A DNA stretch of 64,000 bases from Ceratodon purpureus (Eukaryota > Streptophyta > Bryopsida > Pseudoditrichales > Ditrichaceae): positions 36,643,918-36,707,917 of the forward strand of contig CM026426.1 of the NCBI GenBank assembly GCA_014871385.1, in the 5' to 3' direction. The stretch's first letter is position 1, and every line of letters starts with the position of its first letter. Both the position numbers and the translations under genes were made by a program. The notes under the pieces are model-generated. The model was not told the origin of the DNA. It saw only the letters and a program-made list of their open reading frames with translations, and did not search any database. Shown here in pieces: positions 1-64,000 of the stretch.

Positions 1-70
1 GTCCTGTCCACGCCGTGAGGCGACCAGGTTGTGCAGAGTCTGAGGGATACAAAAGTTGAAGCATTTGTTC

Positions 71-97
71 AAAAAAAAAAAAAAAAAAAAAAAAAAA
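71..97 (+). repeat. Poly(A) tract, possible retroelement tail
   Basis: An uninterrupted run of 27 A residues ends a short, more GC-balanced stretch (1-70). The string AAAGTTGAA occurs just before (53-61) and just after (95-103) the tract. This may be the 3' tail of a LINE or SINE copy whose body lies off the left edge, but too little is visible to assign a family. Confidence 0.45.
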
Positions 98-137
98 GTT
101 GAACCGCCCAGGCGAACTGCGCCATGCCCTTTAGGGG
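98..137. mobile_element. Right end of a TTAA-flanked CCCCTAAA element (partial)
   Basis: The segment ends CCCTTTAGGGG followed by TTAA (138-141). The same terminus is seen at 57931-57943 (CTTTAGGGG then TTAA) and in related form at 47064-47076. It therefore looks like the right end of a third member of the TTAA-flanked family. Its left end is outside the window or was disrupted by the poly(A)-bearing sequence just upstream. Confidence 0.55.
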
Positions 138-141
138 TTAA

Positions 142-700
142 TGCTGTAGTGCTTCCTGAGATGTTTTTAATTTTTAATTTTTTTTAAGATTGATTTTTAA
201 TTAATTTTCCATTTTTAAATTTTTTTTGAATACAAACAATCAACATCTGTAAATCGTTGCAAATACAACACAAAGATGTGGTTTCTGAGGTTTAGAAAAA
301 ACATTTCTTACTAAATCCGAAGGCATATGACAGTGGAGTTGAAAAAAAATTGTAAAACATTTGTATGCTTCCTATTGTCATAATTTTCTTAAACTAACTT
401 GAGATTATTATTACCATGTCCGTTTTTGCTATGGTTCTTCTACTTGAATTACACCAAAATAAATACCACAATCTACATGTAAATCATTTTTGGTAGAAGG
501 TTCAACCTTACAATGATCACGTTTTTTAAACAACGTATCACATATCATAGCACCATGTCAGGTTTCCCACCCGTTGAGCAAATTGTTTGTTGTGTTTGAA
601 AAGACACCGTGAACTGCTTAAAAAAATGAATATCACAAAAACCGCTCTATTTTCAGCAAATGTGAAAACCACTTTTAAAAGGCTTAAAACGATTAAACAT
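142..700. other. AT-rich flank, no gene seen
   Basis: This is a long A/T-rich stretch with several homopolymer T and A runs. I see no ORF with recognisable motifs and no RNA gene. It ends with TAA (701-703), which is the left target duplication of the large CACTA element. Confidence 0.6.
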
Positions 701-947
701 TAAAACTAGTGGAAACTGGCCTCAGCTACACTGAAGACTACACCCAAAACAGATCTAATTTCATGCATTCTGGTTAGGAGTAGAGAAGGTCCTGTTCGGT
801 GTTATTGGTCACTTGTCAGAACTAATTTGGGTGACTTAGTGTAGTTCTCAAATAGTGAACTAGGTCCCGCGATCTACTAATCCTTTTGGGAATCAACCCA
901 CGTGGGTAACGCCTGATTGTAATTACTGACTCTGTAAATCACTGCGT

Positions 948-1273
948 GGTGAAAGGCCCTGACTATAATCCTCGCCCACGTCTTAATGGCATTCGCTATT
1001 TCTGTTCCCTTCCGCGGCGGTCCCGCGAGACAGGGCCCACGGCGCGAGACCCTTCTTTCGCTCCAGAATTCTTTCCGTCGCTCCCCCCCTCTCGCGAGCC
1101 GTGCCCGGGCTCGGGATGCCACGTCGGACCCCGTCTCGAAACCCTCCCTGCCACGTCCGCATCCTCCACCCTGTCTCGTCTCGGAACCCAGAAAGACGAG
1201 ACACCCCATGCATGGGCTGTCTCGCGAGACAGCCTCATGGCACCATGGCCCATGGGCATGCATGGAGATTTTC
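948..1273 (+). repeat. MULE left TIR (957-1273) with 9-bp TSD (948-956)
   Basis: The TSD is GGTGAAAGG at 948-956, repeated exactly at 12056-12064. The TIR starts CCCTGACTATAATCC and runs 317 bp, matching the reverse complement of 11739-12055 without length change before the two arms diverge after GGAGATTTTC. It is GC-rich and contains eight GTCTCG/CGAGAC hexamers. At 1215-1234 it holds the perfect 20-bp palindrome GGCTGTCTCGCGAGACAGCC. Further CATG-rich palindromes lie on either side (CCATGCATGG, CCATGG, GCATGC). It sits 393 bp upstream of the transposase ATG, so it probably includes the promoter. Confidence 0.93.
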
Positions 1274-1665
1274 CTACCTTTCCGGGGCTTCCCTCTCGTA
1301 GGCCTGAGACGTGGAATAAGTCTCGTCTCGGTTTCCCGCTCGCGATTCCCAGGCGGGAGTTTGTTGTCTCTAAGTGCTCCATCGATTTCAAATTCTAGGG
1401 TTACCCGCCGTCTCGCCAGGCCCAGACGAGTGGCATCAGTGTCTGTCTACGGCGGACCCGTTTCGGTGCCCTCCCTGTGTCTTGCATGTTCCCGCGATGC
1501 ATCGTCCGATACCGCTCGTTTTTTTGGCCGTGTCGATGCCGAACCCGTGAACGCGAGACCGAAGGTGTCTTCAGGAGTGGCATCGGCTTGTACCGCACCT
1601 GTTTGCGGGACAAGCGCAATCTGTTGTGATGCGTGACGCGTGATACCCCGAGAGGTGCGGTCGGG

Positions 1666-4600
1666 ATGGAGACCTTGCAAGAGGACGCCGCGAGACGAAT
1701 CCTGAAGGACGATCTTCCGCGAGACAATGGAGCGACCGTGGCTTCCCATTCTGTCGACGTGAAGGTGGAGGTAGACACCTCCTGGATTGGACCGTGGGAG
1801 ACAATCTACATGCAGAAGAACGGTCACATTCTGCAGGGATACCGAGACGCGGTACAGTTCCCACCTCGCGGTCCCTTCACGTTCAAAGACATCAAGTGGG
1901 ACTTCCGCCAACCGAATTCGTATCCTGATGTTGTCGAATACTGTAGACGGAACGTCCCGGAGTCCGGGCTTGGAATCGGGCGCTCCGAGGGTGATGTCTC
2001 GGAGAAAAGGTATCATGTTGCTTACATTCCGTGGGAAAGAGTGGAGGACTTCGTCGAAGGCGAAAGCAAACGAAGGTCCGATGTCCAGACAAGATTCTTG
2101 AAACGACCCAAGGGGAAGCCGCCTGGTCACGAGCCGAGACACAATACTGGCCTTCATACTTTCTGGTTAGTTCATTTCCGAAACCGAATACTTCTGGGTA
2201 ACGTTTTGTATGTTCTTCTATTTGTTTATACGTGATGTCCGTGTCTCGATGTTCTTCGATAACGAGACAGCATTCGCGAAACGGGTTCCGAGACAGTCGA
2301 TAACGGCTCGCTAACTTAGTATTGTATTTTCGGCAGAGGTACGAGTGCCAGTACGGGCCGAAGGACTTGTCCGACAAGGTCCTCACAATTACTCCCGAGA
2401 TGGAGACGAAGAAACCGAAATACAACGTCAAGGGCAAGTTGATTCCCAACGGGCGTGGGAAGGGGAGGCCCAGAATTGGCGCTGCTGCGACTGGAATGAG
2501 CATCAAGAGAGGATGCGTGTGCAGATTCCAGGTGAAGCAGCTCTACTATCTCCGAGACGTGGTCGAGATTGTATATTATAACCCGAGACACGAAAATCCT
2601 GCATCGCTAGTGGTCCACGGCGCCGTCCTACCCGGCGAGCGTGGTCGTTTCGAAAAACAAATCCCGACGGAGCTCCGGAATTGGGTACTGTCGAGCCTCC
2701 GGTCTGGCGTTTCCAGTAACAAGATTCTTTCTACCCACCGTGCCGAGGTGATGCGTCTCGTAGCCGAGGGTGTTCCGCCTGAACGATGTCACTTTCTACG
2801 GGAGTGGGATGTCCGAAACATCGCCAAGGAATTGAGGAAAACAGAGTATCAGAGAGACGACAACGACGCCGAATCCGTGAAGATGTGGGTGGAGGCTAAC
2901 CCGGACGATGTTTTTTTCTACCGTCTCGTTAAGAAAGGCACTGTCTCGGGAACTCTCACGTCTGCGAATTTGCCGTTTGTCATCGGCATCCAAAACGAGT
3001 TCCAGTTCAAGATGATGCTACAGCACGGCCACGAAAGTATTGTCTCGATGGACGCTACGTTCGGAACAAATCACTGGAAGGTGAGGCCCATATATTTCGA
3101 CTTTGTCTCGTTCAGTACTCATTTCGTTTTTCGAGACATTCACATCTGTCTCGCTCTTGCAGTATCCCCTGTACACTCTGATGGTGTTCGACAAGTGGCG
3201 GAATGGAGTCCCTGTTGCTTTCATTATCGCGCAATCCGCAAAAGAGAAAGACATCACTCCCTGGCTCACCGCAATCAAGCAGAAGCTAGTTTCGAAGATG
3301 CCAGAGTGGCTACCGAGTGCATTCATTGTCGATGATGCATTAGCTGAGATTAACGCCATAATGTACGTATTCTGATATCTCTGTCTGCGTACTGTCTCGT
3401 GATTTGCCGACTCGCAAGCTGTCTCGTGACATACCGTTCCGCACACTGTCTCGTGATTTCCCATCACGCATACTGCACCTCCACTTCTGTACCCCTGATA
3501 TGTCTCGTGCGTTTCATAGGTTGGTATGGCCCAAGATTAAAGTATTCCTATGCCTCTGGCATGTGAGGCGGGCCTGGCAAAAGAACGCCTGTGCCAAAAT
3601 TAAAGGAATAATCACCAGAGCGTGGGCGCTGCGGGAAATGGGAGCGCTCATGTACATCGAGGAGTCCCCCGATTCGAGGTTGTCTGTCTTGGACTACGTG
3701 AAGGCTAGGTTCGCGAGACTGAAGACATTAGTGTCCGGCGCTGCTGCTTTCTGGGCGTACATTGAAAAGTACTGGATGATAAAGCCCGAAATGTGGGTGA
3801 CAGGGAACAGGCACATACCACATGCTGGTCAAGACACGAACGCAGGAATTGAGTCATATCATGGACACACAAAGGCCACTCTGAAGGCCGAGAAGAGTCG
3901 GTTGGATGGAAGGCGTCTCGATTGGCTCATTCACGAGCTCACAAACGACGTCGTAACGAAATACGACTACAACCAATACATGAAGGAGAATGGCTTCATA
4001 ACAAACAAGAAGGCAGAGCAGATCGTTAGAAACTCCATTATATCGGCGAACAAGATCCCGGACTCCTCTGTCTCGCTGCCGTCTCGACCCGGTGACCCCG
4101 CCATAGTCACGTCGTCCAAGCGAGCCCACATTAGATACGCCGTGTACAATCCCGATACCGAGTGGGCTGTTTGCGAATGTGTATGGGCCCAGAAAGGAAA
4201 TTTTTGCAAACATCAGCTGAAGGTTCTTCGTCTAATGAGGCCTGACCTTGCCGACGGGACGATTGTGAAGGTCTGCGGGACACTGTACGGTACCAAGCTA
4301 GGCGGTGTCTCGGCTCTCCTAAATCCCCCGGGACCGGGAATTCCAAGCGAGACTGAAACCGGACCGTCGCAGGATGTCCCCGAAGACTGGAATGCCAACA
4401 GCGAGACACAGGATGTGCCCACGGTCGACCCTCCACCGACTCAAGAAGACGAGGTGGCAAGAATGAAGCGCATCATAGACCAGACGGGAAGAGAAATCAC
4501 GGAACGAGCTGCGAGACACTACGTCATTCAGAAGCACCTGGCGGCGGAATTGGCAGAGATGAATACGAGACACGCTGCCATGGAAACGAGGATTCTAGCC

Positions 4601-4738
4601 GGTCTCCTTCATCCAACGGAGCGAGACGCCCCAAGATTTGAGAGGAATGACCCGAACAAGCCCAACTCGCTGAAACGGAATAGGGATTTCCTCGACGGGG
4701 GACGCGTCGGACGTCCGCCCAGATCCACGCAGGAGTGA
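1666..4738 (+). CDS. MULE transposase (DDE + SWIM zinc finger)
   Basis: The proposed exons are 1666-2165, 2339-3080, 3163-3362 and 3520-4738. All three introns are GT-AG and frame is kept, giving about 886 aa. The protein cuts and joins MULE ends in the nucleus. Visible hallmarks are Asp405 (S-M-D-A-T-F), Asp471/472 (F-I-V-D-D), the C-x-W-H motif just after it (CLWHVRRAW) and Glu592 (NAGIESYHGHTKATLK), with MULE-like spacing. A SWIM finger CxCx8CxH follows at residues 699-712. The N-terminal part holds a small Cys-rich segment (GCVCRF), perhaps a FAR1/FLYWCH-like DNA-binding fold. The C-terminus has a helical stretch (residues ~790-850). I chose the ATG at 1666; the frame is open a little further upstream without an ATG. 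No stop or frameshift is seen, unlike the CACTA genes around it. An extra 5' exon cannot be excluded. Confidence 0.88.
3393..3507 (+). repeat. 27-bp periodic TGTCTCGTG array in transposase intron 3
   Basis: Within the 157-bp intron 3363-3519, TGTCTCG starts at 3393, 3420, 3447 and 3501. The intervals are 27, 27 and 54 bp. Each copy is followed by TG, and the spacers are only loosely similar. This looks like a decaying 27-bp tandem repeat, or motifs kept in register while their spacers diverged. Confidence 0.7.
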
Positions 4739-4803
4739 CCCCACGTCTCTGTCTCGGATTTCTATATTCGATGTGCTCGGATCGAGACAGCGGGAACTCT
4801 ACC

Positions 4804-4809
4804 TATAAG
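4804..4809 (+). promoter_or_regulatory. TATA-like box upstream of the 128-aa ORF
   Basis: TATAAG lies 66 bp after the transposase stop and 115 bp before the ATG of the small ORF. Its position would fit an independent core promoter, but a single TATA match in a spacer is weak evidence. Confidence 0.35.
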
Positions 4810-4923
4810 TACACCCGCCACGACTCGTACTTTCTTTTTATTTTTGCAAGTGTTGAGTGGGATTCATAATCACGGGGTACCAGTTTCCGTAGTTCCCGTT
4901 TGGCGTTCAATTGGGTTCGCAGA

Positions 4924-5310
4924 ATGGAGTCCATGAACGTTAACTTCTTCAATGGGGGGGAGGACACGGTCCCGGGAGTTCATCCGGAGGGGCCTGTCTC
5001 GGGTGCCACACGCTGCTGTGATCTCCAGGAATTGGAGGCCGACGCTTTAGAGGTACTGGAGCAATTGTTCTTGGAGGCATCATATGATATAGCGTTATCG
5101 TCTCGGAGAATGAGCTCTGCGAAACGGAATCCAGTGGACGTGTACCGTATACCGAGACAATACCTTGGCGGGCAGTCCCAAACACGAACTGTCTCGAGGC
5201 GAGACGGGGTCGACTACGAGTCCCTTACGTACGTAGGCATGTGTCTCACCCCTTGGAACCCCACTAGGTCAAGGAGGATGTTAGGACCATCAGCATTCGG
5301 TAAACTGTAG
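4924..5310 (+). CDS. Small ORF of the MULE, unknown function (128 aa)
   Basis: An ATG at 4924 opens a 128-aa frame on the transposase strand, 185 bp after the transposase stop and facing the end of the peptidase gene. I recognise no domain. There is an acidic, Leu-rich helix-prone stretch (LEADALEVLEQLFLEASYDIA, part of residues ~38-60), then an Arg/Ser-rich part (SSRRMSSAKR) and a basic C-terminus. It contains several CGAGAC/GTCTCG copies. A GTACGTAGG donor-like sequence lies near the end, so the last residues may be intron read-through and a further exon may exist before 5766. By position it could be an accessory protein comparable to MuDR mudrB or the VANDAL vanB/vanC products, but this is inference only. 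Confidence 0.5.
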   Translation: MESMNVNFFNGGEDTVPGVHPEGPVSGATRCCDLQELEADALEVLEQLFLEASYDIALSSRRMSSAKRNPVDVYRIPRQYLGGQSQTRTVSRRDGVDYESLTYVGMCLTPWNPTRSRRMLGPSAFGKL

Positions 5311-5765
5311 CTCTAGATTGTGTTGTAGCGAATTTATTGATTATCTGTCTCGGATTGTAGCCTAGGAATTATCGATACTCTTTTATGCTCAATGTAGACA
5401 AGTATCGGATGTAAAAGAATCTTCCGTTTTCTAATTATACGTCACACGGTTTCCCGTGGAAAATTTTGTACAAAAAAATTTCTTCTTTCCTCTCCGACCC
5501 CTGGGAGCCAAGCATCCCACATACGAGACACTGAGCTCTCAACTAGTCACAGGGAGTCCACTACAAACGAGAGGCGAGACAGTCACTTCCCTTCCTTGGA
5601 CTGTCTCGGACTATACCATTCATCTATACACTGTCATTGTGTCCTTCAACTATGCACTACATCTCTACTACTGTACGTCTCCCTCCCATCCCCAAAACTG
5701 GTACTATGTACTGAGCAGTCCTGTACAAGTCTCCTGCCTGTCTCGCCCCAAAACAAAAACGCAGT

Positions 5766-8700
5766 CTACAGCCGTCGTCTCGCCGAGCCTGAAGGAGAGT
5801 GCACCATCTTCTCGAATTTCTCACGCTTAGACTTCCTGGACTTGGTGGCGCTTCCGAGCCTCGCCTTTGTGTCTTCCTCCTCCTCAGAACCTGGTGCTCG
5901 TGGTTCACGGATGTGGAACGCATCCACCTTGTACCCGGTCCGAGACATCGCTGGCGAAATACCGAACACTTGGACCCCGCCTTTTACTGTGACGTAGTCC
6001 GGGACAACGATATCCCCCTCCATCAGGTTAGGCAAGTCATTCAGTCCAGTCCCGCAGATCCTCGGTCTTGGTAATCTGTCGTCCGCACGGGCTGTCTCGA
6101 TGTACAGCTGCTCCAAGAACCACAACTGCATTTGCTGCCCAGTCCATTTCAACCACCGCTTCTTCTTCATTTTCTCCGCAGGCTTCGGGAAACGACAACC
6201 ATATCCACGAGTGACCATGTACTGCCAGAACTGGAAACTCATCGCGTATCCGCACTCCCATGACTCCTTCTGGTTCGGAGCCTTGAGCGAGACACATCCG
6301 CGAGACACTACCTTCCACCAGTCCTGCGATCCCGGAACAATTCCCCTGGAGCTCGCCCACGCGATGTGCACCAACGTGACGAAGTTGTCTCGAGCCTCCG
6401 TGTCGTGTATGTGGAGGAGGGATCCAAGGTGATATGTCGTGTCAAGCTCCACAACAAACAGGGTCCAGTGATCCTTATCGCAATAAGGGATCACCAACGT
6501 GTTCTCCCGGCCATTGCAACCTGAGAGCCACCGGATTCCGAAACTCCCCAGCCATTCCCAGTCCCCGTTGCACTCCAGGATGTGCGCATCCAAGACAGTA
6601 TTGACGTTGGATTCTGCCACCACATACTGTCTCGCGACGTGGTCCGGCGATCTCAGAACCAAGTGCCGCAGGAGGAGGTCCACGAATGGCCCAATCATGC
6701 ACGCCTGTGGTCTGAGTACGCACTCCCACTCTTGGACCAGGACAGGGATCTTCACGGCAATCCGGGGGTCGTTACCAAAGTAGATGATGTAATCCCCGTA
6801 CTCCGTCTCGGCCACATGCCCTTGCCTGAAATAGGAGACAGTGATAATGTTAGATCCGAGACAGGGTAGAACCTGGACAGCGCTATAGGAACATGATATC
6901 GGGACACCGCGAAACATTTTCAAGAATAAAAAACATGGACACAACGAGCCTAAACATACCATGAGTAATAAAACATGCCATTCACGAACTTAAGAACTTA
7001 CTTGAAGCAGCCAACGTGGAATGGAATCATCAATACCCCAAGCACTGCCTTCCAATCCATCTGTACTCCCTCCGAGACAAGCTCCGTCTTGAAATCCTTC
7101 GGGGGCTCCAATGTGTTCGGAACAGGCGTGGCAGGGTCCATGAATTTAAAAATCCAGTGGCTCCCCGGTTTCAATTTACTCGGCGGTATTGGTGCGCCAA
7201 AGTCGAGGTCCCAAATCTTGAGTCCTTCCTCTCGTGACCCAATTCCAGAGGACTGTCCCTCGTCTGACTCTGGCTCCTTGTCCTCCTCGACCACTGTCTC
7301 GGACGCCGCCACTGCGTCTAGTAAAGACACAATATTGCAACCCCCGTTAATTAATGTCCCTCTGGACACTGTATGATGAGTTGGTGTGCAAGAAAGTAAT
7401 TGCGAGAATCCGAAACAGTCCATCTGGGATGCAGAGGGAATGCCATCGCCCAATGGCAGGGAACTGAACCCGTCTCGCAATTCTTGGGTCCATGTTCCGG
7501 GACACTCACCTCTGGGTTTCGCGGCTGCCACTGTCTCCAATGAGGCAGCCTCCTTTCGCGGACTCTCGTACCGGCGAGGCGAATCCACGGAGGCAATGTC
7601 AACAACCTCATTCATTTCGTTGTGAAATGGGGATGAAGGGCTCGCTGTCTCGGTCCCTTCCGAGTCTTGTGCAGGTTCGTCGACAGGTATCGCGTGACCA
7701 TGGACGTTCAAGTGCCCGTACACCAACCTGTCTCGCGAAACCCCGTCAACAGCCGTCTCGGCAGCGGACCACCGGTCTTGAGCGACACCATTCAAGAAAG
7801 TGCGCACTGACAACGCACTGCGCAAACCAGAGGCCCAGGCCGGCTCTGCAAAGAAGGTCCAAGCCGTTAGCTTCGGAACGCATGAACTATTTCCGAGACA
7901 TTCTTACTACAAGACATCAGAACATGGCCTCTGTGTCGGATATGAACTTACCATCCGCGAGAGGGATCCAACGGAGATCTAGGTCCTCCCGTCGAGTTAA
8001 TGCTTGCCGCAAAATCTTCAAGCACTCTGGGAATACCTCTTCCGAGACGGGCGCCGTCAACTGCCACGCCGTCATGAAGGATTCCGTCTCGGAAGATGCA
8101 AAGTCCTCCAGTGCCCGAGCCTGGACTGAAAGGAGCCACGCCTGCAGGGCATCCGAGACACCGCTGTGGAGGGACATGCATGCTGCTGTAATGGCGTCCG
8201 ACGTCTCCGTCTCGGCGTTTGGATCAGCACCGAACAGTGTACTCCCAGCGGCCTGAACGAGACACCTCGCTGTGTCTAGAGCTCCAGGCGAAGACAACTT
8301 CTCCTGGACACTCTTGTCCAGTGCTCCTTGCAGTGGGTCCGCTGAGCTGTTATACCAGAGCACGAGGAAAATATGAGGGGCCCGTGACGGTTTTTTTTTT
8401 ATTTTAAATTATGTTGAATTGAATAAAGTACCTCAGGAGGAAAAAATAAAAATAAACAAGTACAGAATACTGACCTGTACCGAATATTGTGGACGAGGAG
8501 GAAAACGCGAATGATCTTTGCCTCCAGACCTGCTCCGACTGGCAGCGTCCGTCTCGTACCGAGTGCCTTGACCACGTCTCGCGCCTCCGTTTCCTTGTGC
8601 TTCCAGGGCATGGGAGGTAGCCTCTCCGAGACAGCGGGGTTCTTCGCGCATATGTGGTACAGGGGATTCCAACCCCATGACACTTCCTCCAACTCCCCAG

Positions 8701-10531
8701 CCTTGGACTCCTCCCACGCTGCAACCCTGTCCGCGATGAATTTCTCCTTCAGTCTGGCGTTATGAAGGCGCTGGGCATCTACGGCCTCCTCGTGTTTCTT
8801 CCAGTCGTGGACATTGACGTAGTAGTCCATGGAGGCGTTCGCGAGACGATCCATCTCTGTCTCGGACATTTCCCCGGTGTCCAACACTTCAGAAAGATCT
8901 GCCGCTAGACCGCTATCTCTCTCGGAGTATAGAGAATTCTGCAATTCAGAGAGTACGGCAGTCCTCCCCCGTTAACAACCTTGAGGCACAGATTGAAGTG
9001 CGAGACAAGTATGAAAGATAGACGGAAATGAATTAAAATATCGCAACATATTCACGACAAGTACAAGTTATTATAAAATAATGAAGTTGAGAACTCCAGG
9101 GAGGAGATGTCGTACCTTTCGATTCAACTTCTGGAATCGGAAGTAGGTAAGCGAGATGATTGTCTCGCGCCCTTCCTTCTTCAAGAACTCCCCCAGTCTG
9201 GTCCGAAGAGTTCCCCTGTCCCACGTGTGGAACTCCCTCTCCTCCCCAAAAAGCCCATAATCCATTAGGATGGTGAGGCCCGTGTGTCCCAAGCGTGTCT
9301 CGGGCTGGCGAATTGGATCTATTGTAAACAGGGACTCCGCTGCCTCTTGAGCCTCCTCCACAACCTTCTCCTTGTCTCGCATTAAGGCGGACATTGGGCT
9401 CAGGGGAACCTCCATCGGGGCCTCGTCGACCACCATAGCCACCGCTCCAGTATCCTCTGTGTGGACAGTGGGAGTGGAGACGGCCATATCAGAGCCGTCC
9501 CCGGGACGTATCCGAGACGTATCCGAGGCGTACCCGGCTGTCTCGTCCCGGATTGGGGATGGCGGTTTCTCGTCCGATGGTTTCAGTCGCTTCGCTGCCG
9601 TCGTGTTTGTCTCGCTCCTTGCCGCTGGGACCCTCTGTGCCGGGGTGGTCTTGCGTTTGTTTTTCCGAGAGTAAAACTCCCTCTCCTCGGGTTCCTCCTC
9701 CGGCTTGGAAGCCTTCACTTCAATGTCTCGTCCTTTCTTGTCTCGCTGTCGAGGAGTGAGTCCTGCCCGAGGAAGAACGATGAACGTATCAGGTACAGCT
9801 CCCGTGGCGTCCTCTTCGCCTGCAGATGTGTCTCGCCGGGGCGGTGAGAGGATGATCGGGACAACAGCAGGCGTCGGTGCCGTCTCGGGATTGGGGATGA
9901 ACGGTCTTCGCTCCACCACGGGCGAGTCCGAGGCCACAAAGTCACTGTCTGCCTCTGCCTCGGAATCTGAACTGCTCAGCACCATTTCCAAAGTCCTGAC
10001 AGCCAACCTATCAGGGACAGATTTTCTCTCGGCCTTCATGGGTTTCTTCGTCTGCTTCTTCGGCGATCTATCACTCGGACCACGAATCGCAGGGACGCCT
10101 TGTTGGAATTTGACCGGCTCCCCTCGCCGCAACATAGCCTGTGTCTCGTTCACGTAGTCCCTCACCAACTTCTGGGGCGAGACACCCGCTTGCAGCTTGT
10201 CAATGGTAACGTTCTTCTCAAGCAGATTCGGGTACATCTTCTCCGGGATGACGTTACCGTTCGCGTCGACATTTAGGGGGCACCCGTGCCATCTATGAGT
10301 ATTTAGACGCGCCTTCTGAGCACACATGGGCTCCCCATTCTTGCCACGGCATTTGTGCTTGCAGCAGAACAATCGACGTCCTAACATCACCGGCGCGCTA
10401 TGACACTCCAGGAGCAAATTCTTCCACTCCTCCCATGTGTAGTGTTCCGTGAACAACTTCTTGTCGCTTTCGTGGACCTCCGTGACGCCGTCGTCCGTGA
10501 TCTGGAGGTTCCTCCTGTACTCGGGAGCCAT
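5766..10531 (-). CDS. MULE-encoded Ulp1/C48-like cysteine peptidase, about 1,328 aa
   Basis: The proposed exons, from the 5' end on the minus strand, are 10531-9116, 8938-8475, 8346-7952, 7845-7510, 7317-7002 and 6825-5766. All five introns are GT-AG, every junction keeps phase, and the total (3,987 nt) is divisible by three. The catalytic domain is in the last exon: His1095 (C-D-K-D-H-W-T-L-F), Asp1117 (H-I-H-D), Gln1161 and Cys1167 (Q-K-E-S-W-E-C-G-Y). The Gln-Cys spacing of six residues matches Ulp1/SENP enzymes, which remove SUMO from proteins. The first exon has a Cys/His cluster (CCKHKC...C...H...H-G-C, residues ~55-85) that may bind zinc, followed by a long acidic and basic low-complexity region. 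A basic KRK-type tail ends the protein. It is transcribed towards the transposase. The deubiquitinase/deSUMOylase specificity and role in transposition are not visible from sequence. Confidence 0.85.
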
Positions 10532-11738
10532 GTCTCGCTAACTTGAACCTAAAACAAACAGGGGCGGAGGTTAGTAACCTGGATGCGAAGTTTATAAGAC
10601 CTTCCGAGACACAGACACAGCGCCGAGACTGCGAGACAGCTGCGAAGCAAAAACCGTGCACATCAAATTCGGCAGGAACTGTGGACGACAGGAAGGAGCC
10701 TCTACGACGGATCTCTGTCTCGGCAAAACATGAACGACGAATCGGAACAGAAATTAAGATTCTATGCACAAAATTGGTATACTCAAGAACTCCCTCCCAA
10801 TTCCAACGCGAGACACTCCTGTAACGGGGGCGACATCGTCGTCCTCATTTGATTTCGACAATAGCAGCGAGGCCACCCACAACAACCGCAGACAAGATAC
10901 ACCTGAACAGTATTCCACGAGACATGTCTATCCTAAACCCTAAACCCCAGAACGTCGTGACGTATGACTACTAAACCCTAAAACTAATCTCTGTGACAAA
11001 CTCCGGCAACAAAATCGCTATCGTCTCTCCGGAACACCATAAAAACAAACACATAGAAGATGATGAACGTATACATACCTCGATTGTCTCTGCGAAATCG
11101 CCTCTGCACTCCTCCTCCGACCAAATCGCACAAACTCCTCGATCGCGGCTCCAGCAACACACTCCGACTCCTCAGTTCTCACAACACTCTCAAACTCTAT
11201 CACAACACTCTCCGCCCATGAAAGCGCCTCTCGCACAACACTCTCCACCTCACAAACACTAAGCGTAACACATCTAACAATGGCGCGAGACAGCGGAGAA
11301 GGAAACGGAGAGAAATTGGCAGAGAAATTAGCAAACTTTGACAACGCGCGCATATAAACCCTCACACCTCCTCTCGAGGGAACACTCTCACCACCCCTCG
11401 AGACAACTCTCGCAACTCTCCTCAGGCAATGGCATAAAATGAGTCCGTTTTTCCAGGAGGCTGCCAATTTATACAGGGAGCAGGGGGGAGACGCCATCAT
11501 CACACCTACAAAACCTCAGAAATCAAAATCGAGGAAAAGGCTGCAAGAGACGGCGCATGATCTCCACCCACAGAACCCCATCATCACCTCAACACCCGAA
11601 ACAGCTCCGACGAGACAGACTGAAAGCAGAAGTGACAGGAGAAAGCAGAAGTGACACCCACGAAAATGAGACATCATACCCTAAAACGTGGAAGGTCATT
11701 CGACAGGACGTGACGAATTCTGTCCGTCTCGGATGGAT
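10532..11738. promoter_or_regulatory. Upstream region of the Ulp1-like gene with telo-boxes
   Basis: This 1.2-kb stretch separates the peptidase ATG from the right TIR. It contains TAAACCCTAAACCCC at 10934-10948 and TAAACCCTAAAAC at 10972-10984. The AAACCCTAA telo-box is known in plant promoters of growth-related genes. Between the two lies ACGTCGTGACGT, a near-palindrome with a TGACG core. CT/AC-rich tracts and several GTCTCG motifs follow. A 71-aa basic ORF (11439-11654, plus) is the only open frame of note and I do not believe it is a gene. Confidence 0.45.
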
Positions 11739-12064
11739 GAAAATCTCCATGCATGCCCATGGGCCATGGTGCCATGAGGCTGTCTCGCGAGACAGCCCAT
11801 GCATGGGGTGTCTCGTCTTTCTGGGTTCCGAGACGAGACAGGGTGGAGGATGCGGACGTGGCAGGGAGGGTTTCGAGACGGGGTCCGACGTGGCATCCCG
11901 AGCCCGGGCACGGCTCGCGAGAGGGGGGGAGCGACGGAAAGAATTCTGGAGCGAAAGAAGGGTCTCGCGCCGTGGGCCCTGTCTCGCGGGACCGCCGCGG
12001 AAGGGAACAGAAATAGCGAATGCCATTAAGACGTGGGCGAGGATTATAGTCAGGGGGTGAAAGG
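11739..12064 (-). repeat. MULE right TIR (11739-12055) with 9-bp TSD (12056-12064)
   Basis: This is the reverse complement of 957-1273 over 317 bp, ending GGATTATAGTCAGGG and followed by the duplicated GGTGAAAGG. It carries the same 20-bp palindrome at 11778-11797. The near-perfect identity of the arms suggests recent transposition. Reading frames of about 70-160 codons within both TIRs mirror each other and are not genes. Confidence 0.93.
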
Positions 12065-12839
12065 TCATGTTCGACAGATAGAACTGTTCATGCTCTGTCT
12101 GTGTGGTGAAGTAATTACGGGATTACTCACATATGTACTATGTTGCCCGGGTGAAACTAAGTAATATTGAGGTACTGCCTGTTTAGCGACTGTACGTGTC
12201 CTCGGGTTGGGTTGAGAATCGCGGCGTATTAGACGTCCCTTATTGAGGTCAGGGTTTAGAGCCATGTATACCCCACAATTGACGTACCCGGACTCATTAT
12301 AGGTATCTAGGTGAACATATCCGCTATAAGATACCCGGATTGATTGACGAGAACCGGATCAATGTTATCCGGGTAAGGTGCATGACCGCTTGTTTGCAGT
12401 TTATAACCAGGTGCATTATTTACAGTATTTGAATTTCTATTATTGCGTTTATACTCCAGGGATGTGATTTTAGTAATTACTATATAAAGTGGCCAGTTTT
12501 CAGACACGTGGCTTCCAGGGTGCATATTGATTAATTCAATTTTATATACGCATATGAAAAATAATCCCTCCATGCAATTTATTCCTTCTTCACTGCGAAG
12601 TAGAATTCAGATACTCACATGCACTGCGTAGATCGACACTGTTTGGGTAGTAGTCACGGGAGAATGCGGTTTCTGATTGCATGAAGACGGAGGTACATTG
12701 AGAGAGATTTGGCAACATAGTTGAAGTGAGACCAGAGAAACAGACACTCCCTATTCTGTGAACACTAAGCAGGCTTAATAGATCACAAGATAATAAAATT
12801 GCTGCGTGAGTAGTACCCAACCACCGAATGGAATGGTTA
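12065..12839. other. CACTA-1 left subterminal region
   Basis: This resumes CACTA-1 after the MULE. It is non-coding and holds short repeated motifs typical of CACTA subterminal DNA: CCCGGGTG near 12146, ACCCGGACT near 12287, ACCCGGATT near 12332 and ATCCGGGTA near 12367. Related CCGGGTG and TTCCGGATA sequences recur near the right end (about 42840-42885). Such motifs are binding sites for TNPA-type proteins in other CACTA elements. Confidence 0.5.
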
Positions 12840-15800
12840 CACACCCTTGGAGCCTGAGGTTTTTTTCGGCTTCGACTTCTTAGTCAATATACTTTGCCAC
12901 TTAACACACACGCTAGACCCTGACGGTTTCACCAGAGTGTCGTCAAGAATCCTAAACGGCTGTCGATCCTCTAAGAAAATCAGTGGAACTCCTGTTTTTA
13001 TTACCTTATGGATTTGCACCATTTGCTGCCCTTCCGTGCAAAGGGAACCGAACTTCGCAGAAGGGGATTTCCAGCTGCCTCCAGCACGACCTTCTGCTAC
13101 GATCACATTGTCATAGTCAGGGTGCAGTATGTAGAGCATGGAGAGTTCACTGCTACGGCGTCGTTGGTGAGACGAGGTAGTAAAGTGAGTTCGAATCGCT
13201 GACGGGGGGCCTGGGTGTAGGAGATTTCTCTTGGGTTGCCATGCCCCTGGTGATTTCTCTTGTCCGCTGCTCACTTGCACGTTTAGGGTTGGGTTTGCTG
13301 GAGGAATGCTATGTATGTTGGACGGTGAATTCGGGGTGCAGGCCATGCTTGGTCGTGGAGACATTTCCGAAGAGATGTTTCCTATCGAGCCGGACACGTC
13401 TGTAGACATTGCGGCACCAATAGGCATGCTATTACGGAAATTTTGAAGAAGGGTGTTGGGTGTGTACGGTACCGTGTCGCCCGATGCCCAAGACGGGCTG
13501 TAATTCGATGGTGAATTGTCCAGCCATGGAGCACTCTGAGGTACACCTTAATCACGCATAGTTGATGTTAGTGTGACGTGAGCCTCTGGAATTTCAGGTT
13601 CTTGGAGAGGCAGACTTGTGTGTTGATTTCTGGCGGATGAGCGCTGTGCGGCAACATCAGTGCCAGTCGGTGCTAATGGCGTACATGCTGCGGGCGGCAA
13701 TGAGGACTCTAAGTTCGGAGAAGGCGCTGATGGTTGCTGCTGAAGATGGGGATTGATAAGGCATGGAAGAAGCTCTTTTACCTCTAGGATTTGCTGATTA
13801 CTTGTAGATAGATCCGAGGCCATGCGTTGGACAGTAGTTTCCAAGGCATTTATGCGGAATGCTTCTCGGACAGCGTATGGTGGGGTAGCGCCACGCTGGA
13901 AATTCAAAAACGCGGAGCTTCGGTAAGTTGAAACATTCGCAGCCGATTGATCAAATTGCATAGTGGGTTGAGCCAAATTGGGAAATAATAGAGGGAATTA
14001 AATTCATGGATGTCGCTAAGGTTCACTCACACGTGAGACGTTTGGTGTATGATCCTCAGGGCGAGGGGCTGGAGCTGAACCAGAGGTTGTGACGTGATGA
14101 AATCCCGCTGTAGGTGTGCTATGCTAGAAGTCAGTACTCAGACTCGCAGTTGAGCCGCTGCCGAAGGTCGAAAGACTCTGGACCCTTTGTGCAGTTGGAG
14201 GATTGGGCTGTGAACTCGGAATCTGCACTCAGTCGTCATATAAAGACGAGGTTTTAATATCGAGCAAATAAAGCAATCCAGAAGATTGTCAACGGTACTG
14301 AAGGTCTCGAAACATACCTGGTAAGGGCGTGGGGTTTCACATCCACCAATAGGTAGTGCGTTTTCTTCCGTAGTGCGTTGAGTTTTATTCTTGCCCTTCC
14401 TCATCTCGATCATTTGAGCAGATTCATCCCTTCCAGCTGCACTCACCCACTACTTTTTCCATTCTATGAACGCTTCCTCGGGACATCAGGGGTGTCTCTT
14501 TCCCGATGTAGCAAAAAAATGGGCCTTCCATTCCTTTCTATCATTTTTCAATGTGTTTTTCAAAAAATTGCCTAAGTATTTAATGTCCAGAGGCCTGGAA
14601 TACGTGAACGTCTGTGCTAACTTCTCAGCAATGCACAGAATTTGAGATTTCCAATATTCGGATTGAGCTTTGTAACTTCTAACTTTGTAATTGATGGTTT
14701 GCCGGGCACATAAGCGTGCAGCTCTGTGCCACGGGCTTTTCAGTCCGAGAACTTTACCTGAACTGTTGACAGGTATTTGAACATTTGGCTCACAGTTTTC
14801 GGCATGGGCGGCTGCCATTTCCTTGAGATAAGGGCGTTGAAAATCTCGACTGGCATTACGTTTCCGGCACTCTGGCGATCTTGTGTCCTCTATGGGCCCT
14901 GTATTCGAGCTGCGCCATGCCATAGAAGATGCCCCGCGTGTATGCAATAACTCTGGAGTCCAAGTCGCTGGCGTGCTTGGTGGCCCGATTCTGCTTTCCA
15001 ATCGAATGTCGTTGTGGTTGATGGCATGCCCAAGCCTCTCCACATCGCACCACGGACCACGTGTCGGAACCTCACCAAAGTAAGAAGGGTGCTCTGTAGG
15101 TGGAAACTCTTCGTTGAGAGGAATCCCTAAGCTTGGTGTTCCTCGAGTCTGTCCGCGACTGTCAGGTGTGAGGCTCGGTGGCTGTCTGTATGACGCCATC
15201 GGCAGGGACTGCATCAAATGTTTATAGCCAACAGACAATTGAAGAATTACAGATGAGGGTCACGACAGATGACAATAAAGAATGTCAGGTATTTTTTTCT
15301 GTTCTTCAATAATACCTACGGAAGCATCTAAGGGTTTACGTACTTATAAATATCAGCCATCAAGAGTGCATATATCCGAGAAAGAGAGGCTACATACTTT
15401 GTGATTAGACGTTGCTTATTTTTTGTGGGATAATGCAGTGCTAAAAATAACACTGTTCTAGAAAGAAATCATGACAACTTTCAAATTAAGAGCCTCAGGA
15501 AAATCATAGAGCTAACATGTGATCTGAGAGTTTTACAATGCAGTCTACAAGTTTAGACGCCACATTAGCAATCCGACTTTGACTCAGATAGGACTTGAAT
15601 GCAGTTTGATGGGAGTCTCGGCATGGCCTAAAGCTTATTCGGATAAGACATGAGAAATGGTGCTCAGTTGGGATACTTACTGGATCACTTGAAGCAGGAT
15701 TGTCGTGACGGCCCTCCAGCAATGGGCGGAGCGACATCCTCGCAGGGAAGGCCATGGAAGAGTACTGCCGCGCTCTGCTCCTGCTCCGGCCTCGTGGGGT

Positions 15801-15911
15801 ATGCTGCACCAGCGGCCGCGCTGACTCAGAACTACCCTGCGACGATGCATCGGAATCCCATGGGTCGAAATCATCGCTCTCTAAGTGGTGAGCAGCTTCC
15901 GATCGTCCCAT
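12840..15911 (-). pseudogene. CACTA-1 TNPA-like (Ptta/En-Spm) accessory gene, probably decayed
   Basis: A multi-exon gene runs leftward from an ATG at 15911. Exon 1 (about 15911-15683) is Ser/Arg-rich and ends at a GTAAGT donor. A central exon (about 15238-14486) has a region resembling the plant En/Spm accessory transposase family: an Arg-rich helix, then W-K-S-Q, ending W-K-A-H-F-F-A-T-S-G-K-R-H. A TGA at 14486-14488 interrupts that frame just before its likely splice site. A 3' exon around 13976-13548 has a helical stretch, and the last exon (13427-12840) carries a domain ending VCVKWQSILTKK that matches the C-terminal domain of the CACTA-2 homologue in general layout. These proteins bind subterminal repeats and assist the TNPD transposase. 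Exact junctions are not resolved. Confidence 0.6.
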
Positions 15912-16190
15912 TAGGGTTAGAACTACGCCGATCTGGATCAAAGTCGAAGTTAGAAGGGCATGTGAGAAAATAGATCCCTAAAAGGATCGAGGGGATAGTG
16001 CGCCTACGAAAAGTGGATTTCGGTCTAAACTGGCTTGAAGGGTGGTGATGTGGGCTTTGCTATGTGGACTCACTTGATATCTGCGTGCCCACGATGGAAA
16101 CATCTCCGCGACAATAATAGTGGAAAAGGTACGTGAAGGCGGCTGAAAGGGTATAATTTTTAGACAACAGATATAGGCAAGAGCTGGGAG
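15912..16190. other. CACTA-1 spacer upstream of the TNPA-like gene
   Basis: This short non-coding region lies between the ATG of the minus-strand gene and MITE-1. It probably holds that gene's promoter. I see no clear TATA box or other site. Confidence 0.4.
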
Positions 16191-16192
16191 TA

Positions 16193-16543
16193 AGGTTGAA
16201 GCACCTAAAACCAACCGGGTCCCCAAAACCGATCACTAGACTTCTCCAATTCCGACAAGTTTTCAGATTTAAAATCTTGGGAGATCTAGAAGAAAGTATG
16301 AAGCATGATTGGTAGAAAGGGAATCATATGAGAATATTTTGGTGGTAGTAGAGTGATCAAGTTTTGGTGTCATGGTGGTCGGTTTTAGGGAAATCTACAT
16401 GTTGGTTGTGTGTAAAAGTAAAAATGTTCATTAGAAAATTTGTATCAATTCAGAAAATGCTTCAAAAATTTCCAAAAAATTGGCATTCTTCATGATTTCT
16501 ATTTTCCCTTCCATGAAAAATAACCATTCAGAATTTCTCCCGA
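16193..16543. mobile_element. MITE-1, left part (split by CACTA-2)
   Basis: The segment starts AGGTTGAAGCACCTAAAACC after a TA dinucleotide (16191-16192). It matches MITE-2 (36383-36733) almost base for base, with about four differences seen over 351 bp. It stops at CGA (16541-16543) where CACTA-2 begins. The missing 49 bp, including the other terminus, is at 36177-36225. It has no coding capacity. Confidence 0.88.
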
Positions 16544-18699
16544 CACTACTAGAATTGCCGTCCTGAACGATTGCTGAAACGGGGCAAAAGCAAGTCGCGT
16601 GAGTCAGTTTTTGAGTTGGACGACACAGTCGCCCAAAGCATCTCGTGTGGGACACCTGAGTCGCGACGAGCCATGTCATACGGGTCAAAAATCTGTAGTC
16701 GACTGAGTCGTTCAGGACAGGTTATTTTCATCTCACATGTACCCGCTGATGTAGATAAACACCCATTCGAGCATGTCTGATTTGGAGGTTCTATATTAGT
16801 GTGCGACATACATTTGAGACCAAATGGAAATGTCTAATTTGACGTGATACTGTACTCGCGGACGTACATATCGTTCGAAGTGAGTATGTTCTAAAATCTA
16901 CGTACGGTGTTTAATTTTTGAGTACGCGTGACAGTACACGTGGTAATAAACTTAAGCTTCCCCCGACTCTTTAGGGGCTCCATTTGGTTGGAGACATCTA
17001 CATCTGTATTTTCCCCATTCGCCATTGGTGAAGATGTAGTCCATCGTCGCCATTGATTTAGACGGCTTGTATTTAAACTTTTCAAATTTTTATTAAATTT
17101 TAAAAAACCAAAATTCGATTCGGATGAATAATTGTACAAAAACATTTCTATTTTTAATGCTTTTCAATTGGACAGATGTATTCATTCTATTCCACACGGT
17201 ATTTTATGATCAAATAGTGTGGGTCAGTTGTTGTAGGAGATGTTCGCTATATTAGTGTGGACGTAACCATTTTGTGTTAAAAATTGGAAGGACGAGATTT
17301 AAAGGGGTGGGATTGAGAGAGAGAGATATATAGTGATACTGTGTGCAACAATACATAATACTGCCAATGAAATCAAGTATACTAAATCTGTGCCTAAACG
17401 CAGCATGTACGCAAAAATTTGTATTCTGGAAGTAAAAATGAATACATGGTTCTACAATATCAAAATAGCCAAATATGCAGTCTTTCAGAGGTGTTTAAGA
17501 AGGTACCAGGCAGTCTTTGAAACGGAGTTGGTTTTCCTTCCTAACGAGAACATAACATCGGAATCCCAACAGGGAACCAATGAACCATGTAACTATAGTG
17601 CCTACGTCGCAGTAGAAACTTGAGTCTAAAAATATGACATTGCTCATGCAGGTACTGACCTAGTCCACCTCGGAGGATCCCACGTCCATAACTGCTTTGT
17701 TGAGATGGCTTTGGGCTTTTCGTCATTTAAACAAATCTGCGGCACAACTAATTTTTCGTTTAGAAAACATTTGTACTGTGGAAGCGTTATACTTCAATAC
17801 AGATAAATCACAATAGAAATAATGAGAAGGAAGAAGAATTGTTAGCAGAAAAAATAAAAATGTGATCCCAGAGCAATAGTAAGCATGTGCAAGGCCCTAC
17901 AAAACTAGAAAAGTTAAATATCCCATAATTAACTTTCATATTCTGACGATCTGAGTATATATATGGTGAAGCAAATGTATCAATGACCGATTCTCAAAAT
18001 TTATTACCTTCATGTTTTCTGCTGTAATCCAATGTCGTCAAACTCAGTATTCACGCGTGTCACACATTAGCACATTGAACATCAGAAAACTACTTTTTTA
18101 TAACACTTGCACCAAATCGGCAATCGTAGTCCATAACTTAACATGAATCTAATGTAGGTTTAGCATACACAGACGCAAATTCTATTAATGTTCGGATACA
18201 AAGTGATGTAAAGGAACTACAACTACAAAAAACAGAACATTAATAGAATGGGCCAAAAAATTTAAAAAAAGAAAAGAAAAGGAAAGATATCAGATAAATT
18301 GAAACGACATTAACATATAAAAGGGAAGATTCGGGAAGGAGAGTAAGACTAGAATGGATATGAAGATAATAAAAGTGAGATATTGCGAAAGAGACCAAGC
18401 CTAGACATGAAACCAAAGTCTCATTTCAAATTTCAGAATATAAAATAAAATGATGCATTCTGGAATTCCTGGCTCAAACGCTACAGATGTTAGGTGTCAG
18501 CTGCCATTCCCAGCGAGTTCATTCAAATAAAGAACGTTACGACCCCACCTTCCAGTATGTATGATCGAGCTGTTACTATGGATTATGAAAGCTACGCACA
18601 GAGTTCGCAATTTAAAAACAAAGTCAAATTAGAAGCATTTATAGACGTTACCTCCGGTATGTACATGATAAAAATGCCTGGTGTCGTTTGACTTCTACT
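16544..18699. other. CACTA-2 left terminal and subterminal DNA
   Basis: About 2.1 kb without a convincing gene. The first 200 bp repeat a TGAGTC(G) motif (near 16599, 16660, 16704) and GTCCTGAACGA/TCGTTCAGGAC in opposite orientations (16561 and 16709), as expected for protein-binding subterminal repeats. The rest is AT-rich. Small open frames near 17333-17623 and 18494-18691 show no motifs. Confidence 0.5.
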
Positions 18700-21600
18700 T
18701 CAGTCGACTAGGTATCTTGATAAGTTCTCTTCCTTCGATAGCGTGTTACCGTTTCCTGTGTCACCTAGTGTGTACTGATCAGCAAATTCTTGAGGACGCA
18801 TCAGAGGGACAGTCGGTTCCATCACCTCCGTGACGTCAATTTTATACCAACCCTTCGGAACCGGATGAAAGTGAAATACGTCATTACCCTTGGCTGTGCC
18901 GCTAATCCTCCCAACAGCAACCCTAATTGATGTATTTCTAGGGTCCAACAAATACACCTTGTCTTTGATTCTTATCTGTAGTCCAGGATTTCAGATCAAT
19001 CACACTGTCATTCTTATTTAATGTGTTGTACACAAACAAAAAAAGAGTCTTTATTGTATATGTTGCAGTTGTATAAAATGAAATATCGAATAGAAATTTA
19101 CCTCTCTTTTTGTCCCCGTCTTTTCTAAAGGCTTGTTGAATTGCGCTGGAGTGACATGCAGTTCTCTTGCTTTCTTCTTCAAAATGCCGGTGTCTTCAAT
19201 CCATTCCGGGTCCGTTTCTTCGACATCCTGAAGAGAACAGAGCAGGACGCAAACAACAGCATACCATTTCCCAAGATGAGTATTTATGTGTATCACCGCA
19301 ACGACTCTTTCTCAAGCAAAAAGCAAATAACAAATGAAATACGTAGACCATCTATTTTGCCACTGCACACCTGCAGCGACGACTGAGATTTTCTCACGAA
19401 CTTCTGTCGAGTCGGATTTGCTCTGTTGTGTGTATCGGCAATGCGCTCCAATCGTGGCCACAGTGTCTGCAGGAGGTACTCATTGTCTTCTCCATTTTGA
19501 ACTAGGTCTCTCGCTTCAAACACGCTCGACCACAACGTATTTGAAGTATCTCTAGGAACAGTGCCCTTTCCAACGCAAGGGAGGACATATATCGTACCTC
19601 GGTCACGGCCTAGTTCTGCAAAGTGGTCTATTACAGCATTCTGACCAACTACTGTTCTGAGAGTTACAGAGGGATTCATGGACCGGGGATCCTACAGTAA
19701 AGTTACTAGTCCAGAGTTCTTTTGATGAGCACTGTTGATATAAGATATCGCACATCTCTCTCATGTACGTTTCGTCCCCATTGCTCAAGAATGCAACAGT
19801 GAACCTTAAAAAACATCGACTGAGAAATTCAGCCATGAGTGGCCTGAATATGTACCGTCTTACGCTAGACCGGTACGACACGCGACGCTTGGCGTTTTCA
19901 TGTTTTTCGGAATTTGGAATCGCATCCAACAATGTCCCCTGAATACTGAGCACAAGCAAAAGGGACGACTTGCGAACGACGGATAGACCATTGTCGACTC
20001 TTCGGTCTAATTTGGCACTCACCTCGGGAGGACTGTTAACACTTGTCTTGTTGGTGAAATTTTCATTCTTTTGTTTCTTCCGGCCTGGATGCGTCTCCTC
20101 CTCTTGCCTCTTGTGCTTTGCCATGGGTTTCTGCTGGGTCTCCTTCCCTCTTAAGCCACCTCTGGTCTTCATTGAAGATACTCTCCCCGATTTCTCTCTC
20201 ATAGAATGCGCCTCCTTGCGGTGCGATCGGGACTGTGATAGCATGGCCGTTACATCTTGTGCGCTAGCTTCGTCTTCATCGGCGACGTCTTCAGTCCCCA
20301 ATACATTGTTCGCCATGTTCTCTTCTGCAACGACGTCATCACCCGGATTCTGTCTTCCCCATTCATCACCCACGTCCCCATCTTGCTGTTCCTCTTCACC
20401 TGCATTACCGGTAGTTCCTTGACTCTGTACATTCCACTCTTTTTGTAGAACAGAAGCACCGGCACCTGTGTCCGAATTACCCAGTGTTTCTGACAATCCT
20501 TGGAAAGGGAGGTTCATTCCTTTCATGAGTTGCACTAGCATGCCTTCTACTCTACGAGTAGCGTCAGCGTTTGTTGCTCCTACCTCAATTGCTTGTGTTA
20601 GCTTGTCCTCTATTGTTTTCATTGTGTCCTCCTGTTCTTTCGAAGTTCTTTCTAATGAAGCTATACGCGTCAATGACCTACTCGACACTCCCTGGAAACA
20701 ACAGCAGCATGATGAAATCAAGAAAATAAAATAAAAAATCATCTACCTAGGTTACTGTATAATTGATATTGGAATGGTGGGATTATTCTAAATAAGTGTT
20801 CGCACATCAAACTTATATGTCTAATATAAGTAGGTAAAGACAAACACTGAACCTGATAAATTACCGTGCAGAAGTGGTTAGAATTTTGAAATGTGGAATT
20901 ATTGACTCTCAATTCGGAAAAATCTGATTTCCAAGTAAATGTTTATAAACTCCGAGTTTAATAACATTATATAACTCTAATTAGAAGACTCAAACAAAGT
21001 ATCATACTGTGTGCAAGTTATGTAGCAGTAACATCACGGATAGGAAAAAAACATTGTCCTATAGATGGACTGGAAAACCGTATAGATGGACTCTTACCGA
21101 TGAATCTTTTGCTCTCTCGGTACTTAGCTCTTGCACTATGTCTGCCATGTCAGAAATCCCAGGACTGGATTCACGCGTCCTCTTCTGCACATACATTGTA
21201 TTGTTGAAATTAGAACGATGTTTTAAATGCATCCAAGATCATGTATTTTCACGTGTTTTCACTCACAGATTTGCACTGATTTATATTTTTCACTTCGCAT
21301 CTAGCGTGGTGGAATCATTGGACAGTAGACCATGTCAGATATTAAACAAGAATCCTATTCTAGTTCATTTATTTCAGCTGAATATGTGAGCGGCCTACTA
21401 CCGTGGTGAAATCACTGCCTAGTATCAGTAACAACATTGGTGGAAATGCATACCATGTCCGCAGCCACTCCAGCATATCCCCTCCGACCAGTGCGATTGA
21501 CATTCTTAACTTTAGACCTCGCAGACCTCATTTCCTCCGCCTTTTCCAGTGTCGATGGCTTTTCCCAATAATCCTTCAGTGCCTCCCACTGCCACTTCTC

Positions 21601-23844
21601 AATATGCGAAGGGCATATTATGTCCTCCCTCCGTTTTTTCTTCTCTGTTTTCTCTCTCATATATATCTCCTTCAATCGAGCGCGCTCCTTATTTATCCAG
21701 TTGGCTACGTGCTTATGGTAGCCTTCGTCATCCAGAGTGTTGTCTATAAACTCGAACTCTTCTTCCAACGCTGCCCTCAGCTGCTTGCCTCCATCGCTGT
21801 CCTGTTTCAAGTAGTTGACACAGCTAATGTCTAACATCTTTGGAATGTACTGTCTTAGCGCGGATTCCCAGAAGGTTTTCCCAATTGATGCGCCATCCAC
21901 CTCGCCGCCCTCATTTAGCACAACCAAATATGGTTTAAGTCCCTTCTCTCTTCGTTCTTTCGCAAAAGCAAGCATCTTCTTCCTCTGAGACCTCCTATCT
22001 GAGCGACACACAGATTCGGGTTTCCTTCTATCAGGCCTGTGTGAGGTATCAATTACATCTTGAGTGGGCTCTCTAATCGGGATTTCTGGCTGCACTGGGG
22101 TCATATTGCCAGGTCTCACATTCGGATGCCATGGAGAAGGGTATGGTTGCTGTGGAGGTCTAGGATAAAGTCCAAATTGACGTGGATCAGACGCCTGGTA
22201 AGGATACGGATGGGCGGGGAATCCAGTAGTTGATGTCGGCATCCAACGTTGCGAATCCGCTGATTGCGATTCGTAATGGATCTGCTGACTCGTGCCTCCT
22301 GTCCATTGCATGTGTGGATTCCAGCTCCGTGGAGTAGGTGGCTGCTATGGCCATTGCTGAGTATATCCCCATCCTTGGGAAGGAGGGTGCATTCCGTACT
22401 GCCATTGCTCCGGTCGACGTTGGAAGGGCGGGGAAGCGGTCGCTCCTTCGGGATTCACATCAGCAGCAACGAAGGTCTCCCGTACTGTCGAAGTCTGTCC
22501 AACTTCAGTTGTTGTGTGCGCCTTCGACTTTACACCCGCTGCATCCTCTGGCTGTTGCTGAAATGCGTTCCCTAGAGACGGTGTACAGACCTCATGCACA
22601 TCTGGAATGTCTACACATCCTACGCACACAATTCGTCAAGAAAAGATTAAATAAAAATTAAGAGTAAAAATACTGAAATACATGTACGATGTTAGCATTT
22701 ATGATACAAACGACGCATTCCTTTGCAGTTAGGTATACGGAAAAGCGTGTACCATGTTAGTGATACCAGCCTCGCTCAAGCATGGAGACTCCTAGGTATA
22801 TCTAGACTCAGATTATCTCAAAAAACAGGATTTGAAGAAACAAAAACAGCTGTCAGTCGTAATGATATTCGATATTGATAACCCTAAACATAGTACATAA
22901 TTTCAGGGTTTCCATTAGAGCAATTGGCGACAACAAATTTACCATGACTTCATCTAGTTCATCTTATAAACAAACGTTTAGTTTAGTTCCGTAGTATTTT
23001 AGGAGGTAATCGCTGCCCCACCCCGACTTACGATAAACCATGAACCCTTACTTCCACTGTATCTACTACGAAAGAGACAAAAGAATCAGTAATATCAGAA
23101 CAGACAAGCATTAGAAGAACAAAGAAGCGCACAGTACAGACTTCTAGACGCTTACAACGCTTGTTACCATCGACCTCGACAGCTCTATTAACATTCATAA
23201 ACTGGGAAGAAGGTGGTATGGAAAGAGCTAGAAGACTGCACCTGCTCGACGAGTACCGTTCGTATTCCCTGTCGACAGCCCCGCTTCTTCGCGTTCCATC
23301 TTCTTATTCGCCGTCTGCTTCCGAGGGGGTTTAGGAGGAACTTGGGCGCTCTTCAGCCGCGGACTCCTGCGCACGTCTTCGCCAACACCCTGCAATTTCT
23401 GGCGAATAGTACACAGGTTACCATGTCTCGGTTGGCGAATTCCATCAAACCTGCGCACAGTACATACTTGTTAACTATTACATTATGGAGAAAAAAGGGA
23501 ACACGAACTTGGACTCCGCATGCGTGTCGGTAAGAGGAGCGATCACTTCGGCAACACACAACAGTAGTAATACCACGAATTTAGAAGTATGAACAGATCG
23601 TAAACTAAAAGCAAGGCACGTGGCAGGGTTTCGGTTGTTGCATCTCACTATCGATGCTCTGTAGGAGGACTTACAAATTCTTTGCCGCTTCTTCGAGGGG
23701 AGCGACTTGAGCACGGAGCTCCGCCACCCGCCGATTTCTCTCCCGCAAGTACTCATTCTCTTCGTAAGGCTCATCGTCTTCTCTCTTTTGCATCTCTGGA
23801 TTCATGTCACTGCTGTTGCACCCAGATGAACTAGAATAACTCAT
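18700..23844 (-). CDS. CACTA-2 TNPA-like (Ptta/En-Spm, Transposase_24-type) accessory gene
   Basis: A multi-exon minus-strand gene starts at ATG 23844. Exon 1 (to about 23674) is acidic with a short coiled coil and ends at GTAAGT. A basic exon near 23450-23240 has a Pro/Lys AT-hook-like part (RRSPRLKS...PPKPPRKQ). A Gln/Pro-rich exon (about 22629-22345) precedes 22311-21412, which holds a basic helical region and the characteristic W-E-A-L-K-D-Y-W ... NR-T-G-R-R-G-Y-A-G stretch of plant En/Spm accessory transposases. Another exon (about 20700-19700) has a heptad-like coiled coil and a long acidic, then basic tail. The last exon (18957-18700) carries a small domain (V-A-V-G-R...G-W-Y-K-I-D-V) shared in outline with the CACTA-1 copy. 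It presumably binds the subterminal repeats. Junctions are approximate and decay cannot be excluded. Confidence 0.65.
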
Positions 23845-24016
23845 TGCAACATGAAAAACATACGCAACGTTGCCACGGTGCAATTGACTACGTATTGACA
23901 AACGTATTTTTCCAGTACCGAAATAACAATAAATGCTGTTCAACACAAGGACGATGTAGGTTAGGTACATCTTTCGCAGAGAGATTGCGCGGTATAGGAT
24001 GTACAGGTTAAAAAAC

Positions 24017-27000
24017 ATGCCTTGCCCTTGTACCGTATGCAATGGTAAACGATTGCTCAAGATATACAAGGTCAGGACTCATCTTATACGGGACAGACGT
24101 TCCCTTGCATTTCGTGTGTGGAAGGGTCCAGGCGAATACGACTCTTCCGATGCAGAGTGGGAAGCATTTCATGCGCAGAGACCAATTCATCCACACCGTG
24201 ATGAAGGCATGGACATGCGATCAATGATCCAAAATAACTTTATGCGTGAGCATGGAGACATGGAGGATCGGGTGCAGGATATAGCAGTCGACGCTCTGAA
24301 TTTTGCTGATGACGTAGGCGAGAGAGAAGACGATGCTGATAGCGATTTCGAAGACAATGTGGCACATCAGCGACGTAATGATCAAGGGCAATTCCAACAG
24401 CAAGGTCCTAGGGGATAAGCTGCTTGCGGTGACGACGAAGTATTTGACCCCGGCGCGATGGAGGAGGCAATACAAGATTTATACGAAGGAGCTCCTTGCA
24501 CCCAACTCGGTGCAACCATCTTCCTCAAAAATTTATTTTCTGTGCATGGGGTTACAAATAGGTTTATTCAGGACCTTCTGGCAGGTCTACATAAGTATTT
24601 TCTCCCGCCTAATAACACATTGCCTAAAACTAAACATGCTATGTCCACCCTTATTAAGAGGCTAGGTCTGGAATACAGGAACATTGACGTCTGTGTGAGG
24701 GCATGTGTGCTGTTTCGCAGAAATAGATCAGGTACAGAAGACTTCACAGACCTTGATCGTTGCCCAAGATGTGGTGAACCCAGATATCGGGACATGACAC
24801 GGAAAAAATTCCCAAGAAAGGTACTTCGGCATTTTCCTGTGATTACGCATTTGCAAAGAACATACCGATCCCCGTCTCTTTCAGAGCTACAACGCTGGCA
24901 CCATACTTATAGAAGCACTGACGGGAAAGTGAGATTTCCAGCCGATTGTAGAGCTTGGAAATTGGCCGAAGAAAAGTTCCCATTGGTGTTTCCGGACAAG
25001 CCACCGTTCCATGGAGACCCAAGGAATGTGACTTTGGCACTTACGGCTAACGGTATGAGCCTCTACAAGTTATACAAGTCTACGTGGTCAACGACTCCAG
25101 TTCTATTATTCAATTACAACATCCCACCTTGGCTCACGACCAAGAATTTTTTTATTATACTAGCATTACTGATCCCCGGAAAAGAAGCCGTTAGAGATGA
25201 CAAGTTTGATGTGTACCTACAGCCTTTAGTGGAGGAGCTGCTCGATTTGTGGGAAGGAGTGCCCTGTTTTGATGCGTACCCGGAATCTGAAAACACGGAA
25301 TTTAGCTTACGCGCTATGGTTATATGGACCATACACGATCTGCCTGGGTACGGCATGGTGGCAGGGACAGCGCATTCAGGAGGTGTGGCATGTCCGCCGT
25401 GCGGTCCCTAGATGAAGGGTACATGGGCACATGAATTGAATAAGTTCGTATACACAGGAGCAAGGAGATGGCTCAAACCTGGTCATGGGTACCGTTTAGA
25501 GGTTGCAGCAAAGTTCTTTGATGGAGTCGCAGAACACCGACCCCGTCCAATTCATGTCACGGCGCGCCAACAATTGGAAGGAGCAGCTGAGTATGAAGAG
25601 TGGTTAACTCACAACTCGCGGGGTAAGAACGATCCCCCGGATCCTTCGAAGACTCACGGAATGAAGAGGCGGAGTATACTGTTCGATCTTCCTTATTGAG
25701 AGGTTAGTGACTATCTGTTTGTTGTTCTTTGTTTAAGATAAATTGTTTTAGTTGCAAATTGGTTTATTTCAACATCGCTGTGATTGCACTTCCGTTCATA
25801 TATCAGGTTTAAAGATCACCGCATTTTCTAAGGGGAAAACTATGAACTGAGAATAATCCATGACATTGTCATTCTATACGTTTGGTCGCTGTGATTTTAA
25901 ATAAGACTAGTGGAAACAGTGATGGTTAATTATATCAATTCCAACGTATATGCTTGTAATTACAGCCGTTGGTCATATAAAACAATTTCACAATGGTTTA
26001 GTTACAGAGGCTATGTCGTTGTCAAGAGTACTCGTGATTGTACATAACGACTTAGATATACGATTTATTAAACCTGTCTGTGCAGCATCTGGAAATCCGA
26101 AACACCCTCGATGTTATGCACTGTGAAAGGAATTTGGCTTTAAATACTTTAGGGTATTTGGCGGGTGACAAAGACACGGTGCAAGTGAGGAGAGACTTAA
26201 AAAGAATGGGACTTGAACAACGGCGACATTTGTTTCTGCAGCCTCATCCGAGGAAGCCCGGGAGAATGATGAAGCCTGCAGCTCTGTACGTGTTAACGTC
26301 AGACGAATTTGATACATTCTGTTCGACTCTTGAAAAAATAAAGACACCGTCGAAATACGTGGGTGCTAACCTGGCGGACAATGTTCGAAAGAGGAAATGG
26401 GGGTCTTTGAAATCACATGATTGGCATATTCTCATGCAGGGACTGATGCCTTTGGCATTGAGAGGGCTCATGCAACCCATTCCACAACTAGCTGTCATGC
26501 GACTATGTCGAGTTTTTAGAAGGTTATGCTGCAAAGTATGGGATCCACAGGAATTTGATTCTTTGCGACAGGATGTTGCTGTCACTGAATGTTTACTGGA
26601 GATTGTATTTCCTCGAGCTTATTTTGATGTAATGTCTCACTTTCCACTGGAGTTGGTTGAACAGCTTCACCTATGTGGACCAATATCAAATCGATGGATG
26701 TATCCTGTCGAGCGATACAACAAAACTTTGAAAAAATATGTCAGGAATATGGCTAGACCCGAGGGGTCAATTGCTAGAGGATATATCGAGGATGCCACTA
26801 ACGGATTCGTCACGGAGTACATACATGGAGTAAAAGCTGTATCGACTAGGCTCTGGGATCCCGAGGATGACGACGAAGACACTTATGAAGTTCTAGAAGG
26901 TCGATCAAGTTCATGGAGATTTAACGAGCAGGACCGTTCAACAACGCACAATTATGTGCTACGTAACTCCTCAATCTTGGCTCCCTATTTCCAGTAAGTG

Positions 27001-28023
27001 CAAAATTCATTAGTTTCATATTTTTACAAATGGAATCTACACATTAGTTGCAGTGGTTATGGTAGTTGACACCCTGTTAATCCCGAATCAATTGAGAATT
27101 TGAGAATGATGAAGACAAGAAAAAAGAACATACACACACAATTTTTTCATCTCGAGCATGACTTTCAAGTGCAACGCAATCTGTATCATTGATAGTTCTA
27201 TATGCCTTTACGTGACTGTATTTGATTGCATTGATAGCATGTTTGAAGTGCTCGTCCATTAATGTAGTGTTTGTTTTTTTGCAGCCAATGGGAAGAGCTC
27301 CAAAGGAACGACAACAATGTCGCACCATACGAACAATGGCTGCGGAGGGTAATTTTTCAACGTCATACGGGAAATCCTAGCGCAGATGATCTGGATGCTC
27401 TGAAACTTTGTCGCAAACCAGACGTTAGAGCTAGAAGGTTCCGAAAGATTAAAGCCTTTGGCAACCATTTCCGGCTGAGAGATGACTTGACGGAGCAGCT
27501 GAAGACCTACGACAGTGGGGTTGCGGTCTTACATGAATGGATCATTGAAGATGGTGAGATTGTGAAAAAATATACTGTCGGTGAGATAACAGATATCTTG
27601 GAACTGGATTATGGAAAGCTTTTCACTCCTATTATCTTATTCAGGTGTACATGGGTAAAGGCATCAGACAACAGAGGAAACCCAACGTACATGAGGGATC
27701 GCGACGGATTTCTGATAGTGAATTTTAGACATAGAGAGCCACGACATAAAGACCCGTTTGTATTCCCAGAGCAATGTACGCAGGTTTTCTTCTCGAAAGA
27801 GAGAAGACGTCCTGGTTGGCAGGTTGTAATGCGAAAGGACTTCCGATCTCGTCAAGTGGTGCAGGTCTTAGAAGACGAGGAAATCATAACTACTTCTGCA
27901 GAGGCACCAGGACTAGCCCCACCTCTAGTGAGCAATATACCGTGTATTGCTGAAGCGGGGTTTGCAACAGAACTCACGGACGATGAGAACCGACTTGCCA
28001 TGGCAGACTATCCAGATGTGTAG
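24017..28023 (+). pseudogene. CACTA-2 TNPD-like transposase (Transposase_21, DUF4218, DUF4216), with premature stops
   Basis: Exon 1 (24017 to about 25702) begins with a CPCTVC cluster typical of the transposase-associated domain. It then carries Transposase_21 signatures: CPRCGEPRYR, W-S-T-T-P-V, L-I-P-G-K, D-V-Y-L-Q-P-L-V-E-E-L and H-D-L-P-G-Y-G. In-frame stops occur at 24416 (TAA), 25409 (TAG) and 25697 (TGA, where the CACTA-1 copy has Trp). Exon 2 (about 26086-26996) is DUF4218-like (RNTLDVMHCERN...C-G-P-I-S-N-R-W-M-Y-P-V-E-R). Exon 3 (about 27286-28023) is DUF4216-like (F-R-C-T-W-V...F-V-F-P-E-Q-C-T-Q-V-F-F). The enzyme would recognise CACTA ends and catalyse excision and insertion. With three stops it is unlikely to be functional. 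Confidence 0.85.
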
Positions 28024-28687
28024 ACATCGTAGACTTCATGGTACAGTTTAATTCGGAACATGCACTGTTCGTATTGCCCTACAATGTGTATGCATTTCCA
28101 ATAATAATTTGCACTACTATATAGTACTCGCATACTGTCTTCTGTAGGAGCCTTTATGGTATTGCAGTGTTATTGTGCAACATGTTTAGCAGAAGTCTCA
28201 GAACTGTTATCTGCCTACTGTTTTGGTCATGACGAGAGTGTATGTAGTTCCTCAATGCAATCGTGTCCTAACGGCAAATGGTATTCCTACAGAAAATATC
28301 AGATACCATTTACCGATCGGTGAAGAATAAAAGTTGAGGAAAAATAAAAAATACAAAAATGACATATACATAACAGCGAAAAACCATGAAACTGTTTTCA
28401 AAACAGGTCAAGGTTAATGGCGTGATTGTCCACGAGTAATAGTCTATACAAGAGCGTAGTCTTTCCTCACTTTCTGTTTTCCATACGCCGGGATCTACAG
28501 CGAAAACTATATTGCCTTACTTGGAATCTGCAACGCCCTTTGACCTTGTGTTCTGGGAAGGGGAATCGGCTGAACGAGGTACACATTCCCCAACGCACTC
28601 CCTTGTCCGTTTTCTTCCAGGCCTCGTTGAACATTGCCCCGGAGGTTTTAGAGGTAGAATTCCTAATTCTCTAAGAACCTGCGTTTT

Positions 28688-29745
28688 CTATCGGTAAGGA
28701 ACATATTTGTTGATAACCGTCTTCACAGTAGTCAGTACATTCTCCGTAATAGACGCTTCCCTGCTAGATACTAATTTCTCTACAAAAAAAGTGTGATGTT
28801 CAAATTTGTTTGAAACCTGCGACAGTTCTCGTGATTGTAGTTGCTCCAAAACTTCAGCTCGCTTTGATTCACACTCTTCCTGAAAGCGTTTCTCGGCAGC
28901 CTTCTGGCGTTCCTGTAGTCGACGTTTTTCTTTGACTTCGAACACCTCCTGGCGAGCACGAAGAACTGAGAGGAAGAACTCATCCTTCATGTTGAAAAGC
29001 CTTTGTCTTCTAAGTGCTCTCTTCACTCTCTTTCTGTGTTTCCTTGATGCATCTAAGTAGCGAACGTATGCAGTCCATGGGTTGAGGCAAGTATCCGCTA
29101 CCTGCGACACCGGACTTTCCTGGTCTGAAAATGTACCCCATGACGAAGCGTATGTATCAACAGGATCCCATTCCGTCTGAGCAATATAAGAACCACAGTC
29201 AAACGCCTCCAAAGATCGAGCGACATGCCAAGATTCGTACCAACATATCAGCAGCTGTGACTCCGAGTACTCGTGTCTATGCCAGTTTTCACGCCAGGGA
29301 AGGAAAATAACTGATGGTAAATCCTGTGCACATATTTCAGATACCATCTGCCAATGGAAGGGGATATGAATCAAGACATTTGGATAGTGACTTGCACGGA
29401 CACAGCATATGGTACCGACTCACCTCTCATTTCGACATAAAGGATGAACTCATTTGTCAAGGTACCTATTTTGGAACTTGTTAATAATGTAAAACTATCT
29501 CTCCGCAGTAAATGCCCATGTGTGGAGAAGATGTAGAAAACCGAAATGCAGATGGAAGAGGGGCTGAGTAGATACACATTACTCACAGGTTGAATTTCTT
29601 CTCTTTCTTCATCGAGACAATGGGGAACGTCTTCGTTGTCGTCTGAGGAGTAATCATAAAGAACTAGTCTTCGTGGTTTGTATGATGCAGATGTTTTTTT
29701 CTCCGATTGAACATCGTCAATGATCTGTGACTTTGTTAATTTCAA
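28688..29745 (-). CDS. CACTA-2 coiled-coil protein, unknown function
   Basis: Two probable exons. The first, 29745-29587, encodes an acidic N-terminus (S-S-D-D-N-E-D) and ends at a GTGAGT donor. The second, from about 29395 to 28688, encodes a Trp-rich middle (W-H-R-H-E-Y, W-D-P-V-D) and then a long charged helix rich in Lys, Arg, Glu and Gln (KEKRRLQERQKAAEKRFQEE), a clear coiled coil. I recognise no family. It lies just downstream of the transposase, in opposite orientation. It may be an extra accessory protein of this CACTA lineage or captured host sequence. Confidence 0.5.
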
Positions 29746-31608
29746 ATAAAAAAGAATTCAGTTAGTACTCCGCCTACGTTAAAGTAGACTCAAACAAATT
29801 GTAGATGATGCAGAGTACAAGCAGGGGAGGCAATTACCGGACCATGGATGTCGACGACCATGACCTTCCCGGGGCCTCCGATGACCATTCCTCGGCCATA
29901 CCCCGAGCTCAATCCAACAGGTATGTATATGCGGTTCATTCTTCCTGTTTGTTAGGTTTTCTGAACCACGTCAGTCCTCGTAATAAAAATAATATGTTCG
30001 AATCTTCGGACAATCTCCAATAGTATAGAATCAAAATAACAGAACTGAATGACATGGAAAAAATTGAAAACATATATAAGTAATTTCATTTAAAGACTAA
30101 GCAGCTACCGAATAACAGGAGGTGATGCCATTATCGTCTTATACGGATCAGAAACCGTGAACAGTAACCAAATCGAGTCTATCAGGTTCTACGTCAGAGC
30201 AGTATGTACCGTTCTCGATTGACAAAACAATGCACCGTTCTAAAACCAGACAGAAAAAAACTTAAAAAGGTATGCGACCTACATAGGAAGACAGATGAAT
30301 AAAACAGTGAGACTTACAGCAATGAAGTACGCAAATTTAGAATGGAACTCTACTTCGACTTGATTCCACTCTCTGAAATGAGCGTTGGCTCTACCGTTTG
30401 AAATCTGTGGTGAAGTTCGACGAGTTCACAGGATAATAAACAAGCCACTCTAAGTCGGAGGAGGTAAGCTAGTGTTATAATTTGATGATGCTTCAATTCA
30501 TTCTATCACAGTAGCCTGTTCTACAAAATAAAGCGGCGTAAATGAGGACGAGTGGGGAGCCCGGCAAGTAAAGTCCATCGGAGTTCATTAAAAGAGTGTC
30601 TTATCGCAAATGCAAAACAAATGTGCAACAATACGATCTGAAATTGATGTACACTTACAAGGCGTGAACAAAACAAGTAGACTATGTAATCGGTAAGAGA
30701 GTAGCGGAACTATGATCCGAGCAGTGGAGGGAAAGGAATAGCCGTAAACACTACCAATGAGATCGAAAATTGTTTAATACAATTTAAATAACCCATCAGC
30801 GTTTCTGAATTAGAGTAAACCATGTACATATGGTTATCACTTTGTGATTAAAAAAAAACTCGATGAATGTATTTGAGAGTGGAATGAGCGGCAGTAGAAA
30901 ATCACATCAAACGTTCTTATAATACTACTTAATCATCAGATTGATGGACCAGCAGAAACGTAGATTTCATATGACATAGGTGATCATTTACAAAGCAATG
31001 ACAAATGGTACTCGACAGTAATGAGTGATGTAGGAATGCTGGGAGGGCACATTCATTGAGTATACGGATCACGGACATTATGTATCATTAGCTACTGATG
31101 AGAACGACAACATCATCTGGCATACATTATGATGTAATGAAGCCTCAGCATGGAGTCATTCAAATCGGGAGATAGGTATATACTCAAGACGCTGATGTCT
31201 CTATTTCTTTTTTTCCCAACAGTGTTTTCTGTGAATTCAAGCTGTCACTTACTAAACGTAATAGAACATCTGGCAGTGAACGCTGAATTGAAACGTTCAC
31301 TTGGAATTTTAATTTTTGATTACCACTGAGATCACAATGACGAATAAATGGCACACACAGTCCCTAACAACATTCTTGCTCTATTAAGCGGATGAGTTGC
31401 ATGAAAAGACTGAGTATAAGTGCGAATTTTCAGGACTATCGTACACATGTGGAGCAGGTATTTGAAGTAGCATGCAATTCCAAAACTGAAACCTTTCTGT
31501 GCATGTCGCAGCATTATAAATGGACTCAACCCAACAACAACAAGGGTATATTATGTGCAATTTATGTGATTGTGTATGCGTATGGTTTGAATCTGTGCCA
31601 CTTTTACC
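29746..31608. other. CACTA-2 intergenic spacer
   Basis: About 1.9 kb of moderately AT-rich DNA between divergent ORFs. The short frame at 29805-30023 has a splice-like end but no motif. I see no RNA gene or inverted repeat here. Confidence 0.45.
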
Positions 31609-32103
31609 ATGACTGATTCTGTGATTGACGTGGTGGTGCAGGTTGTTAAGCGGTTGGAAAATGCACAAATGGCGATATGGTTAGCGGATCTAGAAATGCA
31701 GAATCTCCGGGACGAGCTCGCTACAGTTGCCGTTGGGCGGATGCGGCAAGAGTGTATGGATGCACGGGCCGACTACAACCATGAACTTAATGTTTTGGCA
31801 GAGTTGTTGGTTAGGCTCAGAAGCCCACGCTATGTACATTCTTAGGAAGCCATTGAACGAGCAATGTCCGCACAGGTTCGACAAGTAACAGCTGCGAGAC
31901 TGAGAAAAGCCGCTGCAAACCATCAGGCCTGGCGTAATAGAGAGAGAAGAGATTTACTGGAACACAAGATAGTGATGCAGGGTTCTAGATTGGAGAGGAA
32001 CAGGGCGCTAGCAGACTTAGCTCTAATTGACTGTCACGGACCAATTGTCGATTTCGCAAAGTTCGTGCTGGATGCTACTAGATCATCTGATTCTAGAGAG
32101 TAA
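31609..32103 (+). pseudogene. CACTA-2 small helical ORF with one in-frame stop
   Basis: ATG at 31609 opens a frame rich in Leu, Glu and Arg that is interrupted by TAG at 31843-31845 and then continues in the same frame to 32103. Both halves look like amphipathic helix (LENAQMAIWLADLEMQNLRDE; ARLRKAAANHQAWRNRERRD), so they were probably one protein of about 164 aa. The downstream half has its own ATG at 31864. No family is recognised. Its place beyond the TNPD gene and its coiled-coil character resemble the 43571-45058 gene of CACTA-1, although I see no convincing residue-level match. Confidence 0.45.
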
Positions 32104-32994
32104 TTCAGAGTTGACATGTGAAGTTTTGAGTGTTTCAGAATTGTGCTAGTCTCCGGATGCTGAAGATGAAGAATTGCCATTACGGCAGTTTCTTTTATCC
32201 CATATTGTCATCGGCAGCGTTGTGTTCACATTCTGATATTCATGTGCAATAAAGAAACGTTTTGGAACATTCAATGCGTTGCGTTTTTTTATTGCAGCCT
32301 ATTTGAACATATGGATACAATGCACGGGAGGAATTGTAACGTAAGACGCCCCCGTTTTTACTCGAATTCTATCTTCAAGGAGATGCTGTGCTCTTCTCAA
32401 GTTTCAGCAATATAGGCTTCATTCTTTAGATTATGTGAGTTTGACACGCATCCATATACCCATAAAGAAGAACTGGACTAGGATATGTGTAACTGCTACT
32501 GCCACAGTCGTCTGCATGTAGACGTATAATAGAAATGGAACGGAAACACCAGTTGGCATGTAGAGTGCTCGGTCTGTGTCCCTTAATTAGACTCATGGTG
32601 AAATTGGCAACAAATGATGCAGATGCTTTATAAGTTACGGAAGACACAATGTGGACGTCATCGGTATGGGCGATGACGGCAAGAAACTTCGCCAATTCCA
32701 CTCCGTCTTAATACCAGGGCTTCTTCTCACGGCGTTTTCAGAATTCATCCGTCACCCACTGTCTCTGAGATGACATTTCATTCTGTAAGATCAGTTCACG
32801 GTTCAGTTCCTCTATCAATGTATCGCGCTATTGACCACATTTCAATAGTACTAGAGAAGTTTTCCAGAGGTCACTATATGTGACGTCTGTGAGTATCGCT
32901 GAAGTGTGTTTTATTTGCCTGTTGTCGTCTTCTTCTTTTTTTTTCATTTTTTTTTTTCATTTTTTTTTTCTTATTTCATTTCAGTTCTGTGAAA

Positions 32995-33660
32995 ATGGCT
33001 AACCCGGCAAACGTCCAATCGTCGTTTGTTTTTCGCAATGCCAGTAAGGAAGAGGGAGACAGTGACTGCGATCACGTCGAGTATGTAACAGAACCTGCAA
33101 TGGCGTTGGAGAACATGTCACAGACGAAGCAGACAACAGATGGTGGAAGTGATTTCAAGGAACATGTCAAATCCCCTGAATATGAGCAAGCTTTGGTGAA
33201 TCGGGGCGCTATTTCCGAGAAGACACCGCTTGTATCTTCATCCATTTACAATTCAGGTCCGATGCACAATACACCGTCCCGTCCAATCATAGTTCGACGA
33301 CTTACAAAGGAGAAGAGGAGGCGCACTGTGAGAGTTGGAAGTGACGATCGAAGGAGTTTGAGGATGACAATTCCAAATGCGAAGGCTCGGCTACAGGTCG
33401 TCACGTCTTTTAGAATTTCAGAACAAGCACCAGCTGGCGATCCAGAGTCTCCGACGGAGAATTGCATCGAATGTCCTTTATGCAAGGGGTTGGGCTTATG
33501 TCATCCTAAAGATCTGACGCCCTCGGAAGAACCAGCATATGACCGAGGTGTTGCGCAAAGAGAGTCTATCATTCTACCTTCCGCGGAAGCTCGTGGTGAG
33601 TATAACGTTCTGCTTGACAAGTTGCCACCCCTTGAGGCACACTGGGCCACCAAGGGATGA
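32995..33660 (+). CDS. CACTA-2 ORF of unknown function with CxxCxxC-like motif
   Basis: ATG at 32995 lies a few bases after a TTTCAG acceptor, so an upstream exon is possible. The 221-aa product is acidic at the start, has a basic middle (LTKEKRRRTVRVGSDDRRSL, a likely nuclear signal) and a small Cys cluster (C-I-E-C-P-L-C-K-G-L-G-L-C-H, residues ~155-170) that could bind zinc. I do not recognise it. A T-rich tract just upstream and a C/CT/T tract just downstream flank it. Confidence 0.45.
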   Translation: MANPANVQSSFVFRNASKEEGDSDCDHVEYVTEPAMALENMSQTKQTTDGGSDFKEHVKSPEYEQALVNRGAISEKTPLVSSSIYNSGPMHNTPSRPIIVRRLTKEKRRRTVRVGSDDRRSLRMTIPNAKARLQVVTSFRISEQAPAGDPESPTENCIECPLCKGLGLCHPKDLTPSEEPAYDRGVAQRESIILPSAEARGEYNVLLDKLPPLEAHWATKG

Positions 33661-33759
33661 CAGGATGTTGCTCTCGTATACACAATGAGTGTCAGGTGAC
33701 ATCAGTTACGGGCATGTCCACATGATTGCAAAATTTGACAAATTACTTCATCGTATTCT

Positions 33760-33824
33760 CCCCCCCCCCCCCCCCCTCTCTCTCTCTCTTCTCTCTTCTT
33801 TTTTTCTTTTTTTTTTTTTTTTTT
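33760..33824 (+). repeat. Compound microsatellite (C)17-(CT)n-(T)n
   Basis: A run of 17 C residues passes into CT repeats, then T-rich sequence with an 18+ T run ending in GGGG. Simple-sequence tract about 100 bp after the stop of the preceding ORF. Length is likely polymorphic and prone to sequencing error. Confidence 0.9.
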
Positions 33825-34465
33825 GGGGTTTTCTTTGCATATATTTTTACTGCGTATTTATTTTTCTCCGGTACCTTCATATGTCTATGGATTTGCATGA
33901 AGTCGTCGAATGCCATACGCTACAATGGAATGGGCAGCGGATTTGACATAGATATCAAAGAGAGGTTTGTCCATTAGACGGTGTAATGTTCCGGCTACCG
34001 ATCCCTGTCTGTAGAGCAGGAACAATTGGTGATAAATTGGCCGTAGTATCAACACACTATTCCACATTGTGAGTGCAAAATCTTCATTCATGTAAGTGGA
34101 GCAAATCTCAATAAAAAATTTATGAACTGCCTTCCACTTTTATTTTGCGAGCTTTCGGTTATGGAAGATGAGACTGAATTTAAAAAATAAGATTCGTTGT
34201 TTGCTGACAGTGTAGAGGTATCTTGTATTGGTAAAGCTCAAAAATTCATACAGTCAGCAATCATGCAGCACCTAAGTGCACTCCAGTCCTAAGTGCCATC
34301 AACAGCAGATCTGCATTAAAATCCCTAGGTTATGTCCCAGTTACAGTGATGCGCACCTTACGCTTTTGTTTCGCAGTTTTCCTTGCCATTTCTCACGCAT
34401 GGGATTGTTTACGTCCATCAGTGCTGCGATGTCTCATTTAAGGTGCGCACGGAACGTTCATTGAG

Positions 34466-35047
34466 ATGATTCTAAGACACATGCTTGATGAGATGTTAGA
34501 AGTAGAAGAGGAAAGGGACTTGGCAAGCAACTCCATGGCTGCCGAAGGTGAGGACAACCCCGACGGTAAGGGAGACACGTTTGACAATCTTTTGGAAGGG
34601 CATGGTAAGCCGGATGGCACTTCTTGTGATAGTATTGGCATTCTTTCGGTCGTGTGTCGCGTTCCTGCAGATGACAGTAATCCTACTCTTGGAACCAAAG
34701 ACGTGGTATCCAGCAATGGAGAAACATCTTTTACAGAAACGCCACAAGATACGAAGGAAGATGCAAGAGGAGATTCTGGGGAGAAACCGCAACCTCGGAA
34801 GGGACTAACAGGTCGAAGACTACGAGCTGCTCCATTCAAGAGGAAGAGGTTTTGCCCAGAACCTGGGACCCCCAGTGACTCCGACTCCTCTGACACGAAA
34901 GAACGCCGCAGACAGAACGTGACAACAGACGATTGGACAGCCTGTAAGGCCAGCAAACGGAAATTGGAGGTGGCGACCTCATTCAACAATGAGATAGGTG
35001 AGCCAACTCTTGAGTGTGGAGTGGCCTTAGACAAAGAACTAGAGTAA
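34466..35047 (+). CDS. CACTA-2 acidic/basic ORF, unknown function (193 aa)
   Basis: ATG at 34466, open to 35047. The N-terminal two thirds are acidic and Ser/Thr-rich. A basic segment follows (RKGLTGRRLRAAPFKRKRF, residues ~111-129), resembling a nuclear localisation signal or DNA-binding tail, then a Ser/Asp-rich stretch. No known domain. Together with 32995-33660 it may form exons of one gene, as both have the same strand and style, but the splice sites were not resolved. Confidence 0.45.
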   Translation: MILRHMLDEMLEVEEERDLASNSMAAEGEDNPDGKGDTFDNLLEGHGKPDGTSCDSIGILSVVCRVPADDSNPTLGTKDVVSSNGETSFTETPQDTKEDARGDSGEKPQPRKGLTGRRLRAAPFKRKRFCPEPGTPSDSDSSDTKERRRQNVTTDDWTACKASKRKLEVATSFNNEIGEPTLECGVALDKELE

Positions 35048-36173
35048 CGATATTGTCTGTTTTGAGATTACTAGTAGCGTACAGTGATACTCTAGAGGTA
35101 TACTTTGCTGTGAATTACCCATGCAGCTATTTCTGAACAGATAGTCAGAATTGAGGACTGAGAATGCAATTTATACCGACTGGATCCACCATCACTTGAA
35201 ATGAATAGAACTACATGAAGTGGATGTCCTTGACACAAGTCTCAATGTGATGTATGCATGACCACATTTGATCCGTTTTTGAATTACTACAATAGAGACT
35301 GCTATTGGAAAATGCTTGCTACTTTGCTTTTCCATGTCTCATTACGGGATCCGCTATCGGGGCAAGGTACTGTCCTCAATACATAGTTTTGCTGGTCATG
35401 TACACAATGGAGTTAGTAGATAGATCTTCATTGCCTTCTCCTCGATCAAGCCTCAGATGGTTAACACATTGTTCCAGTGCAGCTTTGTGTGGACACTGTC
35501 TGCATGTTAAGAAGTTGGTCTGCTTCGAAGTTGTTATCGTCGTGGGTCCAAATTCACTTAATGGTGTAGAATAGCTGGAAAACATATCAGCCACGTCTGT
35601 GTTTTTTTCGCAACCAATTAAATAATTACCATGTCTTTCGGAAGCATTCTGTAGTGAATGGCTGACTCTATTTCAAACCTAAGTAATTCAATCGTAGATG
35701 ACTGAAAGAAGCAGACATTTCACACATGACTCGCCTAAACTACGACAACCTGAGCAAAATGTACCAGTAGCAGTCAAAGAACAGACACATGCATGTAATC
35801 CGTCAGGGGATTATGCATGCCATTGGATTTGAAGACTCAGAATTGGATAATCAACGCCGAAATCTACAGCTACGCGTTTACAACTAAATGTAAGTAAAAA
35901 GTACATCTAACGGAAGTTCACAACCTAGACATCTGAGTCAGCCACAACTTACATTTGCCTATGAATCTATGGATCATTGAAGCGAGCAGATGACAATGCA
36001 GTCCGTCGTGATGAGAGACTTCACTCATTACCCAATATGACCTAGTCATCTAGGACGCAAAATGACACGGAGGATGATGTAATGCAGGGGCCCTACCATA
36101 AGGCATCCGTCAGTCACCTAGGACCGCTGCAGAATGTATTCAACATCATATAGGACCACGATTTCTACTAGTG
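35048..36173. other. CACTA-2 right subterminal region
   Basis: Non-coding 1.1 kb to the right end. The last ~300 bp contain repeated TAGGAC/CTAGGAC-type motifs (near 36051, 36118, 36152) and TGAGTC near 35934, and the element ends TTCTACTAGTG. The short ORF at 35305-35574 has no motif. Confidence 0.5.
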
Positions 36174-36176
36174 CAA

Positions 36177-36225
36177 GGGATCATTGCGAACTCTCTTATT
36201 TGATCGGTTTTGGGTGCCTCAACCT
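36177..36225. mobile_element. MITE-1, right part
   Basis: The segment GGGATCATTGCGAACTC... ending GGTGCCTCAACCT is followed by TA (36226-36227). It matches the last 49 bp of MITE-2 (36734-36782) and completes MITE-1 from 16193-16543, giving 400 bp in total. Confidence 0.88.
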
Positions 36226-36382
36226 TATATGGAGATCACACGACAGTTCACAAGTTAGATAACACACGGGGGCCTAATTTAAGTTAGGGCCGTGACTGGG
36301 AACGCTGAGCGCGGATCTAGAGGCAGGTGTTAGATTGTGGTAATCGGTTTAACGGCTTCTTAGTTCTCCTGGTTAGTGTCTA

Positions 36383-36782
36383 AGGTTGAAGCACCTAAAA
36401 CCAACCGGGTCCCCAAAACCGATCACTAGACTTCTCCAATTCCGACAAGTTTTCAGATTTAAAATCTTGGGAGATCTAGAAGAAAGTATGAAGCATGATT
36501 GGTAGAAAGGGAATCATATGAGAATATTTTGGTGGTAGTAGAGTGATCAAGTTTTGGTGTCATGGTGGTCGGTTTTAGGGAAACCTACATGTTGGTTGTG
36601 TGTAAAAGTAAAAATGTTCATTAGAAAATTTGTATCAGTTCAGAAAATGCTTCAAAAATTTCCAAAAAATTGGCATTCTTCATGAGTTCTATTTCCCCTT
36701 CCATGAAAAATAACCATTCAGAATTTCTCCCGAGGGATCATTGCGAACTCTCTTATTTGATCGGTTTTGGGTGCCTCAACCT
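36383..36782. mobile_element. MITE-2, intact 400-bp TA-flanked inverted-repeat element
   Basis: It starts AGGTTGAAGCACCTAAAACC and ends with the complement of AGGTTGAGGCACCCAAAACC. The termini are 20-bp inverted repeats with two mismatches, flanked by TA on both sides (36381-36382, 36783-36784). The TA duplication points to the Tc1/mariner superfamily, although the terminus is not the classical Stowaway one. No coding capacity. It is about 99% identical to MITE-1, which ends 157 bp to the left. Confidence 0.82.
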
Positions 36783-36824
36783 TAGGTGGTCTCTGTCCAG
36801 TAGTTGTGCAAGCTTTGAGAGTTA

Positions 36825-37361
36825 GTGAGACGTACGGTTGCTGAGAGATCGGTGTGGGAGCATGGAAGGTTGGAGTCCCCGTACTCTACTGAGTTATGGC
36901 CTTGTCGCGAAGATGCCGACGGTAGAATAGTCAGCGTCTGGAATTTGCGTTTTCTTGAGGATGCGCTCCGAGATGTGGAAGGCGGTGAGGATGTGGACAG
37001 TTCTGAACTGCCGGAGGACTTCTACGCAGAGGTGCCACATCTCGAGGGCCGAGAGGAGGCGTGGGACATCCAAGGAGAGTTACCTGAGCTAGAGAGCCCT
37101 CCATTTGAAGAGGAGATCATCAACGGTTGGAGGCAGCACATCGAACATCGAGGTTGCGTAGAGCACCATCTCTCGAGGCGGCGGCTGTGCTTCGAGTTCA
37201 TCAACAACATGCTTTTCCTGTACATACTCTGTGAAGCGCACAATGTCCCCAGTGTGATTTGGTACGACCTCCTCCACAAACTCGTCGATATATCGATAAA
37301 AAACAACATGATTTTCGCAAACCGTGGAGATATGGGCGACTACTATTTTGTCGATGTGTAG
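36825..37361 (+). other. Open frame in CACTA-1 without an early ATG
   Basis: This frame is open for about 178 codons but the first in-frame ATG is near codon 129. It could be an internal exon whose upstream exon is not recognised, or was displaced by MITE-2 just upstream. The translated frame is acidic (Glu/Asp-rich, residues ~45-95) and then mildly hydrophobic (F-I-N-N-M-L-F-L-Y-I-L). No domain is recognised. The length and biased composition argue against pure chance, but I would not call it a gene with confidence. Confidence 0.35.
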
Positions 37362-38185
37362 GAAGTTATTGCGACCCGCGAGCCTCCCTGGATTGTCCAA
37401 TTTGAATTTCACAGTATGAAGTTGTCGATATTAGTTTCTCACACAGACAAATAGCTGCAAAGAGTGTGAGGGATTAGTTTTCCCAATCTGCTCGCTTATG
37501 AGTTTTAGATTGTGAAACTCATCACACATATTTCAATAAATTTTTGTTGTTCACTTCAGTCCCTGCCCATTGTGTATTTTCACTACAGCCTCACTGATTG
37601 CTTTATGACACGAATCTCTGTCTATCTTTACAGTAGAACACTACATGATTATCATGTATGCTGTATCTTAGAGGGTGAGGGGGTTCATTATTAAAGACTG
37701 AAAATTGCATGTGCTGTAATAGTGCAGGAGGACTGTGGGGATACCTGGTAATTAAGTGTGCCTCGAATATGTCAGGGACGGCCAAATCTATAACAGGTTA
37801 GATCTTTCACCTGCATGTGATCATTTGAACAGATATCGAAAAATTGAGTTACGTACTTCTTATGAAGGTCAGGGTATAACATTGTCAAATGATTAATTCG
37901 CAAGGACGGACATTATCATTACCTGTTCAGAAATAGCTTACTCTCGGGTTACAAATCCGGAGCAAAATGAAATAGTTTTTGACATGGCCAGTGTGTGTAT
38001 GTAGTTGCAGATGACGGGATCATTGTCGACAAAAATTTGGGATTCTTGCGGAATACACTATGAGGCATCCTGCAGCACATCAGATGCTCGGCCCCAGTGA
38101 ACCGTGTAGACTGGCGCCTTGATTCTTCGTAGATGTGAATTCATTATAATTGAGTAGGATACCAACCGTAGAAAAAATATGCGAT
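37362..38185. other. CACTA-1 spacer before the transposase
   Basis: About 0.8 kb, non-coding. It probably contains the promoter of the downstream TNPD-like gene. No definite TATA box or repeat was identified. Confidence 0.4.
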
Positions 38186-41100
38186 ATGGGCCCCGGAGTG
38201 CGATTACCATTACATGATAGAAGGAGACAGGTTGCACGTGACGAGAAATTGTGTTTCAGAGAAGAATTGTTTGCTGATCGTCATCGCGCAAGGAAGCATA
38301 TTTGTCCCTGTAACATATGCTTAGGAGAAAATAGATCTTTGCGACATCGTCAAGTTGTGCGCGATCACCTTCAAAAACATGGCAGACATCCTTTTCATCA
38401 AGGATCTACTGAGGTAATCTACTAAGCGCTTCTTCAATTTTCACGCTTGGATGATGATTTGCTTCTTCACTTCTCATGCTTCATGTAAATCCTAACTATC
38501 GCAAGAGTTCGACCAGGATGCTTCGGACATCGAATGGGATGCCGACATCAGGGAGGAATATGGGGTTAGGAGGGGGGGTTCCGGGTTGAGCCCGACAGGG
38601 AATTGGACGAAGGGTGCAACATGGAGGGCCTTGTACAGCACGCCTTTCACGTCTACAACGGACTTTCTGGGCAGATTGGCAATTTACAAACAGACGCAGA
38701 GGAGGGAGAGAACATTATGCCGGATCTGAATGCGTCAGGACTTGATGAACCTGAGGTGGAGCCGGCTATGTGCGAACCTGGCGTTGAAAATATGAACCGA
38801 TTTGAAGAGCCACTTGCGCAAGACCATGAAGAGGAGAGACTTAGAGACGAGGATCTGGATTCCATGGAAGATGCAGTCCCTACACGGAGACAATTGTTGG
38901 AGGAAAGTGCGAGGACCCCCTCTTTCCTCGATCAGGCTTAACCCAGCTGGGAGGGACGCTGCTATTACTCAATTCTCTCAGAATACACGGAGCATCGAAT
39001 GTTCTAGTAAGTGAGATTTTCGCTATCCTCAGCAAGAGTATATTGTCGTCTGTCAATTCCCTCCCGCAAAACGAATACAGAGCATCAAAATTATTGAAGC
39101 AGTTGGGCCTTGCCTATGAGACTATACATTGCTGTCCCAGCCCAACCACCTGTATGTTATTCAGGGGCGATGAGTACAAGAATTTAGAGCAATGTTCCAA
39201 GTGTCACGCGGATAGGTACAGACAAGTCGGAAAAACAAAAGTGCCGGTGAAGGTTTTGAGGTACTTTCCATTAATTCCTAGACTCCAGAGAATGTTTAGT
39301 ACGCCTGTTCGAGCACCGTACATTACGTGGCATAGCCGACAGGGAAGTGAGAATGGAGTGATGAGAGGGGCAGTAGACTCACATCAATGGAAGTATGTGG
39401 ACTGGAAATGGAAGGAGGAATCTGCCTTTGAGCCTAGGAACTTACGCTTGGGACTTGCAACTGATGGCGTCAACCCTTTTTCAATCAAATGATCAACTTG
39501 GAGTACATGGCCGGTCTTGATACTGAATTATAACTTGCCCCCCTGGATGACAACAAAAAAACATTTCATAATGTTAAGTCTCATAATTCCAGGGAAGAAG
39601 TCAGTTACGGGTGACAACTTCGACATATACCTACAGCCATTACTTGAGGAATTGCTTGTTCTATGGAACCAGGGTGTTCCAACGGACGACGCCTCCAGGT
39701 TTATGGGAAGCCATCGTTTCAATATGAAGGCAATTTTACTATGGACGATGCACGATTTCCCTGCCTATGGCATTGTGGCAGGTTGCCTTACTAAGGGATA
39801 TAGAGGATGTCCCATATGTGGACCGAATACGATTTCAAGGCCTTCTTTAAGTCTCCACAAGAATGTTCATGATAACCAGTATCGTCGCTTCCTTCTCTGC
39901 GGTCATCCCTGGAGATCTCCGCGACCTGAATTTGATAACTTGCCTGAACACCGCGAGCCACCTCCAAAGCTTACGGCCACTGATACTGTACGCTGGGGAC
40001 AGCTTCGTGAGAGTTGGATTTCTCTGGGTCAAGGGCTGGCTTCGACTGATCCAGCACGCACCTTTGGCGTGAAAAGGGTATCCGCTCTCTTTGAGCTTCC
40101 TTATTGGAAGGTACTTATGCCATGAACTTGCTTTTTAAATTCAGTTTTGATTTGCATGTGCTTGCGGTTTATATGCCTTCTATTGTAATTATTAATTCAG
40201 TTTTTAGCAGTAAGGAACTACAGTTAGTGTGCCACCTCTCTGTTCTTTAAAAGCAGTTTCCAACAGCATTCCATTACGAATAATATTCTATGTACTTGTT
40301 ATTTAAATTATGTTGACTCATTTGCATGTGATAATGGATACTATTGCATAGCTTGTGCCATTCAATTACAGCTGATTACTGTATGGCACTCTCATGAACA
40401 TGTTCTGTGTGCATTGGAATAAAAACGCAGGACTTGCCTATCAGGAACACCCTTAACGTGATGCACGTAGAGCCGAATGTCTCAGACAACGTTCTCAAAC
40501 ATTTATTCGGAGATAAAGACACCCCCGCAACGCGTCGAGACATGGAGCAAGTTGGAAGGATGCACAACCTACACCTGGTTTTAAACGAAGCTGGCAATTA
40601 CATGAAACCGCGTGCACCCTACGTCTTTACAGACTCAGAGAAGGCAAGTTTTTTATCACTGATTTCTCGCACTAAAGTTCCAAGCGAATATAGTAGTACC
40701 CTTATGAAACACATGGGTGAGGCTGCATGGACTAAAGAGTCATGATCATCACGTGCTGCTACAGCAAATACTTCCTGCTGCGGTAAGAAACAGTGTCTCC
40801 AGAGGTGTGAGAGACACTTTAATTCGACTTGGAAATTTGTTCAAAAGAATATGCGCAAAGGTGATCAGAACTTCAAAAATTCCTCAACTACGATCCAGTG
40901 CGGCAGAAGTACTTTGTCTCTTAGAGAACAATTTCCCACCAGGGTTTTTTGACATTATTCCGCACCTTATTGTACATCTAGTTGACGAAATAGAGCTATG
41001 CGGTCCAGTGCATGCACGTTGGTGTTATTCGATAGAACGTTATCTTGGCGTTTTAACTAAGTATGTCCGTGACAAATCGAAGCCCAAGGCGGGTATGGCA

Positions 41101-42353
41101 TCTAGGTACATGGTGGATGAGAGCTTGGGATTCGTCACCGAATATTTTGAGTTATACCAACACTGCAAAAGCAGAGTCTGGGATCCCAAAGAGGAGCTGA
41201 GAGATTCGGGCGAGTTACTACTTGGAGCACCGAAGCCAAAACATCTATCCGACACGGAGCTGGAATTTGTGCATGAATACGTTATAAAGCATTCTATCCC
41301 TATAGAGGAGCTGCTCAGGTACTCTCTTCAAATTGTGCATTATATTTTCTTTTTGTCCCTCTTATTTGCCATGTCAACTTTGCCTCAGTTTTATGCTAAA
41401 ATCACATATATCAATCATGTAAATTCAGCAGCAACCTCGGAAGTTTATAACAGTCATCCGTGGTCTGATTTTTCTTAACAACGAATGGAGTGATCAAGAA
41501 AGGGAATTCAAGCTTCTTCGAACACAATATCTGAACTCGATAGTGAGACGACCTGGTACCCCAATTACCTACCCTGATCACCTTGCCGTTTCATTCCCAA
41601 AATTTGGAGCTTGGCTTAACGTCCATGTACGAGCTTTGAAAGCACAGTTTTCCGGTTTCACCCCAGCTTGAAGCCCTACACTGTCCACCTTCGCAACATG
41701 CGTGGAGTTCCAATTCGATGTGGGCTTTTGGATCGCATTACTCCTGTAATACAGAGTCCTCTCCATCCACAAGCGCTTTTGACTGTGGCATTGCATCAAT
41801 ACCCCCGTCATCGACAAGCACTGAGATAGATGTTGGAAATTTGAACAACATAATACTTGTGACATACCTTGGAATGAACTGCGTTCTGATGGACGGTTCT
41901 TGGATTCGGACGCTTGACCAGGGTCGACGCGTGATTCGAAAAGATCAGTATGGTTTTTGGATAGTACAGTACCATGCTAGAGAATCCCGTGCCAGGGATA
42001 ACCCTTATGTCTACCTTTCCACTGTATCCCAGGTATTTTTTCTAGACAATGCCGTTGATCCGTCTTGGAAGGTCGTGTTGCGACATGATCCACGCAGTAA
42101 GAGGATTGAGGGCGACCGAGACGTCGATATATTTGGAGCTACTGGTTTAAGCAGACCAACGTTGAGCACACGGTCCACCCCACACAATGCCTCGACTTCC
42201 ACTGCATCCGGCTTACATAGAGTCGAGGATTTTGAGGAAGTCCCGCATGATGCTGTAAATGTTGTACTACAAGAGGAAGAGCGAACTGATGATTTGTTCC
42301 ATCTTGACGACACTCAGTTTGAAGACGAGGTCGATCTACAGTATGTGGAATAA
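38186..42353 (+). pseudogene. CACTA-1 TNPD-like transposase (Transposase_21, DUF4218, DUF4216), frameshifted
   Basis: ATG at 38186 leads into an N-terminal HICPCNIC cluster homologous to that of CACTA-2. A GTAATC donor follows near 38413. The next exon is out of frame around a G run near 38570. Transposase_21 features then appear: CSKCHADRYR, an in-frame TGA at 39490, L-I-P-G-K, D-I-Y-L-Q-P-L-L-E-E-L, H-D-F-P-A-Y-G and CPICGP. DUF4218-like sequence (RNTLNVMHVEPN ... R-W-C-Y-S-I-E-R) is split by a frameshift near 40735. DUF4216-like sequence (D-Q-Y-G-F-W-I-V...V-S-Q-V-F-F-L-D) follows after another frame break near 41670. It was the mobilising enzyme of CACTA-1 and is now inactive. Its layout matches that of CACTA-2, and residue identity is moderate, so the two elements are distinct families. 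Confidence 0.82.
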
Positions 42354-43570
42354 ATCGCTCATGGTATGTTTTTTCCCCGACCCCGGCATTCGATGACTGG
42401 AATAATGTGAAAGTGATATGATTTGAAGTCACGTGGAGATATCTGAAAATTACGGAGTAATATTAAGATTCTGCTCGTATTCATCCTGATTCAGATGCTA
42501 TGGCTTCTTAGTTACAAAGTTTAGTTGATCCCATGATTAAATAACATACAATTCTTCTCAAACCAGGTGCAGTATTCCCGCAATATGAGTGCTGTTCGAA
42601 TCGAAGTCCGACTCTCTCTCCTTTGGCCCGGCCTTGTGATACATGAATGACGTCTCAACTGGATGGCTATAGAGTCAGACTTGGAATTTCATGAGCATGT
42701 GCATCCCACCAATTCCAGGTTTGACAAGTCTTTCACCACTTCACTCAGAGTGGACGCAGTCGGTTGATTGCTAATACCGGTCCTGGACAGTCATTAGTAC
42801 CCGCTCACGAATTATAGGTATATATAAATGTAATAGGAGCCGGGTGTTAGACGGACCCTTGACGTATTACGAGGTTCCGGATATCACGGGTTAACATACA
42901 ATTGAGATTATGAAAGTGTCACGACAGGGTCCATGGTCCCACGTACCGCTTACCCTGAAACCGCATATACCATGTATGCTGATAGAAATATGTGGCTGCA
43001 TGTACTCATGAGCGGGTTGAAATTTGATCAGCAATGGACGTCATTGAGGCTCATCGTAGGTTTATGACATACTGCATGCAATGAGTTAATTCACAGTTTT
43101 CAATGAGAACATGACACATTAGTACGTGATCCATAGGTATTGTAGGGGCTCAGCTACTAATGATGATGCATCTGATTGTGCCATGGACCCTTCACCATCA
43201 TAGTTCCAGTAACACCTGGCTAGCATTTCTTTTCTACCTGCCCCCATCCAGTAGTCACTTCACCATCCTGCTCACATCGATTAGACAGGTTACGCCACTA
43301 GTTCCTTAATCATTGAGTGTTATGTTTACCCTAGCAGTCACAAATCAGCACAAAAAGTGGAGATTAAATCATGAGGCCCAGTACAGAAGGCGGCTACATG
43401 AAATGAATCCGTCTACCCTAATGTCACTTGTTTTCTGCCTCCCCATATTCAGTTGTGCGTGCATGCTCTTCATGCAACAGTTTCCCTATTGTTTCTCAAG
43501 TCTGCTTGAATCTTTTTCTCCTCTCTAGATCTGAAACCCCTGCACTCTGTCCGGAACACCGAGCTCTAAC
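42354..43570. other. CACTA-1 intergenic DNA
   Basis: About 1.2 kb with no supported gene. CCGGGTG and TTCCGGATATC near 42840-42885 echo the left subterminal motifs. Short frames present carry no motifs. Confidence 0.4.
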
Positions 43571-45058
43571 TATGGAGACGATTGAATTTGCTTCCATCTC
43601 CTGGTTCGTCGACTTCATGCGCCTAAACAACCGCGGCCTGGTCCCGACTGTCACTCCAACTGAGTTAATGCCATCACGGCACGCCGTAGCGAGGTTCTGT
43701 GGCCCGAAACGTGGGTCTAGCTTCGAGTTTGACAACCACGACTCTGCATTATATGAATCGTACGTGCGCGAGCTTTACCGAAGAGTCCTTCAACAGCAGT
43801 GGCCACTCTCCAGAGTCATCCCGTTTCATTTTGCTCGGGGTCTCCTCGCCGAAGCGATGCTCATCGAGGTGAATTGGGCTGAGTTTGCATTTAAGCGAAC
43901 TCACCCGCACCAGTCTCGCACTGGCATGCCGCGAGTCCTTGCGGAGTTCGTCGAGCTTTCATCCCCCTTGGTCTTAAATCCGAAGATAATACCCCGTACA
44001 ACTTCCAGGTACTACTCTCAGTGAACCTCTTGCTTCTAATTACTTGATGCTCTGTTTAGCCACTTGCATGAGTGTCCGGCACCTGTTATTTATTTTAGCT
44101 CTCCCTTGCCTATTCATACGAAGTGTTGAACGCATTGAATGTCCTGTAATTGATATCCTTCATGTTCCACTCGTGTACTCTGATTTTTCTCTTGAGGTGA
44201 GTACCCTTAAACCACTCCATTGCATTTAATTTCTTCTTGAGTTTATTCGACATTGCACTAAACAGCCCTGTTCTACACACGGACATGACCGTGGCTCCCT
44301 CTTGAGCAGGTTAATCCTGCCACTCCACCGGCTCCAACGAACCAGCACGAAACGGATGGCATAGTCCATATTACTCCACCATCACCGAAAGATCATGGCG
44401 ATTTTTCACCTCCGCAGTCTCCAACCAACCCGGACGTAGAAGCCAGTATCAAAGTGGATTACGAAAACTCTGCCTCTCCACTCCGCATGGACAGAGGAGA
44501 CCCGCTGAACAATAACTACCCCATCGTAGGAGCTCCGGCATGGGCCGGCTTATCTAAGCTGCGAATTTCCCTGGAGCAGGTTGTGACCCAGGAGACGCGG
44601 AAGCTGAAGCAAGGTCGCCATGACGCCTTCACACCCGTGAGTAACATAAAAGTAAGACTACACGAAGAGGAGGATCGCTTCAGATACGCCCAGCATAAAC
44701 TTGGTGAGAAATCCGGCGCTCTCGACCGCACCTGGGAGCAATACGAACGTGCGAGATTACTCTTACTGCGGGCAAAAACCGCAGACTGTTTGTCTTTGAC
44801 TGCCGAAGAGAAGGCGAATAAGCTAAATGTCATCAAGATTTTTGAAGACCTTGCTCGTTCCTGGTTGGATCTCTTGAAAATTGCAGAGGCAGGAGGGTGA
44901 ACAGGTGGGAATTTTCATTCAAGAGGCAGGAGGAAGCCATCACTCGCATCAAGTCCGAGCTGGAAATTGCAGAGGCAGCCTACGCGGAGAATCTGAACAA
45001 CATCGACTCTGAAGTTGAAAACCTTGAAGCAGTTTCAGATTTACTTAAGCACGTATAG
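43571..45058 (+). CDS. CACTA-1 coiled-coil protein, unknown function
   Basis: ATG at 43571 (M-E-T-I-E-F) starts exon 1, which runs to about 44009 and a GTACTA donor. Exon 2 begins at 44310 after a GAGCAG acceptor and encodes a Pro-rich linker and then a helical domain with heptad-like spacing (KVRLHEEEDRFRYAQHKLGE). The frame closes at 44898-44900, but an adjacent frame continues as clear coiled coil (QEEAITRIKSELEIAEAAYA) to a TAG at 45056-45058. Either a short intron or a one-base frameshift lies near 44895. Exon 1 has an odd W-F-V-D-F-M and Arg/His-rich composition with no known family. It lies between the transposase and the right end and may be an extra CACTA protein. Confidence 0.5.
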
Positions 45059-45862
45059 AGAAATCTGCCTTGGGTACCATCCAATTGTGCAGGTGGACAT
45101 GTATCAGAGAACAAACTGATAGAAGGATTGAACTATATGTTTGGTTTTTCATTTTTTTTAAATTCTCACCTTCGACAGAGAGAACTGCGTGATACCTTCT
45201 TCACTTCTCATATCTGATCGCCTATGACGTGATATCTCAAAAGCAGACTCAGGTTACTCTCTGAGTTCGCATTTCCATTGCGGAATTTAAAACTGTTGAC
45301 CTTGTTCAGGAGACTCGCACACCTGCACACTAATGTGATCCCTAATACCTTGATAAACAATCATGTGTTTCATTCTGTTTATCAGAATTATCCCATATGC
45401 AGCTTTGCAGACCATGGACGCCCCACAGATGAATGTTGTCCACTTTTGGCTCAGCGAAACTCTGTACATCGTGTAGGAAATATGAATTCACCAGAAGTTA
45501 TCCAATGCCTCGTGGAATTCACCGAGTGAGATGATGGTACATCTCAGGCAACAGAAAACTGTACCCTCATCCAGAGCACATCCACCGTCGTCAAAATGAA
45601 CTAACTAGTTACTGCCAAGGATGTCCACAGTGAAGCGCAGAAACTGCGCCTCGCATGCCGAATATGGAACCAAACTCTCATTGGTCGATGGAGTCCACCG
45701 GCCTAATTTCAGCAGCTACAGTCTCGCCCCTCTCAGAGTCGGGTTTCATTTACACCGAATTTTTTTTTCAACCAATGAGGAGCCACTGCTCCATTTAGCT
45801 TTACACCATGGGCAGTTCTTAGTGTAGTTGTCCGGTGTAGTAAAGGCCAGTTTCCACTAGTG
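45059..45862. other. CACTA-1 right subterminal region and terminus
   Basis: Non-coding 0.8 kb ending in the inverted terminus. The final 45 bp contain GTAGTTGTCCGGTGTAGTAAA, comparable with the left end's CTACACTGAAGACTACAC read on the other strand. The TSD TAA follows at 45863. Confidence 0.6.
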
Positions 45863-45865
45863 TAA

Positions 45866-46147
45866 TAAAATTTAAAAATAAAAATAAATAAAATATTGTA
45901 TTTTCAAATATTTTTTTATAGATATTTATATCTTTTCCTTTTTTAAAAATATATTTTTGAGTAAACATGCTATGGTGCGATAGTATGCATTTGGATTGGA
46001 GTTCAAAGATTTTGGAGTATGTACGTCTTAGAGAGCATTGCATGGTTGTGTTTTGCCTAAAATAAGCAATTGTTGATGCACATGAAAGATCAATACAATG
46101 TTTTTCTAGTTTTATAAGGCAATTGGATTATAAGAGAAAACCCTCTT
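45866..46147. other. AT-rich flank
   Basis: Very AT-rich DNA outside CACTA-1, with A/T homopolymer runs and no gene. It resembles the left flank (142-700), as expected if both were once contiguous before CACTA-1 inserted. Confidence 0.5.
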
Positions 46148-46151
46148 TTAA

Positions 46152-47072
46152 CCCCTAAATGCTCTTGAAAATTTCAGGCTCAAACTGTCTTTTGATACCT
46201 CTTTGTAAAGCAAGCTGATTTTTTTAATTTCATAACATTCTTTTGCAATTTCAACCGTAGGATCTTATAAATAACTCATCGAAAAGCTATTTCTCAAATT
46301 TTTAGAGTCAGAAACCAAACCAATCACAAGATCATGATGTTTAAACTTCCAAGACAAGTTATTTCCAATCCTTCAAAAAACTAAAATCTTGTCTTCAACG
46401 AATTTTCAGAAAATATGCTTTAGAATTTTAGAATGGGCAATTGCATATCCTATTTAAAGAATGACTTGAGATTCTTCACAAAAAAATTCAAAACACTAAA
46501 CCTTGATTTTCATCTTCAAACCATAAATGATTAGAATAAGATGTAGAATAGAGGGAAAAACTAAACTACTAATTTTGTCCACATGAAAATAGATATTGTC
46601 AATTCCAACGGTGAAAACGATATAACAAGTAACCAAAAACTTTTCCAATTTTTAATTTTGGAAAATTGCTAAAATCGAGTTCAAAATCAATAGTTGAAGT
46701 TATTTTTGATGAAGAGTTGACCGAACTGCCCGCATAATTTGACTTCTCATATCTCTTACCTCACTTATTGGATTGGCATGGCTCAAAGCTTCCTATGTGC
46801 ATACAAATCAGTAGAAAATGATGATATTTTAATTTATTTTTTAGAAAAAGATTTGAGTTTTTAATATGTTGCCCGCGTTGAGATTTTGAACCTTTAATCC
46901 TTCATATATTTTGCATTACATATCAGAATCATATGAAACAAAGCTTGACATGTACGTAATGACTTAAGGAATCTACATACAAAAGCTAAAAACTTAATAA
47001 TTATTTTTGAAGTCGTAGCAGCCTGCCCAAAATAGGCTGCGACCACATTTTGGTCGCTAGTGCATTTAGGGG
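46152..47072. mobile_element. TTAA-flanked inverted-repeat element, copy A (921 bp)
   Basis: Left end CCCCTAAATGC after TTAA (46148-46151). The right end is the complement of CCCCTAAATGC followed by TTAA (47073-47076). The perfect inverted terminus is 11 bp. The interior is AT-rich and non-coding. TTAA duplication and a terminus starting CCC fit piggyBac-like elements, which would be unusual in plants. The interior includes short coding-like text (TGCCCGC/GCCCAAAATAGG) also hinted at in copy B. Confidence 0.65.
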
Positions 47073-47076
47073 TTAA

Positions 47077-47960
47077 GGTGCAATAAGTGGATCACAGAAG
47101 TATCAACTGATCATTTTGTAATAACCATCTAATTGACAATATAAACAAGATTAAACTAATGAATTTCTATGAATTGGATCATAATAATGTTATAATATTA
47201 AAATGTTTTTCAAATTTACTAAAATATCCTATGAGGTTGAACTTGTAGTACTACAATAATGCGGTATTATATCTTTCAACTTTAGTAATTTTTGAATCTT
47301 CTCAAAAACGCATTGGTATCAAAAACAAATGATGAAAAATATTTTGTGTTAAAATATGAACTTGCAATGTCATAAAATGTCTCATGTTTTCCATAAGGAT
47401 AAAATATGATTTTAAAACCTAGACATTGATAATACATAAAATTATGCCGAATCTTCTCAACACCAGGGATTATCCTTGACTCTTAAAGATAAATAACTAG
47501 TTGTAAATTATAATTCAAGGGTCCAGATATATTAAAACCATACTTTGGATACAAGAAAATCAAACTACGAAACTTTTAGGCGTCCCAAGCGTCAAAATCT
47601 TGCATTTTGTATAATTAAAAATCAAATTATGTAATGTAAAAATCTAAAATAAAATACCAACATTAATCTAAAAGTTCTGTTTCAGAACAACCAAATTATC
47701 AAACTTACTTATGTTCTTTGTTTTCTCAAATTGACATGTCACTGTAATTATTAATAGACAATTAACAATTTCTGCCTTATTAATGTATTAATAAGATGAT
47801 ATTTATGTACAACTGTTAGTTCATTACATAAATAGACCATGATGGAAATGTTTAAATGGAAGTACAGACTTAGAAAGTATTCCGTGAAGGCTTAAATTGA
47901 CATTGCTTGATTATAATGTTTCCACTTCAAACAGTGTTAATTTCACTACCTTTCAAAATG
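47077..47960. other. AT-rich DNA before the LINE
   Basis: About 0.9 kb of strongly AT-rich sequence. No gene, RNA or inverted repeat is recognised. Confidence 0.5.
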
Positions 47961-48427
47961 AATCCCAATAAAAATTATCCCTTGCTCGAAAACAAGGGAG
48001 GAGGAGGCTGGAGCGATGCGGCTCCGAGAGCGCCCTGCGGCACGGCAGGGATTGATCGGTGCGTGCCTTTGCCACACATTGCCCCAGTGATTCGTGCAAT
48101 AGTTTCTCAATGCGTGGTCGGGTCTAGCTTGTCTCCAACTCGAGGATTGTTCGCCTTCGCCGATCGCCCCGACACCGGAAGCTGCCAACCACCGTGGAGC
48201 AACATTAGGGTTGTACTTTTCTTCCTTCTCCTCGTCCTGTTTGCTTTGTAATCCCTCTACGCAAGATCCAATGCACTCAGTTAGCTCGTGCCCACATGTC
48301 ACATAGTTAGGGGTGTAGTTTCAGTTCTAGGGTTTTCTCGTGGTGTGTGCCTTCACCAATGTGGGTAGACCCAGATCTAGGGTTTCCTCGGGATTTGTGT
48401 CTTCACCAACGTTCGTGGGGCGTCACC

Positions 48428-50545
48428 ATGGAAGACTCAGCCACATCAAGTTACGCTGCCACTCTGAAATCACACTTGGCACATGCCCCTATCAAGCCCT
48501 TGGCCAAAGAGGACCAAGCCCTAGCGGAGAAGCTCTAGCGGCATGAATCGGTGGAACCCGAGTAGGTGGGTGCATTAGCGCACATGGGTCAGTTCGCAGT
48601 GATTCACCCGACACGGGCCTCCTTAGGTGAATCCCTTCCAGCGGGTGTCGAAAGAAGTAGCGCAAGTTTCTTGATTAAGACAGAGTCATGTAAGGTCACA
48701 CTGTGTAGGGAGAAGATCCAGAAGGAAATGGATTTCTTCCAGAAGAAGGTCGTCATTGCTTACTTCGTGGGAGGATAGGTCTCTCCCTAGGCATTGCGTG
48801 AATGGCAGGGGGCAATTGCCAAAGAAGTCCATGGAGAGTGTCACTCAGGTAGAGAACTCGGGCATGGCTTTTTATAGATTACCACCACAGAGGAAACCAC
48901 GACACAGAAATTACTCATGCTCACACCCCACCTTTCTAAATGAGGAACATGTATTATGCAACCCTGGGTGCCAGGGTTCAATGCAAGCAAACCAACCCGT
49001 ACCAAAATGCCAATCTGGATCACACTTAAAGAAGTGCCAGACGAATTTATCAATAGTGCGGGAGACCTTGCTTTGAGTTTGAGCGCAGTTCTCGGGAGGC
49101 ATCGTGGTAACGCTAACAGCGCGGACCAAAAATTCTTTATCGCGGTACAGACAAGTGACCCCTTCGTACTCTCCATCGAAGCTGAGAACCCCATTACAGG
49201 AACAGTCACGGACATTCAGGTTGATTACACAAACCTTCCCATCAGATGCAGGTTCTGTTTGTCGACCTCTCATCTGCTTAAAGATTGTAGTGTTCTCCAC
49301 GGTACGAGGAAGGCACCGCAACGCAGTAATCTACCTCCCCAAGGCATCGGGGTGAGCGTGCCAGGCGCTGATTCACCAAGTTGGAGGATGCAGCGGAAAA
49401 CAGGCCGCCCAGGCTTCAAAGCCCTGCTCACGAAGGAAGCCACATGCCTAAGCAGGGAGAAGTTAGCGTATACCACAGGAGGAGTACAAGATAAGCAGCC
49501 TAGAGCCCCAAATGTGGCTCCTTCGGACCCCATGCCGCCCCCAGCACAAGTGAATACACCGGTCAGGGACGAAGCCCAGTCCCAAGCCACCCTAGCAGAC
49601 GCTCGCCCACGGAAAGGCTCCGTGGGGAAACCAACTGCCTCCCTTGACTGGAAGGGTTGGGTTCAACGCGAGAAGGAGAAAGGTTATGAATCGTCCCCTA
49701 ACCAAAGTGAATTCACAGACGAGTTAGAACTTCAGAAAGCAAATCTTGACTGGAGAAGACACCAAGCCACCGCGGAACCAGCTCAGTCACCTTCGGCCAT
49801 GATTGGAAGTTTACAGGCTCAAGAATTGAGACGTATCTTGGCCAAATCCTTTGAGAAGCAGAAGAGAGGCACGGCCAGTTGGTCCTCGGGCATGACACAG
49901 GCCAACGCACTCCCCTCCCAGAGCGTGTCACATGTCAACCACGCGGCAGCTACCATCGTCGGGTTCGGCTCGACCCCGACTCCTGCTGAACCACATGGGC
50001 AGGATGACACGGTTACGCCTCGGGAGACTCAACAACATATGGACAACGATGTGGAAATGTCGGATTATACACGGCCAGATGACATCGAACCAACAGAATA
50101 CGAGGCAGGAAACCAATACGACATAGATGACTCATTCGCATGTGCTAGGAGTGGCTTCGAAGGGAGCTTCGACAGGGGTGAAGACTCCCAGCAAGGAGAA
50201 TCTCGGCAAAAGACCTCCTCCAGTGAGTCAAGACGGCAAACTGACGGTCTTAGCTTCGGAGAGGAGCAACTCCCCCCTCCTCCAGCTTACAACAGTCTCG
50301 AAGAACAAATCCCGTCCCATCTTTTGCCGGCAATAAAAGAATGGTTGAGAGAGAAAGGTGTACAGGCCACCTTCCCCCCTTTGCCGAATCAACCTAGATT
50401 ATCTCAACAAACGATCGCCAGACTCAATGCCACGCACGGCCCTAAATCACCTGGTAAGGTGACGGCCAAGCGGAAGTCCTCACGCAACGCACGAAGTCCA
50501 TATCCCCGGCCAGCAGTAGCCAACAACCCCAACGCCCATGCATGA
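48428..50545 (+). pseudogene. LINE-1 ORF1: DUF4283-like, zinc-knuckle protein
   Basis: An ATG at 48428 (ACCATGG context) opens a frame that meets TAG at 48536 and 48563 and again near 48776, then a frameshift, before a long open stretch from 48956 to 50545. The N-terminal part resembles the DUF4283 domain of plant LINE ORF1 (QKEMDFFQKKVVIAYF). The long part has a CCHC knuckle (C-R-F-C-L-S-T-S-H-L-L-K-D-C, near 49249-49290) and a low-complexity Gln/Pro/Ser-rich tail. The protein would coat the RNA in retrotransposition particles. Its TGA overlaps the ORF2 ATG as ATGA at 50542-50545, which suggests coupled translation of ORF2. Confidence 0.75.
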
Positions 50546-53500
50546 AGTTGACAATCACAAGCCAGAACGTCCAAGGTATGAATGATGGGACGAAAACAGA
50601 CATCATTCGAAATTACTATCGTTCCCTTCTCAACGAACTTGACATAATATGTCTCCAAGAGCTCGAGCTACGCGGGTCGAAGCTGCAAGACATTCAGAGC
50701 TTGATGTGGCCTGGAGCTCGATTCTTTGGGGTGGAGGCCCAAGTAGCGTATAACAACCTCAACAACAGTGACGGAGCCGAGAGTGGCAGCATAGGAGCCT
50801 GGGTGTCACCTAAGCTGATTCACCTAATTCACTCTTCGGCCCAATGGTTCCGTCTCAAAGGTGTTCCTCGTCAGGATGTTGCGGTGCTTAATGTATATGC
50901 ACCCCACACCCCCCAAGAACGGTGTTCGCTCTGGGTTGAACTCATTGACGTTTTGCCCCGAGACTGCATGTGGATTATGTGCGGTGATTGGAACTTCGTA
51001 GAACATCGGCGTGACAAGTCGTCAGCCAGAGCTTCTAACACCACAGAGATAGAGAAGCAAATTTTCAGCGAAATGAAGACCCTATTTCAGATCGAGTATA
51101 ACTTTCCCCAAGGGAGCCGGTTCCGTTACTCCTGGGACAGTAAACGTGCCGACCGCCAAAGAGTGCTGGCCAGGCTCGACAGATTCTACTGATTTCCTTC
51201 AGCAAGGGGACCCGTCTCCCCCACAGATTACAAAATTTTAGGTGACAGCACGCATTCAGATCACCTTCCCGGCTGGAGGCGCATCTGGCTGGCACCTGAG
51301 ACCGGGACACTTGCGGTATCGGGAACCCCGCACCTCCACCCGGTGGAGGAGAGGGGGGGCCCGTGATCCGCAGCTGCGGGGAGGCTTCCTCCTCCCCTTT
51401 GGACGGGGTGTAGGTGGGGCCTCTTCCCCCTTTTCCCTCAAGGGAGGGCCCAGCCACCATCCCACACCCATCCCTTTCTCTCCAGCCCCCTCCATCCAAC
51501 CATCCCCGCCCCTCCCTTTTAAACCCATATCATTTTTTATTTTTTTAAAATTTACTTGGGAAAAAATAAAGGCTATAAAACCCAAAATTCAATGTGATCA
51601 ACTCTAGTAACCCCGTGATCGTTGTTTTGAGTAAACCCTAAAATTACTGAACGGGCAACGGGTCCTACCGGACCCGTCGCCCTTATTCAAACCCTTCTCG
51701 CTCCGCTCGATGGGTTTGAAAAACCTTATATTACTTATGTAAATTTCTGAGACCATTTGTCTCAAAAAAAAAAAAAAAATTTTAAAAAAAATTTAAAAAT
51801 TTAAAAAGTAACAAAATTTAAAAAAGGGGGATGGAGGGGGCTAGAGGGGGCTGGAGAGAGAGGGATGGATGAAGGATGGTGGCTGGGCCCTCTCTTGAGG
51901 GAAAGGCCCCACCCACACCCCGTCCAAAGGGGAGGAGGAAGCCTCCCCGCAGCTGCTAATGACGGGCCCCCCTCTCCTCCACCGGATGGAGAAGCGGGGG
52001 TTCCCGATACAACAATCTACCCCCTGAGACCAAACGTAAGTCCTCTTATGTTATGAATGCTTCATACCTCCAAGAGAAGGAAGTCCAAACCCGGATCCGG
52101 AACATTTGGACAGCCACGGCACACTTGCCTTCTTTAGTCGCATTCGGAGATGCGTTAAATATTACAGAGAATATTGCATCAAGAGGGCGCAGGAGAGCAG
52201 AGCGGAGGAGACGCTTTGGCGAGCAAGATTGGAGCAAGCAGTGGCAGTGCTCCATACCGCCCCTACCGATCCTGAGGCCCAAGACGAGCTGGCTAAGGCA
52301 GCAGAATACCTGGGGGGGGTAGAGAAACGCAAAGTCGAAGGCCTCCGCTTGCGAAGTAGGATCAAATGGAAGCAAAACAGTGACAAAGGCTTGAGGGAGT
52401 TTTTCCAAGCCCACCAACAGAGATTCTCAGCGGCCCAAATCACCGTGTTAGAGGATGCAGGAGGGACAGCTCGCACTCACCAGCCCGACTTGGAGAGGAT
52501 TTGTCAAGAATACTACCAAAAGCTCTACTCCACTGGCACAGAGACAGAGGAGACTCGGGCCGCCGAAGCAAATGCTCTCGGATGCATTCCTGACAAGTTG
52601 TCGGATGAGATGAAAGGCTGACTCCAAGCACCACTCTCCCTCTCAGAATTAACGGCGGCGGTAAAAGACATGAAGGCAGGTAAAGCACCCGGGCTAGACG
52701 GAATTGTCTTGGAATTCTACAGCAGATTTTGGGACACTTTAGGCCCTGACTTCCTAATCATGGTGCAAGAGAGCATTCAGCAAGGGCGTTTGCCACCGGG
52801 TGTGACGCACGGTATGATTGTGTTGCTACACAAAGGGGGACCGCGGCAAGCACTCACGAACTGGGGTCCGATTACGCTCCTCAACATGGGGTACAAGATA
52901 TATGCCAAGGCCTTGCAACTTCGACTGCAACCAGCCCTCATGGACATCATCAGCCATGACCAGTCGGCTTTTTTGTCCATGAGATTCATTCTTGATAACC
53001 TTTTTCTCACGCTGGAAACCATCACTTGGGCGGAAAAATCAAACCAGGACTTACTGTTCCTGAAACTCGATTTTTCTAAGGCGTACGACATGGTTGAGTG
53101 GGGTAGCCTCTTCCGGGTAATGGCCTGTATGGGCTTCCCTGCGGAATTCACCCACATGGTTAGCCTCCTCTTCAAGGATGCGGCGGCGGCCGTTAAAGTT
53201 AACGGTGTTCCATCGCCTCAGTTCGAAATCCAGAGGGGAGTAAGGCAAGGGTGCCCCCTGGCACCCTACCTATTCCTTATAGTTTCGGAAGTGCTCAACC
53301 TCATGGTGATGAAGGAGGCAAGGCTAGGGAGGATTCAGGGCATCCAACTTCCGGTTCAGAACCGTCAGCAAATTCTAGCTCAGTACGCGGACGATACGTC
53401 GTTCACCTTGCTCGGCATTGAGGACAAGGTGAAGAATCTCATTCAGACCCTGAACTCTTTTTGTCTAGCCACCGGTCTCATACTCAAGTGGACTTAGTCC

Positions 53501-55656
53501 AATGGGTATTGGAAGAGCAGCCGATTACGAGACAGGCCGTCTTGGACAGACGAGTTGGGAATCACGTGGGCAGATAACGCTGGAGTTAGCAAGCTATTGG
53601 GGGCCCCATTTGGTCTATCCTTGTCGACGACTGATGTAAACTCCTTCTTGCATACCAAGCTCACGACCAAGTTAACGCATTGAAGCACCACAAAAATTAA
53701 CCATACAGGGCGGGGCGTGATAGCCAACAGCATTCTCCTATCATCCTTATTTTTCTTCTTCTCCGTATGGGGAGGAACTAAAAATGGCATAGCGAAGCTG
53801 AAAACCTCAATTCTCAATTACCTTGCGGCAGGGGAACTGGAACGGTCAAGAGCCTGTGTAGGCTGGCTGCAGTATTGTCAGAGCAAAGCGGAAGGGGGCA
53901 TTAAGCTAATCAACCCCGAGGATGCAGTAGCAGCACGCATGGTGAAATGGATTATCAAGGCCCTCGAGCCAGGGCAATCTAACTTACACCTCCTGCTTCG
54001 GGATAAGTTAGCACAATATCAACCCTACAGCGGAGGAAGATGGAATTCTAGCCTCGAGTTCTGTTTCATACCCAAGCATTAGGCCCGAACCGGCTCAATT
54101 ATCAGGAACCGGGTGATTCCGTCCTGGAAAAGTATTCTCCACTCCCTCAGCCTAGTTCCTCCCAAATCATGGGACGAGCTTATGTGCATGAGCTGGTGGT
54201 AGAACCCTTTCCTTCCACATATTGGGCCAGATTTTTCTAAGGCTCGTGCCGCGAAACTCCACCAAGCAGGTTTATGTCGCTATCGAGACGCCTGGTGCAG
54301 GGGCCGACTTATGAACTTCGACAAAGCCGTGGGACGTTTCAGACTACTACCAGAGGAGGCCGGGGCATGGGAAGCATGCCTAATTTCGGCTCGGCAAACA
54401 TGGAGAAGCCTTTTTCAGGACCAGCGTGCCGCCATCAACAATGAGTGGGTTGGAATTTTTGCTGACAATCAAACACCCCTGCCAATACTAGTGTGTTGCA
54501 CAGGGGAAGAATTCTGCCCAAAACCAGGACCAGGAATGCAGAGCGTGCCAATGTCGATTGAGACATACCAAGTTAATGTGCAGTCCGCTAACCTCTCCCC
54601 GATCCCCGACGAGAAACGTCTGGCAACCGCAGTCTGGGATGCTAGGGGAGATGACGCCGTCAATGATGTGATCGAGTGTATTCGAAGAGTGCGCGTAATT
54701 GAGGTAAAGAGGGGCCCGAAGAAGACCAAGATCCTCCTATACTATGGCCGCACACATGACTTGGAATGGGACCCGGCTCAGTTTGCCTGGCCCAAACAGG
54801 TTCCACTCATGGAGTACACCGCCAATCTTGGCAGAAAACTGCTTCTCAAGAGACATCCCGTCCCTTCTATCGTTGGGAGGAAATGGAGTGGTATCCTTCC
54901 TTTGTCATACAAGTTGAGATGGTTGAACGTGTGGGACACGGACCGGGTCAAGAAAGAAGGAGGTCTTATTTGGGCCGTATGGCACAAGGACGTGGAAGTG
55001 AATGTTTGGCGAGGTAAAGGCCAACATGACGCAGATCAATGCTGCCCTGTGTGTATGTGCAGAATTAGGGAAACAATCCTACATCGTTTTTGGCAGTGTC
55101 CGTCTGCTGTGAAGGCCTGGACGTGGAGAATGCGCATTATGGAAGCCCTTATGCCCCGTGGCTCCGGGGATGCAAGACTGGTATACAGCGCAGTGGACAC
55201 GGACCCTATCGTAGCTGCACCGGCCAGCCAGATCAGCCACGCGGCAGGCCGGAGGCAAGCCCCGCGGCAAGCGCGGAGGCTAGCCCTGAAGGTAGCCTGG
55301 GTGGCAGCCCCGTTGTTTTCAATTCGAATGTCATGTTTCAGGGGAACCAGCTCGGAGCTCACAATCCTGACGTGGGAGACCTCAATCTTCCACCGAGGTC
55401 CCGTGGCTCCAGCCCGGACCATGCACCCCCCGGCCCGGCCCAAGCGTTTCAGACGAGGCTCAGCCTCACTTGGAAGCATGGGATTTTCGCCCACCGCATG
55501 CCCAGACGGTTCCGCCAGGTTGGAAAAATCTGGCTCCTCATGCATGGAGCCATCATGTGGTTCCTTTGGAGGGAAAGAAATGATGCGGTCTTCAACGGGG
55601 TGCAATGGCACACTGAAAAGCTGTGCTGCAAGATCTGGATGGAGATGATTGAATAA
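50542..55656 (+). pseudogene. LINE-1 ORF2: endonuclease, reverse transcriptase, zf-RVT
   Basis: ORF2 starts at 50542. The apurinic-type endonuclease is recognisable by N-V-Q-G, Q-E-L, G-D-W-N and the S-D-H motif (about 51256). A TGA at 51190 interrupts it in frame, and a foldback element (51304-52022) then splits it. After the insertion the frame resumes, shifts near 52115, meets TGA at 52619, then covers the reverse transcriptase: L-D-F-S-K-A-Y-D, G-V-R-Q-G-C-P-L-A-P-Y-L-F and the Y-A-D-D catalytic box (about 53380-53400). More stops follow at 53495, near 53680 and at 54080. The C-terminal Cys/His cluster (C-C-P-V-C...H-R-F-W-Q-C) lies at about 55040-55110, and a final frameshift places the last W-R-E-R-N-D segment in another frame. 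It is clearly dead. Confidence 0.82.
51304..52022. mobile_element. GC-rich foldback MITE, Mutator-like, inside LINE-1 ORF2
   Basis: CCTGAGACC occurs at 51295-51303 and 52023-52031, an exact 9-bp duplication. Removing the element and one copy joins the LINE endonuclease codons in frame, which confirms the boundaries. The arms are about 210-bp inverted repeats, very GC-rich (for example GTATCGGGAACCCC and CAGCTGCGGGGAGGCTTCC in both arms). The first bases (GGGACACTTGCG and GGGTAGATTGTT read inward) are only partly matched. The 280-bp centre is AT-rich and contains two hairpins: ACGGGTCC/GGACCCGT (about 51658-51680) and TTCAAACCC/GGGTTTGAA (about 51686-51720). No coding capacity. It is unrelated in terminus to the big MULE. 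Confidence 0.82.
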
Positions 55657-55982
55657 GGCCGTATCGCCTGGACAAAGTTCCAAGCCATCGAGAAGAAATC
55701 ACATGGCAACTCGGCAAAAATTGACAAACAATTACTTAGTTTCCAATCTCTGTGGTGCAGGAGGCTCTTCGCCACAAAGGAAGGTGATCATCCCCGGTGG
55801 AATCTCATTGGTCCTAGTTTTAGAGCACTTAGCCAGGTCAATTAGTCTTGTCTTGTGTGTCGGTCAGTCCCCTGGCCTCGCCGGCCTTGGCGGGGCTGGC
55901 TTGTATTTTACTCTTTCTCCTCTTGTAGTAAAGGTAAACCTTTATTTGTGTCAAAAAATAAATAAATAAATAATCCCAATAA

Positions 55983-57088
55983 TTTGTTGAATAAAGTATG
56001 GTCTTTTAATATTATAATTATTATTCATTCAATATTTTTTTTTAAAAATGCTACAAGTTGAAATGGTAATTACTATTTAGGTGTTTTTTTAATGACTACT
56101 TCATGTTGGTAGCAATATCATCATATTTCAAAGTCAAGATTTTCACAAAGCAAAATGAGTAGTTTTGAAGAAATACCTCTATCTTGGGCATTTTGTGAAC
56201 TTGAATTTTTGAAAAATAATAAAATCTGCAAATATGTCTAGAATTTTCTGCCAATCTTTGACATCGTGCATATTACACACATATTTCACATAGTACTTAC
56301 ATACTACACACATTCTTCAGTTTTCTCTCAGTTATTCTAAATTTGTATCCATAATTTTTATGCAATATATTCTACAAAATCATTTAAGTATGATTTATTC
56401 ATAAACATTGCACATCATTTTTTCATAGAAAAATATCTCCAAATTTTTGTCACAAAGCATTCTTTGATACATCAGAGGCTCATGTCATCTACTTTAATCA
56501 CAACCCTTACTCAAAAGTAAAAAATTAATAACATACTGTTTCAATAACATGTGATGTGATGTATCGTAGACAGACAATAGCTGAACGCACAACATTACAT
56601 CACAACTATGCGTGGACACTACACTAGAGGTTGGACAAGGCTTCTTCTGTCATTAACATGGTATCAAATAATATTAATCCAAATGAAAAACGTATAATTA
56701 AATATATTTTCAACCCAAGTTCTGTATTAAATTAAAGTAAAATTTCAATCTTACATTGTTCAAATGGAACATCCAGTCACTGATTATTTTTTTACTTGTG
56801 TTGATTTTTGTATGACACTTTGTAGTTTGGAATGTTTAATCTAATTTGATCAGTGTATCATAAAATTCAATCCAAAGGTTAAATGTTTTTTTGGAAGAAT
56901 TGTTTTCCAAAATAGTGTTTAAAATTAGATTTAAAAAGATTGAAGGCCGACATACTCCTTCTAGATTTAAAAACAATTTTGAAAGGAAGTAACATAGTTA
57001 TAGAAAAATACATGAAATTTACAAAGAAAGTTATGGAAATTAAGTCACATGCTTACTAAAATCACAATTATAATATGGACATGGTTGT
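55983..57088. other. AT-rich DNA, no gene seen
   Basis: About 1.1 kb of AT-rich sequence following the LINE tail. No ORF with motifs and no inverted repeat. It could be intronic if the H+-ATPase exons to the right belong to a living gene, since their 3' side points this way. Confidence 0.45.
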
Positions 57089-57092
57089 TTAA

Positions 57093-57939
57093 CCCCTAAA
57101 GTTCAGAGGGTATTTTTCATCAAAACCGCCTCAAAACAGCCCCTCTTCAAAGCAAGGTGGATTTTGCAAAGTTGAGATCTTAATTAGTACATCTAACCGT
57201 AAGATCTTGTAGCTAACTTCTATGTCTACATGTCCACCAAATCTTACACACTCATTTTTCACCAATTGCAAGATCATTACGTTCAAAGTTGAAAAACAAG
57301 CTTTTTTTCCCTGCGCAAAAAGAGAACATCAGAGTTTTGAAGGCCCAAAAAAACATTTTTTTGCATTGTAGATTTTGGGGGTTTTGATGCACGTCAAAGA
57401 ATACTGAGTTAGCTGATTTTAAAGAAAAAATAATATTCAAAAAAGTTGTGGAAGGTTGCCAAAAAAATCATTTTCCGCTAGGGGGTATACTGAAATTCAC
57501 AAACAAAGGCAAGTTTTTGACAATAAAAATAGCATATGAATAAAATTTGGATTAAAAATCCGAACGGTGGGAACGGTGGGCATATGAATAAAAATCAGAA
57601 ATTTTTATTCTTGAAAAATATCAAAATCTCAATTTTTGATGGAATTTCAAAGTTTTGTCTTTGGGCAGATTTTGGCAATTTTGGGGAGTTTTGGGCAGAA
57701 TTTGCTGCATTCACAGTGGCTGTGAGCTTGCCCAAAGTTTGGCGGAGTGCAGCTTTTGACAGTCAAAACCCTGTTACCTTTTTACAGTATTTTCAAAAAA
57801 ATAAAAATAAAATTCTGCACAAACCTCTTCAAAATGCTTACCTACATTATTTTTTTCAAAGATTTAGGAATTAAATTGGAATTCTAAGAACCTGCCCAAA
57901 TTTTAAAAAGCCCATTCCAGGACAATTGCCCTTTAGGGG
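57093..57939. mobile_element. TTAA-flanked inverted-repeat element, copy B (847 bp)
   Basis: Left end CCCCTAAAG after TTAA (57089-57092). The right end is the complement of CCCCTAAAG followed by TTAA (57940-57943). It has the same family termini as copy A but a 9-bp perfect inverted repeat only. An ORF at 57536-57874 has no motif. Text such as AAAGCAAG-TG and CTGCCCAAA near the same relative positions in both copies suggests shared ancestry. Confidence 0.62.
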
Positions 57940-58110
57940 TTAAGTAAAGTTGTTCATTCCTTATTTTATCTAATTTTATAAGAAACATTAAAATATGATG
58001 GATTGCTAATCTTTAATATATTTGGAATAATATTTGAGTTATTCCTATTTGGTGTAATTTATGTTAATGATTAGAAATTACAGACCATAAGATTAAACAG
58101 ATCATCTTAC

Positions 58111-58634
58111 TCTAAAGTTTCTTTCAAACCATGTTGTTTCATGCATGATATAATAGAAAACAATGGTCATAATGGCTTGATAAATGCCCAAACAGAGCCC
58201 CTGAATAAATAAATCTTCAAGCCTCCAAGAATCTGGTTTTCTTGATGGAGTAACAATATCCTTTGTACAGTATGGATCTTATTCTTGTTGGTATAAAAAA
58301 ACAAGTGTACTTATACACCCACCCACATACTCACTCTCATATTTTAATGATATTGAATGATGTTTATACATTAGCATTGTAAAATATGTAAATATTTTAA
58401 AATATATGAATACTATAATAGATCAAACCTTAGAGATTGTCATTATGGTTCCATCGTTAAGAATGGCTATAACTAGAACCATGAATGGTGAAAAGTCAAA
58501 TTTCCATATAAGGCACAAAAGGCAAAATCCAACAACAATACGAACAGTGATGGATACTGCATATATGGTGTAGTTCTTCATTCTTTGAAATATTGAACGA
58601 CTGGTTAGAATTGCATGAATGATCACACTCAACC
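58111..58634 (-). CDS. Two exons of a plant plasma-membrane H+-ATPase (partial)
   Basis: Minus-strand exons are 58634-58429 (206 bp) and 58260-58111 (150 bp), separated by a GT-AG intron. They encode the region of the proton pump following the P-type hinge: G-L-S-V-I-I, a highly conserved [31 protein letters not shown], then [11 protein letters not shown] and Q-A-I-M-T-I-V-F. This matches AHA-type P3A ATPases, which pump protons out of the cell and build the membrane potential. Both exons are open, phases agree, and a further donor (AGA/GTAAGA) follows at 58110. I could not find the adjacent exons, so this is either a fragment or part of a gene with very long, transposon-filled introns. Confidence 0.82.
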
Positions 58635-60457
58635 CTGTATTATATACAGACAAATATGTGGTTTAACAAATAAAGAAATTGAACATAAAGACATCAATGT
58701 ATAAATTAAGTGAATCAATTGATTCAATCTCACCTATCAAATAAATAATTGAACACTGAAACAAAGGATAAACATATATGCGAAGCTCTTTCAGTTATGT
58801 TCATTTATTCTATCAAAACATTTCTACAGCTCTAAAGTGACTACGGTGCCATAAACAATTGCACACTCAAAAAAATCATTAGGACTTATTTTATTTTTTC
58901 AAGAAACTATCCAACATAAAACCCCTTTCATATTTCAATGATTTTTAATCATGTCACCCATGTGGTGGTTGTTGTTTTGCAGAACTCTTTATATGCTTGT
59001 GTTTCGCTTAGCAATGCCAAGCCACTACATACTACATATGTGCTTGAAGAAGTCCTTCAAGGTTCAATTTGGACCAATCATATGAGATAAACGCTCCCTT
59101 CAATTAACAACGAGCTTCTGATTTGGCTATCACTATCTGGAGAAAACTTTTCTTATACCACAAAGACTTAATTGAATTGGTTACAAATTGAATTTCTGGT
59201 TATTTGTAACTATTCTTGAAAATTGGGGTAATTTTATACCTCTCATTCTTTATTCCATAGATGTAAGTTTAGTGGTGAAACAAACAAGCGCTTGTTTCCT
59301 ATTGGTCTCCTTTAGAGATCAAAGTTTATTTTCTTTATGATTTAAAAAATAATGATTCATAAGAAGAATGTATGTCTCTTTTTGATGTATGTGCTCGGAT
59401 TTTAGTTTTACAGTGGTTCTTTTTAAAAACTAATTTGAAATAAACAATAAAAACAAAATGTACTGTGTTATCTGGTTCATTATTTTTCCTTGATTTCTTA
59501 ATGATTTACGAACAATGTATATAAAATAAAATAAACTCGTATAAACTTGGAAACAAAATTAAATGTATGATATTCTTATATATTTTCAATAAAGTTTCAA
59601 AATTCACCTAAATTGAACCTATGATCCAAAAACTATATTGAACAGCTCTTCAAAACACTTGTGTGGATGAAACTACATAGTGTTTTAGACTATCAAAAAT
59701 TTATGAATATTAAAATATTTTAAAATTGTAATACATATATTGTAGGTGATGGTAAAGAATCCTTCTACTATCCATTAAGTACATATTCAAGTATTGTCAA
59801 GCCATGTCTCTATTTCAGCCTATTTTGATTGCTGATATTGTAGGATTCAAGTAAGTAGATTCTGTTATCAACAAGCTGCGTAGAAAAGTTCAAAAAGTGC
59901 TGACCGCTAGAGTTATTTGTGAATCAAATCCAATTTTATTTACAATGGGTTCACACAATGAAATTTGGATTGCAAGAAAATATTATTGATAAAGTAAAAT
60001 TTAAAAGCTATTTATCTGATAGGCCTTGTACAATAGTTTAAGTACAGTGTAGTTTGACCTAATGTATGTTATATTTTAGTCACAGGAAGAAATACCATGC
60101 TATTAACTATGATTAGAAAAAGTTTAGTGAGCAGTAAACATCTATTATCTATACCATTACAAAAAAATTGTAACTATACTAAACAATCTAATCAGCAAAC
60201 TACCTTTTTTGTACTACAACACAAAGGTGACACAGATGGTTGTTCAAAACAAACCTGACAATTCATCATGCCATGACCATATTGCTAGACAAATGGAAAA
60301 CTATAATTAGTTGAATCCTTAAGGCCCGTTTGCACTAGAGGCCCATTACTCACTTACAATTGATCCACCACAAAAGTAGTAGTACACAAGAATACCTTTT
60401 TTTATTTAGTAATTAAAGTTATTTTTTAAGTAGCCCACATACTTAAGTATGTGGTTG
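58635..60457. other. AT-rich DNA, no gene seen
   Basis: About 1.8 kb of AT-rich sequence upstream (in gene direction) of the H+-ATPase exons. I searched by eye for the preceding conserved ATPase exon (the GDGVNDAP region) and did not find it. No inverted repeat or RNA gene was recognised. Confidence 0.45.
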
Positions 60458-60469
60458 AATCTCGTTGGG

Positions 60470-62022
60470 AATGGAGCAAGATGGTGAGACACCTCAGGCA
60501 AGCAGAACCGTTGAACAAAGCCGACACTGGGCAAAAATCTCGTTGGTGGACAACTGAGTTTCTGGGAGGGAATATCAATGCTTCTCTTCAGATGGCTCTA
60601 TCGCTATATCAGCGAGGGATGCGAGTGATCAACGATATTTGGGATTCGTCAGACAGAGCGCCGAAAACCATGCTGCAGCTTATGGCGCGTTATAGACTTG
60701 AACCACAGGAAATTCCAGTTGTGGAGGATCTCTGCCAAAGGGTTGAAGAGCGATTCAGTCAAAAGCTATGCACCCCATGCGACACGACTCCGGAAGGCAC
60801 ATGGATTGGGGGTTACGCTTGGGACGCAAGTGAAGACCCGGCCTTCTTGATTCAAACTTGCAAAAGCTGGAATCCAGGTAATCTAAGAAACAGATCATGT
60901 CCTAGAGGCTTCCCCTCAGGGTACCCGGCATACAGGGTTGGAGCACAGTCAAGAATCCTTATCCTAGATCAGACCGACAGGCTCGAAGGGATAATCAGGA
61001 GCTGGACAGGGCTCATTCGACAAGCTCGGGTCACACAAGTCGAGAGACACAAGTCTGCCAAGAAATCCATCTGGGTTTATTATGGGGAGCCAGGTGCACT
61101 CCCGAACTTTGACCCAGCCCATTGGAAATGGAAGAACGGCAAGCCCTTTACAATGTACAGTGCCAAAGTGGGAAGAGAATTCCTCTCGGATAAGGAAACT
61201 CTCATCAAACCGGTGCAGGACAAGTGGCGATATGAAACGGTAATCAGGACGAGGTTCAACCGGAAAGGAGTATGGGAAGATCGTTCACAAAAAGAGGCAT
61301 GTTTTATGTGGTCGATGTGGCATCAGGCTATTGCGACAAACACTTGGAGAGCCAAGTACAATCCTCTAGCCAACCCTGACTGCATTGTGTGCACCACAGG
61401 TTCTCAAGAATCCTACATACACATGTTCTACTCATGCTCACAGACTTGGTTGTTCTAGAAGTTTGCCTTCACGGTGGTGCACTAGATGGAAAAAGGGACA
61501 AGAAATGTTAGCCCGCCCAAAGAATTCTCTTTGGAGCAATGTCTCTTCGGCAAAGCGGTACGAATCCGCAAGATGGGAATTTGCAAGGTCTGGTCTCTGC
61601 TGCGTGGGATCATCCTTTGGGGGTGTTGGATCTCAAGAAACGACGTTGTTTTTTAGAAGTGTAGATGGACTCCGGAGAGGATTAGAGTTTACATCTGGGA
61701 TGCAGTTATTGAATGAGGTAGGGTTGATTGGGTTAGGATTGGTAGGAAGATTAGGAATACAAACGATGCCGAAAAGATCCAGGAAGCTCTTTGTGAGTTC
61801 GATGCTATGTGGACTCCTAATGATGTGTTGTGTACTAGAATAGGCATGCAGGTTAAGTGGCATCCGATGCCCACTCAGATTGTTGTGAATTGGTGACTTT
61901 GGCTCTCTCCCTACCCTGGACGTTTTGTCTGATGAGGGTTTGTACTGGTTTCTTCTTGCAATGAATTTCTCTTCATTTGCTTCAAAAAAAATTTAAAAAA
62001 AAAAATAAAATAAAATAAAAAA
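60470..62022 (+). mobile_element. LINE-2: 5'-truncated LINE copy with poly(A)-rich tail
   Basis: AATCTCGTTGGG at 60458-60469 recurs at 62023-62034 (12 bp, exact). Between them is the C-terminal part of a LINE ORF2, then a 3' UTR, then an A-rich tail (about 61988-62022). The 5' end begins within coding sequence, the usual result of incomplete reverse transcription. It is a diverged relative of LINE-1: shared patterns include W-V-Y-Y-G, F-D-P-A-H/W-D-P-A-Q, V-G-R-E-F/L-G-R-K-L and N-T-W-R-A/N-V-W-R-G. Confidence 0.85.
60473..61458 (+). pseudogene. LINE-2 ORF2 C-terminal fragment
   Basis: The frame is open to 61458. Its reading frame begins before the LINE, inside the target duplication, so the first few codons are not element sequence. 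The fragment holds the region after the reverse transcriptase and the Cys/His cluster (C-I-V-C-T-T...H-M-F-Y-S-C) near its end. The stop at 61456 truncates it. Sequence further on (about 61560-61650) still reads as the typical W-x-x-x-R-N-D-V-V-F ending in another frame, so at least one frameshift has occurred. Confidence 0.75.
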
Positions 62023-62034
62023 AATCTCGTTGGG

Positions 62035-64000
62035 TGGTACATCATAATCTCTTGCTTCTGATTTCTTATCAAACAAGTGCCAAGTTGCTACCAATTTCAA
62101 TAACAGCTCAACAGGTTCTGATGAATTTTGAACTGGGAGCAATTAAATAAAATGCATTCTCTTCAATAAAAAAAATATTTATTATGAATTGCCAATAAAT
62201 CCTCAAAATCACTTGCTTATACTTCCAACTCAAAACTCATGGTTCTTTTCTTGGTTGTACAACAAATGTCATTGTATTTACCAAAGCATGAATGTTCTAT
62301 TAAAGAATCACTGTTCATCTCATGATGGAAGCATTATTTCCAATGCACGGGTGCATGCATGATAAAGTATGTATGAATAAAGACAAACAAAAAGAGATGA
62401 TTCTTATTTATTTATTTTTGAATTCATATGTGAATTTGATGATTGATTGAAGTTGCTGAAATGACCAAGTGGTAAGGTAACGATCAAATAATTTTGCATA
62501 AGAAGCTCTTATTGGTTTTTTTTTATATTTCTAGATTTTCTTTTCTTTTCAAGGAGCCCTAAGGTTTATTTTAATAATAAAAACTTTAGAATCTAAATTG
62601 AAAGTATTCAATGTATGTGATTTGTTTACTATTTATTTATTTTGAATTTATTACACAAGACAGCAATAGATGGCTCAATCAATGTTACTTTGGTGTTATA
62701 TTACACCTTCAGACAAAATGTTTTAGCATAACATACTAGCTTTCTATTCCAAAATGCCATGGTTGCAAAAATGATTCATCTGTTGCATTGACATGTTTAC
62801 TCCAATGTAAATATTTCAAAGTTAAAGTATGCACTTGCCTTCTTTAAAGACAAAAACTAACCCTAGTGGACCAGCAAATGAATCCAATTTAAAAATTTAG
62901 CTTATCTGAATTTTCAAAATTAATGTGGAACAAAGCACTCAACTTAAAAGAGGCAGGTGAATCAATAACTTTATTGCATGGTATTTACCTTTTTATAAAC
63001 AGAATTCCATAAGAAGAAATAATAATAATCTTAAAACACAAACTATCAAGAATTATTCTTTTGATTAAAAAAATTTGACCTATTAAATCTCTTTTCTTTG
63101 AGACATACTTTATCTTTATGCTCCATCTTATTCTTTTCTACGTGTTGGACAAGATGGAGAAGAAGAAAAACTTTGGTCTCCAAGAATTCCAACATAATTA
63201 TGTGTATGTTCGTTCTACAACTAAGCCCAAGGTCCACATGACAAAGGATCAAAGGCATATTTCTACTTCCCTCCATTGAGAGTAGACACCTTAATAACTA
63301 ATGATCAATAGCTAGTCACTATAAATGGTCAAAGATGATGTTTGATTTCTAAGTTATGTTATGTAATACCGTGTAATTCAAATTTGATATTTGCAAAGTC
63401 ATGAACTCAATTGTTGATTGAAGAGAGTTTTTGTCTCAAATATCTCGTCCAACTTTGGAACTTAGTACGTCCAACTTTAGAACTTAGTAGACTCTTTTGA
63501 GTATGTGTGCAATATGTAGTAACATGGCATTGCTAAGAGCGGTAACAAGCATGACAAGAATTGTGCCAAGTGACACACCCACCACCTGACAGAGATATGT
63601 ATTGTCAATGCTATTATTCAAATGAAGTAGTTCCAACTACTAATCTTTTTTGGTAATTTACTACAATGGATTTTGTAGTAGGGGTTGCTTTCAAGTCTTT
63701 GGTAGAGGAAGATAGACATGGCATGTGGGATGGCTATGTTGTTCATGTTTTTTAATGTATTTCAAATAACAGTCTTGATTATTACGAATTTATCTTCAAA
63801 CAATTTCATTGATGGACTGAACATAGAAGCTCTAGGATCAATGATGATGGTTAGAAAATAATTTATTTCCTACTCTAGCGGCAATGCTTTTAATGAGTGA
63901 TCTATATTTGTTCATTTTTGCTTTGGGAGTTTTCAGTAAGAAATAGTCATTGCAATGTGTGAATTCAATAAGTTGTATGGTGAACTTTTGGCATACATCT
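62035..64000. other. AT-rich DNA, no gene seen
   Basis: About 2 kb of AT-rich sequence to the right edge. Minus-strand text near 63517-63590 reads as a short hydrophobic segment after an AG acceptor-like site, but it is too short and unlike H+-ATPase exons I know. A 76-codon frame at 63046-63276 has no motif. Confidence 0.4.

Follow-up and report, generated by a model that had tools for sequence, protein, structure and literature searches.

The Mutator-like transposon at positions 957-12055 of the window (the whole 64,000-nt stretch analysed) is filled, protein-coding segments included, with one hexamer, GTCTCG or its complement CGAGAC. This word exceeds its controls, is better retained than its anagrams, is specific to one transposon group, occupies both strands and is more evenly spaced than chance. 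The pattern suggests that every transposon group bears an address label of its own, which a protein made by the group may read. In its specific form, the proposal is that the word may be a self-address, read by an element-encoded convergent finger protein that would counteract silencing; this tentative reading has slightly less than an even chance of being correct.

A transposon saturated with one word

The element is a Mutator-like transposon (MULE), since a transposase domain, a target duplication within the 8-11 bp expected of MULEs and long terminal inverted repeats (TIRs) are all present. Its borders at 957 and 12055 are exact, being fixed by perfect TIRs and by the flanking 9-bp target-site duplication GGTGAAAGG (948-956 and 12056-12064). 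The left TIR (957-1273, plus strand, 317 nt) holds eight words, including the palindrome CTGTCTCGCGAGACAG, and the right TIR (11739-12055, minus strand) is 100% complementary to it. In five other copies read, the duplication is 9 bp long in four and 10 bp in one. A 128-aa ORF on the minus strand (877-1263) crosses the element border and lies mostly within the TIR. The flanks carry CACTA/LINE sequences and a LEAFY domain was also detected, which led to the rejection of a fungal host; the host is a plant, probably the moss Ceratodon purpureus.

The transposase gene (1666-4738, plus strand) matches PF10551 with E 1.8e-15 on the concatenated exons, above the curated cut-off, as does one element of the sister group B described below (E 8.6e-8). 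Its exons, with borders predicted by eye, span about 1666-2199, 2339-3081, 3163-3363 and 3520-4738, and the gene carries the MULE domain together with a SWIM-type CxC..CxH pattern, the latter recognized by eye. Words fall within both exons and introns: the predicted introns, all on the plus strand, contain three (2200-2338), three in 81 nt (3082-3162) and four (3364-3519), the last including a 27-bp tandem array at 3391-3475 in which each unit has one word. Among the tandem arrays identified, this one and one of 11-bp units bear the word.

The exact count in 957-12055 is 62 GTCTCG plus 51 CGAGAC, i.e. 113 starts or 10.2/kb, and no other hexamer is as common in the element. This agrees with the earlier note, which had reported about 113 copies in 11.1 kb, roughly one every 100 bp and in both orientations. 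Its observation that the motif stops at the element borders, with about a dozen copies elsewhere, is likewise confirmed: the other 52.9 kb of the window contain 6 + 7 = 13 words (0.25/kb), none in 1-956, and the first beyond the right border lies at 14304. The 20-fold excess over chance given there holds against a uniform-base expectation of 5.4, while other baselines yield 9-11-fold (the element's own Markov order-1/2 expectation, 10.1/13.2) or about 41-fold (the flanks). The further claim that the motif is placed irrespective of region is correct insofar as TIRs, predicted introns, ORFs and spacers are all hit, but density is uneven, the ORF segments being saturated at 8.0/kb (50 in 6273 bp) and the rest of the element at 13.1/kb (63 in 4826 bp).

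Codon usage does not explain the words in the ORFs: 50 are observed, against 11.3 ± 3.0 (maximum 22) when synonymous codons are shuffled 2000 times within the seven ORF segments. Several of these segments somewhat overrun likely splice sites, with overhangs that hold no word. The ORF words use all six frame/strand registers. Both the composition and the codon controls are exceeded, and the earlier proposal of an element-wide recognition word that looks selected and extends into exons is supported.

The extended form of the word is YGTCTCG, with TGTCTCG in 77 and CGTCTCG in 29 of the 113 cases. Spacing within the window element is more even than chance, as indicated by the interior coefficient of variation (CV 0.76, P 0.002) and by the largest gap (368 vs 552 bp, P 0.019), and helical phasing of the words was not found (vector 0.06). 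The strand comparison gives 54/43 for the element, 16/15 within the transposase gene and a less even 14/25 within the convergent gene; this near symmetry favours double-stranded DNA as the form in which the word acts.

Words are retained better than anagrams in nine of nine diverged copies, with P < 0.05 in seven, the copies not being independent of one another. In the old copies C6_63.2 and C6_81.8, 26 of 55 and 23 of 45 lost words, respectively, have become GTCTTG or GTCTCA, a decay that fits dead copies under methylation. On the branch leading to the window element, 1 of 111 words is a recent gain compared with 23 of 294 anagrams, and the present word set is therefore mostly old.

Sister loci and a second word

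In group A, to which the window element belongs, GTCTCG is kept in all three sister loci read (transposase identity 50-56%), mostly at other positions in the gene. The transposase cores of L032 and L034 each hold seven words, against shuffle means of 0.52 and 0.74 (0/3000 shuffles each), and that of L035 holds three, against 0.61 (53/3000). Of the ten core sites in the window element, one is common to L032 and none to L034 or L035. Since positions are little shared among the A subgroups while density is kept, turnover under selection for density is indicated.

Group B is divided from group A by a single branch of the transposase tree. All five of its loci read (transposase identity 41-43%) contain few GTCTCG and carry instead a second word, (C)AGTGTCAC, in genes as well as in terminal regions. 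There are 39 AGTGTCAC in 15.8 kb, whereas its 24 one-mismatch neighbours total 18 vs about 15 expected. The B transposase cores contain 5, 3, 3, 3 and 1 copies against shuffle means of 0.2-0.4, the last not being significant; three of the five loci are 88-90% alike and consequently do not represent five independent families. Of 100 listed pairs of AGTGTCAC, 73 have a group-B gene no more than 12 kb away, where 1.3 would be expected. A different word in the sister group is what a coevolving pair of word and reader predicts. A CpG is absent from this second word. Sensitivity to methylation at the central CpG of GTCTCG, which the earlier note had considered, is therefore not essential, and CpG-dependent reading is rejected as a necessary feature.

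Two observations count against the self-address reading. One sequence that looks like a terminus, at 4 kb from a B transposase, contains both GTCTCG and CAGTGTCAC. Genome-wide clusters of three GTCTCG are not specific (331 vs 410 for the reversed control), the pattern apparently being dominated by simple arrays.

The convergent gene as candidate reader

The second gene of the window element, a probable multi-exon gene obtained by joining ORFs, runs convergently on the minus strand (5766-10531). Its N-terminal part covers 9074-10531, its middle exons fall between 6998 and 8944 and its C-terminal exon is 5766-6962, in a model whose splice sites are only partly predicted and whose start is provisional. 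The proposed word reader is a zinc-finger-like Cys/His cluster (FCCKHKC...LNTHRWHGCP) at 10277-10369, presumed to bind DNA. The proposed effector is a Ulp1-like cysteine-protease domain (DHWTLFVV, ECGY) in the C-terminal exon; its best PDB match, the Ulp1-like SUMO protease 6dg4, is weak (E 0.06), with an alignment that covers the catalytic region, and a single-sequence structure model of this exon reaches a pLDDT of only 37. Within the scanned ORFs, Pfam gave no peptidase match and no DUF1985 or DUF287 of the VANC type, divergent versions of which could escape such a scan. A Ulp1-like domain beside B transposases is suggested by matches of 24-26% identity, six of ten of which have a listed B transposase no more than 6 kb away.

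A group-B element also has a convergent ORF with a finger (residues 113 on). When compared with the whole window element in six frames, this finger finds its best match in the window Cys/His cluster (34% over 53 aa, E 0.019), and the two pieces alone align with E 2e-4. The likeness between the groups is short and weak; Pfam returns only a sub-threshold zf-C2H2_11 match for the B finger and none for the A cluster. It nevertheless lends some support to the N-terminal part of the Ulp1-like protein as a putative reader, a candidate named in the earlier note. Of the 41 matches to the A N-terminal part, none has a listed B transposase within 20 kb; of the 92 matches to the B convergent ORF, one has a listed A transposase inside that distance, a decayed copy 17 kb away. 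Because the matches avoid the transposases of the other group, the candidate reader appears to differ between groups, as the word does. The N-terminal part evolves fast in general, with 41% identity over 94 aa to an A sister whose transposase identity is 54%, and its loss of similarity between A and B does not seem clearly greater than this. A common start of the A and B finger proteins at a shared MAPE was dropped: both the B ORF, which starts about 63 residues before its MAPE, and the region kept in its copies extend upstream of that point, and the upstream stretch is unmatched in the window element, so that the shared MAPE is no evidence for a shared start.

In the mechanism proposed, each group would encode a reader, for which the convergent zinc-finger protein is the likeliest candidate; the finger region of this protein would bind the word of its own group. 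The C-terminal Ulp1-like domain, if active, would strip SUMO or a similar tag off silencing proteins on the element chromatin, and DNA methylation and heterochromatin would be lost only from copies bearing the right word. Dense, even words would place every stretch of a few hundred base pairs within reach of a bound reader. A joint change of finger and word would split one family into two that no longer recognize each other. In the full version, the clade would write its self word from end to end, through exons as well, with coverage on roughly the scale of nucleosomes. A zinc-finger SUMO protease of its own would be tethered there and would relieve no element but its own of silencing, and word and finger would switch together at clade splits, so that one plant genome would hold two or more dialects that cannot be understood by each other's readers. 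This version is rather unlikely to be right in every part.

Alternative readings and known systems

Taking into account that the transposase N-terminus differs between the groups, the transposase could itself be the reader, and the words could serve to gather it on its own DNA, to pair the ends or to mark self against self-insertion. The words are paired or palindromic in the window TIRs and paired in the group-B terminal regions, and the two words can be aligned by eye on a TGTC-N-C core. End binding, however, needs no dense internal sites at about 10/kb, exons included, and the N-termini remain alignable (34% over 92 aa) despite the change of word, which makes this possibility unlikely, if still a substantial one. 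Recruitment of a host protein such as a transcription factor is a good deal less probable. In its favour, the host is a plant and a T precedes most words, which then contain TGTCTC, the classical auxin response element, but the CGTCTCG forms do not fit, and neither group-specific words in one genome nor words in the exons of both genes would be explained.

An action in RNA, through splicing, export or small-RNA avoidance, would suit the word-dense introns predicted in the transposase gene; it is nevertheless improbable in view of the near strand symmetry, less even only in the convergent gene, and of the words in TIRs and spacers. A functionless by-product of composition, mutation or codon usage is hardly credible. 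The element is indeed GC-richer than its flanks (53% vs 43%), and 4 of the 18 one-mismatch neighbours of GTCTCG occur at about twice their expectation in the element; yet none approaches the excess of the word itself, and neither 113 copies against a Markov expectation of 10-13, nor the codon shuffles, nor retention above that of anagrams can be accounted for in this way.

For a self-address read by an element-encoded protein, partial parallels exist. The DNA uptake sequences of Neisseria and Haemophilus are short self-recognition words running through coding DNA, and they differ in belonging to bacterial chromosomes, being far less dense and serving DNA uptake. The closer comparison with the VANDAL/VANC system, drawn in the earlier note, is apt, given a plant host and a sister group with a different word. 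According to the accessible portions of PMC5735166, Arabidopsis VANC proteins bind short family-specific motifs and hypomethylation is limited to those elements; for VANDAL21/VANC21 and VANDAL6/VANC6, the available text of PMC5735166 and PMC10398659 gives the motifs YAGTATTAY and AGTTGTCC/AGTTGTAC. As far as these portions go, both cases involve Mutator-kind transposons, short motifs along the element that differ between related families of the same genome, an accessory protein besides the transposase and motif-bearing tandem arrays. In contrast, the VANDAL motifs are there placed in non-coding tandem repeats, with coding-region probes lacking them, while 50 of the 113 words here lie in ORF segments. 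Further differences are the word density of about 10/kb, the 317-bp TIRs, the probable moss host and, in the candidate reader, the presence of a finger-like cluster and the lack of any DUF1985/DUF287 match. The B word CAGTGTCAC agrees with YAGTATTAY at 7 of 9 sites, with a chance of about 0.03 (9-mer) or 0.10 (8-mer core), too weak for homology with the VANC21 motif, which was rejected.

Some Arabidopsis VANC genes carry a Ulp1 domain (KIU), and the available part of the review PMC13317346 describes motif-specific hypomethylation and places the capture of Ulp1 at the split between monocots and eudicots. The likeness, if the weak match here holds, lies in an accessory MULE protein with a Ulp1-like domain; by the same text, KIU elements differ as non-TIR MULEs with motifs in non-coding regions, and a moss case would predate the capture or repeat it independently. 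Grapevine MULEs also bear Ulp1, as do melon and rice MULEs by citation (PMC2528002), with the Ulp1-like region in either orientation to the transposase; in the accessible part of that paper a dispersed word is not described.

Sequence-specific anti-silencing is already known from Arabidopsis VANDALs. If the proposed reading is true, a probable moss case in which exons are saturated, one genome holds two group words and the candidate reader combines finger and protease would suggest that such codes are old or recurrent in plants and that they can constrain protein-coding DNA. It would also bring two questions within reach of experiment, namely by what route word and reader change together and what role the Ulp1 domain plays in MULEs, with narrowly targeted epigenome tools as a possible use.

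Density and placement of the word in the element

An exact count in the Mutator-like element at 957-12055 gives 62 GTCTCG and 51 CGAGAC, confirming the 113 copies in 11.1 kb estimated in the earlier note; its estimate of about a dozen copies in the remaining ~52 kb also holds, with 13 counted in the other 52.9 kb. GTCTCG is the commonest hexamer of the element, compared with 10.1 (order 1) or 13.2 (order 2) words expected from the element's own composition. The word extends to YGTCTCG, being preceded by T in 77 and by C in 29 of the 113 copies, and 4 of its 18 one-mismatch neighbours lie about twofold above expectation. The perfect 317-nt TIRs, together with the 9-bp target duplication, indicate that 957 and 12055 are true ends; the duplication is 9 bp in four and 10 bp in one of five other copies read. 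Both TIRs contain the palindromic double word CTGTCTCGCGAGACAG (1217-1237 and 11780-11800), and an imperfect relative lies inside the convergent gene, at 7728-7748.

PF10551 (MULE) matches the concatenated transposase exons with an E of 1.8e-15, while single exons give nothing above a Pfam cut-off. The convergent gene, which probably forms one unit from 10531 to 5766 on the minus strand, has an N-terminal Cys/His cluster, and the best solved-chain match of its C-terminal exon is the Ulp1-like SUMO protease 6dg4, weak at E 0.06. Elsewhere in the window, plus-strand remains of a CACTA-type transposon (24419-26994, with Transposase_21 tnp2 at E 1.9e-43, and 40708-41475; DUF4218 in both) and plus-strand LINE-like ORFs (48944-61455, with a sub-threshold endonuclease, RVT_1 at E 2.1e-27 and zf-RVT) are observed.

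The seven ORF segments (6273 bp) carry 50 words, in all three frames and on both strands, compared with 11.3 ± 3.0 (maximum 22) in 2000 synonymous shuffles, the codon-preserving comparison that the earlier note had proposed. Codon usage is thus not the cause of the excess in the ORFs, and the claimed saturation of exons stands, at 8.0 words per kb against 13.1 in the rest of the element. Several segments slightly overrun likely splice sites, the overhangs containing no words. Words also occur in the predicted transposase introns (3, 3 and 4 in the three), one of which contains a word-bearing 27-bp tandem array.

Spacing was evaluated on the window copy alone. Words of the interior (1274-11738, 97 words) are spaced more evenly than under random placement (gap CV 0.76, P 0.002), the longest gap being 368 bp compared with a mean of 552 (P 0.019), and the 500-bp counts have a variance/mean of 0.41 (P 0.016). 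For the whole element the gap CV is 0.82 (P 0.015) and the maximum of 368 bp compares with 519 (P 0.046); evenness of its 500-bp counts does not reach significance (0.87, P 0.44). The strand split is 54/43 for the interior, 16/15 for the transposase gene and 14/25 for the convergent gene, and no 10.5-bp phase is detected in the element.

Retention of the word and a different word in a related group

The genome searched (362.5 Mb, 151 contigs) contains a LEAFY (SAM_LFY) domain (E 9.4e-28), found in none of 14 control genomes and not known outside plants. The element is multi-copy, with at least 40 scored TIR matches; of the 104 transposase matches scored, 27 reach 78-100% identity, and several of these are fragments. 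Alignment to the window element covered eleven copies, two of which, at 99% identity, are uninformative. In all nine others the word is retained more often than anagram hexamers that contain a single CpG (26/42 against 22/85 in an 83% identical copy, 43/88 against 59/225 in an 80% identical one). One-sided Fisher P is < 0.05 in seven of the nine copies, which have a common history and do not count as independent. Lost words often reflect CpG decay, and there has been little recent gain on the window branch (1/111 words against 23/294 anagrams).

Among four transposase matches at 48-54%, three sister loci (group A) were read: L032, L034 and L035, 56, 54 and 50% identical to the window transposase upon alignment. 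They align too little for retention (words kept 1/2, 0/4 and 0/0) and carry 23, 29 and 11 words per ~4.1 kb, of which 7, 7 and 3 fall in the transposase core, compared with codon-shuffle means of 0.52, 0.74 and 0.61. The excess in the decayed L035 is modest, being reached by 53 of 3000 shuffles. Core positions mostly differ from those of the window family, the only common site being 528, with L032.

Five of the 73 listed transposase matches at 40-45% were read as group B, 41-43% identical to the window transposase; L038, L059 and L060 are mutually 88-90% alike, the remaining loci 69-75%. A different word, AGTGTCAC, was recognized from the top hexamers of L038, and L059-L062 were then fetched as a test. 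It is present in all five loci, 39 times in total: 12 in 4149 bases (L038), 9 in 2904 (L059), 8 in 2910 (L060), 5 in 2901 (L061) and 5 in 2925 (L062), with 4, 3, 1, 1 and 0 GTCTCG, respectively. Its preceding base is C in 33 of 39 cases, and its 24 one-mismatch neighbours total 18 against ~15 expected. The B cores contain 5, 3, 3, 3 and 1 B words against codon-shuffle means of 0.2-0.4, the single word of L062 not being significant. Sites 528 and 550 of the core are found repeatedly in the B loci, so part of this core signal is inherited. In an unrooted ten-row transposase tree, a single branch separates A from B with support 100/100.

Genome-wide distribution of the two words

B-word pairs (CAGTGTCAC, 1-30 bp apart) occur at 168 places in the genome, compared with 57 for the reversed pattern, part of which, we think, comes from tandem B words. 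The first 100 places by contig order, from C1 into part of C6, were listed; 50 of them have a listed transposase match no more than 12 kb away, against 0.7 in shifted controls, rising to 73 against 1.3 when the B finger gene is added as neighbour. Some of these pairs are within the transposase gene. A B transposase is bracketed by inverted pairs at C1:22590906 (-) and C1:22603931 (+), and locus L063 has a similar pair at 1644-1666. This suggests that the B word also occupies B terminal regions. Short CAGTGTCAC-unit tandem arrays near B finger genes (C3:2734740-2734839 and C6:27965812-27965946) resemble the motif arrays described for targets of VANC, the Arabidopsis VANDAL anti-silencing protein.

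A triple-GTCTCG pattern shows no genome-wide excess (331 places, compared with 410 for the control pattern). One sequence, present at C1:10899556 and C1:10984514, combines three GTCTCG with a single CAGTGTCAC, the second place being ~4 kb from the B transposase at C1:10979209. Triple matches of equal length, known by position only, lie either side of the B transposase C5:12860507 (C5:12857012 and C5:12902388). These C1 and C5 sequences possibly represent a bilingual or intermediate family. Near one end of the giant contig C6, triple-GTCTCG matches at 7954-8487 and from 17036, again known by position only, are probably a tandem array, as their ~26-bp steps indicate.

A candidate reader of the word

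In L064, part of a B element, a convergent ORF (607-1998) encodes a finger, FFVCIHCGSNHFSNKMMLNRHRFVEGCP, from residue 113 and contains three B words. A six-frame comparison with the entire window element places its best match at the FCCKHKCRGKNGEPMCAQKARLNTHRWHGCP region (34% over 53 aa, E 0.019); when only the two pieces are compared, E is 2e-4. Both finger ORFs share MAPE; in B, the ORF and the region kept among its matches both start 63 residues before it, and this stretch has no match in the window element. Pfam zf-C2H2_11 recognizes the B finger below threshold (E 0.0019) and gives no match for the A Cys/His cluster.

Considering scored candidates only, the N-terminal part of the A convergent gene (9074-10531) has 41 matches. 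Of these, 29 have a listed A transposase within 20 kb and none has a listed B one; one of the 41 belongs to the A sister at C6:76 (41% identity over 94 aa, E 1.9e-5). The B ORF has 92 matches: 44 have a listed B transposase within 20 kb and one has an A transposase, a decayed copy 17 kb away at C6:103.49. Those B matches that end before residue ~230 are ~50-66% identical. There are ten weak Ulp1-like matches (24-26%), and six of them have a listed B transposase within 6 kb.

The known precedent for an element-encoded reader is the VANC protein of Arabidopsis VANDALs. It binds YAGTATTAY in non-coding tandem repeats and demethylates those elements (PMC5735166); for VANC6 the associated motifs are AGTTGTCC/AGTTGTAC, also in non-coding tandem repeats, with methylation lost from those elements (PMC10398659). 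Some VANC genes carry an Ulp1 domain, according to a recent review (PMC13317346). Among the titles and abstract openings surveyed on MULEs (fungal ones included), VANDAL/VANC, Ulp1, moss anti-silencing and bryophytes, a set with few subscription papers, none reports exons saturated in this way or words of this kind in a bryophyte.

The main rival explanation is that the word is bound by the transposase. An element-encoded accessory reader fits the specificity of each word for its group, its nearly equal use of both strands, its spread over the whole element body and the divergence of the accessory finger protein. Taking these features into account together with the VANC and Ulp1 precedent, the finger of the accessory protein would bind its group's word and the Ulp1-like domain would act on silencing proteins, the outcome being a narrow self-activation of the element.
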